IMG/VR virus record: IMGVR_UViG_3300010371_001397
Span: 1-41,905 of that record
Length of the DNA: 41,905 nt
Source of the DNA: a virus
Reading direction: 5' to 3' (one strand)
The notes beneath the pieces were generated by a model. It worked only from the letters and a program-made list of their open reading frames with translations. It was not told the DNA's origin and did no database searches. The translations under genes and the position numbers were made by a program. Below are positions 1 through 41,905 of the stretch, in pieces; position 1 is the first letter of the stretch, and every line of letters begins with the position of its first letter.

Positions 1-756
1 TCATTGGATCGCCCAGCGACTAATCTCCGAAAGCAGGCCTAGCTGACGGGAGCGCTGAAGGTATTCAGGATGATACGTTCGGATGGCCCGGGCTGGGAGG
101 CCCTCAGCTCGGACTACCCCCACCGCGGATGCGGGTATGCGCCGAGAGAGCGGCGAGATCCTCATGTCGGGGAACTCACATCGAATGGCGGGATCATATC
201 GCGGGCCGGACAGGAACACCACAACATCGGGGTTAAGAATGTTGATTTCTTCGGCGAGGAGTCCCGTTTGGGCTCGCTGCAAAGCGGCGACTTCTGCCGC
301 CCTGCAGTTCCTCATCACCGAGCCATTCACGTTCACTTTGAAGACGTTCGTCCACAGTGCGGAGTCCGGGGTGCCGTTTATTGCCGAATCGATAGCTCGG
401 AAGCCCCGCCAGAACGGTGAATTCAGTTTTGGATGGACCCTTCCCATCGCATACCAGCGGTACAGATTCCACATTGCCCTGACTCCGTGCGTCGCCCGCG
501 AGAATTCCCAGAAGTTTTCGATGCGGTCGCCAAGTTCACCGACGTCACCTGGGTTGTACATCCAATGCCTGGTCTCTTGCCCGACGATGAGCAATTTCAA
601 TCTTGCGGAGTGCCACCGCTCATGAGGACAGACCAAGAGCGGCGGGGAAGCCTTCACCGCCAGCCTCCTGGGAAGTCTGGCCGATTGTTGGAACTTGAAA
701 TAACGTGCCTGGAGCCGATCGTTCAAGGGGCACGGGGAGCTTGGCGAAGACGGCAT
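1..756 (-). CDS. Uracil-DNA glycosylase-fold family protein
   Basis: A 251-residue protein with the look of the uracil-DNA glycosylase superfamily. A hydrophobic strand ending in a Gly-Gln-Glu (LLIVGQETRHW, residues 55-65) matches the first catalytic-type motif. A second core strand follows at 177-182 (VVVFLSGPRYD), and a late His-Pro (RTYHPEYLQR, 227-236) sits where the family's HP(S) motif belongs. The first 50 residues are basic and unstructured-looking and have no counterpart in the family core. The start is an ATG and the stop lies at the left edge of the window. The gene is transcribed divergently from the integration cassette, so it could be the last gene of a neighbouring region or part of the element. 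Members of this fold are often uncharacterised and may bind or process damaged or modified bases. Actual glycosylase activity is unproven, because the catalytic Asp/Asn is not clearly identifiable. Confidence 0.6.
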   Translation of the reverse strand: MPSSPSSPCPLNDRLQARYFKFQQSARLPRRLAVKASPPLLVCPHERWHSARLKLLIVGQETRHWMYNPGDVGELGDRIENFWEFSRATHGVRAMWNLYRWYAMGRVHPKLNSPFWRGFRAIDSAINGTPDSALWTNVFKVNVNGSVMRNCRAAEVAALQRAQTGLLAEEINILNPDVVVFLSGPRYDPAIRCEFPDMRISPLSRRIPASAVGVVRAEGLPARAIRTYHPEYLQRSRQLGLLSEISRWAIQ

Positions 757-1153
757 TCTGCATTATTCCAGATCCGGGCCTATGTCGATCCGATCCTCCT
801 CGCTGAGCACGGGCGGCCGTCAGGCGTAGGTTAGCTCCGGAGTCCTCTCGGTTTACACTTTTCGAACTCCCTGCGTATGTTTACAGCGAAGGGTGCTCCG
901 CACTCTTCAGCAGCGACAGCGGAACGACCGCAAGGCGGACTTTCGTTGTGGTGCGAATCCACAGCGAGGTGATTCGTCTTGGGCATTCCGACAGAAGATC
1001 TGCGATCCATCGCCAGCATTTTTGCCGCTGGCTACCTCCGTCATCGCGACCAACTCCGGCGCTCCGCTCGTCAACTTGACTGTTCCGAAACGCCGAGCCG
1101 TCATGGACACGAGGTTAACGGCCATGAGAACGGAGAACGGAACGGAGACCGCG
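757..1153. other. Intergenic region upstream of the integration cassette
   Basis: About 400 bases with no convincing gene. An open frame runs through 893-1153 in phase with the DUF2924 gene, but its residues look like random translation and it has no suitable start signal. The region holds one promoter-like element (851-892) that recurs at 20331-20372. It probably contains the promoter and long leader of the DUF2924-recombinase operon. Confidence 0.5.
852..881 (+). promoter_or_regulatory. Promoter-like element, copy 1 (TTTACA-18-TATGTT)
   Basis: TTTACA at 852-857 and TATGTT at 876-881 are separated by 18 bases, fitting a sigma-70 type promoter reading towards the DUF2924-recombinase cassette. 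The block 851-892 matches 20331-20372 at 32 of 42 positions without gaps, in the same orientation, including both hexamers and the CTGCGTAT preceding and entering the -10. The duplication makes this more believable than a single match. It could instead be a recombination or protein-binding site. Confidence 0.5.
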
Positions 1154-1660
1154 ATGCGGAAAGAGATTGACGAGTTGAGCCAGATGACAGTCGGCCAGCT
1201 CCGCCAGAAGTACCTTGAGGTGTTCGGCGAGGAGTCCAGATCGAATCATAAGCAGTTCCTGTTTCGGAGGATCGCCTGGCGCATTCAGGCAATAGCCGAG
1301 GGTGGCCTCTCCGAACGCGCGCGCCGCCGCGCGCTGGAGATCGCCAACGACGCGGACCTTCGCATCCGGGCACCCAAGAGCAGGTTCGGACAGGACGTGA
1401 CTCTCGACCCGAAGCTCAGCGTCAGCCGGAAAGTGGCCAGCGCCGCCGATCCGCGTTTGCCGCCGCCGGGCACCTACCTCGAACGCGAGTATAAAGGTCG
1501 GCGCGTCATCGTGAAGGTCCTCGTGGACGGCTTCGAGTTCGATGGGCAGATCTACCGGTCCCTCAGCGCAATCGCCCACGAAGCGACCGGAACGAAGTGG
1601 AACGGCTTCCTCTTCTTCAATCTGACATCCGCGGAGGAGGATTCCAATGGCAAAGCATAG
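1154..1660 (+). CDS. DUF2924 family protein
   Basis: A 168-residue protein with the DUF2924 pattern: an N-terminal helix of the type MTVGQLRQKYLEVFGEES, then a basic FLFRRIAWRIQ segment, and a C-terminal region with a G-x-x-L-x-R-E-Y-K-G-R strand and an S-x-x-A-I-A-x-x-A-T-G-x-K-W-N-G motif. The C-terminal motif resembles small DNA-binding or recombinase-accessory folds. The start was placed at the ATG preceded by GGAG (1144-1147). Upstream in-frame ATGs at 1103 and 1124 have weaker ribosome sites. It overlaps the recombinase gene by 14 bases, so the two are co-translated. DUF2924 genes are typically found directly upstream of large serine recombinases. The function is not established; a role in integration or excision is inferred from the linkage. 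Confidence 0.85.
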   Translation: MRKEIDELSQMTVGQLRQKYLEVFGEESRSNHKQFLFRRIAWRIQAIAEGGLSERARRRALEIANDADLRIRAPKSRFGQDVTLDPKLSVSRKVASAADPRLPPPGTYLEREYKGRRVIVKVLVDGFEFDGQIYRSLSAIAHEATGTKWNGFLFFNLTSAEEDSNGKA

Positions 1661-3224
1661 CGGCCCCAAGGTTCCGACGAGGGCAGCGGAGGGATCGGGT
1701 CCGAAGACCGTCCGGTGCGCGATCTACACGCGCAAATCAACGGAGGAGGGACTTCAGCAGGAGTTCAACTCCCTAGACGCCCAGCGGGAAGCGTCCGAGG
1801 CTTTCATCAGCAGTCAGAAAAATGAAGGCTGGCAGGCGATTACCGACCATTTTGACGACGGCGGTTACACCGGCGGCAATATGGATCGGCCGGCACTGAA
1901 GCGCCTCCTCGCAGCGGTCGAAGCCCGAGCCGTTGACTGCATCGTCGTGTACAAGGTGGACCGACTCAGCCGTTCGCTTCTGGACTTCGCGCGTATCATC
2001 GAAATCCTCGACCGGAACGGCGTCAGCTTCGTGGCCGTGACCCAGCAGTTCAACACGACCAGTTCCCTCGGACGTCTTACGCTGAACATCCTCTTGTCGT
2101 TCGCGCAGTTCGAACGCGAGATCATTTCGGAGCGCACCCGCGACAAGATGTCGGCGGCGCGGCGGAAGGGCAAATGGGCTGGCGGCCACCCGGTCCTCGG
2201 GTACGACATCGACCCCAAGGGCGGCCGGATCGTCGTCAATCCGACGGAAGCCGAGCAGGTCCGAACCATGTTTGGCATGTACATGAAGATGGGATCAACG
2301 CTGCCAGTCCTTCAGGAAACCCAGCGGACCGGTCTCGTGAGCAAGCGCTGGACCACCGAAGACGGCAAGGTCCGCGGCGGGAAGCCCTTCACGAGAAGCT
2401 CGCTGCACGCGACGCTGACCAACGTCCTGTATACGGGAATGGTTGACCACAAGGGCGTCCTCTATGAAGGCGAGCACGACCGGATCATCGATCAGGACAC
2501 CTGGGATCGGGTCCATCAAATCCTGCGGCGCAACGGCAACGACAAGGGTGCCTCCGTCAGGAACAAGCTTGGGGCACTCCTGCGCGGGCTGCTCTTCTGC
2601 GTGCCGTGCGGTGCTCCGATGATGCACACCTACACGATGCGGAAGTCGAAACGGTATCGCTATTACGTCTGCTACAACGCCCAGCAGCAGGGATGGCAGA
2701 ATTGCGAAACGAAGTCGGTTTCGGCGCAGGCCATCGAGACGGCGGTTCTGGACAGCATCCGCCGGATCGGAACGGACCCAAAGCTTGCGGAGGCCGTTGC
2801 CGCCGAAGCCATCGACCAGGTCGCGCGTCAGCGCGCCGCCCTCGACAAGGAACTGGACACACAACGCGGGAGCCTCCGGCGGCTCAACCAGAGCCTCGCC
2901 CGCGAGGCCGCCGACACGAGCGTAGATTCCGGCGCGCGGTTCGACCGGATCGTCGCACTTCAGCGGGAGATCGAAGCTTCGGAACACCGCCTGACGGAAC
3001 TGGCGGCGGATCGGAAGTCATGTGACGAGGACCGCATCAACGCCGCCGATCTTCATAAGACCCTTTCGGAGTTCGACTCAATCTGGTCGTCCCTTGTCGC
3101 GAGAGAACAGGAGCAACTGATTCAAATGTTGGTCGCCAAGGTCGGCTATGACGGGCGTACCGGTAAGGTCACCGTCAATTTTCGTAGCGCAGGAGCGAAG
3201 GAACTATGCCAAGGAAAGAGCTAA
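1647..3224 (+). CDS. Large serine recombinase (resolvase/invertase family integrase)
   Basis: A 525-residue large serine recombinase, the likely integrase/excisionase of this element. The N-terminal resolvase domain carries the nucleophile in YTRKST (Ser31), the FNSLDAQRE helix (40-48) and the catalytic-arginine motif KVDRLSRS (103-110). The central recombinase domain is followed by a zinc ribbon with Cys318, Cys321, Cys342 and Cys353. A charged coiled coil runs from about 390 to 455, as in phiC31-type integrases, where it controls synapsis. The start ATG follows an AGGAGG-type site (GGAGGAGG) and overlaps the DUF2924 gene. The downstream helix-turn-helix gene overlaps its 3' end by 19 bases. 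Length and domain order are those of an intact enzyme. Attachment sites were not identified. Confidence 0.95.
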   Translation: MAKHSGPKVPTRAAEGSGPKTVRCAIYTRKSTEEGLQQEFNSLDAQREASEAFISSQKNEGWQAITDHFDDGGYTGGNMDRPALKRLLAAVEARAVDCIVVYKVDRLSRSLLDFARIIEILDRNGVSFVAVTQQFNTTSSLGRLTLNILLSFAQFEREIISERTRDKMSAARRKGKWAGGHPVLGYDIDPKGGRIVVNPTEAEQVRTMFGMYMKMGSTLPVLQETQRTGLVSKRWTTEDGKVRGGKPFTRSSLHATLTNVLYTGMVDHKGVLYEGEHDRIIDQDTWDRVHQILRRNGNDKGASVRNKLGALLRGLLFCVPCGAPMMHTYTMRKSKRYRYYVCYNAQQQGWQNCETKSVSAQAIETAVLDSIRRIGTDPKLAEAVAAEAIDQVARQRAALDKELDTQRGSLRRLNQSLAREAADTSVDSGARFDRIVALQREIEASEHRLTELAADRKSCDEDRINAADLHKTLSEFDSIWSSLVAREQEQLIQMLVAKVGYDGRTGKVTVNFRSAGAKELCQGKS

Positions 3225-3670
3225 TTACTGCGGCCGCCGAGCCGACAAGGGAGGACAGTGCCATCCAGGTCGAGACGACGCTACCATTGCGCCCACGTCG
3301 CCACGAATGCCGTAAGGACGGGCAGCCCAATGCGGCGTCCGCAGAAAGCCGGTCGCGAATTCCACGGGTTACCCGGCTGATGGCCCTCGCCATCAGGTTT
3401 CAGGGAATGATCGACTGCGGCGAAGTTCGCGACTACGCGGATCTTGCCCAGCTGGGTTACGTGACGCGGGCAAGAATGACGCAGATCATGAATCTCCTGC
3501 TCCTCGCGCCGGAAATTCAGGAAGGCATCTTGGACGGCCTTTCGACCTCCGCTTTGCCAGAGAGGCAACTTCGACAAGTGGTCACAAAGGCCGATTGGAC
3601 TGAGCAGAGAGCAATCCTTCGAACGATCTCTGGATCGGCGGGGTTTACGCGTGCTCAGACCGGTCGATAG
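3206..3670 (+). CDS. Recombinase-associated helix-turn-helix protein
   Basis: A 154-residue protein overlapping the recombinase gene by 19 bases. After a variable, charged N-terminus of about 50 residues, the segment from about residue 56 (RLMALAIRFQGMIDCGEV) through DYADLAQLGYVTRARMTQIM forms a helix-turn-helix, followed by LLLLAPEIQEGIL. This resembles the ParB/KorB-type HTH of small proteins that commonly follow recombinases of this class. It probably binds DNA near the recombinase operon or assists recombination direction control. The stop codon lies inside a CGGTCGATAGACC motif repeated 65 bases downstream. Function is inferred from fold and position. Confidence 0.75.
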   Translation: MPRKELITAAAEPTREDSAIQVETTLPLRPRRHECRKDGQPNAASAESRSRIPRVTRLMALAIRFQGMIDCGEVRDYADLAQLGYVTRARMTQIMNLLLLAPEIQEGILDGLSTSALPERQLRQVVTKADWTEQRAILRTISGSAGFTRAQTGR

Positions 3671-3738
3671 ACCGCCATATATCCATCAATCATCCGACCA
3701 GCGGATCTAAAGATTCGGCCCAAAACGGCCGATAGACC
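3661..3738. repeat. Two direct copies of CGGYCGATAGACC downstream of the recombinase operon
   Basis: CGGTCGATAGACC (3661-3673) recurs as CGGCCGATAGACC (3726-3738), 12 of 13 identical and 65 bases apart. Each contains a GGTC/GACC-like inverted core around GATA. The first copy spans the stop codon of the helix-turn-helix gene. These could be binding sites for that protein or for the recombinase. Chance cannot be excluded for a 13-mer pair. Confidence 0.35.
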
Positions 3739-3807
3739 AGAGGTGCCAGAGCAACTGCCCCTCCCGATGTTTTCCACAGAAAAAAACAACGGAGCCATAG
3801 AATGTTC

Positions 3808-3836
3808 TTGTCATACAGAAACCTGTGAGCTATCAT
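3808..3836 (+). promoter_or_regulatory. Sigma-70-type promoter of the methyltransferase gene
   Basis: TTGTCA at 3808-3813 and TATCAT at 3831-3836 with a 17-base spacer, in a locally AT-rich stretch. Transcription would start near 3843, after the ATG at 3743 and just before the ribosome site GAGG (3857-3860) that serves the ATG at 3866. The spacer contains an ACAG-AAAC-CTGT inverted repeat that could be an operator. The promoter decides the gene start in favour of 3866. Confidence 0.6.
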
Positions 3837-3865
3837 GTTCGTGTAATACAAACTCTGAGGAGCTC

Positions 3866-5122
3866 ATGGCCAGACCCAAAGTCGCTGCTGCAAGATCCAG
3901 AATTGTGAACGTCCGGCTCACAGAAGACGAATATCGGGAGATGTCGGTTGCGGCAGAAGCGTTGGGCTATCCAACACTCAGTGAATACATCCGTCATTTG
4001 CGCAAGAACGCGGACGAGCCCGCTTCATCGGCCAACACGATAGCTGACAGTCACGTTGCAGACTTGTACCCAACGCCCACGCGATTCTCGACCACGCGGT
4101 ATGGGGAGATACTGCTTGGCGATTCACTTGGCCTTCTCCATCGCACATTGAAGGCGAACAGCGTGGATCTAATCATGACTTCGCCCCCCTTCGGACTGGT
4201 GCGCAAGAAGTCCTACGGGAACAAGGATGCCGACGAATATCTTGATTGGTTCAGGCCATTTGCGGAGGGCTTCAGTCGCGTTCTGAAGGATTCCGGAAGT
4301 CTCGTAATCGATATTGGTGGCTCGTGGAACAAAGGGACACCCACTCGGTCGCTCTACCACTTCGAGCTGCTGCTAATGCTTTGCCAAGAGTATGGATTTC
4401 ACCTTTGCGAAGAGCATTTTTGGTGGAACCCGGCAAAGCTGCCGACCCCTGCCGAGTGGGTTAACGTTCGACGCGTTCGCGTTAAGGATGCGGTCAACTG
4501 CATCTGGTGGCTGTCAAAAACGCCTTGGCCCAAGGCAAACAACCGGCGCGTGCTCGCTCCGTACAGCGATTCGATGCATCACCTCCTCAAGAACGGATAC
4601 AAAGCCCAGTTGCGCCCCTCGGGGCATGACATTTCAACCAAGTTCCAGAAGGACAACGGCGGCTCTGTTCCGCCAAACCTGATCGCATTAGCAAACACGG
4701 AATCAAACAGTTACTATCAGGAGTACTGCCGAGCGAATAACCTCACGGTCCACCCGGCGAGGTTCCCGATTGGCATTCCCGCGTATTTCACAAAGTTCCT
4801 CACCGACCGCGGAGATCTGGTAGTTGATCCGTTCGGAGGGTCGTGCGTGACCGGGGAAGCCTGCGAAGCGCTTGAACGCCAGTGGATATGCTGCGAACTC
4901 GACGAGCAGTTTCTAAAAGGGGCAGTTTGCCGTTTCCAGAAACCGAAGGTCACGACGATACCGAAGGAAAAGTCGTCGAAATTGGTGGTCCGCGACAAGC
5001 CGTACGAAATCTATGCGCCGTGCACGGTTGATGTATCCGATGAAGAAGCACCCTTATTTAACGACGGCGGCCATGCTCGCCCGGAAGTGAGCGTTCCGGC
5101 GAAGACTGTCCGAGCTTCATAG
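3866..5122 (+). CDS. Ribbon-helix-helix / DNA methyltransferase (m4C or m6A, TSPPF type)
   Basis: A 418-residue beta-class DNA amino-methyltransferase. The catalytic motif IV is TSPPF (105-109) and precedes the SAM-binding motif I, DPFGGSC (321-327), the order typical of beta-class enzymes. TSPPF and the HPARFP segment (296-301) just before motif I are common in N4-cytosine methyltransferases. Residues 13-46 (IVNVRLTEDEYREM then TLSEYIRHL) form a ribbon-helix-helix-like DNA-binding segment, an unusual addition. The start follows GAGG with 5-base spacing and its own promoter; an upstream ATG at 3743 lies before that promoter. The gene ends 46 bases from the end of the facing nuclease gene. No restriction gene lies on the same strand, so it is either an orphan or the modification arm of the minus-strand operon. 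Confidence 0.85.
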   Translation: MARPKVAAARSRIVNVRLTEDEYREMSVAAEALGYPTLSEYIRHLRKNADEPASSANTIADSHVADLYPTPTRFSTTRYGEILLGDSLGLLHRTLKANSVDLIMTSPPFGLVRKKSYGNKDADEYLDWFRPFAEGFSRVLKDSGSLVIDIGGSWNKGTPTRSLYHFELLLMLCQEYGFHLCEEHFWWNPAKLPTPAEWVNVRRVRVKDAVNCIWWLSKTPWPKANNRRVLAPYSDSMHHLLKNGYKAQLRPSGHDISTKFQKDNGGSVPPNLIALANTESNSYYQEYCRANNLTVHPARFPIGIPAYFTKFLTDRGDLVVDPFGGSCVTGEACEALERQWICCELDEQFLKGAVCRFQKPKVTTIPKEKSSKLVVRDKPYEIYAPCTVDVSDEEAPLFNDGGHARPEVSVPAKTVRAS

Positions 5123-5168
5123 GTCGTTGGAAAGACGTCCGCGTTGGTCACAAAGGGCGAGGGGCGGT

Positions 5169-6419
5169 TTATGCAAGAGCATACAGGTTGTCGGCCCAAC
5201 TGGTCAGCTGCCCGCGCTTGATTCCTTCAAAGTCGACGATCAATGGGACATTCGGCGGGCGCGGTACAGGCATTGGCACCGCATTTCGGATCACGGCAAT
5301 GATCGATCGGCCGAGAAGAGCATCGAGTTCGGACACCGGCCCATAGCCGCGTCCATAGCGAACCAACTGGGTGGTTGCTTCTCGAACTCGGCCAAGGTTA
5401 TCCTCCGCCTCGCCACTGAAGAACTTAACCTCAACAACGGCGACCACCGATCCGGCCTCCGCATCCACGACCACGAGATCGGGCCGATCACCACTTGGCG
5501 AGAGTCCATAAGCCAATAGGATGCGCTTAACGATTGCCTCAGAGGGCTCTGCCACCGGCTCCTGATACAAATTGGTGCGAGTTTGCCAGAAGATCGCAAA
5601 CCGGCCAATCCGCGCAATGGGCTCCTTATTATCGGCGCGCAAGAGAGAGAGCACGGCAGGTTCGCCCATCGATTGTTCCAGCCCTTCCGCTAGGCTGAGG
5701 CCGACCGCGAGTTCGAATCGTTGCCACGTTTCAAGCGGGCCAAGCAGAGTCGCCTGCAGCATGCGGCCAATCACTTCGAGGTCGCCGGTCTCGACCGCTA
5801 CGAGATCCATAAATGCCTTGTACGCGAGCCGGTACATCATCCGGCGTGAACGGACGGCTTGTTGCAGTGCGCCGCCCCGAGGCCGCCCAGCAAGATTGGT
5901 CTCACTCATAGCGGTCCGGATTGCATCGATCCTGCGAACGCGCTCTAGACTGAGGACGTTCGCCTCGACGGCATCACGATAGCCGGTCTCCTCCGGTAGC
6001 AGGCTCAAAAAGCGTGCCGAAAGCCGCCATGCCTGTTCGAGCACCCACGCAACGACCTGGTTTGCGCCGGATGCGAACGACCGCACCGGCTCTTGGGTGA
6101 CTGTTGCGGTTGGGTGGCCCGTGGCCATTCGCCGAATGATTGTCGCGCGAGCATCGAGTCGACCGCGGATAACACCGTCCTCGACGTGCTCTCGAGAACT
6201 CAGGAAGCTTTGGGTTTCATGGCGGTTGGCGAGGACGTAGGCCGTAAGTTCCCGCAGAGCGGGTGACATGCTCCAATGCAGCCGGAGCATCTCCATATCG
6301 CGCGACAGATCGAGGCGCGGTCGGCCAATCTCAACCCCGAAGGCCTTTCGAAAATACCTGAGCAGGATTCGGCCAATGTGATCGTTGATCGTAATGCTCG
6401 GATCACTGGGCGTGGTCAT
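5169..6419 (-). CDS. McrC-like PD-(D/E)XK nuclease, last gene of the defence operon
   Basis: A 416-residue protein with a long helical N-terminal part and a C-terminal PD-(D/E)XK nuclease signature. The signature is RPDLVVVD (Asp314) followed by VVEVKF (Glu330, Lys332) and a downstream amphipathic helix with QLVRYGRGY. Just before it, a W-x-x-F-E-L-A stretch (232-239) resembles the conserved segment preceding the nuclease core in McrC/DUF2357 proteins. It overlaps the McrB-like gene by four bases (ATGA), so the pair is translationally coupled like mcrB-mcrC. The likely role is DNA cleavage driven by the AAA+ partner. The helical N-terminal 200 residues are not recognised and may contact the ATPase or the DNA target. 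The catalytic residues look intact. Confidence 0.75.
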   Translation of the reverse strand: MTTPSDPSITINDHIGRILLRYFRKAFGVEIGRPRLDLSRDMEMLRLHWSMSPALRELTAYVLANRHETQSFLSSREHVEDGVIRGRLDARATIIRRMATGHPTATVTQEPVRSFASGANQVVAWVLEQAWRLSARFLSLLPEETGYRDAVEANVLSLERVRRIDAIRTAMSETNLAGRPRGGALQQAVRSRRMMYRLAYKAFMDLVAVETGDLEVIGRMLQATLLGPLETWQRFELAVGLSLAEGLEQSMGEPAVLSLLRADNKEPIARIGRFAIFWQTRTNLYQEPVAEPSEAIVKRILLAYGLSPSGDRPDLVVVDAEAGSVVAVVEVKFFSGEAEDNLGRVREATTQLVRYGRGYGPVSELDALLGRSIIAVIRNAVPMPVPRPPNVPLIVDFEGIKRGQLTSWADNLYALA

Positions 6420-7537
6420 ACGGCCACGCTAAGCAAGCGGCTCTTCAGTGTTACGCTCAGTTCGTCGTCCCGAGTGAGACCGAGTGACTCGGCAACCTTG
6501 GCAGCCACATTCTCCGCATCATGCCGCAAGATGCCGTCGAGCATCGGCACCAAGTACATGAAAAAACCATCGAGATACGCCGTCGCCTGATCTGCAGTCG
6601 GAACACTCAGGAAATCCATTTGGGGCGCGATGGAGTTTGCCGTCTTGATCAGATCAATGAACGGTGCCGGTCCTATGACGCGAACCTCATTAACAGCGCG
6701 CCATACTCCGGCGAGCGGTACGGAACCCGGCGCAGACGGTTCTGTTTTTAACAATGCTGAGCGCCTCAGGTATTCGACGATGAAGGCATCGAGATCTTTC
6801 GGCGCATCGACATAAATCCACCCGAAGCGGCGCGTCAGTGCATAGCTCATTTGGTAAAGCGACGCTTTGTCTATTGAGTTGATGGTCGCGATAATCCGCC
6901 ACGCGGCAGTCGGGGCGAATTCGTGCGTTGCCGCCGAGGGTTTCGGCTGGGGCAGAATCACATATTGATCGCTGTCCTTGTTCGTGACATCGACCCGGTA
7001 TGGCAGGGTTGTCGCCTGACCGCTCAGCACTGTGAAGAGAGGACCGATCACCTTATCGATGTCACAACGGTTGAGTTCGTCAATGATTAGCGGCCTATCA
7101 AAGTCCCGGAGGAGCACACCCGGTATAAACGCGATCTTTCCATCGCCAATCGGTTGATAACCGCCGATCACATCCTGAGACGTCCAATCAGCCGAACCGG
7201 TTATCAAGCGCCATTGGTTATGGAGCGCGGCGGCCACGTTGCGGGCGAGCGAGGTCTTTCCCGTACCGGGGGGCCCGTAGAACATCAGGTGCTGCTTGCC
7301 GGCGCGCAGGGCCGCCTGAATCTGCCGGTAAACCGCTGGTTCGATGCCGATCAGATCAGCCGCATTTGCAATCTCAATTTCGCCCGTCGGCGCTGGCAGG
7401 GTCGCGGTTTCATCGGCCTCGTCTGAGGGAGCAGCGGCGGCGGATGCCGATTGCTGATAGGCAGCCGTTACGTCCCGTATGAGACGCGCACGGTCGCCTT
7501 CATCGAGCCCGTGATATATGGGAACGTTAATTGCCAT
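6416..7537 (-). CDS. McrB-like AAA+ NTPase
   Basis: A 373-residue AAA+ protein of the McrB/MoxR/dynein-related type. Walker A is GPPGTGKTS (88-96), the WTSQDVIGGY segment follows (118-127), Walker B is LIIDELNR (150-157) and sensor 1 is ATIN (217-220). The following SIDKASL resembles the McrB GTPase motif NTADRS, and the arginine finger is in ALTRRF (233-238). Unlike Escherichia coli McrB it has no large N-terminal DNA-recognition domain, only about 60 residues before the AAA+ core. That role may fall to the preceding 488-residue protein, whose gene overlaps this one by 11 bases. It probably forms a ring that translocates DNA and activates the nuclease encoded immediately downstream. GTP versus ATP preference cannot be read from sequence. 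Confidence 0.85.
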   Translation of the reverse strand: MAINVPIYHGLDEGDRARLIRDVTAAYQQSASAAAAPSDEADETATLPAPTGEIEIANAADLIGIEPAVYRQIQAALRAGKQHLMFYGPPGTGKTSLARNVAAALHNQWRLITGSADWTSQDVIGGYQPIGDGKIAFIPGVLLRDFDRPLIIDELNRCDIDKVIGPLFTVLSGQATTLPYRVDVTNKDSDQYVILPQPKPSAATHEFAPTAAWRIIATINSIDKASLYQMSYALTRRFGWIYVDAPKDLDAFIVEYLRRSALLKTEPSAPGSVPLAGVWRAVNEVRVIGPAPFIDLIKTANSIAPQMDFLSVPTADQATAYLDGFFMYLVPMLDGILRHDAENVAAKVAESLGLTRDDELSVTLKSRLLSVAV

Positions 7538-8993
7538 CAGCGCGCTCCGTTATCAGGGCAGCAAGGGTAGGCGCGACGTGAAGCAGGCCCTTGATTGCGG
7601 CGGTGGCCTGCGCGTAGGTCGCGGACCTTGAAACACCAGCCACCGATGTAGAGAATACGTCATCGTCAGCATTAAGGCCAATCAGGACTGCCGTGATGTA
7701 CGGTTGCGGATGCCCCATATACTGGACCTCGCCGGTCGCCGAATCATAGCCTTCGAGCAATTGAGCTGAAGAACCAACACCGAGGGCTGGAAGGAAACAG
7801 AAGAGAAATATCCACTCCCAGGCCTCGTAGAAGACATATTTCTCGGCGGCAACTTTGATGGCGGGGATCACACGGGTCGCTACTGCGCCGCTGTTTCCCT
7901 GCGCGGCGTTGAAGGCTCCCAGGCGGCGCGCACCATGGAAAGGGGGAATGCTGGCAACGACCGAATCGCCCGTTATATCGAGGTGTACGAACCACCGCAA
8001 CGGCTTATTGGTAGCGTCGCTCGGATCTTGCCAGAACCCGGTTGTCTCGTCGACCGGGCGCGTCTTCTCCAGCGTCGCAACCTTGCTTCCGCACTGGTTA
8101 AGTTGCAGGTTGAAATCGTTGAGCACGTTTGAGAGATCGGCGGCGATGGCTTTGCGGGCGTCGTCGCGAAGCTTGGTCAACCATTGCCCTTGCAACGGGG
8201 GACGATAGAAATCTAGTTCCGTAGTGCCGTATTCTGCTTCGAGCGTCTGTCTGATGGCCAAGATAGCTCGATCAAGGTTCAGAGGAGTAGGACTCGTGGC
8301 TGATGGGCGCTGGTCCGTCGGGATCTTATTCTTAAAGGCGGCGTAGATAAGTCGCTTGTGCGAATTGCTCGCTATACGCTCAATCTGGTCTGGGAATAGG
8401 AGATAGAGGAGCGTGTTCCGTGTGGGCCGCTTGTCGGCATCAGCAATCTGGTCAAGCCACGATACAAATGCCCATGGCGGATCGGTGGTCATAAGACGTG
8501 TGCGCTCTGTCGCAGCCAATGACTTCCACTCACGCAGCACGGTGAGAAGAAACTCGAATTCAGTCGGTATGCCGGTCAAATAAAACGTGCCGGGGCTGCC
8601 AACGCCTTCGAGCGATGCCGCGTTGCTGAGTAATGGCGTGGTCGGCACTTCCTCACCCGACCATCGCCAGATCTCCGAGATGTGACGGAGCTTCGTCGAG
8701 GGGCCGATACTCGTCTTATGGGGGAAGAGCAGGACAACCCAGATGCATTCTGCCGCCAACTTCTTTATGTCTGCCGAGGCAGGAGTCAGTTGTTCTCGCA
8801 GTTTGTCGTAGAACGTCCTGTCCCCAAGAATCGGGTTGCCCGAAAACGTTGTGAGCAGCGCATCCACGTTCGCAAGCGTCCAAAGAGACGCGTTCGTGAA
8901 TACTGAACCGTCGCCCATGAAGCAGCGGTCCCGCCACGTCACCGCCGCCTCCAAGACTGCCGATATCGCGGGTTCTCCTGTCCAACGTGCCAA
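7527..8993 (-). CDS. Defence-operon protein with McrB-N-terminal-type motif
   Basis: A 488-residue protein with no catalytic motif that I can recognise. Around residues 200-225 it reads LLYLLFPDQIERIASNSHKR, very like a segment (L-L-H-L-L-F-P-D-x-F-E-x-I-V-S-x-x-H-K) that I associate with regions N-terminal to McrB-type AAA+ domains. Here that region would be a separate polypeptide. The C-terminal half mixes helices and strands and has a hydrophobic aromatic stretch (YEAWEWIFLFCFLPAL) that could be buried core; a membrane segment is less likely. The start is a TTG preceded by GAGGAAA at good spacing. It overlaps the NTPase gene by 11 bases, which supports a stoichiometric complex. A role as target sensor or adaptor of the McrB-like ring is an inference. 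Confidence 0.6.
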   Translation of the reverse strand: MARWTGEPAISAVLEAAVTWRDRCFMGDGSVFTNASLWTLANVDALLTTFSGNPILGDRTFYDKLREQLTPASADIKKLAAECIWVVLLFPHKTSIGPSTKLRHISEIWRWSGEEVPTTPLLSNAASLEGVGSPGTFYLTGIPTEFEFLLTVLREWKSLAATERTRLMTTDPPWAFVSWLDQIADADKRPTRNTLLYLLFPDQIERIASNSHKRLIYAAFKNKIPTDQRPSATSPTPLNLDRAILAIRQTLEAEYGTTELDFYRPPLQGQWLTKLRDDARKAIAADLSNVLNDFNLQLNQCGSKVATLEKTRPVDETTGFWQDPSDATNKPLRWFVHLDITGDSVVASIPPFHGARRLGAFNAAQGNSGAVATRVIPAIKVAAEKYVFYEAWEWIFLFCFLPALGVGSSAQLLEGYDSATGEVQYMGHPQPYITAVLIGLNADDDVFSTSVAGVSRSATYAQATAAIKGLLHVAPTLAALITERADGN

Positions 8994-9083
8994 CGGCGTT
9001 TCCTCGTATTGTTCTTGGTGATTGTAACGTATTGGTTGCGAATGACTTGCAGCGGGCCCGGTCCGCGCTCAGAACCACCGCCA

Positions 9084-9764
9084 TTAGCGCTGGTCTGTTC
9101 GACGAAGCAGCACGTCAATTTCAGCGGCAAAGCGCTCGCGCATGAGGTGGTGAAGTTCCTGCAGGCTGTTCACCTCTGCGAGCGTTATGGCTCCGCCGCC
9201 ATGGCGGAGCGCTATGCCCTTTTCGTGGGCTGCGCTTTTCGCGGAAGCGATGAGCTTCTCGATGTTGTTATACCGCCCCGTGAATTCGATGGCGCTGCTA
9301 CGCGAGGATATTTTCCAGAACCCACAGGCATCGTGAAAAGTGATTTCGTCGATGCGCCCCTCTCTTAGCTTGTCCGTCGCTTTCGATTTGAGAAGCCGCT
9401 CCAACTCATCTTTGAGAGGACGTGCGAGTCCGACTTTTTCCGTTCCGGCGGCTTCCGCTTGCAACCCGTCCGCGTAGTCCGCCCCTGCCTCCGTGAGCTG
9501 ATAGAGTTTGTTGCCCACCTTCACCAGATACCCCCGTTGCCGCACCGGTTTTGTGCCCATGATCTCTGCAAACACCCTGTTGGAATCCGGGTATGCGCTT
9601 CGACCGTTACTATCGGCGTAGCCGGGAAGTCCAAACGTATCAGGGTATGCCCGCCATGCAGCGACGACGAGATCCTCGGCTGTGAAGGGTGACTTGCCAG
9701 CCATCCTCAGTTGTTGTGCTGCTACGACGAGTTTGTCGGCTACGCTTAGCTTTCGGTCGGTCAT
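9084..9764 (-). CDS. Winged-helix protein of the defence operon
   Basis: A 226-residue soluble protein. The N-terminal half (FTAEDLVVAAWRAYPDTF, then AYPDSNRVFAEIMG and RGYLVKVGNKLYQLTEAG) has the rhythm of a winged-helix DNA-binding domain: helix, recognition helix around the SNRVFAEIMG segment, and a two-stranded wing ending in YQLT. I have seen this type of N-terminus in proteins of restriction-like islands. The C-terminal 120 residues are helical and unrecognised. The start ATG at 9764 follows AGGGAG and lies 8 bases after the stop of the ATPase gene. A longer frame upstream overlaps that gene and lacks a ribosome site. It may recognise DNA for the complex or regulate the operon. Confidence 0.7.
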   Translation of the reverse strand: MTDRKLSVADKLVVAAQQLRMAGKSPFTAEDLVVAAWRAYPDTFGLPGYADSNGRSAYPDSNRVFAEIMGTKPVRQRGYLVKVGNKLYQLTEAGADYADGLQAEAAGTEKVGLARPLKDELERLLKSKATDKLREGRIDEITFHDACGFWKISSRSSAIEFTGRYNNIEKLIASAKSAAHEKGIALRHGGGAITLAEVNSLQELHHLMRERFAAEIDVLLRRTDQR

Positions 9765-9772
9765 GATACTCC

Positions 9773-12046
9773 CTATGCGGTGGGCAGCGTTCCTTCCTTT
9801 ATGAAGTCGAGAAGTGAACTGGCTGCGGCAGCTTGGATTTCTGCGGCCTTGGTCCCCCATTGATTGAGGTAGTCGTCGATTGAAGAATCCGGCTGCTCCT
9901 TCGCGCTATAGGTGAGCGCGATCTGGATAAGGATTTCGACGTAACGTTCAAGGTGATACATCCGCCATTCGCGGGATTGGTAGCCATAATCTTTATCCTT
10001 GTCGAGGAGCATGGCCGCAATCGGGCTCGAACTGTTGATCCACCAGATATTCCGGTCAACGTCTTGTGGACCTTGATAGACCGGCGGGTAGTCCCGGCTT
10101 AGGTGCACCGGCTGATTCGTGTCGGGGTCGTTATTGATGGAAGAAACGAGAATCGTTGGATACCCGCGCCCTTTCCCTTCCGTACCTCCAGCCCCCGTGC
10201 CGGGAATCACGCGGACGGCTGCCGGTAATTTTGCCATGGCGTGATCGTCGCCCGCAGCAATTTGACACTCGCCGACGTCGAACCCGTAGACGACTCCTGC
10301 GGCGCTAACCCGGGCTATCTTCGCATTGTCTTCGGTCCACACGAGGTAGACCCCGGACGATTTTTCCCCGGTAGCAAGCGTGCAAACGGCTTCGAGCGCG
10401 CGGCGCGATCCGACCGGCAGTTCCACGGTGTTCGGAATGATCTCGATTTCGTGGATAACGACGACCGAAAGGCTCGTGGTGTTAGAGCGCACTTTTCCGT
10501 CCAACGTCTCTGCATGGAGGTTTGTAGTGCCAGCGGCATAGGTATTGATCACACCGAGATCTTCATCAACCATCGCCACGTTCGTGTCATCGCTCACCCA
10601 TCGGTAGGGCACGGGCCTGATCCGGTCGTCCTTAGCATCAAAAAACTCAACCGTCGGTTTCAGAGAGACACCGACACCAGCCTGATTGTGTGAGAGGTTG
10701 ACATGGATTCTCGCAGGCTTGCCGCTTGGGAGGCGATGGGGTGGTGGTGGCTCTTTCTCTACACCTTTTCCCTTGCCGCCGAAGAGGTTATCCAGGAACT
10801 GGTTCTTCCAGCGATCCAGCGCCTCGTTGATCTTGCTGAGTTCGCTCTTCTCCTTCTGATCGTACTTTTTCTTCTCCTTGGCCTCGAATTCCTTGGCGTA
10901 CTTCGTGATCTGCTCGGAGAGAAATACCTTAACAGCGCGCGTCAGGGGCCCTTCGGCAAGCAGGCCGCGATCATTCTGTGTGAATGTTTCGAGGGCCGCA
11001 AGGCTGCACTCGCCGTAAATATTGTCCCGGAAAGGCGACTGAACGTCGAGATCAAGAACAGGGACATACCCGACATATTCTGTTCCGACCTTGAACGTAA
11101 TCGTGTGACGGCCCTTCTTGCCCCACCGCATGCTCTTATCGGAAGTCTTCAGGACGAGTTGCCCCACCGGTCGTTTGCCGCCGTCTGTTGTAGACACGGA
11201 CGTTTTGTACGCGGGATCGGGTAGCACTTCCGGGATGGCGATGACACGGGGCGTTTCGCCCCCGTGCAAAGGAGGAATCTGCGCAAGCGCGAGCGGCTTC
11301 CCTTCGTTCATCGGCGTCCCGTTCAACATCACGTACACCTGACAGAATTCGAGCGTGCGGATCATTTGCGGGTGTTCCTGTAGATGGTCGACAAGCGCAG
11401 TGAGCGCTCCCCGTCCTACAAGATCTTTCGGCCCGAACCCTGACACGACCGTGTAGCCAACGCAGTTGGACGCGGCGTTTTTGACGGCCGGTGGGAGGTG
11501 CTCCGGGCTGCAGTGGAGTTCTTCGAGCGTACTGGCGAGCCGGGTAGGCGCGTTCGGGACTTTATAGTCGCGACCTTCGCTGCGGGAAGGGAAATATCCA
11601 AATTTTACCGAGTTCGCGACGACGCCGTAGGTGCATCCGAGGCGGTTCTTAACGGTTTGGACAAGCGCGTGGCTCTCAAACATCTGGCACATGTAACACT
11701 TGCCACCATTGCCGTGTCCGCCTTGGATGGAGTCACCTTTTGCGCCACGCTGCGCCGCGTCGGGGTCCGCCCACCTCCTGAAGTGTTGTTCGATCACGTC
11801 GCTCGTCATCCCCGAGAAGTCGAGACACGAGATCGACGCGGTGCGTTTCCTGCGATCATCATTGAGGATGAGCACGATGATACGGTCAGCTGCATCGCGA
11901 TTGTTTCTCGCGTACTCGTCGGCGCTGTTCTTTACCCATTCGGGCAGGCCATTCTCGTGAGTCTGGAATGGGGCGCAGATTAAACGGATCGCACCTTCCT
12001 GGTGAACCTTCACATCTAGGTCTGGCGTGTACTGTACGGTGCTCAT
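9773..12046 (-). CDS. GHKL (MORC/Hsp90-like) ATPase with two Ig-like domains
   Basis: A 757-residue protein. The N-terminal Bergerat-fold ATPase shows the N box (Glu36, Asn40, Asp43 in LPEWVKNSADEY), the G1 box DFSGM (76-80) and a glycine-rich lid GGHGNGGK (109-116). A transducer-like region extends to about 345 and a charged helix or coiled coil lies at about 380-412. Two tandem beta-rich segments (about 446-531 and 533-615) look like bacterial Ig-like (BIG2-type) domains: each has V-x-x-x-x-x-G-V-I/V-Y/N-x-x-x-x-G-x-x spacing. The last 130 residues are helical. GHKL ATPases of the MORC/MutL type are known from restriction-modification operons, where ATP-driven dimerisation clamps DNA. Ig-like domains in a protein without a signal peptide are unusual. 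The start at 12046 has GGAGG upstream. Confidence 0.8.
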   Translation of the reverse strand: MSTVQYTPDLDVKVHQEGAIRLICAPFQTHENGLPEWVKNSADEYARNNRDAADRIIVLILNDDRRKRTASISCLDFSGMTSDVIEQHFRRWADPDAAQRGAKGDSIQGGHGNGGKCYMCQMFESHALVQTVKNRLGCTYGVVANSVKFGYFPSRSEGRDYKVPNAPTRLASTLEELHCSPEHLPPAVKNAASNCVGYTVVSGFGPKDLVGRGALTALVDHLQEHPQMIRTLEFCQVYVMLNGTPMNEGKPLALAQIPPLHGGETPRVIAIPEVLPDPAYKTSVSTTDGGKRPVGQLVLKTSDKSMRWGKKGRHTITFKVGTEYVGYVPVLDLDVQSPFRDNIYGECSLAALETFTQNDRGLLAEGPLTRAVKVFLSEQITKYAKEFEAKEKKKYDQKEKSELSKINEALDRWKNQFLDNLFGGKGKGVEKEPPPPHRLPSGKPARIHVNLSHNQAGVGVSLKPTVEFFDAKDDRIRPVPYRWVSDDTNVAMVDEDLGVINTYAAGTTNLHAETLDGKVRSNTTSLSVVVIHEIEIIPNTVELPVGSRRALEAVCTLATGEKSSGVYLVWTEDNAKIARVSAAGVVYGFDVGECQIAAGDDHAMAKLPAAVRVIPGTGAGGTEGKGRGYPTILVSSINNDPDTNQPVHLSRDYPPVYQGPQDVDRNIWWINSSSPIAAMLLDKDKDYGYQSREWRMYHLERYVEILIQIALTYSAKEQPDSSIDDYLNQWGTKAAEIQAAAASSLLDFIKEGTLPTA

Positions 12047-12071
12047 CGGTCGTAAACCTCCAAAGCTCGCG

Positions 12072-12665
12072 CTACTTCTTCTCGTGTCCCTGCTGACGCT
12101 GTTCAAAGATTTTGATCCACCCGGGGCGCGGCCGACTTGCGTATCCTTCCGCCATCAGAATGCCGCCAACGTATGCGGCGGGCCCCATTTTCGTCTCCCA
12201 GTTTTCCTTAATCCAGTGGCCGAAGCTTCCAGGCTCTGGCTGCGAGAAATTCAATCCGGCGCGGATTTCTTTTCCTCGAAACGTCTTCAGCAGCAACGCC
12301 CATTGGGCTGCATCGAATCGGAGCTTGTAGTTGGCTTTCTTGCTCGGCCAAATTATGGTCCCGGTCTCCACGCTGCCGGAGTACCTGAAGGATGATTGTC
12401 CGCCGAACGTTGGGCATTCCTGATCACGAATTCCGTGATCGGCTGGCGATGCCGGAGCGGGTGCTTCTCTTGTAGTTACCGGTGTCGCGAGCTGCGCTAT
12501 GACGACCGACTGGTCAAGGTATTTCGCAAGATCACTCTCTCCAACGCGCACTTCCCCGCCGATGCGGTAGGCCCGTAGTTGCCCCGACTGCACGAGCTGG
12601 TGGACGACCTCGAGGTCAACCTTGAGCAGTGCCGCCAGATCTTCTTCTGAGTAAAAACTCGTCAT
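12072..12665 (-). CDS. Excisionase-type HTH regulator heading the defence operon
   Basis: A 197-residue protein whose first 56 residues are a MerR/excisionase-type helix-turn-helix (YSEEDLAALLKVDLEVVHQL, then AYRIGGEVRVGESDLAKYL). After a Pro/Ala-rich linker, residues 85-197 form a second, unrecognised domain with many aromatic residues. It is the first gene of the minus-strand operon, 25 bases upstream of the ATPase gene. Its ATG lies eight bases after a predicted -10 hexamer and has no Shine-Dalgarno sequence, so the message may be leaderless. Direct repeats overlapping that promoter are candidate operators. The most likely role is autoregulation of the operon; a structural role through the C-terminal domain is also possible. 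Confidence 0.7.
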   Translation of the reverse strand: MTSFYSEEDLAALLKVDLEVVHQLVQSGQLRAYRIGGEVRVGESDLAKYLDQSVVIAQLATPVTTREAPAPASPADHGIRDQECPTFGGQSSFRYSGSVETGTIIWPSKKANYKLRFDAAQWALLLKTFRGKEIRAGLNFSQPEPGSFGHWIKENWETKMGPAAYVGGILMAEGYASRPRPGWIKIFEQRQQGHEKK

Positions 12666-12667
12666 AA

Positions 12668-12712
12668 ATCGCTACTGTATCGCTACATTGCATCGATGTC
12701 AATATACTGTAT
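12668..12712. repeat. Operator-like repeats over the defence-operon promoter
   Basis: ATCGCTAC occurs at 12668-12675 and again at 12679-12686, an 11-base (one helical turn) period. TACTGTAT occurs at 12673-12680 and 12705-12712, 32 bases (three turns) apart. The repeats cover the -10 and lie just upstream of the -35 of the minus-strand promoter, as expected for binding by the HTH regulator encoded by the first gene. The second TACTGTAT is one mismatch from a CTGT-N8-ACAG LexA-type box. Confidence 0.5.
12674..12702 (-). promoter_or_regulatory. Promoter of the minus-strand defence operon, probably leaderless
   Basis: On the minus strand TTGACA (12702-12697) and TACAGT (12679-12674) are separated by 17 bases. 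The -35 is a perfect consensus. The ATG of the regulator gene begins eight bases after the -10, so transcription would start at or within a base or two of the start codon. The absence of a ribosome-binding site before that ATG agrees with this. Confidence 0.6.
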
Positions 12713-12715
12713 AAC
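12688..12715 (+). promoter_or_regulatory. Candidate promoter of the plus-strand two-gene module
   Basis: TTGCAT (12688-12693) and TATAAC (12710-12715) are separated by 16 bases. The -10 is good and the -35 weak. It overlaps the -35 of the divergent defence-operon promoter, so the two directions could be co-regulated or mutually exclusive. The leader to the ATG at 12988 would be about 270 bases, which makes a promoter nearer the gene possible too. Confidence 0.3.
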
Positions 12716-12987
12716 TTTACAAGCCTTAAGTATGAAAATTGTTGATTAAAAACATAGATGCGATCCAGCATCTCGCTGCCATAAGGAGCGCCTGGGGCTG
12801 CCTCTGATAATTCGCGGTGCCCCCCCAACCCACGCGGCGGTCCGGGCCGCAACAATTCTGGCCGATCCTGTTTTTTTGATAAAATGAAGTAAAGAGAGGC
12901 CTCTGCACCTTCGGATTGGGGGACGGCAGGGGTCAGATCGGCACTATTAGTCCGTGGCGGTTCCTCTCTTTGAAGGGGCTGAATTAC

Positions 12988-14157
12988 ATGGCCACGAACT
13001 ATAGTCCAAAGCATTTCCTTCGCCAGGTACCGAACCCTCTTTTGAAGGCGTTCTTTGATCGGCGAGGAGAACTTACTCAGGTTGCCTGGGACCAACTCGG
13101 AGAGATGGACGCCGATCCAGTCTTCGAGGCCTGGCAGACCCTTCCCGAAACAGCCCGCGCCGAAGTCGAGCGAACTTTCCGTTCGGTCTCAGATCTTGCC
13201 TCTGCACAGGGGCTACAGACGCTGATCGAAGAGGGCCAGTTCCATCGTGTGGATCTGACCCCAAGCCTGAACCAGCTCAAGGGTCTCCACGAAAAAGTCT
13301 TCTGGGTTTACCTCAACCACGAGAAAGTGTTCGTCTCGGCAGGGCGGTTGAATCGCGCGGACCATTTGAACGGACGCTACTGGAGACGCCGAACCGACCT
13401 GCCTGCGAAGAAACCGGATATCAGCCACCCAACGCGGGAACTCCTGGCGCAGGCGATCTCGAAGTATTACCGGGACCGTCAGGGACGCGGCGAGCACTGC
13501 AAGGTTGAGGTCTATCTCCGACGCGAGAAGATTCATTACTTTTTCGCTTACCCCGCAGATTACGCCGACACGGTGATCATCTATAACGACCTCGGGGCAC
13601 TCGAGCGCCAGGTTCAAAAGGCCGCATTTGAGGTCATATTCGCTTACAACGAAGCGTCGGGAACGCTGGATCTCTTTGTTCAGGGTGACAAGGACCTGCG
13701 GCGGGATATCGAGGAGATCTTCGCGCGCCTCATCCTCAAGGAGGAACTACCCACGGAGAGCGCCGCGCGCCAGCCGTATGAATTGAATGGTCTCCGCAGC
13801 CGCGATTTTGACTTTCCGACCGACCCGGAGGATTCCATCCAGGAAGTTCGCGTCAAGGCGCTGCGGCTATCGATAGTCGGGCCCGGTTTCGGGCGAATCA
13901 CATTTGAGAGCGATGCGCGGCGGAAGCGCGGCGACATCTACGACCTGATGGAGAAGAGCCTGAACAAAGTCCGGATGGATGCTGAGGCGATCAATGTAAC
14001 CCGTGCTGTGATGGACGTAATTTACGCAACCGGGGGCAAGCCGAAGACTGAGAACTTCTATATTGCGTATCCAGACACATGTAGCCTCAAGGACACGCCG
14101 GAGCATCTGAAGATTCAGGAGTATCTCCGGCGCTGGGGAATCGCCAGCGAGAATTAG
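12988..14157 (+). CDS. Protein of unknown function, first of a coupled pair
   Basis: A 389-residue soluble protein that I do not recognise. It reads as an ordered alpha/beta protein: a helical N-terminal region (LLKAFFDRRGELTQVAWDQL), a central beta-rich region (CKVEVYLRREKIHYFFAYPA, then VIIYNDLG), and a C-terminal region with VKALRLSIVGPGFGRITFES. No signal peptide, membrane segment or nucleotide-binding motif is visible. The ATG at 12988 follows GAAGGGG at 9-base spacing. An earlier in-frame ATG at 12916 is less well placed. The next gene starts two bases after the stop, so the two products are probably made together. It is divergent from the defence operon and sits before the phage replication genes. 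An accessory or defence role is a guess from position. Confidence 0.65.
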   Translation: MATNYSPKHFLRQVPNPLLKAFFDRRGELTQVAWDQLGEMDADPVFEAWQTLPETARAEVERTFRSVSDLASAQGLQTLIEEGQFHRVDLTPSLNQLKGLHEKVFWVYLNHEKVFVSAGRLNRADHLNGRYWRRRTDLPAKKPDISHPTRELLAQAISKYYRDRQGRGEHCKVEVYLRREKIHYFFAYPADYADTVIIYNDLGALERQVQKAAFEVIFAYNEASGTLDLFVQGDKDLRRDIEEIFARLILKEELPTESAARQPYELNGLRSRDFDFPTDPEDSIQEVRVKALRLSIVGPGFGRITFESDARRKRGDIYDLMEKSLNKVRMDAEAINVTRAVMDVIYATGGKPKTENFYIAYPDTCSLKDTPEHLKIQEYLRRWGIASEN

Positions 14158-14158
14158 C

Positions 14159-15349
14159 GTGCGCGCGTTCTGGATTCGCGCGGATCTCGATGAGGCCGCA
14201 TTCCGCGGCGACGAGCTTCCCGCGTTTGGGCCGGCGGCGTTGCAAGTTTTCAAAACAGAAAAACTGCTGAAGCGTGGCGAAGATCTCCGCGAGGTGGAGT
14301 GCGGGGACTGCGGCAACCCACACATCGAAAACGTCGACATCATCACCGATTCGCCCAGCGGTGTGCCGAGGGCCTACATCGCGTGCGGAGCCGGTCGCGC
14401 CTCAGTTGATCTGGTCCGCCTTCAGGTCTGGGCGATAGACTTTGATCGCCTTGCCGCCGTTGCGAGTTCAGCGCTCGGTTTGGGCGGTCGGATCATACAG
14501 GTCGCCGCAGACCGGGTTTGGCTTCTGGGCACAGCGAAGTTCGCCGACAGAACCCGAGACGTCTTCCTCGTGCGCGGGATCGGATGGCCGGACAGCCCCC
14601 TGCTTATTTCCGGGAATGCTCGTTTGTCCACGTCTCCCTGCCCGCTGATTCTCTGCATGAATCGCGTGCCGGATGACCCAGCCTGGCAGGGCGAACGCGC
14701 GGTCGTGCCGCTGTCTGAATTCGACTGGCTGGAGGGTGATCGATCCACGCTCCTGAAGAGAGTTACCGATATCCTCGAAGAATACCCGCGTCCGCCGGAA
14801 CTCACGCAGCAACGGGTGTTCCGCAAGGAAGGCGACTTCTGGAGTGTCAGGTTTGACGGCAAAACCATCCGGCTCAAAGATGGCAAGGGCCCGGTATACC
14901 TGTCGTATCTGCTGCGCCAGCCGGGGCGCGATTTCCCTGCGGTCGACCTTCTCAAAGCGGCCAGCGGTGCGGCTGTAGTCGCGGCGCGAAGTTCCGCTGG
15001 CACGGCAATCGACGAACAAGCGCGGGCGCAGTACAAGACGCGCGCGCATGAAATTCAGGACGAACTGGCCGAAGCCCGTAAACTCAATGACTCCGGCCGC
15101 GTCGCGACGCTTCAAGAAGAACTGGAAAAGATTGCGGAGCAAATGACGGCGGCCACGGGGCTGGGCGGTCGCCGCCGTTTGGTCGGTGATACCGCGGAGA
15201 AAGCACGGAAGTCTGTCTCGGCCGCCGTCAGTCGCACCGTTCGCCAGGCCGGGGCAGCAAACAGCAGTCTGGGCGAGCACCTTCAGAAGCACGTCTCGTC
15301 GGGTGCCGCCCTTTCCTACCAAGGCGACGGTACGCCGTGGACTTTTTAG
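14159..15349 (+). CDS. Protein with signal-transduction-type C-terminal winged-helix domain
   Basis: A 396-residue protein with a GTG start two bases after the preceding stop. The N-terminal 210 residues are not recognised; they include a CGDC pair (48-51). From about residue 218 the sequence follows a C-terminal module common in bacterial AAA/LuxR-type regulators and cyclases. It has VFRKEGDFWSVRFDGKTIRL (220-239), a K-G-x-x-Y-L-x-x-L-L-R-x-P-G-R segment (243-257), a Y-x-x-R-x-x-E-I-x-D-E-L-A-E-A helix (292-306), GLGGRRR (334-340) and the T-A-E-K-A-R-K-S-V segment (345-353). It ends in L-G-E-H-L-x-x-x-V-x-S-G-x-x-x-S-Y. In known proteins this module follows a signalling or ATPase domain. Here no ATPase is present, so it may act through the partner encoded just upstream. 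Confidence 0.65.
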   Translation: MRAFWIRADLDEAAFRGDELPAFGPAALQVFKTEKLLKRGEDLREVECGDCGNPHIENVDIITDSPSGVPRAYIACGAGRASVDLVRLQVWAIDFDRLAAVASSALGLGGRIIQVAADRVWLLGTAKFADRTRDVFLVRGIGWPDSPLLISGNARLSTSPCPLILCMNRVPDDPAWQGERAVVPLSEFDWLEGDRSTLLKRVTDILEEYPRPPELTQQRVFRKEGDFWSVRFDGKTIRLKDGKGPVYLSYLLRQPGRDFPAVDLLKAASGAAVVAARSSAGTAIDEQARAQYKTRAHEIQDELAEARKLNDSGRVATLQEELEKIAEQMTAATGLGGRRRLVGDTAEKARKSVSAAVSRTVRQAGAANSSLGEHLQKHVSSGAALSYQGDGTPWTF

Positions 15350-15362
15350 CAGTTTTTTCGCC

Positions 15363-15404
15363 TGCCACGCGGCTTGTGGCGATTGCCACGCAGCTTGTAG
15401 CGCC
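15363..15404. repeat. Tandem 21-base repeat with hairpin potential
   Basis: TGCCACGCGGCTTGTGGCGAT (15363-15383) is followed directly by a second copy matching at 17 of 21 positions (15384-15404). The first copy can fold as GCCAC-GCGGCTT-GTGGC. It lies between the accessory pair and the replication module, just after a T-rich stretch at the end of the preceding gene. Confidence 0.5.
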
Positions 15405-15419
15405 TTCTTTGTGAAGGCG
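15401..15419 (+). terminator. Hairpin downstream of the accessory pair (terminator-like)
   Basis: CGCCTTC (15401-15407) and GAAGGCG (15413-15419) form a perfect 7-bp stem with a 5-base loop, 50 bases after the stop codon. There is no strong T tract after it, so it is a weak or factor-dependent terminator, or an RNA-stabilising hairpin. Confidence 0.4.
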
Positions 15420-15490
15420 TTGCCCCGGCGTTAGTAAAAGCGCGAGGAACAGCAGGAATCTGAAATTCCCGCCTCGGATTAGCCGGGCAA

Positions 15491-15505
15491 CTCCTTACAA
15501 AGGAG
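15491..15505 (+). promoter_or_regulatory. Hairpin that buries the ribosome-binding site of the replication module
   Basis: CTCCTT (15491-15496), ACA, AAGGAG (15500-15505): a perfect 6-bp stem with a 3-base loop. The right arm is the Shine-Dalgarno sequence of the gene starting with TTG at 15512. A sequestered ribosome site plus a weak start codon suggests deliberately low or regulated translation of the first replication-module gene. Confidence 0.5.
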
Positions 15506-15511
15506 TGCCCA

Positions 15512-15868
15512 TTGAACGAACTCACCACAAAGTCGTCTCTTTCCGATTCTCATCGCTGTCTTGTGGAGCTCATGCAACGGCTCAACTTCGGCCGCATTGA
15601 GGATCTTGTCGTCCGGGGTGGCGAGCCCGTCTTCGACCCGGCTCCGAGAGTCATTCAGAAGGTGAAGATCGGCGGCGAGAACGGCCCTCGCACCGAACTC
15701 TCCTGCGCGGACTTCCTGCTCAAGAAGCAGATGATCGAACTGCTCGAAGCCATCTCCGAGCTGGGTGAGGGAAAGGTACTCACCGTCGATGTCAAGCATG
15801 GCCTGCCGTTCGCGGTGGAAATCGAACTCGCCGCCTCAACCCACAAAGCCCGGAGAGTCACGGCATGA
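15512..15868 (+). CDS. Small protein of the replication module, unknown function
   Basis: A 118-residue soluble protein with a TTG start, placed because AAAGGAG (15499-15505) lies six bases upstream. It has a short helical N-terminus (CLVELMQRLNFGRIEDLVV), a beta-rich middle with GEPVFDPAPRVIQKVKIGGE and a helix LLKKQMIELLEAISELGEG, ending in a strand pair (VLTVDVKHGLPFAVEIEL). Similar small proteins are common just upstream of sigma-like and primase genes in prophages of this kind. Its stop overlaps the next start (ATGA). Function unknown; possibly a regulator or DNA-binding accessory of replication. Confidence 0.75.
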   Translation: MNELTTKSSLSDSHRCLVELMQRLNFGRIEDLVVRGGEPVFDPAPRVIQKVKIGGENGPRTELSCADFLLKKQMIELLEAISELGEGKVLTVDVKHGLPFAVEIELAASTHKARRVTA

Positions 15869-16386
15869 CGTCGTTGACGCTCGATGAGGCCATCCCGGTT
15901 GTTCAGAATCTCGCTGAGCGCAAAGCGGGCGCGTTCGTGCGCCGCCGCCGATTGGCCATCGACGAATGTGAAGACGTCCAAAGCCATCTCGTTCTGACCT
16001 TCATTTCCCGCTGGCCGAAGTTCAACGGCGAGAGGGCTTCAGTCCAGACCTTCGCGTCCCGGCTGATGGACAAAGAGCTCACCTCCATCTTGCGGTACCG
16101 CCTCGCGCAGGGTCGGCAACCGTGCGAACTTCCGGTGCTGTACTCCGGCCCGCCTGCGGCATTGATCCACCAGTTCCGCATTGATCTCGACCGCGCCGTG
16201 GCTCTGCTTCCCGAGGTCGTTCGCGAAACCGCGTCCGCTCTGGCGTCTTATTCCGCAGTCGATGCGGCAAGCATCGTCGGGTGTTCGCGGCAGATGATCG
16301 GCAGACGAAAACACCAGATCCGAGAAGCCCTACTCGCTGCTGGCATCGGGCCGAACTACTTCGCTGGAGGAACTACGGTGCAATGA
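15865..16386 (+). CDS. Phage sigma-factor-like protein
   Basis: A 173-residue protein with the two-domain plan of a small sigma-70 family factor. Residues about 20-80 (FVRRRRLAIDECEDVQSHLV, F-I-S-R-W-P-K-F, then S-V-Q-T-F-A-S-R-L-M) match region 2, including the F-x-x-x-R/S-x-x-T-F-A-x-R core-binding and -10-recognition pattern. Residues about 112-160 (LLPEVVRETASALASYSAVD, then SIVGCSRQMIGRRKHQIR) match region 4, with a helix-turn-helix. It could redirect transcription to phage promoters such as the duplicated TTTACA-18-TATRTT elements; that link is speculative. It is coupled by ATGA overlaps to both neighbours. Such proteins may also act only as DNA-binding regulators. Confidence 0.7.
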   Translation: MTSLTLDEAIPVVQNLAERKAGAFVRRRRLAIDECEDVQSHLVLTFISRWPKFNGERASVQTFASRLMDKELTSILRYRLAQGRQPCELPVLYSGPPAALIHQFRIDLDRAVALLPEVVRETASALASYSAVDAASIVGCSRQMIGRRKHQIREALLAAGIGPNYFAGGTTVQ

Positions 16387-17108
16387 GCGCGGATGCCATC
16401 GCCCGCGCCCTCAAGGCGCGCCGTTCCGGCACCGGCTGGATAGCGAAATGCCCCGCACACGATGACCGCAATCCGAGCTTGAGCATCCGGGATGCCGACG
16501 GCAAGGTGTTGTTTCACTGTCACGCGGGTTGCGGGCAGCACGAGGTGATTGAAGCGTTGAAGGGGAGGGGTCTTTGGGCCGAGCGCCCTGCGAAAGCGCG
16601 CCGGAAAATCGTTGCGACCTACGATTACACCGACGAAGCCGGGCAACTGCTCTACCAGGTCGTCCGCACCGAGCCAAAAGGCTTCTTTCAGCGGCGTCCG
16701 GACGGTGACGGCGGCTGGATCAACAGGAAATGCAAACGACAAGTGCTCTTTCACCTGCCCGAAGTTGTCGAGGCGCCCATCGTCTTCGTTGCGGAAGGCG
16801 AAAAAGACGTCGAGACCTTGCGGAGCCAGGGGTTCGTTGCGACGACAAACGCCGGAGGCGCGGAAGCGCCATGGCCGCCTGAATTCAGCGAGGCGCTGGC
16901 CGGACGCGAAGTCATTGTCATCCCCGATAACGATAAGCCCGGTCGAGATCGGGCGGCGCGAATCGCCCGAGCACTAATCCGTCGAGTGCCGCGGCTGGTC
17001 ATTCTCGAACTCGAAGGCGCGAAGGATGTGACGGACTGGTTCGACAAAGGGCATGGCGAGCTTGAGCTGATCGAGTTGGTTGAAAAGGGGCTCGCGGCGA
17101 CTGCATGA
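16383..17108 (+). CDS. Zinc-finger/TOPRIM primase
   Basis: A 241-residue DnaG-type primase. A CHC2-like zinc finger is seen as CPAH (Cys23, His26) and CHAGC (Cys46, Cys50). A beta-rich linker follows and then a TOPRIM domain with VFVAEGEKD (134-142) supplying the catalytic Glu and VIPDNDKPG (179-187) supplying the metal-binding Asp pair. It is much shorter than cellular DnaG and lacks the helicase-binding C-terminus, as usual in phage two-gene primase/helicase arrangements. The ATG at 16383 overlaps the previous stop (ATGA). An upstream in-frame ATG at 16281 lies inside the sigma-like gene and is rejected. It would prime DNA synthesis with the helicase encoded next. Confidence 0.9.
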   Translation: MSADAIARALKARRSGTGWIAKCPAHDDRNPSLSIRDADGKVLFHCHAGCGQHEVIEALKGRGLWAERPAKARRKIVATYDYTDEAGQLLYQVVRTEPKGFFQRRPDGDGGWINRKCKRQVLFHLPEVVEAPIVFVAEGEKDVETLRSQGFVATTNAGGAEAPWPPEFSEALAGREVIVIPDNDKPGRDRAARIARALIRRVPRLVILELEGAKDVTDWFDKGHGELELIELVEKGLAATA

Positions 17109-18568
17109 CGAACGAAATCCGCGACGAGGCCGATATCGACAACTTCGTCCAGCGATTCGAAGCTGACGCGGCGGCCGGCCCCGATCTGCTCTCCCGTCTA
17201 TACAACGACCACGGCAATGCAGAACGCCTGGTTGCCATGTACGGCGAGGATCTGAGGTATTGCCACGCCTTCAAGAAATGGCTGGTCTGGGACGGCGCGC
17301 GGTGGGCCGTCGACGACACGGACCAGGCACGGCGTCTCGCCAAACAGGCGATGCTCCAATTCCTGAAGCTTGCCATCGAACGCGGAGGCGACGAGAAGGC
17401 CGAGAAGTTCGCGCGTGCATCGCTCGACGCCCGGCGCATCGGCAGCATGCTGTCGATGGCCGAATGTGAAATATACGTCCGTCCCGCCGAACTCGATACC
17501 GACCCGTTCGCTCTGAATTTTCTGAACGGCACGGTCGACCTGCGCACCGGCACGCTGCGGGACCACCGGCGTTCCGACTTCATCACTAAGATCGTTCGAT
17601 ACAGGTACGTTCCGTTGGCAGAATGCCCCCGGTGGCTTTCGTTTCTCGATCAGGTAATGGGTGGTGGCTCGGACGCAGGAGAAACCGAAATCGACCGGGC
17701 GCGGCGTCTCGTGGAGTACCTGCGGCGGGCGCTGGGCTACTCGCTGACTGGCACCACCATCGAGAAAGCCGTCTTCATCCCGTTCGGCACCGGGGACAAC
17801 GGCAAGAGCACGATGCTCAGCACCTTCCGAAATCTTGTCGAGGAATATAGCCATCTTCTCCAAGTGGACACGCTGATGGTGCGACAGGAATCGAACAACA
17901 CTCAGGCCGATCTTGCGGATCTTCGTGGGGCCCGTTTCGTCCAGACTTCCGAAACGGAAGAGGGCCAGCGGCTGGCCCAGGGCAAGCTGAAACGAATCAC
18001 ACAGGGCATGGGCAAAATCAAGGCCACCCGGAAGTACGAGAACCCCATCGAGTTCGCCGAGACGCACAAGCTATGGATGGACACGAACCGCAAGCCTACG
18101 ATCCGCGACGTGGACGACAAGGCGACGTTCAACCGGCTGCACCCGATTCCGTTCACGGTGACGATTCCAAAGGACAAAATCGACAAGGGACTTCCCGACA
18201 AACTGCTGGCCGAAGCCGAAGGGATTCTCGCGTGGGCGGTCGAGGGAGCGCGGCTCTGGTATGCGGAGGGGCTCTCCAAACCCGCGGAGATCGAGGCAGC
18301 AAAGGAACAATGGCGGGAAGATATGGATCAACTAGGGCGATTCATCGACGAGCGCTGCGTGGTCGGCGACATGGTCCGAGCGGGAGCGGCAGCTTTGTAT
18401 GCCGATTACAAACAGTGGGCCATCAACAGTGGCGACCGGTCGATGTTGTCTTCTACCGCCTTCGGCACGAAGCTTACGGATCGGGGATTCGCGAAACGCC
18501 ACTCCGAGCGTGGTGCGGTCTACCTCGGAATCGGGCTTCGCGCCGACGACCAGCAGCCCCCTCGCTGA
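17105..18568 (+). CDS. P4-type primase C-terminal / SF3 helicase
   Basis: A 487-residue phage/plasmid P4-family helicase. The N-terminal half holds the D5_N-type region (about 110-200; NFLNGTVDLRTGTLRDHRRS is typical). The helicase core has Walker A GTGDNGKST (228-236), followed by a Walker B-like and motif C region (LRGARFVQTSET near 278-289, then KLWMDTNRKP), as in superfamily 3 helicases. A C-terminal winged-helix-like tail is present. The primase active site is not in this protein but in the TOPRIM gene just upstream, which overlaps by four bases. Together they form the replication initiation machinery of the prophage. Confidence 0.92.
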   Translation: MTNEIRDEADIDNFVQRFEADAAAGPDLLSRLYNDHGNAERLVAMYGEDLRYCHAFKKWLVWDGARWAVDDTDQARRLAKQAMLQFLKLAIERGGDEKAEKFARASLDARRIGSMLSMAECEIYVRPAELDTDPFALNFLNGTVDLRTGTLRDHRRSDFITKIVRYRYVPLAECPRWLSFLDQVMGGGSDAGETEIDRARRLVEYLRRALGYSLTGTTIEKAVFIPFGTGDNGKSTMLSTFRNLVEEYSHLLQVDTLMVRQESNNTQADLADLRGARFVQTSETEEGQRLAQGKLKRITQGMGKIKATRKYENPIEFAETHKLWMDTNRKPTIRDVDDKATFNRLHPIPFTVTIPKDKIDKGLPDKLLAEAEGILAWAVEGARLWYAEGLSKPAEIEAAKEQWREDMDQLGRFIDERCVVGDMVRAGAAALYADYKQWAINSGDRSMLSSTAFGTKLTDRGFAKRHSERGAVYLGIGLRADDQQPPR

Positions 18569-18625
18569 CACGTCTACGCGGGGGAATGCTGGCCATTTCG
18601 GGCTGAACGATACTGAAGAGAAAGG

Positions 18626-20140
18626 ATGGACGAGAAATCAATCGGCGGCGGCGTGGTCGTGCCGAAAAGCAGTACGAAGGTCGAGGCAGTACAGGCGTCT
18701 CATGGGCGTGCCCATCTACTGGCAATCGGCATCAATGACTACGACGCGGGCTCCGGGTTTCACCCTCTCGGGGTCTGCGTAAATGACGCGATAACTGTTC
18801 GAGATCGGTTCTTAGACATTGAACAACTGAATGCCGACAAAGCGCACTGCAGGGCGTTGACCTCAAAAAGCCCTCGGCCGCCCAGTCGAGGCGAGATGAT
18901 GCGGGCGCTCCGGCAATTGGCTCAGGACTCCGATCAAGCGGACCGACTGGTTCTTTACTTCAGTGGCCATGGGCATCGGATCGGTGGGGAGTTCTATCTG
19001 GTCCCACAGGATGCGTTCGCGAGCGACGACGTGACCGCCTTGGTATCGCTTAACGACGTCTTAAAGACTCTCAATACCTCGGCAGCAAAACAAAAGCTTG
19101 TTGTCGTCGACGCATGCCTCAGTGGGCCAGACACGAAACATCTCAAAGCAACAATCGCGGACGTTTCGCCGAAGTTCTTGAAGGAGTACCTCGCTCAAAC
19201 CTCGGGCGTGGCTATTCTCTGCTCCTGCGGGATCGACGAGGAGTCTACAGTCCAGTCGCCCAACCCCAAGTTAAGCCTGTTCACGCATTATTTCTCCGAG
19301 GCCTTGGCCGGACATATGGAGGCACTCGAAAGCGGAATGCTGACGTTAAGCTCGCTGTATTCTTACCTTTCGATTCAGGTTCGAAGTCGCGCAAAGTCTT
19401 ACCACCACCGACAGAACCCTGCTTTATCAAACGCAATTCAGGGCCTGTTCCTGCTCGGCGATTTCAGAGCACCCATATTGCAGCCATCAGCTCTCGACCT
19501 TGAGCAGTATCCCGTAAAAATGATCGAATTCAGAGACACGGGATCGGCACGGGTCAAGGATGTACTCACGGAAATCAAGCGCTGGACGGCTTATTCTGAA
19601 CAGTATCTCGAAGGAATTGTGAACGGCCAACTCGGAGAGCATTTCGCCGACTTCTTGGGTAAAGCGGCGGCCAACATCTCGAAGAGACTTGGCCTCCCCG
19701 TCGCTGAAGTCACGGTCGAGGAAGCCTCGTTAATTTTTCCTGACGGTGGCTACTCAATCGAATACAAGCGGAAGGACCTGAAGTCTGGTTTCTTCCGGCA
19801 CAGTATTTGGTTTGGTAGATCGTGGTTTGAGCGACCGCAGAGCATTGTGACAATACTGGACTGCATAGACATGCAGCCGGAAAAAATGATTCTGGAGCTG
19901 AGCGGCACGAGGAGCCTGGAATCGATGATCGCCGGGGTGCTCGCGCGTGGTTGGGAGTTGGAGTCGCAAAGATTGCCGAGTGAATTTACCGTAAAGCGCG
20001 GGTCGTACCGAATGCGATGTACAGCGGATGAGATCAGTTTCGACGGATTCTTGCCGCAGGAGATTCTCGGTTCTGAGGCTGAGTCCGAGAAGCAGAGCCT
20101 GATCGAAGGCGTCCTTAGGCTTCTGCCTGCCTCTAACTGA
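18626..20140 (+). CDS. Caspase-like (C14) peptidase-domain protein
   Basis: A 504-residue protein with an N-terminal caspase-fold domain. It begins with HLLAIGINDY (30-39) and L-G-V-C-V-N-D-A (48-55), a typical metacaspase/caspase opening. The catalytic His is in LYFSGHGH (His115) and the catalytic Cys in VVVDACLSG (Cys164); SLFTHYFSEALAG closes the core. Residues about 240-504 are not recognised and may be sensor or effector. It starts 57 bases after the helicase gene, with AAAGG just before its ATG, and ends before the long inverted repeat. Caspase-like proteases act in several bacterial cell-suicide and anti-phage systems. In a prophage it may be an exclusion effector, but no dedicated partner gene is adjacent. 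The catalytic dyad is intact. Confidence 0.85.
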   Translation: MDEKSIGGGVVVPKSSTKVEAVQASHGRAHLLAIGINDYDAGSGFHPLGVCVNDAITVRDRFLDIEQLNADKAHCRALTSKSPRPPSRGEMMRALRQLAQDSDQADRLVLYFSGHGHRIGGEFYLVPQDAFASDDVTALVSLNDVLKTLNTSAAKQKLVVVDACLSGPDTKHLKATIADVSPKFLKEYLAQTSGVAILCSCGIDEESTVQSPNPKLSLFTHYFSEALAGHMEALESGMLTLSSLYSYLSIQVRSRAKSYHHRQNPALSNAIQGLFLLGDFRAPILQPSALDLEQYPVKMIEFRDTGSARVKDVLTEIKRWTAYSEQYLEGIVNGQLGEHFADFLGKAAANISKRLGLPVAEVTVEEASLIFPDGGYSIEYKRKDLKSGFFRHSIWFGRSWFERPQSIVTILDCIDMQPEKMILELSGTRSLESMIAGVLARGWELESQRLPSEFTVKRGSYRMRCTADEISFDGFLPQEILGSEAESEKQSLIEGVLRLLPASN

Positions 20141-20176
20141 GCCGCCTCGACGTCCATCCGAATTCGGCTGGTACTG

Positions 20177-20191
20177 GGGGGCCTCGCCCCC
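20177..20191 (+). terminator. Terminator-like GC hairpin after the caspase gene
   Basis: GGGGGC (20177-20182), loop CTC, GCCCCC (20186-20191): a perfect 6-bp all-GC stem 37 bases after the caspase stop codon. No T tract follows, so its efficiency as an intrinsic terminator is uncertain. Confidence 0.4.
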
Positions 20192-20198
20192 GAGCAGG

Positions 20199-20286
20199 CT
20201 GACGGGTCTGACGGCACTTCTTCAAAAACAACTTCATCACGCGCGTATAAGGGAGTTTTTGAAGAAAACCCGTCAGAACCCGTCAG
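20199..20286. repeat. Long inverted repeat built from CTGACGG units (origin or operator candidate)
   Basis: The left arm 20199-20229 carries CTGACGGGT, CTGACGG, a 3-base spacer and TTCTTCAAAAAC. The right arm 20255-20286 is its mirror: GTTTTTGAAGAA, a 3-base spacer, CCGTCAGA and ACCCGTCAG. The inner 12 bases of each arm pair perfectly, and the outer 16 pair with one extra A on the right. A 25-base loop separates the arms. A further inverted unit, CCGTCAG, follows at 20287-20293, giving five CTGACGG units, two direct and three inverted. The site lies at the end of the replication module. Iteron-like units suggest an origin or a site bound by a phage protein; a very stable transcription terminator is the alternative. 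Confidence 0.7.
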
Positions 20287-20331
20287 CCGTCAGGCTTCTT
20301 TCTGGTAGGCGAACAAACTAACCAAAAGCCG

Positions 20332-20361
20332 TTTACATTTTTCTAGCGCTCTGCGTATATT
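20332..20361 (+). promoter_or_regulatory. Promoter-like element, copy 2 (TTTACA-18-TATATT)
   Basis: TTTACA (20332-20337), 18-base spacer, TATATT (20356-20361). The enclosing block 20331-20372 matches 851-892 at 32 of 42 positions. It would drive the late/packaging gene series beginning at 20492. The shared extended sequence, beyond the two hexamers, suggests recognition by a common regulator or a phage sigma-like factor. Confidence 0.55.
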
Positions 20362-20491
20362 TGTGGTGAAGGCGCAGTTCGACAGGCCAGCGCACAGCGC
20401 ACCCTCCGAAGGTTCACTCCCCAATCAGTATCGAGAGACGGGACTCTCTTAAAACTCCTTCCCTTCCTGCTGTACACCAGAGGTGTGCCCG

Positions 20492-20830
20492 ATGAAATCC
20501 CCAGAACAAGTTCCGTATTACGCCGCCGACGGCAGATCGCTCGGCTTTCGAACACTCGATGCTGCAGAGCGCCTCGTGGCTGGCGGCTTCGTGAAAGCTT
20601 CGTACGGTCGGAAGAAGAACCTCCGGGCAATCTGGGCGTGTCACGACGGCGGCGGCAACCCCGTTGAGGCGCGCCCACGGAGCGGAACGCGGTACAGCTT
20701 TCTCCAGAACCTCGACAGCGGCCACCGCTGCTGGAAACATCGCAAGGTGGATGGACGCGACGATAACGGCCAGCCGGTAACCACGCGGGGCGTGTTCCTC
20801 CAGGTGGTTGCGGATTGCATGGCGTCATGA
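20492..20830 (+). CDS. Small phage protein of unknown function
   Basis: A 112-residue soluble protein with an ATG at 20492 preceded by AGAGG. An in-frame GTG nine bases earlier overlaps that ribosome site. It reads SLGFRTLDAAERLVAGGFVK, then KKNLRAIWACHDGG and SFLQNLDSGHRCWKHRKVDG. The single His/Cys cluster (C-H-D then H-R-C-W-K-H) could bind a metal, but the spacing fits no motif that I know. It is the first gene after the duplicated promoter-like element, and its stop overlaps the next start (ATGA). Such a position often holds a small regulator or DNA-binding protein. Confidence 0.65.
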   Translation: MKSPEQVPYYAADGRSLGFRTLDAAERLVAGGFVKASYGRKKNLRAIWACHDGGGNPVEARPRSGTRYSFLQNLDSGHRCWKHRKVDGRDDNGQPVTTRGVFLQVVADCMAS

Positions 20831-21084
20831 AGAGTGACCGGCGGCAGATCGGGGCACGGCACATCGCGAGGGCAAGGGGCGCGTTCCGTCGCGCCGACGT
20901 GCGCCCGAGCCGGAAGGTGGTGCCCATGGCCGACTCCGAGCCAGACGGCGCGACACAGGGCGCGTGTGCGCCAACGTCGCGGACAGGGCTTCCGGTCCTC
21001 CCGCCCCTGGCATGCCCGGGGATATTCAGGGACCTGTCCGACGAGGCGGCGGCCGCGGGTAGAAATATTGCGCAGCTTGCGTAG
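20827..21084 (+). CDS. Small basic protein, hypothetical
   Basis: An 85-residue frame whose ATG overlaps the previous stop (ATGA), the same coupling used by real genes nearby. The N-terminal 30 residues are very basic (SDRRQIGARHIARARGAFRR) and the rest is Pro/Gly/Ala-rich without clear structure. A competing frame at 20834-21088 covers the same bases. Coupling favours this one, but composition alone would not support it. Confidence 0.35.
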   Translation: MKSDRRQIGARHIARARGAFRRADVRPSRKVVPMADSEPDGATQGACAPTSRTGLPVLPPLACPGIFRDLSDEAAAAGRNIAQLA

Positions 21085-21135
21085 TTAGTAAGGCTTAGGC
21101 AGGTTGTCACTCCGGGTTGTCACCCCTCAAATCGG

Positions 21136-22530
21136 ATGCATCTCCCCACCCAGATCGAACTCAGGTCGGTCCGCGTGCTCCTGCCGCACGCCCGGAACTC
21201 GCGGACGCATTCGGACGAGCAGGTCGCGCAGGTAGCGGCCAGTATCCGGGAGTTCGGCTGGACGAATCCCATTCTGGTAGACGGCGACAGCGTCGTCATC
21301 GCCGGGCATGCCCGACTTCTCGCTGCCCGGAAGCTGGGGATGGAGGAAGTTCCGGTCATCGTGCTGGCCCACCTTACGCCAGCGCAGGAGCGGGCGCTGG
21401 TCATTGCCGACAACAAGCTGGCGTTGAACGCGGGCTGGGACGAAGAGATGCTGCGCGCGGAAGTCGCGGCGCTCCAGGAAGACGGCTTCGACCTCGACCT
21501 GGTTGGATTCTCCGACGAAGAGCTTCGCATCCTGCTGGCGGAACATGCCGTCGGCGGGGAGGACGACGAGGGCGAGGATAAAACTCCAGAACCACCCGTC
21601 AACCCGGTGTCGCGTCCCGGCGACGTGTGGGTGATCGGACGGCACCGTCTGATCTGCGGAGACTGTCGGGAGGCCGCTACGGTGGCTCGGCTGCTCTGCG
21701 ACGTTCGGGTCAACGTGGCGATCACCTCGCCGCCGTATGCTTCGCAGAGGACCTACGATCCGGCGAGTGGCTTCCAGCCAATCCCGCCCGACGAATACGT
21801 GGCGTGGTTCGGCGTGGTCGCGCGCAACGTTGCATCAGTGCTGGCTCCCGACGGCTCCTACTTCCTGAACATCAAAGAGCATTCGGAGGACGGCGAGCGC
21901 AGCCTCTACGTGAAGGATCTGGTGTTAGCCCATAAGCGGGAGTGGGGCTGGCGCTTCGTCGATGAGTTCTGCTGGAGGAATACCGCGAACGGTGTCCCGG
22001 GCAAGTGGCCGAACCGACTCAAGAACGCTTGGGAGCCCGTATTTCACTTCTGCCGCAACAAGGACATCAAGTTCCGGCCGAAGGACGCTGGTCACGAGTC
22101 CGAAGATGTCGTAGTCTACGCGCCGGGCAATCCCTCTGCGCCGAGCGGCTCCGGCCTGCTCGGTTGCGGTGCAGAGAAAACCACGGGCATCGCATGGCCA
22201 AGCAACGTGATCGAGGCCAAGGCCGAGGGCAGCCAGGGATCGCACTCCGCTCCGTTCCCCCGCACTCTGGTCGAGTTCTTCGTGAAAGCGTTCTCCGACG
22301 AAGACGATTCGATCTTCGACCCGTTCATGGGAAGCGGAACGACGATGGCAGCGGCGCACGTGCTCGGGCGGACCGGCTACGGAGTCGAACTCTCCCCCGC
22401 GTACTGCGACGTGATCCTCCGCCGTATGCAGGAACTCACGGGCGATGAGCCAGTACTGGCCGCGACGGGGCAGGCGCTCCGCGAAGTCGCGGAGGATCGT
22501 GGCGTGACCGAGGAGCGGAAAGCGGCTTGA
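21136..22530 (+). CDS. ParB-domain DNA methyltransferase 1 (TSPPY)
   Basis: A 464-residue two-domain protein. Residues about 8-130 are a ParB/sulfiredoxin-like domain (LLPHARNSRTHS, REFGWTNPILVDG, VIAGHARLLAARKLG, ADNKLALNAGWDEEML). The second domain is a beta-class DNA methyltransferase with catalytic TSPPY (197-201) before the SAM-binding DPFMGSGTT (395-403). It is one of a tandem pair of diverged copies, very alike in the ParB region. ParB-methyltransferase fusions are widespread in phages and are thought to modify phage DNA, protecting it from host restriction. The start ATG has no strong ribosome site. The next gene begins within its stop codon. Confidence 0.9.
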   Translation: MHLPTQIELRSVRVLLPHARNSRTHSDEQVAQVAASIREFGWTNPILVDGDSVVIAGHARLLAARKLGMEEVPVIVLAHLTPAQERALVIADNKLALNAGWDEEMLRAEVAALQEDGFDLDLVGFSDEELRILLAEHAVGGEDDEGEDKTPEPPVNPVSRPGDVWVIGRHRLICGDCREAATVARLLCDVRVNVAITSPPYASQRTYDPASGFQPIPPDEYVAWFGVVARNVASVLAPDGSYFLNIKEHSEDGERSLYVKDLVLAHKREWGWRFVDEFCWRNTANGVPGKWPNRLKNAWEPVFHFCRNKDIKFRPKDAGHESEDVVVYAPGNPSAPSGSGLLGCGAEKTTGIAWPSNVIEAKAEGSQGSHSAPFPRTLVEFFVKAFSDEDDSIFDPFMGSGTTMAAAHVLGRTGYGVELSPAYCDVILRRMQELTGDEPVLAATGQALREVAEDRGVTEERKAA

Positions 22531-23780
22531 CGATGATCGATCTCTCGCGTTTGCAGATTCAGGTGTGGGCCATCGATCGGCTGCTGCCCTATGTCCGAAA
22601 CGCGCGTACCCACACCGAAGAGCAGGTGGCTCAGGTCGCCGCGTCGATCCGGGAGTTCGGGTGGACAAACCCGATCCTCGTGGCTGCGGACGGAACAATC
22701 ATCGCCGGCCACGCACGCCTTGCGGCAGCGCGGAAGCTGAAGATGACCGATGTGCCGGTCATCGTTCTCGATCACCTGACCGAGCCGCAACGACGCGCGC
22801 TGGTGCTTGCGGATAACCGGCTCGCGCTCGATGCCGGTTGGGACGAAGAGATGCTGCGGGTCGAACTGGCGTCGCTTCAGGAAGACGGTTTTGATCTCGA
22901 CATCGTCGGATTCACGGACGAGGAACTCGAAGACCTTCTGCGCGACCCGGAAGAGACGCGCGATGGATTGACCGACGAGGACGCCGTTCCCGACAAACAG
23001 GAGACGGCCATCACCGTTCCGGGTGATGTGTGGGTGCTGGGCGATCATCGCCTGCTGTGCGGCGACGCGACCAGCATGGACGCGATTCAGACGGTTCTCG
23101 CGGGCGGCCTCGTGGACATGGTTTTCACGGACCCGCCGTACAACGTGGACTACGTCGGCAAGACCGCGAAGAAGCTCACCATTGGCAACGACGCGCTGGG
23201 CGGCAAGTTCTATGACTTCCTTCGCGAAGCGTGCGCAAACGTATTGGCGGTGACCAAAGGCGCGATCTACATCTGCATGTCCTCATCGGAACTGCACACG
23301 CTCTTCCGGGCATTCACGGACGCTGGGGGCCACTGGTCGACGTTCGTGATTTGGGCGAAGCACCATTTCACGCTGGGCCGTTCGGACTACCAGCGGATGT
23401 ACGAGCCGATCCTCTATGGGTGGCGCGACGGAACGGATCACTTCTGGTGCGGTGCACGTGATCAGGGCGACGTGTGGTCCATCAAGCGGCCCATGGCGAA
23501 CCTCGAACATCCGACGATGAAGCCGGTGGAACTGGTCGAGCGGGCGCTCCGCAACAGCAGCAAGACTCGGGACACCATTCTCGATGTCTTCGGCGGGTCC
23601 GGTACGACGTTGATCGCGTGTGAGAAGTCGCGACGGCAGGCGCGGCTGATTGAACTGGAGCCGAGGTACTGCGACGTGATTGTCCGGCGCTGGCAAGAGT
23701 ACACAGGTGAGAAAGCGCTTCTCGATGGCGGCGGGACCTTCGACGATGTAGCGGCGGGGCGGCTGAAGAATGCGGCCTGA
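22527..23780 (+). CDS. ParB-domain DNA methyltransferase 2 (TDPPY)
   Basis: A 417-residue paralogue of the preceding gene: a ParB-like domain (about 12-135) and a beta-class methyltransferase with TDPPY (201-205) and DVFGGSGTT (353-361). DPPY is typical of N6-adenine enzymes and SPPY of many N4-cytosine enzymes, so the two copies may make different modifications. The TTG start overlaps the previous stop (TTGA) and sits 11 bases after AGGAG; an ATG at 22533 is the alternative. The frame ends in a TGA, and a plausible small-protein frame continues directly after it (see 23781). Confidence 0.9.
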   Translation: MTMIDLSRLQIQVWAIDRLLPYVRNARTHTEEQVAQVAASIREFGWTNPILVAADGTIIAGHARLAAARKLKMTDVPVIVLDHLTEPQRRALVLADNRLALDAGWDEEMLRVELASLQEDGFDLDIVGFTDEELEDLLRDPEETRDGLTDEDAVPDKQETAITVPGDVWVLGDHRLLCGDATSMDAIQTVLAGGLVDMVFTDPPYNVDYVGKTAKKLTIGNDALGGKFYDFLREACANVLAVTKGAIYICMSSSELHTLFRAFTDAGGHWSTFVIWAKHHFTLGRSDYQRMYEPILYGWRDGTDHFWCGARDQGDVWSIKRPMANLEHPTMKPVELVERALRNSSKTRDTILDVFGGSGTTLIACEKSRRQARLIELEPRYCDVIVRRWQEYTGEKALLDGGGTFDDVAAGRLKNAA

Positions 23781-24004
23781 ATTGAACGGTGCCACAAGGA
23801 GCTTGCGGCAGTCGAGACGGAGATCCGCGCGGGGAACCCGGACCTTGAGGGACTTTGCCTGGCGCTTGCGGATTGGTCGGCGGAGTTGCGGATTCTGAAC
23901 GGCGATGAACGATCCCATCCTCCAGATGCTCGTGCCTGCAGTCGGGCTGGTGTCCGGGCTGATCGCCACCTACGTGAGCCTGAAGAACCGGGCCCTGCTG
24001 GCTG
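23781..24004 (+). CDS. Small phage protein with no standard start codon (uncertain)
   Basis: Directly after the TGA of the second ParB-methyltransferase, in the same frame, the sequence reads I-E-R-C-H-K-E-L-A-A-V-E-T-E-I-R-A-G-N-P, then D-L-E-G-L-C-L-A-L-A-D-W-S-A-E-L-R-I-L. This looks like a real amphipathic helical protein and resembles small prophage proteins with a G-N-P-D-x-x-G-L-C-L-A-L-x-D-W-S motif. There is no early ATG, GTG or TTG; the first codon is ATT. Beyond residue 42 the frame runs into the next gene, turns Arg/Pro-rich and probably is not meaningful. It may start at ATT, be made by readthrough of the TGA, or be a decaying gene. Confidence 0.4.
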
Positions 24005-24168
24005 AAGTTCGGAAGGAGATCGCGGATCTGGAGAACCGGATAATCACGAGGATCAACGGAACGTACGTCCGCGCGGGCGAGTGCCACCTGCGCGAGGAAC
24101 TGGTGCACGAAAAGATCAGCGCGTTGGTGGCTGGCATTCACAAAGCAGAACCGCCGCCGGATCGTTGA
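23905..24168 (+). CDS. Small membrane-anchored protein (holin-like or unknown)
   Basis: An 87-residue protein with one N-terminal membrane segment (ILQMLVPAVGLVSGLIATYV, about residues 5-24). A charged helix with coiled-coil character (NRALLAEVRKEIADLENRII) and a short soluble tail follow. The layout, one membrane helix followed by a coiled coil, is seen in some phage lysis-accessory and assembly proteins, but nothing specific identifies the function. Its stop codon lies in the loop of the 10-bp hairpin at 24151-24180. Confidence 0.65.
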   Translation: MNDPILQMLVPAVGLVSGLIATYVSLKNRALLAEVRKEIADLENRIITRINGTYVRAGECHLREELVHEKISALVAGIHKAEPPPDR

Positions 24169-24180
24169 ACCCGGCGGCGG
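24151..24180 (-). terminator. Terminator hairpin between convergent genes
   Basis: CCGCCGCCGG (24151-24160), 10-base loop, CCGGCGGCGG (24171-24180): a perfect 10-bp GC stem between the plus-strand small membrane gene and the minus-strand DUF3489 gene. Read on the minus strand it is followed by TTCTGCTTTGTG, the more T-rich side, so it best suits the DUF3489 transcript. It may work in both directions. Confidence 0.6.
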
Positions 24181-24206
24181 CTTGGGCGATGCAGGTGGGA
24201 AGGTTC

Positions 24207-24656
24207 TTACCGGGCAACTTTGTAAACGCGCTCGCCCGATTCGTTCTTCGAGGACTCGATGTTGATGCTGTGCTTCTTGCTGGCGATGGAGATGAACCCG
24301 CGAACGCTGTGGGCCTGCCAGTCGGTGGCCTTCATGATTTCCGCGAGGGTCGCGCCTTTGGCCCGTCCGATCAGTTCCAGAATCTTCGCGGTCTTGCTCT
24401 CGGCGCGGGGTGCCTTGGCTTCCTTCGCGCGTGCAGGCTTGGCGGCCTTTTTTGTGGCCTTCGCCTCCTTTTTTGCGGCGGCCTTCTTCGGGGCGGCGGC
24501 CTTGGCTTTGGCACCTTTGGCGGGTTTCCCGCCTTTGGGCGCGCCCTTCTGTTTGCTGGCACCCTTCTTCGAGGCGGCCTTCTCCGGCGCGACGTGCGCG
24601 CCCTGTTCCGCAACGGCGGCGGTTTCTGTGGTTTCTGTGGCTTCGTTGGTCTTCAT
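24207..24656 (-). CDS. DUF3489 protein with Lys/Ala-rich histone-like tail
   Basis: A 149-residue protein. Residues about 22-82 are a low-complexity Lys/Ala/Pro stretch (KPAKGAKAKAAAPKKAAAKK), like the tails of bacterial histone H1-like proteins. Residues about 86-149 form the DUF3489 winged-helix-like domain (TAKILELIGRAKGATLAEIM, WQAHSVRGFIS, then ERVYKV). The tail would bind DNA non-specifically and the domain specifically. It is on the minus strand among plus-strand phage genes, which suggests expression in the lysogen. A role as silencer or nucleoid protein for the prophage is inference. Confidence 0.85.
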   Translation of the reverse strand: MKTNEATETTETAAVAEQGAHVAPEKAASKKGASKQKGAPKGGKPAKGAKAKAAAPKKAAAKKEAKATKKAAKPARAKEAKAPRAESKTAKILELIGRAKGATLAEIMKATDWQAHSVRGFISIASKKHSINIESSKNESGERVYKVAR

Positions 24657-24756
24657 TTGGCTTTAATCCCTTCCGTTCAGTAGCTTGCGCGGTATCCGCG
24701 CACCACGATTCATCACTCCGGTGCGCCCGGAAGGCAAGTCAATTCTTCAGGAAAAG

Positions 24757-25281
24757 ATGGGCGTCTCTCTCAGGGCCTACGCACGGATGCGCGGATGCAG
24801 CCTGACCGCCGTCCAGAAGGCGATCTCCAGCAAGCGGATCACGCCGCTCGCGGACGGGACCATCGATCCGGAACGCGCCAACCAGGACTGGGCGAAGAAC
24901 ACATTTGCCGGGCAGACGGTCCACAAACCGAGCGCCGCATCGTCTGATCGCCTCCCGCCGGTTCACGAATCCGCGGTGGGATCGGGAGATCCGGTTACCG
25001 CTTACCTCCGTGCACGTGCCGTCAAAGAGAGCTTCGCGGCTCGAACAGCGCAACTGGAATACGAGGAGCGCGCGGGCAAACTGATTCCGGCGACGCGGGC
25101 TTCGGAATACGCCGCGACTTTTTCATCAATCGTCAAGGACGGTCTGATGGCCATGCCGGATCGCGTGTCTCCGATGCTCGCTGCGGTCGAAGACGAGAAG
25201 GCCATTCATCGCATGCTGACCGCCGAGGTTTCGGCTGTGCTGCGGAAGGTGAGCAAGGCAGTCGCGGACGCGGGTCTTTAA
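24757..25281 (+). CDS. Terminase small subunit-like protein
   Basis: A 174-residue protein directly upstream of the large terminase. The N-terminus (MGVSLRAYARMRGCSLTAVQ) is a helix-turn-helix typical of Nu1/DUF1441-type small terminases. The middle is a variable linker. The C-terminal half starts with AYLRARAVKESFAARTAQLE, a helical oligomerisation segment common in this group. The ATG at 24757 follows AGGA; an in-frame upstream start at 24685 is less likely. It would recognise the packaging site and recruit the large subunit. Confidence 0.8.
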   Translation: MGVSLRAYARMRGCSLTAVQKAISSKRITPLADGTIDPERANQDWAKNTFAGQTVHKPSAASSDRLPPVHESAVGSGDPVTAYLRARAVKESFAARTAQLEYEERAGKLIPATRASEYAATFSSIVKDGLMAMPDRVSPMLAAVEDEKAIHRMLTAEVSAVLRKVSKAVADAGL

Positions 25282-25283
25282 TT

Positions 25284-27203
25284 ATGACGCCATTCTCGAT
25301 TCACGAAGTCGGAGCGGCGGCGATGCTGCCGCCACGCGACATTCTGGTCTCGCAGTGGGCTGATGAGAACCGCGTGCTCACGGGCGGCGCGGCTGCCGAG
25401 CGGGGTCAGTGGCGAACGCGCCCCTATCAGCGGGAGCCGATGGATGTCCTCAGTCCCGGTCATCCGTGCCGCCAGGTGGTCCTGTTGTCGGCGGCTCAGA
25501 TGATGAAGACCGAGGTCCTGCTGAACTTCCTCGGCTTCATCGCCGATGTCGATCCGGGACCGGTGCTGCTCGTAGAGCCGCGCACCGAGGACGCCAAGGC
25601 ACTCTCGAAAGATCGTGTGGCTCCGATGTTTCGGAGTACACCTGCTCTGCGCGGAAAGATCGCGCCGGTCAAGTCGCGCGACTCCAACAACACGACGCTG
25701 CACAAGGTGCTCGCCGACGGCGCAGGGCACATCACCTTCACCGGCGCAATCTCACCATCTGGTCTGGCGATGCGGCCGATCCGCTATGCGCTGCTCGATG
25801 AGGTGGACCGATACCCGGCGAGCGCAGGCACAGAAGGCGATCCCGTTTCACTCGCGATCCAGCGCACCGCGGAGTTCCAGCACAACACAAAGATCGTCAT
25901 GGCTTCCACGCCGACGATCAAAGGCGTCAGCCGGATCGAACAGGCTTGGAAAGAGAGCGACCAGCGCGATTTCTTCGTGCCGTGTCCGAAGTGCGGTCAC
26001 TATCAGGTACTCGTGCTGGGCGACGGAACCGGACCCGGTCTGGTGTGGCCCGAGGACCTGCCCGAGGAGGCGATGTATCGCTGCGCCGGGTGCCGTGAGC
26101 TCATTCCGGCTCACCAGAAAGCATGGATGGTCGAGCGCGGCGAGTACCGCGCGCAGAACCCATCCTCAAAGATTCCCGGCTTCCGCATCTCGCAATTGAT
26201 CTCGCTGAAGCGTGCGTGGGGTTCGATTGCCACCGAGTTCATCGCTGCGAAGAAGTCGCCCGAGACGCTCAAGGCGTTCATGAACACGGTCCTCGCCGAA
26301 CTGTGGGAGGAGAACCATGAAGTGCCGACCGATGCGCGGGCGTTGTGGAATCGCTGCGAGCCATTTGAAGCGGAGGCGCCCGACGGCGTCGCGTTGATCA
26401 CGGCGGGTGTCGATGTTCAGGCCGACCGCCTCGAAGTCGAGATCGTGGGCTGGGGCCGCGACGAGGAGTCCTGGTCGATTGCGCACCATGTGATCCCCGG
26501 CGATGTGATGCGGAACGAGGTATGGGATCAACTCGAGGGCTTGCTCCTTGCCGAGCATATTCACGACTCCGGTCAGACGCTGCGGATCGTGGCTGCGTGC
26601 ATCGATTGCGGCTTCAAGGATGCGACGGTTCTGCGGTTCACGCGCGACCGTTATGCGCGTCGCGTGTATGCGGTGAAGGGGCGCGCGGGCGAGTCTCCGA
26701 TCTGGCCGCGCAAGCCGAGCCGCAAGAACCAGACGCCTTTCTTCATGGTCGGCGTGGATGCCGCGAAGACCGCGCTCTATGACCGGCTGAAGATCGGCGA
26801 CGTCGGGCCTGGTTACTGTCACTTCCCGATTGGACGCGATCAGGAGTATTTCGATCAACTCACCGCCGAGCGGAAGTTCACGCGCTATCACAACGGCTAT
26901 CCGAAGCAGGAATGGCGCAAGCCTGCCGCCGCGCGCAACGAAGCGCTCGATTGTCGCGTGTATGCCTACGCCGCGCTGCACGCGCTCTACGCCAGCGGTT
27001 TGAAGCTGGGCATGCACTGCGACCGCTTCGCGAAGATGGCTGGCTCGCGGCGCAAAGGATCGCAGGGAATTACTCCTCCGGTCGCGGCGAGCGTTCCGCC
27101 CGCAGTGCCAGTGGAACCGCTGGAAACTGAAGCGCGCATCCCTGCACCATTCGAGCGCGCCGAGCAATGGATACCGCGCCGCAATTGGTTTGGGGGCAGA
27201 TGA
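25284..27203 (+). CDS. Terminase large subunit, GpA family
   Basis: A 639-residue lambda gpA-type terminase, the DNA-packaging motor and nuclease. The ATPase has a Walker A-like SAAQMMKTE (69-77) and Walker B ALLDEVDRYP (169-178), then ASTPTIKGVSRI, the coupling region. An inserted zinc ribbon is visible as CPKC (234-237) and CAGC (267-270). The C-terminal RNase H-like nuclease begins near ITAGVDVQADRLEVE (about 370-385). Length and motif order are complete. It follows the small subunit directly and overlaps the gpW-like gene by four bases. Confidence 0.95.
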   Translation: MTPFSIHEVGAAAMLPPRDILVSQWADENRVLTGGAAAERGQWRTRPYQREPMDVLSPGHPCRQVVLLSAAQMMKTEVLLNFLGFIADVDPGPVLLVEPRTEDAKALSKDRVAPMFRSTPALRGKIAPVKSRDSNNTTLHKVLADGAGHITFTGAISPSGLAMRPIRYALLDEVDRYPASAGTEGDPVSLAIQRTAEFQHNTKIVMASTPTIKGVSRIEQAWKESDQRDFFVPCPKCGHYQVLVLGDGTGPGLVWPEDLPEEAMYRCAGCRELIPAHQKAWMVERGEYRAQNPSSKIPGFRISQLISLKRAWGSIATEFIAAKKSPETLKAFMNTVLAELWEENHEVPTDARALWNRCEPFEAEAPDGVALITAGVDVQADRLEVEIVGWGRDEESWSIAHHVIPGDVMRNEVWDQLEGLLLAEHIHDSGQTLRIVAACIDCGFKDATVLRFTRDRYARRVYAVKGRAGESPIWPRKPSRKNQTPFFMVGVDAAKTALYDRLKIGDVGPGYCHFPIGRDQEYFDQLTAERKFTRYHNGYPKQEWRKPAAARNEALDCRVYAYAALHALYASGLKLGMHCDRFAKMAGSRRKGSQGITPPVAASVPPAVPVEPLETEARIPAPFERAEQWIPRRNWFGGR

Positions 27204-27457
27204 TGGCTCTGACGATTCAGCAGTTGCAGTCGAATCTGGACGCGGTCAACTCGGCGCTCGGGAATCCCACGTTGCGGGTCCGGTTCCCGGACGGGCGCGA
27301 GGTGACGTACCGCTCCGTGGACGAACTCCGCAAAGCAAAGGCCGAGATCGAAGAGGACATCCGGCAAGCCAGCGGTCAGACCGGGAGCCGCGTGACACTC
27401 GCGCAGCACAAACGCGGAGACGGCCCGAGTGGCCCTGCCCTATACGACCGCTGGTAA
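27200..27457 (+). CDS. gpW-like head-tail joining protein
   Basis: An 85-residue protein between the large terminase and portal genes, the place of lambda gpW. It is an N-terminal helix (IQQLQSNLDAVNSALG), a short hairpin (LRVRFPDGREVTYRS) and a helix (VDELRKAKAEIEEDI), the helix-hairpin-helix plan of gpW. It would plug the portal after packaging. The start overlaps the terminase stop (ATGATG); either ATG is possible. Confidence 0.75.
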   Translation: MMALTIQQLQSNLDAVNSALGNPTLRVRFPDGREVTYRSVDELRKAKAEIEEDIRQASGQTGSRVTLAQHKRGDGPSGPALYDRW

Positions 27458-27468
27458 TGGCCGCCTGA

Positions 27469-29142
27469 ATGAATTTTCTCGACCGAGCCATTGCCGTTGT
27501 CGCGCCCCAGCGGGCGCTGCAACGGGTGCGGAATCGCGTGGCGCTGGAATTGACCCAGGACTATCTGGATCGGCACGCGCAGCGATTCAGCTACGATGGC
27601 GCAACCGCGGGCCGTCGCGCCTACGGCTGGTACGCCGCCTCGACGGACGCCAACGTCGAGTTGATGGGATCGCTCATCTGGCTTCGCAACCGGAGCCGCG
27701 ATCTGATCCGCAACAACCCGTATGCGGCCCGCGCGATTGAAGAGTTGGCCGGGAATGTGGTCGGGACCGGAATCGTTCCGAAAGCGAAGACCGGTAATGC
27801 CGCTATCGACAAGATCATCGACGCCGAGTGGCCTTTCTTCGCGGATGCCTGCGACACGCCTCAGCGCCTGGACTTCTATGGGATGCAAACGCTGGCCGTT
27901 CGAACGATGGCGGAGAGCGGTGAAGCGCTCGTTCGGTTTCGCCCGCGTCTGGCCGCCTCTAATCTGCGCGTTCCTTTACAGCTTCAGATGCTGGAGGCAG
28001 ATTTCTTAGACCAGTCCCGAACGATGGGGCTGGTCAACGGCCACGTGATGGAGGGCGTGCAGTTCGACGAGCTGGGCCGCCGCGCCGCCTACTGGCTGTT
28101 CAGTTATCACCCGGGCGGCGTCCTGATTCTGAATCCGCGCGGCGGAATCATCAGCCAGCCCGTGCCGGCCGATCAGATCATGCACGTTTATCGCGTGCTC
28201 CGACCCGGTCAGGTCCGTGGCGTGCCGTGGCTCTCGCCGGTGATGATGGCGCTCCGCGATCTCGATGATTACTGCGACGCGGAGCGCGTGCGCAAGAAGG
28301 TGGAGGCCTGTGTCACGGCATTCGTTCAGCAGCCCGAAGGCATCGAGGGCGATCCCCTTGGCATCTCGGGCACGGACCCGGTGACGAAAGCTCCCGTTGA
28401 GACTTTTCAACCAGGGATGGTCGAGTACCTGAAGCCGGGGCAGGAGATCAAGTTCAACAATCCTCCGGCGGCGGGCGGTTACCGCGAGTACAAGATGACG
28501 GAGCTGCAGGGCATCATGGCCGGGATCGGTCTGCCGTACGAACTGGGCACGGGAGATATGTCGCAGGTGAACTACTCGTCGTGGCGCGGCGGGATGCTGG
28601 GGTTCCGCAACACGGTTGAGGCATACCGCTGGCTCACGCTGATCCCGCTGTTCTGCATGCCGACGTGGCGGCGCTTTGTGGACACGCTGATCCTGCAGGG
28701 CAAGATTCCGCAGAAGGCGCTCGATGATCCAAAGGTCGCTATTCACGCGGTGCAATGGACCGCGCCGAAGTTCGAGAGCGTCGACCCGGTGAAAGACGCG
28801 GCCGCGGAACTGAAGATGATCCGTACCGGGACGCTCGATCTCTTCGAGGCGATCTCGCGCAACGGATACGACCCGGAAGAGCGGCTGCAGAAGATCGCAC
28901 GCATCAATAAGATTCTCGACAAACTCGAAATCATTCTGGACTGCGACCCGCGCAACGTGACGGATCGCGGGCAGGAGCAGCCTGCCGCGAGCGACGAGCG
29001 CACACCGAGTTCGAAGCCCACTGTCGCCGGTACGAAGGCTCCGGTTGTTTCGAATTCCGACGCCGAGGCCATCGCGGAGTTGTTCGCCGGGGCACCCGCT
29101 TCGCGGTCCTGGGATTCGCCTTCACGAATGTTCCGGTCCTGA
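27469..29142 (+). CDS. Portal protein, lambda family
   Basis: A 557-residue portal of the lambda gpB/phage_portal_2 type. Typical are the YGWYAASTDANVELMGSLIW opening, the R-N-R-S-R-D-L-I-R-N-N-P-Y-A-A-R-A-I-E pattern, IMHVYRVLRPGQVRGVPWLS and GLPYELGTGDMSQVNYSSWR. The length is close to that of lambda gpB. It forms the dodecameric DNA channel of the capsid. It lies 11 bases after the gpW-like gene and 29 before the protease-capsid fusion. The C-terminal 80 residues are variable and acidic. Confidence 0.95.
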   Translation: MNFLDRAIAVVAPQRALQRVRNRVALELTQDYLDRHAQRFSYDGATAGRRAYGWYAASTDANVELMGSLIWLRNRSRDLIRNNPYAARAIEELAGNVVGTGIVPKAKTGNAAIDKIIDAEWPFFADACDTPQRLDFYGMQTLAVRTMAESGEALVRFRPRLAASNLRVPLQLQMLEADFLDQSRTMGLVNGHVMEGVQFDELGRRAAYWLFSYHPGGVLILNPRGGIISQPVPADQIMHVYRVLRPGQVRGVPWLSPVMMALRDLDDYCDAERVRKKVEACVTAFVQQPEGIEGDPLGISGTDPVTKAPVETFQPGMVEYLKPGQEIKFNNPPAAGGYREYKMTELQGIMAGIGLPYELGTGDMSQVNYSSWRGGMLGFRNTVEAYRWLTLIPLFCMPTWRRFVDTLILQGKIPQKALDDPKVAIHAVQWTAPKFESVDPVKDAAAELKMIRTGTLDLFEAISRNGYDPEERLQKIARINKILDKLEIILDCDPRNVTDRGQEQPAASDERTPSSKPTVAGTKAPVVSNSDAEAIAELFAGAPASRSWDSPSRMFRS

Positions 29143-29171
29143 TTTACCACCAGCACAAGAGAGGTTCAGAC

Positions 29172-31337
29172 ATGAAAGCAGATCAGGCGCATGAGTTCTT
29201 CGCCGCGTCCGATGCGAAGCCCGTAGCCAGCACGGCCAACGAGAAGGACGGCACCATCAATGTCGTCTGGTATACGGGCGCGCAGGTTCCGAGGAAAGAT
29301 CCCGACACGGGCGATCCTTACTTGCTCACGCTCGATATGGACGGAGCGCGCCTCGACCGGTTAAACGCGGGCGCACCCGTCTTCGACACCCACTTCACCG
29401 GCGACGACTACAAGTCCGTGGTTGCCGGGAAGGCAGGAACCAAGGCGCAGGTCGGCGTCGTGAACAAAGCGTGGGCCGACGGCGCGAACGGGATGGCCAC
29501 CCTGAAGTTCGATCTCGGCGATGAAGATGGCGCTGAACTGTTCCGCAAGGTATCCAGCGGGATCGTTCAGAACCTGAGCTTCGGAGCGTGGATTTACAGC
29601 CGCGAGAAGACCAAGGTAAAGGCCCAGACGGAGGGCATGCCGGAAGGCAAGCCGCCTTATGGCAACCCGAACGAGATCGGAATGTTCACGGCGACGGATT
29701 GGGAGCCGTTCGAGATATCGGTCGTCCCGGTTCCCGCCGATTTCAGCACAACGTTTTTGTCCGCCGAACCTTTGTCCTCAAAGACCGGCGGGCAAGCAGC
29801 ACGGGCCTCAAGCCCACAAAAGGAGAAACCTGCCATGGCAGAAAGCAGCACACAGACGGCGGGCGCAGAGGCCCGTGTAAACGAACAGGAACTCGTCGCA
29901 GCGCGCGGCGAGGCGGTGAAGCTGGAGCGCGAGCGCATCGTGGAGATCGAACACCGTGCCACTCGCTTCAAATCGATCCTCGGGGATGACTTTGTCCGCA
30001 AAGCAATCGCCGATGGCAAGACGCCGGATCAGTTCAGCGTCGAGGCATTCGCGGCTTTGAGCGCAAAGGGTCAGCAAACGGTCGGCGGCGAAGACCGGCC
30101 CATTCGTAGCGAACTGAGCATCACGCGCGATGGCGGGGAAACCCGGCTGGCCGCGATGCAGTGCGCCATGTTACTGCGCCACGATCCGAAGTTCTTCCTG
30201 GCGAAGCACCCGAAGACCGGCGAACTGCTGACCGGCTGCGGCCCGGATCACCAGCGGCACGCCGAGGAGATGGGGCGCGAGTACGTAGGCCTCTCGCTCA
30301 TGGAGATGGCCCGCGAATCGCTCGAACTTCGCGGCATCAACCACCGGGGGATGACCAAGAACCGGATCGCCGAACTGGCGTTGCAGGCTCCGAGCCGCGG
30401 AGCGGAGTTCTTCGGCGGAGGCGCCGAATCGACTTCGGACTTCCCCGCGATCCTCGCGAACGTCGCCAACAAGACGCTGCGCCAGGCTTACGAGGCGTAT
30501 CCGCGCACCTTCCAGCCATTCTGCCGCCAGGTGACCGCGCCCGACTTCAAGCCGATCAACCGCGTGCAGTTGAGCGATGCGCCGGCCCTGCAGCAGTTGA
30601 ACGAAAAGGGCGAGTACCACCGGGCGAACCTCACCGACATGAACACGAACTACTCGCTCCAGACCTTCGGCGAGGTCGTGGCCATCACGCGCAAGGTCAT
30701 CATCAACGACGATCTCCAGGCGATGACCCGCATCCCCGCGATTCTCGGCGTGGCGGCTGCGCAGCTTGAATCGAACACGGTCTGGGGGCTGATCACCAGC
30801 AACCCGGTGATGACGCTCGACGGCAAGGCGATCTTCCACACCGCTCACAGCAACCTGCTCAGCGGCGTGGCGAGCAGCATCGATCCCACGGTGGGCAGCG
30901 CCGCGCCGCTGACCGCCCTTGCGAAAGCCCGTGTGCAGATGCGGCTCCAGAAGGCTCCGCAGGGAACGCCGCTCGACCTGGTCCCGCGCTTCATGGCGGT
31001 GCCTCCGTCGCTTGAAACCTACGCCCTCCAGTTGATCTATCCGATCAACATCGCTTCGTCCGATCAGACGAAGGTTGTGCCGGAATGGGTCCGCTCGCTG
31101 GTTCCGGTTGTGGAGCCGCGTCTCGACAACTCGACCGGCACCGCGACCAACTGGTTCCTGTTCACCGATCCCGCGCTGATCGACACGCTGGAGTACTGCT
31201 ACCTCGAAGGCCAGCAAGGCGTGTACATCGAAACCCGTCAGGGCTTCGAAGTGGACGGCGTGGAGATCAAGGCCCGCATGGACTTCGGCGCGGCGGCAAT
31301 CGATTATCGCGGCCTGCAAAAGAGCGCGGGCGCATAG
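29172..31337 (+). CDS. Prohead protease / major capsid protein fusion
   Basis: A 721-residue fusion. Residues 1 to about 195 are a U35/HK97-type prohead protease: V-F-D-T-H near residue 75 supplies the His, QNLSFGAWI near 134 the Ser, and EISVVPVPADF the conserved end. A linker follows with scaffold-like helices (about 225-290). From about 400 the sequence is a major head protein (AESTSDFPAILANVANKTLR; then SNPVMTLDGKAIFHTAHSNL, like Mu-type head proteins). An internal ATG at 29835, with AGGAG nine bases upstream and in frame (residue 222), could give a separate scaffold-capsid product. Maturation by cleavage between the parts is expected from the family. Confidence 0.9.
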   Translation: MKADQAHEFFAASDAKPVASTANEKDGTINVVWYTGAQVPRKDPDTGDPYLLTLDMDGARLDRLNAGAPVFDTHFTGDDYKSVVAGKAGTKAQVGVVNKAWADGANGMATLKFDLGDEDGAELFRKVSSGIVQNLSFGAWIYSREKTKVKAQTEGMPEGKPPYGNPNEIGMFTATDWEPFEISVVPVPADFSTTFLSAEPLSSKTGGQAARASSPQKEKPAMAESSTQTAGAEARVNEQELVAARGEAVKLERERIVEIEHRATRFKSILGDDFVRKAIADGKTPDQFSVEAFAALSAKGQQTVGGEDRPIRSELSITRDGGETRLAAMQCAMLLRHDPKFFLAKHPKTGELLTGCGPDHQRHAEEMGREYVGLSLMEMARESLELRGINHRGMTKNRIAELALQAPSRGAEFFGGGAESTSDFPAILANVANKTLRQAYEAYPRTFQPFCRQVTAPDFKPINRVQLSDAPALQQLNEKGEYHRANLTDMNTNYSLQTFGEVVAITRKVIINDDLQAMTRIPAILGVAAAQLESNTVWGLITSNPVMTLDGKAIFHTAHSNLLSGVASSIDPTVGSAAPLTALAKARVQMRLQKAPQGTPLDLVPRFMAVPPSLETYALQLIYPINIASSDQTKVVPEWVRSLVPVVEPRLDNSTGTATNWFLFTDPALIDTLEYCYLEGQQGVYIETRQGFEVDGVEIKARMDFGAAAIDYRGLQKSAGA
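29821..29837 (+). promoter_or_regulatory. Internal ribosome site and ATG inside the protease-capsid fusion
   Basis: AGGAG (29821-29825), nine bases, then ATG (29835-29837) in frame with the fusion. The residues around it are low-complexity linker. It matches the nested-start logic of lambda C/Nu3, giving a 500-residue scaffold-capsid protein without the protease. Confidence 0.5.
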
Positions 31338-31368
31338 AAGGCTCAACCGGAAAAAGGAGAACAGAATC

Positions 31369-32169
31369 ATGCAGAACTATGTACATCGGGGGGAAACCCT
31401 CACCGTCACCGCGCCCTACACCGTCGTCACCGGGCAGGGCGTTCTTGCTGGAAACATCTTCGGCGTCGCGGTCTTCAGTGCGGCTTCAGGCGCCTCGCTG
31501 GAGATCGTCACGTGGGGTGTTTACGACCTCGCGAAGGATGCCAGCACGTTCAATCCCGGCGACAAGGTTTACTGGGACAACGTCAACCTCGTGGCCACGT
31601 CGGCTCCGCCCGCATCGCCTTCCACGACTCCCGGCAACCGCGAGATCGGCGTCGCCGACCTGATTCAGGCGAGCGGAGTCAACGCGCCGGGTGGTCTGAC
31701 CGGCGACCCGACCGTCCGGGTACGCCTGAACGTCTGCTCCATTGGTCTGGTGTCTTCGTCCGACATGGACCCCGGCCTGTTGCAGAAGATTACGGTCGTG
31801 TTGACCGCTGCGCAGATCGAGGCCATGAATGGCACGCCGGTTAACATCATACCCGCGCCGCTCGCGGGGCAGGTCGTGGTGCCCGACCAATTCATCATTC
31901 AGACGAAACCGGGCGGAACGAACTTCACCGGCGGCGGTGCGGTGACGTTCCAGTATCACGGGACCAGCATCAATCCGCACGCGGGCAACCTCGCGGCGGC
32001 GACTGTGAATAGCGGAACGCCGACTGTCAACGTGCTGGCTCCTCCTTCGGCGGCCTACCAGCCTCCCGCAGCGACCGGCATCGATATCACCAACGGTACG
32101 GCGGCGTTCGCAACCGGCAACGGCACGCTGGTCGTGACCGCGTTCTACAGCATCATCACACTCGGGTAA
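31369..32169 (+). CDS. DUF2190 capsid-associated protein
   Basis: A 266-residue protein. The first 110 residues are DUF2190-type: YVHRGETLTVTAPYTVVTGQ, a beta-rich start, then GVAVFSAASGA, V-Y-D-L-A-K-D and GDKVYWDN, ending in IGVADL. The family is linked to head decoration or capsid structure, in the place of lambda gpD. The C-terminal half is Gly/Thr/Pro-rich beta sequence, longer than the family minimum, and may project from the capsid. AAGGAG precedes the ATG. It directly follows the capsid gene. Confidence 0.85.
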   Translation: MQNYVHRGETLTVTAPYTVVTGQGVLAGNIFGVAVFSAASGASLEIVTWGVYDLAKDASTFNPGDKVYWDNVNLVATSAPPASPSTTPGNREIGVADLIQASGVNAPGGLTGDPTVRVRLNVCSIGLVSSSDMDPGLLQKITVVLTAAQIEAMNGTPVNIIPAPLAGQVVVPDQFIIQTKPGGTNFTGGGAVTFQYHGTSINPHAGNLAAATVNSGTPTVNVLAPPSAAYQPPAATGIDITNGTAAFATGNGTLVVTAFYSIITLG

Positions 32170-32174
32170 GTCTG

Positions 32175-32501
32175 GTGTCCAGTTGGTCCGCAATCGACGC
32201 GGCGGCGAACGTCGTCATGCAGCAAACGTTCGGCGAGCCGGTCGTGTATCAGCCGGTGCAGGCAGGGACTGCGGTGGGCGATCCGTTGACGATCACCGCA
32301 GTCCGGCACGCCCGTGTCCGGGAGGAGTCGGGCGCACTGGCGAACTTCGAAGAAATCTCGGTGAATCCGCTGGATCTCCCGAATCCACCGGTAAAGGGCG
32401 ATTGGGTAACCGCGTGGGGTGCGCAGTATGTGGTGACGACAGTGCGCCAGGCCGATGCCTACGGGATGATCGCGCTGGCGCTATTACAGCGCGCTGGCTG
32501 A
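32175..32501 (+). CDS. Head-tail joining protein (gpFII-like)
   Basis: A 108-residue protein after the capsid genes with a GTG start. The sequence (MQQTFGEPVVYQPVQAGTAV, then FEEISVNPLDLPNPPVKGDW, Y-V-V-T-T-V-R-Q) has the beta-rich pattern and N-terminal F-G-E-P-V-x-Y-x-P motif of small lambda FII-type head-tail joining proteins. Its last 18 bases overlap the 3' end of the minus-strand FRG gene. Confidence 0.7.
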   Translation: MSSWSAIDAAANVVMQQTFGEPVVYQPVQAGTAVGDPLTITAVRHARVREESGALANFEEISVNPLDLPNPPVKGDWVTAWGAQYVVTTVRQADAYGMIALALLQRAG

Positions 32502-33254
32502 AACTTCTTTTGGAGTCGATGGATCTTCCACTCCAGGTGAGTCCGATTCAAATGGCGACGAGATCGCGTGCTGCCAACGAATTCGTGCCGCGAGGCCGTC
32601 AACATCGGGAAACAAGGAAGACGCATGGACGCCAGTTCGAAAAAGCTCGTAACGCAAGTGGGCCTTGCGCTTAGCCGGGACCCGCATGTATTCGACGCGC
32701 CACTTGCCGATTAAAGCCTGGTCAAGCGGAATCTCCAACGCAGCGCACGCGACGAAGAGTCCTTCCTGAGCCCGGATACGTGGTGTCACGATGTTTGGGT
32801 AGTACTTGACCGGAGAAGTAAGGTCGAACGGAGATACAGAACGAACGGATTCCGAAGCCTTGTTAAGCGCTCGAAGGGCAAAAACTTGGCCATCAACTTC
32901 CGTGTTGGCCTCCACAGCAAAATACAGGGCGACTAAGGGATTGTACGTCCAATCGAGTAAGTGCGTTGGCAAACCGTGATGCTGCGCAAGGGAGAGCCAT
33001 TCCCAATCGTCAGCCGGTACCGTCGAAAGAAATCCGTGGGACTCCCTTCGGAAAATATCAAACAGACTCCGTTCGTATTTCTCGCGGGATTTCGATTTGT
33101 GTTGGCCCCGACCGACCGACGGGATGAGCTTGTAGTTGATGTCTGAATGGCCCCGAAATACCCAATGCCCACGGGCTTCCGCAAAGTAGGAGCGGGAAGC
33201 GTGGTCTAAGAACGTCTTAACTGAATCGACTTCGAGAATGTGATCCAAATCCAA
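32484..33254 (-). CDS. FRG-domain protein (cargo gene in the head-tail module)
   Basis: A 256-residue protein of the FRG family. The name-giving motif is in WVFRGHSD (31-38), followed by YKLIPSVGR (41-49) and the second conserved block SLAQHHGLPTHLLDWTYNPL (88-107) with YFAVE. The biochemical function of FRG proteins is unknown; they occur in mobile elements and phages and next to defence genes. It lies on the minus strand between the joining and tail-terminator genes, overlapping the former by 18 bases, a classic position of a lysogenic cargo gene. No signal peptide or membrane segment is visible. Confidence 0.85.
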   Translation of the reverse strand: MDLDHILEVDSVKTFLDHASRSYFAEARGHWVFRGHSDINYKLIPSVGRGQHKSKSREKYERSLFDIFRRESHGFLSTVPADDWEWLSLAQHHGLPTHLLDWTYNPLVALYFAVEANTEVDGQVFALRALNKASESVRSVSPFDLTSPVKYYPNIVTPRIRAQEGLFVACAALEIPLDQALIGKWRVEYMRVPAKRKAHLRYELFRTGVHASSLFPDVDGLAARIRWQHAISSPFESDSPGVEDPSTPKEVSASAL

Positions 33255-33283
33255 GATCAGTTTACCGTGTTCCCGAAAGCTCA

Positions 33284-33778
33284 GTGATCAATCCGAAAAC
33301 AATCCTCGGCGAGTGGGTGACGACGCTGCGAACTCTGCCGAATCTGGTCGCGGCGATCGGTGACAGCAGGCGCATCCAGTACTACACCGAGAACGCCAGC
33401 GTCTTCGGGCAGCAGACCGAGAACAATATCCGGCTGGCAATCCTGTCGATGCCGCCCGGTTCGATCCTGATCGCGTGGCAGGGTACGCGGCCCGGCAGGC
33501 TCGGCAACGCTCTCGTTTTTGTTCATGAATTCTCGCTGTACCTGCGCGCGCCCGAGGCTGCGAGCGTCGGCTACGAGGACATCTTCAACTGGCTCGTCAA
33601 CGACGTTCCGTCCAGCGGAAGTCTGAGCATGCTGCACACGGCGGTTGATCCCAACTGCGAGCCGATGGATTTCTACCTGCCCTCGGCGCAGCGCAACACG
33701 GTCGTGATCAGCGCGGACGGGGCCACGTTCGAATACTTCGAGGTTCGGGCGAACCTGATCGAATCTCAAAACCCGTAA
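33284..33778 (+). CDS. Tail terminator-like protein
   Basis: A 164-residue protein just before the tail tube gene. Its layout fits a tail terminator/completion protein: an N-terminal helix (ILGEWVTTLRTLPNLVAAIG), a strand SILIAWQGTRPGR, FVHEFSLYLRA, and a C-terminal FEVRANLIES strand. The GTG start is 29 bases from the start of the divergent FRG gene. Assignment rests on position and general pattern, not on a precise motif. Confidence 0.6.
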   Translation: MINPKTILGEWVTTLRTLPNLVAAIGDSRRIQYYTENASVFGQQTENNIRLAILSMPPGSILIAWQGTRPGRLGNALVFVHEFSLYLRAPEAASVGYEDIFNWLVNDVPSSGSLSMLHTAVDPNCEPMDFYLPSAQRNTVVISADGATFEYFEVRANLIESQNP

Positions 33779-33787
33779 GAGGTCGCA

Positions 33788-33976
33788 ATGCAGATCAAGA
33801 TCTTCATGGAGTCGCCCGCGGGCGATGTGAAAGAGGTTGTGGTGACCGATCCGAATAAGGATCTGGTTCCGCTGATGGTGGCCGGTTGGCATCAGGTCCA
33901 GATACAGGAACCGGTCGCGCAGCAGCCGGTTGCACAGGCGCCCCACCAGCACGAACAGGCGGAAGAGGAGAAGTGA
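33788..33976 (+). CDS. Small tail-region protein, unknown
   Basis: A 62-residue protein, AGAGG upstream. The first 40 residues form a beta-rich unit (MQIKIFMESPAGDVKEVVVT); the rest is Gln/Pro/His-rich (QQPVAQAPHQHEQAEEEK). It is followed directly by the tail tube gene. Function unknown. Confidence 0.6.
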   Translation: MQIKIFMESPAGDVKEVVVTDPNKDLVPLMVAGWHQVQIQEPVAQQPVAQAPHQHEQAEEEK

Positions 33977-33977
33977 A

Positions 33978-34997
33978 ATGGCAAATCTGAACGAGCTACT
34001 CATTGGTCTCGGCTATGCCGTCCAGGCGAGCATTTCGACCGCTCCCACGACGCCGGGATATTGGCGGCTGCCGAACCTGAACAAGAAGCCGTGGTCGCAG
34101 AAGGTCGTCAATGATGACGACCGGACGGAAATCGGCAAGGGTCACGAGTTCCCGACCCAGCAGTGGAAGTCACATTACGACAACGGCATCTATACGGTCG
34201 AGCGACCCGCTTCGAGCGAAATCCTCGCGCACGCGCTGGGCTTCGGCCTCGGCAACGTGGTGGTGACCGGATCGGCCGCGCCGTATACGTACACGATCAC
34301 GCCGATCAATCCGGCGACGAACTCGACGGGTCTGGAACTCCCCTACTTCCAGTTTGTGCAGCAGATTCGCCCGGGTGGCTCGTCGGTCCTCGATCAACTC
34401 TTCACCGGCTGCGCCGTGAAGAGCTGGAAACTCGCCATCAAGCAGAGTCCAGGACGCCTGAGCGCGGTCGTCACTGAGGACCTGGTGCACAGCGGCCTTT
34501 ACACGACGCCGAGCGCCGTCACCATGCCTGCACCGATGACCTGGCACGAAATGCAGTCGCCCAGTCTGACTCTGACGATCAACGGTGTCGATTATGTGGC
34601 GAGCAAGAATTTCGTATCGCTCGATATGGGTTGGGACAACAACTTCCGGCCCGGCTTCTTCCCTGGCGTCACGCTCCAGGACGGTTATGCGACTCAGGGA
34701 CGCTTCGAGATCGGCGACCGCATGGCGACGTTCAACTATGTGGCGCGCTACCAGCACGGCTCAACAGAACTCGCGACGCTGCTCGCGCTGACCACTGGCA
34801 CCGCCATTGTGGGGCTGACCTACGGCGCGAACGACACCTTCACCGGGACGTGGCAGCAGATGGCCTTCAAGGTAGTGGAACTGGGCGATGTGGATGGCAT
34901 TGTGACGGTCTCGGTGACCGGCGAGCCGCAGTACAACAGCACGAACGGCATTTTCAGTGCCGTGATTCTGAGCACCACTGGCTATATCTGCCAGTAA
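33978..34997 (+). CDS. Major tail tube protein
   Basis: A 339-residue protein with the pattern of phage tail tube proteins: an N-terminal LNELLIGLGYAVQ, an early P-T-T-P-G-Y-W-R segment, alternating beta strands (VVVTGSAAPYTYTITPINPA), the GCAVKSWKLAIKQSPGRLSA segment, and a C-terminal beta domain. The ATG at 33978 follows GAGGAG and lies just after the previous stop; an upstream in-frame start is rejected. It would polymerise to form the tail tube, consistent with a non-contractile tail, as no sheath gene is seen. Confidence 0.8.
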   Translation: MANLNELLIGLGYAVQASISTAPTTPGYWRLPNLNKKPWSQKVVNDDDRTEIGKGHEFPTQQWKSHYDNGIYTVERPASSEILAHALGFGLGNVVVTGSAAPYTYTITPINPATNSTGLELPYFQFVQQIRPGGSSVLDQLFTGCAVKSWKLAIKQSPGRLSAVVTEDLVHSGLYTTPSAVTMPAPMTWHEMQSPSLTLTINGVDYVASKNFVSLDMGWDNNFRPGFFPGVTLQDGYATQGRFEIGDRMATFNYVARYQHGSTELATLLALTTGTAIVGLTYGANDTFTGTWQQMAFKVVELGDVDGIVTVSVTGEPQYNSTNGIFSAVILSTTGYICQ

Positions 34998-35007
34998 GGA
35001 GGGCGCG

Positions 35008-35616
35008 ATGGAAGAGACGACAAAGCCTGTTTTTGACGCGACGAAGACGCTGGTGGTGCCGATCCTTTCGGGCGGCGAGAAGCGGTGCGAAGTGCGGTTT
35101 CCTTCGGACGACGAGTGGTGCGCGTGGGCGCGCCAGCAGCGGACTGTTCGGCGCTTCCTCGGGCGCGGGAAGTCGCAGAGCGAGGATCTGGACCTGCCGA
35201 AGATCAACGCGGATCTGTTTGCCAAAATCCGCACCGACAAGGATGGCCCCGAGTTCGACGACGCCGAGGCAGGGATGGTGATTGGCCGCATCGAGCGGTG
35301 CGCCGTTGCCAGCGTCGAGCGCGAGGGGATTAACTACCGGATCGAGATGAAGGTGCCCGGCGCGCGCGTGCTTCATGTGCTGCGCATGCCGACCGCGAAG
35401 GAGATGCAGGAGCACGAGCGCGGTTCGACCAGCGTCGTGGCCGCGAGGCGGTCTATCGAAACGCGGGCTTTTCTCGAACCGAGCGGCGCGCTCTACGACA
35501 AGCTCCACATCTCGCACGACGGCTACACGGGCGCGGTACCAATCGTTCACAAGTCGGCTGCGGTTTCCGAGGTGATCGCGCAGCTGGCCATCGAGGCAGA
35601 TGAAGAATCGGAATAG
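35008..35616 (+). CDS. Probable tail assembly chaperone (gpG-like)
   Basis: A 202-residue protein between tail tube and tape measure, the place of the tail assembly chaperone. It begins with VFDATKTLVVPILSGGEKRC and has a helical middle (WCAWARQQRTVRRFLGRGKS). In lambda-type phages this gene is followed by a second one made by a -1 frameshift. Here the next frame is also -1 relative to this one and opens just before the stop (see 35670), but I see no standard slippery heptamer in the short overlap. Confidence 0.55.
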   Translation: MEETTKPVFDATKTLVVPILSGGEKRCEVRFPSDDEWCAWARQQRTVRRFLGRGKSQSEDLDLPKINADLFAKIRTDKDGPEFDDAEAGMVIGRIERCAVASVEREGINYRIEMKVPGARVLHVLRMPTAKEMQEHERGSTSVVAARRSIETRAFLEPSGALYDKLHISHDGYTGAVPIVHKSAAVSEVIAQLAIEADEESE

Positions 35617-35669
35617 GCGCGCCCGGCGATTGGCCGGAAGAGCCGGGCGTTCGCTTCCTGATCCGGTCG

Positions 35670-36029
35670 GTGCTGCATCAGGGAACCCTGTGCGGGCCTG
35701 ACGAGGAGTGCCCCGAACGCGTCTTCCGCTGTCGGAAGTGCGGTTATTCGGCGCAGACGGAGTTGGATGGCTGCCCAGCGTGTGGGGCCGATTGGAAGGC
35801 TATCGACGTCACCCATGGTCCGGGCTGTCCGAAGAACCTGCTCGAGGAGGCGATGGACACGCCGAACGGTGCGGTCGTCCGGCGGTGCTTCCGCATCCTC
35901 AGCGCAAAGAAAGTCGGCCTGACGCTCACGCTGGCAGACATCACCGAGGAGGAGTTCAAGGTGCTAGAACTGATCGAGGCCGAACGCAACGAACAGATGA
36001 AGGGGGGCAACTCGCAGGTCTATAGATAG
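35670..36029 (+). CDS. Zinc-ribbon protein, second chaperone-position gene
   Basis: A 119-residue frame from the GTG at 35670. A zinc ribbon is seen as CRKC (21-24) and CPAC (35-38), followed by helical sequence (ITEEEFKVLELIEAERNEQM). The frame is open back to 35604, and that stretch (G-D-W-P-E-E-P-G-V-R-F-L-I-R-S-V-L-H-Q) looks coding too, with no standard start. So the true product may begin further left, near the ATA overlapping the previous TAG, or be a -1 frameshift fusion to the preceding protein. It ends 27 bases before the end of the facing secreted-protein gene. Function unknown. Confidence 0.55.
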   Translation: MLHQGTLCGPDEECPERVFRCRKCGYSAQTELDGCPACGADWKAIDVTHGPGCPKNLLEEAMDTPNGAVVRRCFRILSAKKVGLTLTLADITEEEFKVLELIEAERNEQMKGGNSQVYR

Positions 36030-36056
36030 GCTGCCTCCCGCCGTCCGGTCTCCATT

Positions 36057-37352
36057 CTAGGGGATCGTTCGCAAGTTAATCACGTTGGCATTCTGGGTGA
36101 CACTCAAGTAGGGATCGCTATACGTCCCCGCAAACGAAACGGTCTTGCCATCGAAGCGTGTAAACGATCCAGTCCAGGTCGCCCCGACTGGAATGGTTAC
36201 CACCTGATTGTCGCTCCAGCCAAGTTTCACCGGTTGTGACCCCGGGACGTCCACATTAATTGGCTTGGATTCCCGGAAGCTCATTGTAAAGTGGATCTTA
36301 CCGCTCGTTCCGGCGCGGTGATGCTCCGTTGAAAAACAGAGGCAGGCCGTCGTGGGGGAGCTACAATTCTTTTCAAGCCACCAATCACCACTTCGACCTT
36401 CCTTGCCTTGAGACCAATTCATGTGATACGTGACCGTGTTCGGGTCGAGTGTGTATCCCGGATCGGGGGTGGCGGTGTGTATCGCGAGATCAGCATGCTC
36501 CCCGCCGCACTTTATGTCGTCGTCGACAGACTCCTGTTTGAATTCCCCTGACGTAAATGTCTTGGTATCCGTGCCTGGCTTTGTCGTCTTATAGCTAATT
36601 ACGACGGTTCCGGCACCTGCTGGGAGCGTCGTAATCGGAACCCGAAACTCCGCCGTCCGATCACAGGAGAAAAACAACCGGCAAGTCTCTTTGTACGGTA
36701 CATGAACCTGCAAGTAGTTGGGAACAACCTTGTTCTGTGCCGAGGTGAAGAATTGGATTGGGATGTCGAAGGTCATGAAGTTGTTATTTTTGGCGACACT
36801 CGCAATCGGCTTCTTATCGTTGCCGTTGACGAGCGAGGCAACGGGCTCCAAGCCTCTTCTAACCAGATCTGTGAAATCACCATCAAACCTAATCGAAACG
36901 ACGCTTATCTGGCTGCTTACCGGGGTGAACGTTGGGTCGTAGGAGAACATGCGTGGCAAACTCTTGCTGAACGGCAGCGAATGAGAAATGCCCAGCGCCC
37001 TTCCCTCTAAATCCGCCACGTCCTTGTACGTCTTCTTCTCGAAGTCCGACAAAAGTGAGCTGAGGGAATTCACGGTCTGCTGTTCGCCAGCATTCAGCTT
37101 GCTGTAAGTCAAGTCGAGGTCCGCCTCGTATGCGGCCTTGGCTTGTGAAATTGCGAGAGAGATTTGACCGCCGGCACCGATCTCCAAAATCATTCCGCCG
37201 CCAACCGCCTTATCTACCAGCGTCTGTAACTTGTTGGCGAAGTTGTCCAGTGCCGCGCCGAGGGCGAGGCCACCGAGAGGATCTTGAGCTCTCGTGGTTG
37301 TTACAGGCACCAGAGCGATGATGCCGATTGCAATAAGCTGACGATTTATCAT
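36057..37352 (-). CDS. Secreted protein of unknown function (lysogenic cargo)
   Basis: A 431-residue protein with an N-terminal signal peptide: basic start, hydrophobic core LIAIGIIALVPV, likely cleavage after TRA (residue 22). The mature part has a helical region (about 40-125; then DFEKKTYKDVADLEGRALGI) and a long beta-rich region. The beta-rich part contains several Cys (CRLFFSC, CGG, NCSSPTTACLC) that could form disulfides, which fits export. No enzyme motif is recognised. The start ATG has AGGAG upstream on the minus strand. It is inserted between tail genes on the opposite strand and looks less GC-rich than the phage genes, so it is probably acquired cargo expressed from the lysogen. 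Confidence 0.75.
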   Translation of the reverse strand: MINRQLIAIGIIALVPVTTTRAQDPLGGLALGAALDNFANKLQTLVDKAVGGGMILEIGAGGQISLAISQAKAAYEADLDLTYSKLNAGEQQTVNSLSSLLSDFEKKTYKDVADLEGRALGISHSLPFSKSLPRMFSYDPTFTPVSSQISVVSIRFDGDFTDLVRRGLEPVASLVNGNDKKPIASVAKNNNFMTFDIPIQFFTSAQNKVVPNYLQVHVPYKETCRLFFSCDRTAEFRVPITTLPAGAGTVVISYKTTKPGTDTKTFTSGEFKQESVDDDIKCGGEHADLAIHTATPDPGYTLDPNTVTYHMNWSQGKEGRSGDWWLEKNCSSPTTACLCFSTEHHRAGTSGKIHFTMSFRESKPINVDVPGSQPVKLGWSDNQVVTIPVGATWTGSFTRFDGKTVSFAGTYSDPYLSVTQNANVINLRTIP

Positions 37353-37456
37353 GTTATTCTCCTGCCTCGCGCTCTTTGATTTTCGGTTTGGCTACCGATT
37401 TTACACTAAATCTCGATCCCGTGTGTTCTGGAGTTCTTGAATCACCTGTAATTGCC

Positions 37457-37915
37457 ATGCCCCGTTTCCAAACCGTCACTAGGAGCACCCGCTTCGTGTA
37501 TTCGCCGTACTCCGCGACCGAGATGCAGGGCTTCGGGCAGGTGCTGGCTGACTCGATCCGGGCGCGCATCCAAAGCGGGCAGAATATTTACGACCAGGCA
37601 GCCGCACCTCTGAAGCCCGGACTGACTGGTCGGCGCGGCTACCCGGATTACAAAGCGGCGCGCGGTCTGAGGCCCGTCCGCGATTGGACCTGGAGCGGAC
37701 ATACCCTGCGGTGCCTGAAGGTCCTTACCGCGAACGAGAACCGTGCGGCCATCGGGTTCCTCGACGAGGCCCTTCCGGGCCGGAGCCAGACAGCTTCACA
37801 AATTGCCTTCTACAACAATCGCCGCGAACGCCAGTGGGGTGTGTCGCAGCATGACCGCGAGGCCGTCCTCGCGGCGTTCCAGGCTCGTCCCATCGTGATG
37901 CTCAAGGCAGCGTGA
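37457..37915 (+). CDS. Tail-region protein of unknown function
   Basis: A 152-residue protein directly before the tape measure gene. The ATG at 37457 opens MPRFQTVTRSTRFVYSPYSA; an in-frame ATG at 37376 lies in the upstream region of the divergent secreted-protein gene and is rejected. The protein is basic, with an alternating helix/loop pattern (FGQVLADSIRARIQSGQNIY) and RPVRDWTWSGHTLRCLKVL. Morphogenesis or tail-completion proteins occupy this position in related phages, but I see no diagnostic motif. Confidence 0.6.
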   Translation: MPRFQTVTRSTRFVYSPYSATEMQGFGQVLADSIRARIQSGQNIYDQAAAPLKPGLTGRRGYPDYKAARGLRPVRDWTWSGHTLRCLKVLTANENRAAIGFLDEALPGRSQTASQIAFYNNRRERQWGVSQHDREAVLAAFQARPIVMLKAA

Positions 37916-37916
37916 A

Positions 37917-40900
37917 ATGGCAGATCAGGCAGAGCGAGTAATCCTCGAAGCCGAGGAGACGCCGGTACTCGAATCGGTCGGACGCGCCAACACCGCGCTC
38001 GACAGTTTCGAAAAAAAGTCCGAGTCGTCCCACGGCAAGGTGATCCGCATTTCGGATCAGACACGATCCAGCGTGCAGCGCCTGATCGCCTCCCTCGAAA
38101 AGCAGGCCGAGACTTACGGCAAGAGCGGCGTAGAGAAGCTGATCAGTCAGCGCGACCAGCTTCTTCAGCGGTACAGCCGCGAGCCGCAGGCTATCGACGC
38201 GATCACCAAATCCTACGAGCGGATGATCGCCGAGCAGAAGAAAATCGATTCTGAGGCGAAGTTCGAAGGGTTCGGCGAGAAGATCAAGCAGTTCATCGAA
38301 ACCCCGCTCGCGGGAGCGAAAAGCGCGGTTACCAGCCTTCTGACTTCCATGGGACCGTTCGGCGGCGCGATTGCGGCCGGCGCGACTGTTCTCACCGGCA
38401 TCGCACTCGCGGGATTCGAGGCAGCGAAAAGCCTCGGCGAATACGGTGTGCGAATCCGCGACGTGGAACTGCGCACGGGCCTGACCGCGAAGGAGGTAGG
38501 TCAATTCGGGTTTGCCGCGCGCGCGGCGGGCCAGGACACCACGATCTTCGAGCGGATGATGCGTGGGCTTTCGGAGGCAGCGGACGACACCTCGAAGGAG
38601 GGCGAGAAAGCGCGCACCACCCTGCAGCGGATCGGCGTCACCATGGTGGACGCCAACACGGGCGCGCTGAAGCCGACCGCGCAGGTGATGGAGGAGATCG
38701 CGGAGGGACTGAATCGGCTGCCCGCCGGATTTGAGCGCGACGCGGCAGCGCTGGCGCTTTTCAAGCGTGCTGGTGTGGAGGCGGTTCCGGTCATCTCCGA
38801 ACTCACCGAGAATCTTGAAATCGCACGCCAGAAGGGATACGGCCCGAGTGAGGACGACGTGCGGCGATTTACGGAGTACCAGCGCGAAGTGACCGAAGTC
38901 GAAATGGCATGGGAGCGGTTCACCCGCAGCATCAAGGAACCGCTGGCCGCCACCGTCTCGGTCACGTTCAAATGGCTGGGCATCGCGTCGGACATGATCA
39001 CGCTGCCGGGAAAGATTCTCACGCAGAAGCTGTTCGGCGGAAAGCCGACAGCTGACGACATCGAGATGGCGGAAACGGAAGGCTGGGGATACGGCGCGTC
39101 GATGTCCCGCAAGGCGCACGCCGATGAACAGGCGGGCATCGCGCGCAACGATCAGATGGTCGCGGCGGCGAAGGCCGCAAGCGAAAGAGGCAAGGAACTG
39201 GAGGCGGCGGAGAAGAAGCTCGCCGATCTGGAATCCCAACTGAAGACCGGCGTCATGCCATCGGTGAACGAGCCGGTTCTGAAACAGATTGGGCAGGAAC
39301 GTCAGACCATCGCCGATATCAAGGCCCGCACCGAAGCCGCGAAGGAATTGAAAGACTGGGAACGGCAGGCGGCTGAATTCGAGAAGAAAGGCGACGAATC
39401 CGAGCTATCCGCCATCGAGAAGATCTACTACCAGCGCGACCAGCTTCTGAAGCAGGCCGAGAAAGTAAAGGCCTCGGAGTCTCAGATCGCCGCGATTCGG
39501 AAGTCAGCGGACCAGCAGGCGGATGTCCTCTACAAGAAGAACGATGAGGAGTTTGAGAAGTACGCCGCTAAGCACGATGCCGAACAGCGGAAAAAGATGA
39601 TCGCGCTCATGGAACCGTCGAAGGAGCAGATGAAGGAGTGGGAGGAGGGCTTCGCTGCGCAGGAACGGATCGAAGACATCGGGGTCCAGGCGCAGCGCAC
39701 GGAGCTTCAGCGGCGCGCGGCGCGGTCGGAACGCATGGCCGAGTTGGCGGGCGGGAGCGACGAGGACATCGCGAAGCAGGCTTACGAGACACGCCTCAAG
39801 CTGGCGGTCCAGTTGGCGAACATCGAAGCCGAGCGGATATCGAAGGAAGAGAATGCGGCGAAGCGTTCCGTAATGGCGGCGCAGGCGCAGAAGGACTTGT
39901 TCGGGGAACTCGCTCAGGCGCAGGACCAGTTCGACGAGAAGCGGGCACAGATCCAGCAGAAGCTCCAGCGGCAGCGCGAGCAGGAGTTGCAGTCGCAGAT
40001 CGACGGCTTGCAGAAACAGGCCGTGAAGCTGATCGACGTTCTGTTCACGAAGCCCGCGAACTTCGGCAAGGATCTGCTGAACACGATCCACTCCGCGGTG
40101 CTGAAGCCTATCACCGAAACGCTGAGCGGCGCGGCTGCGAACGTGCTGCATCCGATCATTTACGGGTCGGACGGAAAGGGCGGCATCAACGGCCTGCTGC
40201 GCGGGACGGCGAGGGATGCAAAAGACCCGGTGCGCGTTTCCACGGACATGAACACAGCCGCGACAATGCAGAACAGCGCGGTAATGGCCGGGCTGACAGC
40301 GATCCTCGCCGCCGGTATGGGGATCGCGGCTCCGTCCGTGTCCGGTGGAACCGCCGGGTTACCTGGCGTCTCGGTTCCTTCGATCTCGGCACCCGCGTCC
40401 GTATCCGGGTCATCTGGCGTGAACCTTCCGGTCCTGACCGGTCGCAGCGAGGTGTCGCTTCCGGGGCCAATCGTCACCGGCGGTGCGGCTCCGGCCGCAA
40501 CTCCGAGCGTCGGCGACATGATGAGTCTTCCGCTGGGGACGCACGCCAGCGGCGGGATGAACCCGCTCGCAACGATTCTCGGTTCGAATTCGAAAGGCGG
40601 CACGTCGGGGCTTTACAGCTTGTTCGGCAAGGGCGGCTTCTCCAAAGCGCTCTCCAACCTCAAAGGCACGTTCTGGAACCAGGACGCATGGAACGCTTCC
40701 GACAGCAACTTCTGGGGCGGCGTGCAGGGCGTCGCGAAGTCGCCTGCGGCGGGTGCTGCCGGGATGATGCTCGCGACCAGCGGCCTGTTCGGATCGAATC
40801 GCGGGACGTGGACCGGCTCGCTCGAAGACACGGCGGGAGGCGCCCTGATCGGCGAACAGATCGGCGGACCGTGGGGAGCCGCGATTGGAGCGGCGGCGGG

Positions 40901-41486
40901 CTTCACAGCCGGGATGGTGGAGAAGCTCCTCGGTATCGAGTCGCCACAGCGGAAGGCTCACGACGACATCAAGAGCATCTACGGCGTGGACATCCCGCAG
41001 AACAGCGGGACGATCAAACAGATTGTTCAGATCGCGCAGTCGCAGTTCGGCGGCGATATTGCGGTGGCCGTGCGGTCGCCGAGCGTCCGCCAACTCGTGA
41101 TGCTGTACTCGGAGGCCACGGGCCAGAAGATGCCGCTCTCGGCGACGACGCCGTACGCCGGGAGTCTCGTGGAGCAGGGCGGCAACCTCTATCAGCAGGC
41201 CAGCTATCAGGACGGGCAGGCTCACACGTACGCGTCGAACATTCCGACTCTCGGCGGGATCGCATCGGGAACCTACCCGACGCCCGGAGGCCCGAACACC
41301 TCGGGCGGCACCGGCGCAACGTACCTCTCGCTGAACGTCAGCGGCAGTGACGCGGCGACCTTCATGACTGGCCAGTTCGTGACGCCGCAGTTCGTAGCGG
41401 ACCAAGCGATGGCCGCGCAGTATTCGAGCTACGGTCGCACGCAGCAGTCGGCGAACATGCAGCTGCCCGGTTTGACGGTGGCGTGA
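37917..41486 (+). CDS. Tail tape measure protein
   Basis: A 1189-residue protein, the longest here, as expected for the tape measure that sets tail length. It has a helical N-terminus, a hydrophobic Gly/Ala-rich segment (about 145-168, MGPFGGAIAAGATVLTGIAL), long charged coiled coils from about 390 to 710, and Gly/Ser-rich hydrophobic C-terminal regions. The coiled-coil part contains many Gln/Glu/Lys-rich heptads (QAQDQFDEKRAQIQQKLQRQ). Long apparent frames on other strands within it are shadows. The last bases overlap the next gene (GTGA). Confidence 0.9.
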   Translation: MADQAERVILEAEETPVLESVGRANTALDSFEKKSESSHGKVIRISDQTRSSVQRLIASLEKQAETYGKSGVEKLISQRDQLLQRYSREPQAIDAITKSYERMIAEQKKIDSEAKFEGFGEKIKQFIETPLAGAKSAVTSLLTSMGPFGGAIAAGATVLTGIALAGFEAAKSLGEYGVRIRDVELRTGLTAKEVGQFGFAARAAGQDTTIFERMMRGLSEAADDTSKEGEKARTTLQRIGVTMVDANTGALKPTAQVMEEIAEGLNRLPAGFERDAAALALFKRAGVEAVPVISELTENLEIARQKGYGPSEDDVRRFTEYQREVTEVEMAWERFTRSIKEPLAATVSVTFKWLGIASDMITLPGKILTQKLFGGKPTADDIEMAETEGWGYGASMSRKAHADEQAGIARNDQMVAAAKAASERGKELEAAEKKLADLESQLKTGVMPSVNEPVLKQIGQERQTIADIKARTEAAKELKDWERQAAEFEKKGDESELSAIEKIYYQRDQLLKQAEKVKASESQIAAIRKSADQQADVLYKKNDEEFEKYAAKHDAEQRKKMIALMEPSKEQMKEWEEGFAAQERIEDIGVQAQRTELQRRAARSERMAELAGGSDEDIAKQAYETRLKLAVQLANIEAERISKEENAAKRSVMAAQAQKDLFGELAQAQDQFDEKRAQIQQKLQRQREQELQSQIDGLQKQAVKLIDVLFTKPANFGKDLLNTIHSAVLKPITETLSGAAANVLHPIIYGSDGKGGINGLLRGTARDAKDPVRVSTDMNTAATMQNSAVMAGLTAILAAGMGIAAPSVSGGTAGLPGVSVPSISAPASVSGSSGVNLPVLTGRSEVSLPGPIVTGGAAPAATPSVGDMMSLPLGTHASGGMNPLATILGSNSKGGTSGLYSLFGKGGFSKALSNLKGTFWNQDAWNASDSNFWGGVQGVAKSPAAGAAGMMLATSGLFGSNRGTWTGSLEDTAGGALIGEQIGGPWGAAIGAAAGFTAGMVEKLLGIESPQRKAHDDIKSIYGVDIPQNSGTIKQIVQIAQSQFGGDIAVAVRSPSVRQLVMLYSEATGQKMPLSATTPYAGSLVEQGGNLYQQASYQDGQAHTYASNIPTLGGIASGTYPTPGGPNTSGGTGATYLSLNVSGSDAATFMTGQFVTPQFVADQAMAAQYSSYGRTQQSANMQLPGLTVA

Positions 41487-41905
41487 TCATGCCGGGCAAT
41501 CTCATCGGGAGCACGCCAAACGGGGTGATGCCAGCCTCGCTGTGCACCGCGTTCACGGAACTGCGGGAGTACGCTCAACTCCAGAACCAGTTTCACGACG
41601 GGACAATTCAGCGGTCGCAACTCGCGCAGACTTCGCGGCGGACGTTCCGGTTGAGTAAGCGACTGAATTCATCGCTGCTGTCCGCGCTTCACAGCTTCTG
41701 GGTATCGCAGAACGGCGGGCTGACGCCGTTCGTCTTTTACAACCCGTTCGATGTCACGTCCGGGCAGCAGATCGGCAGCAACTACGATCCAACGGGCAGC
41801 AATACGCAGGGCCGCGTGACGGTGGCGTTCCGTGGCAACTGGGCGCAAGTGACGGACATCGCGCGGACGAACGTCCAGGGACTGGAACTGGTCGAAGTGG
41901 GATGA
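41483..41905 (+). CDS. Tail protein downstream of the tape measure
   Basis: A 140-residue protein ending at the last base of the window with its own TGA, so complete. It starts at GTG overlapping the tape measure stop, or at ATG 41489. It reads ALHSFWVSQNGGLTPFVFYN, P-F-D-V-T-S-G-Q-Q, then VTVAFRGNWAQVTDIARTNV, a pattern seen in small beta-rich tail-tip proteins such as the DUF2460/gpM-type group. Assigned by position and general similarity; more tail genes are expected to the right. Confidence 0.6.
   Translation: MIMPGNLIGSTPNGVMPASLCTAFTELREYAQLQNQFHDGTIQRSQLAQTSRRTFRLSKRLNSSLLSALHSFWVSQNGGLTPFVFYNPFDVTSGQQIGSNYDPTGSNTQGRVTVAFRGNWAQVTDIARTNVQGLELVEVG

What the first reader, a model, noticed from the sequence alone, without database searches (positions are those of the whole stretch)
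5169..12665. Composite GHKL-ATPase / winged-helix / McrBC-like operon as a candidate undescribed defence system
Six minus-strand genes in one tight run encode an HTH regulator, a MORC/Hsp90-like GHKL ATPase with Ig-like domains, a winged-helix protein, a 488-residue possible sensor protein, a McrB-like AAA+ NTPase and a McrC-like PD-(D/E)XK nuclease. McrBC pairs and MORC-like ATPases in restriction operons are each known, but I do not know this combination as a named system. Two different NTP-driven machines feeding one nuclease would be new mechanistically. It sits in the usual cargo position of a prophage, between integrase and replication genes.
Basis: partly seen in the sequence, partly recalled or inferred. 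Interest (0 to 1): 0.85.

Follow-up and report, generated by a model that had tools for sequence, protein, structure and literature searches.

The report
Phage restriction island plus GHKL-ATPase cassette
A temperate phage carries next to its integrase a DNA restriction-modification set (a methyltransferase with a McrBC-like cutter) and, beside it, a rare uncharacterised ATPase pair that elsewhere has its own methyltransferase; the two sets have come together at least twice independently, which suggests they work together.

Summary
The six minus-strand genes are real and tightly packed, but the finding misses a seventh: the convergent methyltransferase gene at 3866-5122, a PvuII-type N4-cytosine enzyme. 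With it the locus resolves into two cassettes. Cassette 1 is methyltransferase + McrC-like PD-(D/E)XK nuclease + McrB-like AAA+ (NxxD motif) + the 488-aa protein. That protein joins two domains found elsewhere at the N-terminus of McrB-like AAA+ proteins, so it is probably the recognition subunit, not a separate sensor. Methyltransferase, nuclease and AAA+ recur together in 9 other phage or plasmid loci, often beside the same integrase: a McrBC/LlaJI-like restriction-modification system, a known kind. Cassette 2 is GHKL ATPase + 231-aa partner. The pair occurs in all 13 loci examined, across distant phyla and phages, usually beside its own PvuII-type methyltransferase, once beside a PLD nuclease; no library names it. 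The cassettes meet only here and on an Ensifer plasmid; trees show two independent joins, and in both only cassette 1's methyltransferase is adjacent. So this is a modular, convergent partnership, not one fixed six-gene machine. I favour two NTP-driven arms sharing one methyl mark; plain neighbours in a cargo site is the main rival. No function was tested.

The parts
3866..5122 (+). PvuII-type N4-cytosine DNA methyltransferase with N-terminal ribbon-helix-helix-like domain (cassette 1); listed ORF starts at GTG 3743, homologues start at ATG 3866
   Evidence: N6_N4_Mtase E 1e-34; M.PvuII structure 1boo E 4e-96; TSPPF catalytic motif and clade with McrBC-linked methyltransferases
5169..6419 (-). 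McrC-like PD-(D/E)XK nuclease (cassette 1)
   Evidence: R311, D313, E329, K331 invariant in 10 homologues; adjacent to the AAA+ gene in all of them
6416..7537 (-). McrB-like AAA+ NTPase (cassette 1)
   Evidence: AAA_5 E 2e-21, McrB chains 6hz4/6ut3, GPPGTGKT, IIDELNR, NSID (NxxD) motifs
7527..8993 (-). 488-aa protein: two McrB-type N-terminal domains (1-274 and 280-479), probable recognition subunit of cassette 1
   Evidence: N part is fused to AAA+ in Sinorhizobium, Fuscovulum, Mycobacterium; C part is fused to the AAA+ in Ensifer, Novacetimonas and viral loci; separate 492-aa gene in L049, 48.5% identical
9084..9764 (-). 226-231-aa obligate partner of the GHKL protein (cassette 2); fold not established
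   Evidence: follows GHKL in all 13 loci
9773..12046 (-). GHKL-S5 ATPase with Ig-like (Big_2) and conserved C-terminal domain (cassette 2)
   Evidence: AlphaFold2 pLDDT 83 for residues 1-400, Z 15.3 to Hsp90 and MORC3, 13.6 to MutL; motifs N45/D48, D81xG84, GHGNGGK invariant; Big_2
12072..12665 (-). HTH_17 (excisionase/MerR-like) DNA-binding protein, probable regulator of the run
   Evidence: PF12728 E 4.5e-9; not found with the other loci
1647..3224 (+). large serine integrase that marks the cargo site
   Evidence: PHROG 95 integrase E 3e-121; homologue beside the same module in L050, L053, L055
3206..3670 (+). 154-aa recombination-associated ORF between integrase and methyltransferase
   Evidence: PHROG 14161 E 1.5e-19; homologue in L050, L053, L055

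Best explanation
The locus is a phage-borne restriction-modification island built from two cassettes. Cassette 1 marks self DNA with N4-methylcytosine through a PvuII-type methyltransferase. A McrBC-like complex (488-aa recognition protein, AAA+ motor, PD-(D/E)XK nuclease) binds and cuts DNA that lacks the mark, as LlaJI does (enzyme type shown by homology; recognition of unmodified sites inferred). Cassette 2 is a MutL/MORC-like GHKL ATPase clamp with its small partner. I infer that it acts on incoming DNA as a second arm keyed to the same methyl mark, because elsewhere it travels with its own PvuII-type methyltransferase and here, as in Ensifer, only cassette 1's methyltransferase is adjacent. 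The HTH protein probably controls the run. The lysogen would thereby exclude unmethylated competing phages and plasmids.
For: Methyltransferase + McrC-like + AAA+ are together in window, L002, L010, L037, L049, L050, L052, L053, L055, L056. Methyltransferase closest to M.PvuII. 488-aa protein domains are N-terminal parts of McrB-like AAA+ elsewhere. GHKL + partner in 13/13 loci; PvuII-type methyltransferase beside them in window, L002, L008, L009, L016, L017, L018, L030. GHKL-S5 fold. Two independent joins: GHKL tree puts window with L008 and Ensifer with L017/L018, each 100/100, whereas McrC, methyltransferase and AAA+ trees put Ensifer with McrBC-only loci L010/L055 and the window outside (99/99, 97/96, 90/94). 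The GHKL-only methyltransferases form another clade, 100/99.
Against: Five well-flanked cassette-1 loci (L010, L037, L049, L052, L055) have no GHKL gene, so cassette 1 does not need it. Defence cassettes accumulate in cargo sites, so two joins can be coincidence of location. In Ensifer the GHKL pair is on the opposite strand to AAA+, so there is no conserved joint operon. L005 has GHKL + partner with no methyltransferase in about 10 kb upstream and 4 kb downstream. No functional data exist.
Confidence: 0.5

Rival explanations
1. Two independent defence cassettes that merely share a phage cargo hotspot: a complete McrBC/LlaJI-like restriction-modification system and a separate GHKL + partner system (perhaps decayed, having lost its own methyltransferase).
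For: Each cassette is found without the other in most loci; the module lies beside the integrase in four viral loci, a typical cargo site; the cassettes have a 90-base gap between them and opposite strands in Ensifer.
Against: GHKL + partner is very rare (about 1 in several hundred genomes), yet it met cassette 1 twice, and both times no GHKL-type methyltransferase of its own is adjacent.
Confidence: 0.37
2. One obligate six- or seven-gene machine in which GHKL and AAA+ both drive the single PD-(D/E)XK nuclease.
For: The window has all genes in one tight run on one strand; L008 shows a GHKL pair beside another nuclease (PLD).
Against: Most homologues of each cassette lack the other; gene order and orientation are not kept in Ensifer.
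Confidence: 0.07
3. The GHKL + partner pair is a RIIA/RIIB-like phage exclusion pair acting at the membrane or on host physiology, not on methylated DNA.
For: Foldseek against viral models lists many RIIA proteins for the GHKL domain; the pair is carried by phages.
Against: The match is to the generic GHKL-S5 fold (10-12% identity; Hsp90, MORC and topoisomerase score alike); the recurrent neighbour is a DNA methyltransferase, which RIIA/B does not explain.
Confidence: 0.05

Closest known systems
LlaJI restriction-modification system (PMC1459862)
   Same: McrB-like subunit for specificity, PD-(D/E)XK partner nuclease, cognate methyltransferase next door; restricts unmethylated DNA (the last is inferred here)
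   Different: LlaJI has two m5C methyltransferases and a one-piece R1; here one PvuII-type N4C methyltransferase, and the recognition part is a separate gene
Methyltransferase-associated NxxD McrB GTPase systems (noted in the McrBC census PMC11090510)
   Same: NxxD AAA+ motif and a linked DNA methyltransferase
   Different: That paper leaves these systems to a later publication and its main text holds no GHKL or MORC association (word search)
MORC and paraMORC GHKL ATPases of restriction-modification operons (PMC2292703)
   Same: GHKL + S5 ATPase beside DNA methyltransferases and exchangeable nucleases, including a PLD/HKD nuclease (L008)
   Different: No SFII helicase; MORC motif absent in all 13 proteins; Ig-like domain and a constant 231-aa partner
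VcSduA, GHKL-Shedu type I-D (PMC12137116)
   Same: GHKL ATPase used in a phage defence protein
   Different: VcSduA carries its own DUF4263 nuclease; here no nuclease domain is seen in the GHKL protein
PvuII restriction-modification system (plasmid pPvu1)
   Same: Methyltransferase family (46% identity)
   Different: PvuII restricts with a small type II enzyme, not a McrBC-like complex

Membership tests
McrBC/LlaJI-like restriction-modification system (cassette 1) | McrB-type AAA+ NTPase with Walker A/B and NxxD motif | tested here: met
   AAA_5 and McrB chains; NSID at 220-223
McrBC/LlaJI-like restriction-modification system (cassette 1) | Partner with PD-(D/E)XK active site in the adjacent gene | tested here: met
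   D313, E329, K331 invariant in 10 proteins; but no profile or PDB match to McrC itself
McrBC/LlaJI-like restriction-modification system (cassette 1) | Linked cognate DNA methyltransferase | tested here: met
   10 loci, same clade of methyltransferases
McrBC/LlaJI-like restriction-modification system (cassette 1) | Cleaves DNA lacking the cognate mark | not testable with these tools
   needs a restriction assay
LlaJI proper | Two m5C methyltransferases | tested here: not met
   one PvuII-type N4C methyltransferase
Type IV (modification-dependent) McrBC | No cognate methyltransferase in the system | tested here: not met
   methyltransferase conserved beside the nuclease in 10 loci
GHKL ATPase superfamily | Bergerat-fold motifs and GHKL-S5 fold | tested here: met
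   motifs invariant; Z 15.3 to Hsp90 and MORC3 over about 300 residues
MORC (as defined in PMC2292703) | GhXhhpXXRhl motif in the S5 domain | tested here: not met
   absent in 13 of 13
paraMORC1-5 (PMC2292703) | Family-specific C-terminal extensions (RecB-like nuclease, TIR, HxH domain) or ExxxH motif | tested here: inconclusive
   no ExxxH or HxH in the window protein, no nuclease or TIR profile match; paraMORC1 cannot be judged from the text
Shedu type I-D | DUF4263 nuclease domain fused to GHKL | tested here: not met
   no Pfam or PADLOC match of that kind
MADS | mad1-mad8 gene set | tested here: not met
   only weak generic HTH and AAA matches

The most novel reading that the evidence does not exclude
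GHKL ATPase + 231-aa partner + PvuII-type N4C methyltransferase is an undescribed family of methylation-keyed DNA immunity in which a MORC/MutL-like clamp captures unmethylated DNA, with nucleases plugged in interchangeably (McrBC, PLD, perhaps none), and which has been coupled twice to a McrBC-like system so that two ATP/GTP-driven machines read one mark.
Probability: 0.3. Interest if true: 0.75.

Novelty: new variant of a known kind. Interest (0 to 1): 0.5.

Why it matters
If the shared-mark reading is right, a prokaryotic MORC/MutL-like clamp would be shown to work with DNA methylation in self/non-self discrimination. That would make Iyer and colleagues' 2008 prediction, which ties GHKL ATPases of restriction-modification operons to the origin of eukaryotic MORC silencing proteins, directly testable in a small phage-borne locus. 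Even if the cassettes are independent, the GHKL + partner pair is a well-delimited, unnamed family for defence catalogues, and the split recognition subunit is a natural part-list for McrBC-like enzymes.

Tried and rejected
1. Known-system calls: PADLOC, NCBIfam and Pfam name only generic AAA, HTH and methyltransferase parts. 2. A six-gene conserved operon: rejected by the neighbourhoods. 3. PDB sequence searches with the McrC-like, 488-aa N-part and 231-aa alignments gave nothing significant; the weak PDB matches to the GHKL protein's Ig region at E 0.17-0.46 are chance. 4. Fold of the 488-aa protein: model pLDDT 53, helical N part only, no useful Foldseek match. 5. Single-sequence search of viral contigs for GHKL found nothing, alignment searches found four; McrC-like searches found nothing, single-sequence or alignment, while the AAA+ alignment found nine. 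6. Annotated phage genomes hold no GHKL relative. 7. CAGCTG sites, a possible target by analogy with PvuII, are only slightly fewer than expected in the window (6 against 10.0, sd 3.1), so no conclusion. 8. The genome search cannot draw relatives of a virus record, so host genomes of the phage were not sampled; Pseudomonadota chromosomes were not surveyed by phylum.

Full report
WHAT IS THERE. The window is a 41.9-kb IMG/VR virus record with a large serine integrase, primase, terminase, portal and head genes. The order on the + coordinate is integrase, 154-aa ORF, methyltransferase (+), then McrC-like, AAA+, 488-aa, 231-aa, GHKL and HTH genes (all -). Neighbouring genes overlap or nearly touch, except a 90-base gap between the 488-aa and 231-aa genes.

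CASSETTE 1: A McrBC-LIKE RESTRICTION-MODIFICATION MODULE. The AAA+ protein matches AAA_5 and McrB structures and has the McrB NxxD motif. The McrC-like protein has no family match above threshold, but its D313, E329 and K331 are invariant in ten homologues. The methyltransferase is closest to M.PvuII, an N4-cytosine enzyme (1boo, E 4e-96; 46% to the pPvu1 enzyme), and has the TSPPF motif. The same three genes are together, with the methyltransferase convergent to the nuclease, in an Ensifer plasmid (L002), a complete 12-kb Novacetimonas plasmid (L010), and viral contigs L037, L049, L050, L052, L053, L055 and L056. In L050, L053 and the window the order is integrase, 154-aa ORF, methyltransferase, nuclease, AAA+; in L055 it is inverted.

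THE 488-aa PROTEIN. Its first 274 residues are the N-terminal part of larger McrB-like AAA+ proteins with a downstream restriction-endonuclease gene in Sinorhizobium, Fuscovulum and Mycobacterium. Its last 200 residues are the N-terminal part of the AAA+ protein in Ensifer, Novacetimonas and most viral loci. L049 has the same full-length separate protein (48.5% over 476 residues). By the logic of McrB and R1.LlaJI, whose N-terminal parts bind DNA (PMC1459862), it is most likely the recognition subunit. Its fold could not be settled.

CASSETTE 2: GHKL ATPase AND PARTNER. An AlphaFold2 model of residues 1-400 of the GHKL protein (pLDDT 83) aligns over about 300 residues with Hsp90 and MORC3 (Z 15.3) and MutL (13.6). 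This shows a GHKL-S5 module, not membership of one of those families. The ATP-binding motifs are invariant in the relatives. The protein continues with an Ig-like Big_2 domain and a conserved C-terminal region. The 231-aa partner follows directly in all 13 loci examined, from Acidobacteriota, Planctomycetota, Gemmatimonadota, Omnitrophota, KSB1 and Bipolaricaulota genomes, an Ensifer plasmid and three viral contigs. The pair is rare: 2 of 396 Acidobacteriota genomes, and only the seed genome in 343, 298, 44, 82 and 334 genomes of other phyla. A PvuII-type methyltransferase lies beside it in 8 of the 10 loci with enough flanking sequence (window, L002, L008, L009, L016, L017, L018, L030); L017 and L018 are near-identical, and in the window and L002 that enzyme belongs to cassette 1. 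L006 has a different, weakly matched methyltransferase and L005 has none. Other neighbours vary: a PLD nuclease in L008, a YhcG-type nuclease upstream in L009, PIN genes upstream in L003, L007 and L030.

HOW THE CASSETTES MET. Both occur together only in the window and in Ensifer. The two GHKL proteins are 25% identical and sit in separate, fully supported clades (window with L008, Ensifer with L017/L018). The three cassette-1 trees agree that the Ensifer module is closer to GHKL-free loci L010 and L055 than to the window (McrC 99/99, methyltransferase 97/96, AAA+ 90/94). The methyltransferase next to both is of the cassette-1 clade, not of the clade that accompanies GHKL alone. The simplest history is two independent joins. 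In each the GHKL pair lies beside cassette 1's methyltransferase and has none of its own adjacent. The trees are small (10-21 rows), so this rests on few loci.

MECHANISM, SHOWN AND INFERRED. Shown by homology: N4C methyltransferase, McrB-like motor, PD-(D/E)XK nuclease, GHKL-S5 ATPase, HTH regulator. Inferred: the methyltransferase protects self DNA; the McrBC-like complex cuts unmarked DNA; the GHKL pair is a DNA clamp reading the same mark; the HTH protein regulates the run. The convergent joins and the constant presence of a PvuII-type methyltransferase argue for a shared mark. The five well-flanked GHKL-free modules argue that the GHKL pair is an accessory or a second arm rather than an obligate part.

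COMPARISON WITH THE KNOWN. Cassette 1 works like LlaJI and falls in the general class of methyltransferase-associated McrB GTPases mentioned in the McrBC census (PMC11090510), with a different methyltransferase type and a split recognition subunit. Cassette 2 resembles the MORC/paraMORC ATPases predicted for restriction-modification operons (PMC2292703), but it lacks the MORC motif in 13 of 13 proteins, has no helicase, and has a constant partner; it is not a Shedu I-D protein (PMC12137116). I found no named system with this pair in the libraries or papers searched. That is absence from the sources available here, which exclude most subscription journals.

VERDICT. I score it a new variant of a known kind, interest 0.5.

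Noticed in passing
L037:2514-11116 and L036:8001-11113: Viral contig L037 carries two McrBC-like systems back to back: the methyltransferase-nuclease-AAA+ module and a second AAA+ with the N-part of the 488-aa protein plus a 442-aa downstream ORF; L036 has the second kind alone.
   Followed up: partly
L003:9516-9917, L007:9364-9894, L030:13244-13642: PIN-domain genes lie directly upstream of the GHKL gene in three unrelated bacteria (in L030 after an AbrB-like ORF), looking like VapBC modules linked to the GHKL cassette.
   Followed up: partly
L009:3520-4593: The GHKL gene of a Bipolaricaulota genome is interrupted by a DDE_3 transposase insertion; the Omnitrophota copy (L007) holds an in-frame TAG, so some copies are decaying.
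   Followed up: no
L010:7496-8323 and L049:13739-14575: A 275-aa protein (47% identical between the two loci) with a PD-x-E-x-K-like motif accompanies the methyltransferase-McrBC module where GHKL is absent; it may be another plug-in nuclease.
   Followed up: partly
window 21136-22530 and 22527-23780: Two adjacent genes each match PHROG 498 and ParB-like families: tandem ParB-methyltransferase fusions in the phage's own replication/packaging region.
   Followed up: no
window 12916-14157 and 14159-15349: Two + strand genes divergent from the HTH gene; the first matches PHROG 37634 of unknown function (E 4e-27), the second has a distant relative in L036 (29% over its C-terminal part).
   Followed up: no
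L006:8085-17178: The Longimicrobiales GHKL locus sits in a defence island with a DUF4268 protein, a D12-like methyltransferase ORF and an Eco57I-like methyltransferase.
   Followed up: no
window 37917-41486: A 1189-aa ORF with a tape-measure-like match only in part (PHROG 12506, E 1e-6), near the end of the record.
   Followed up: no
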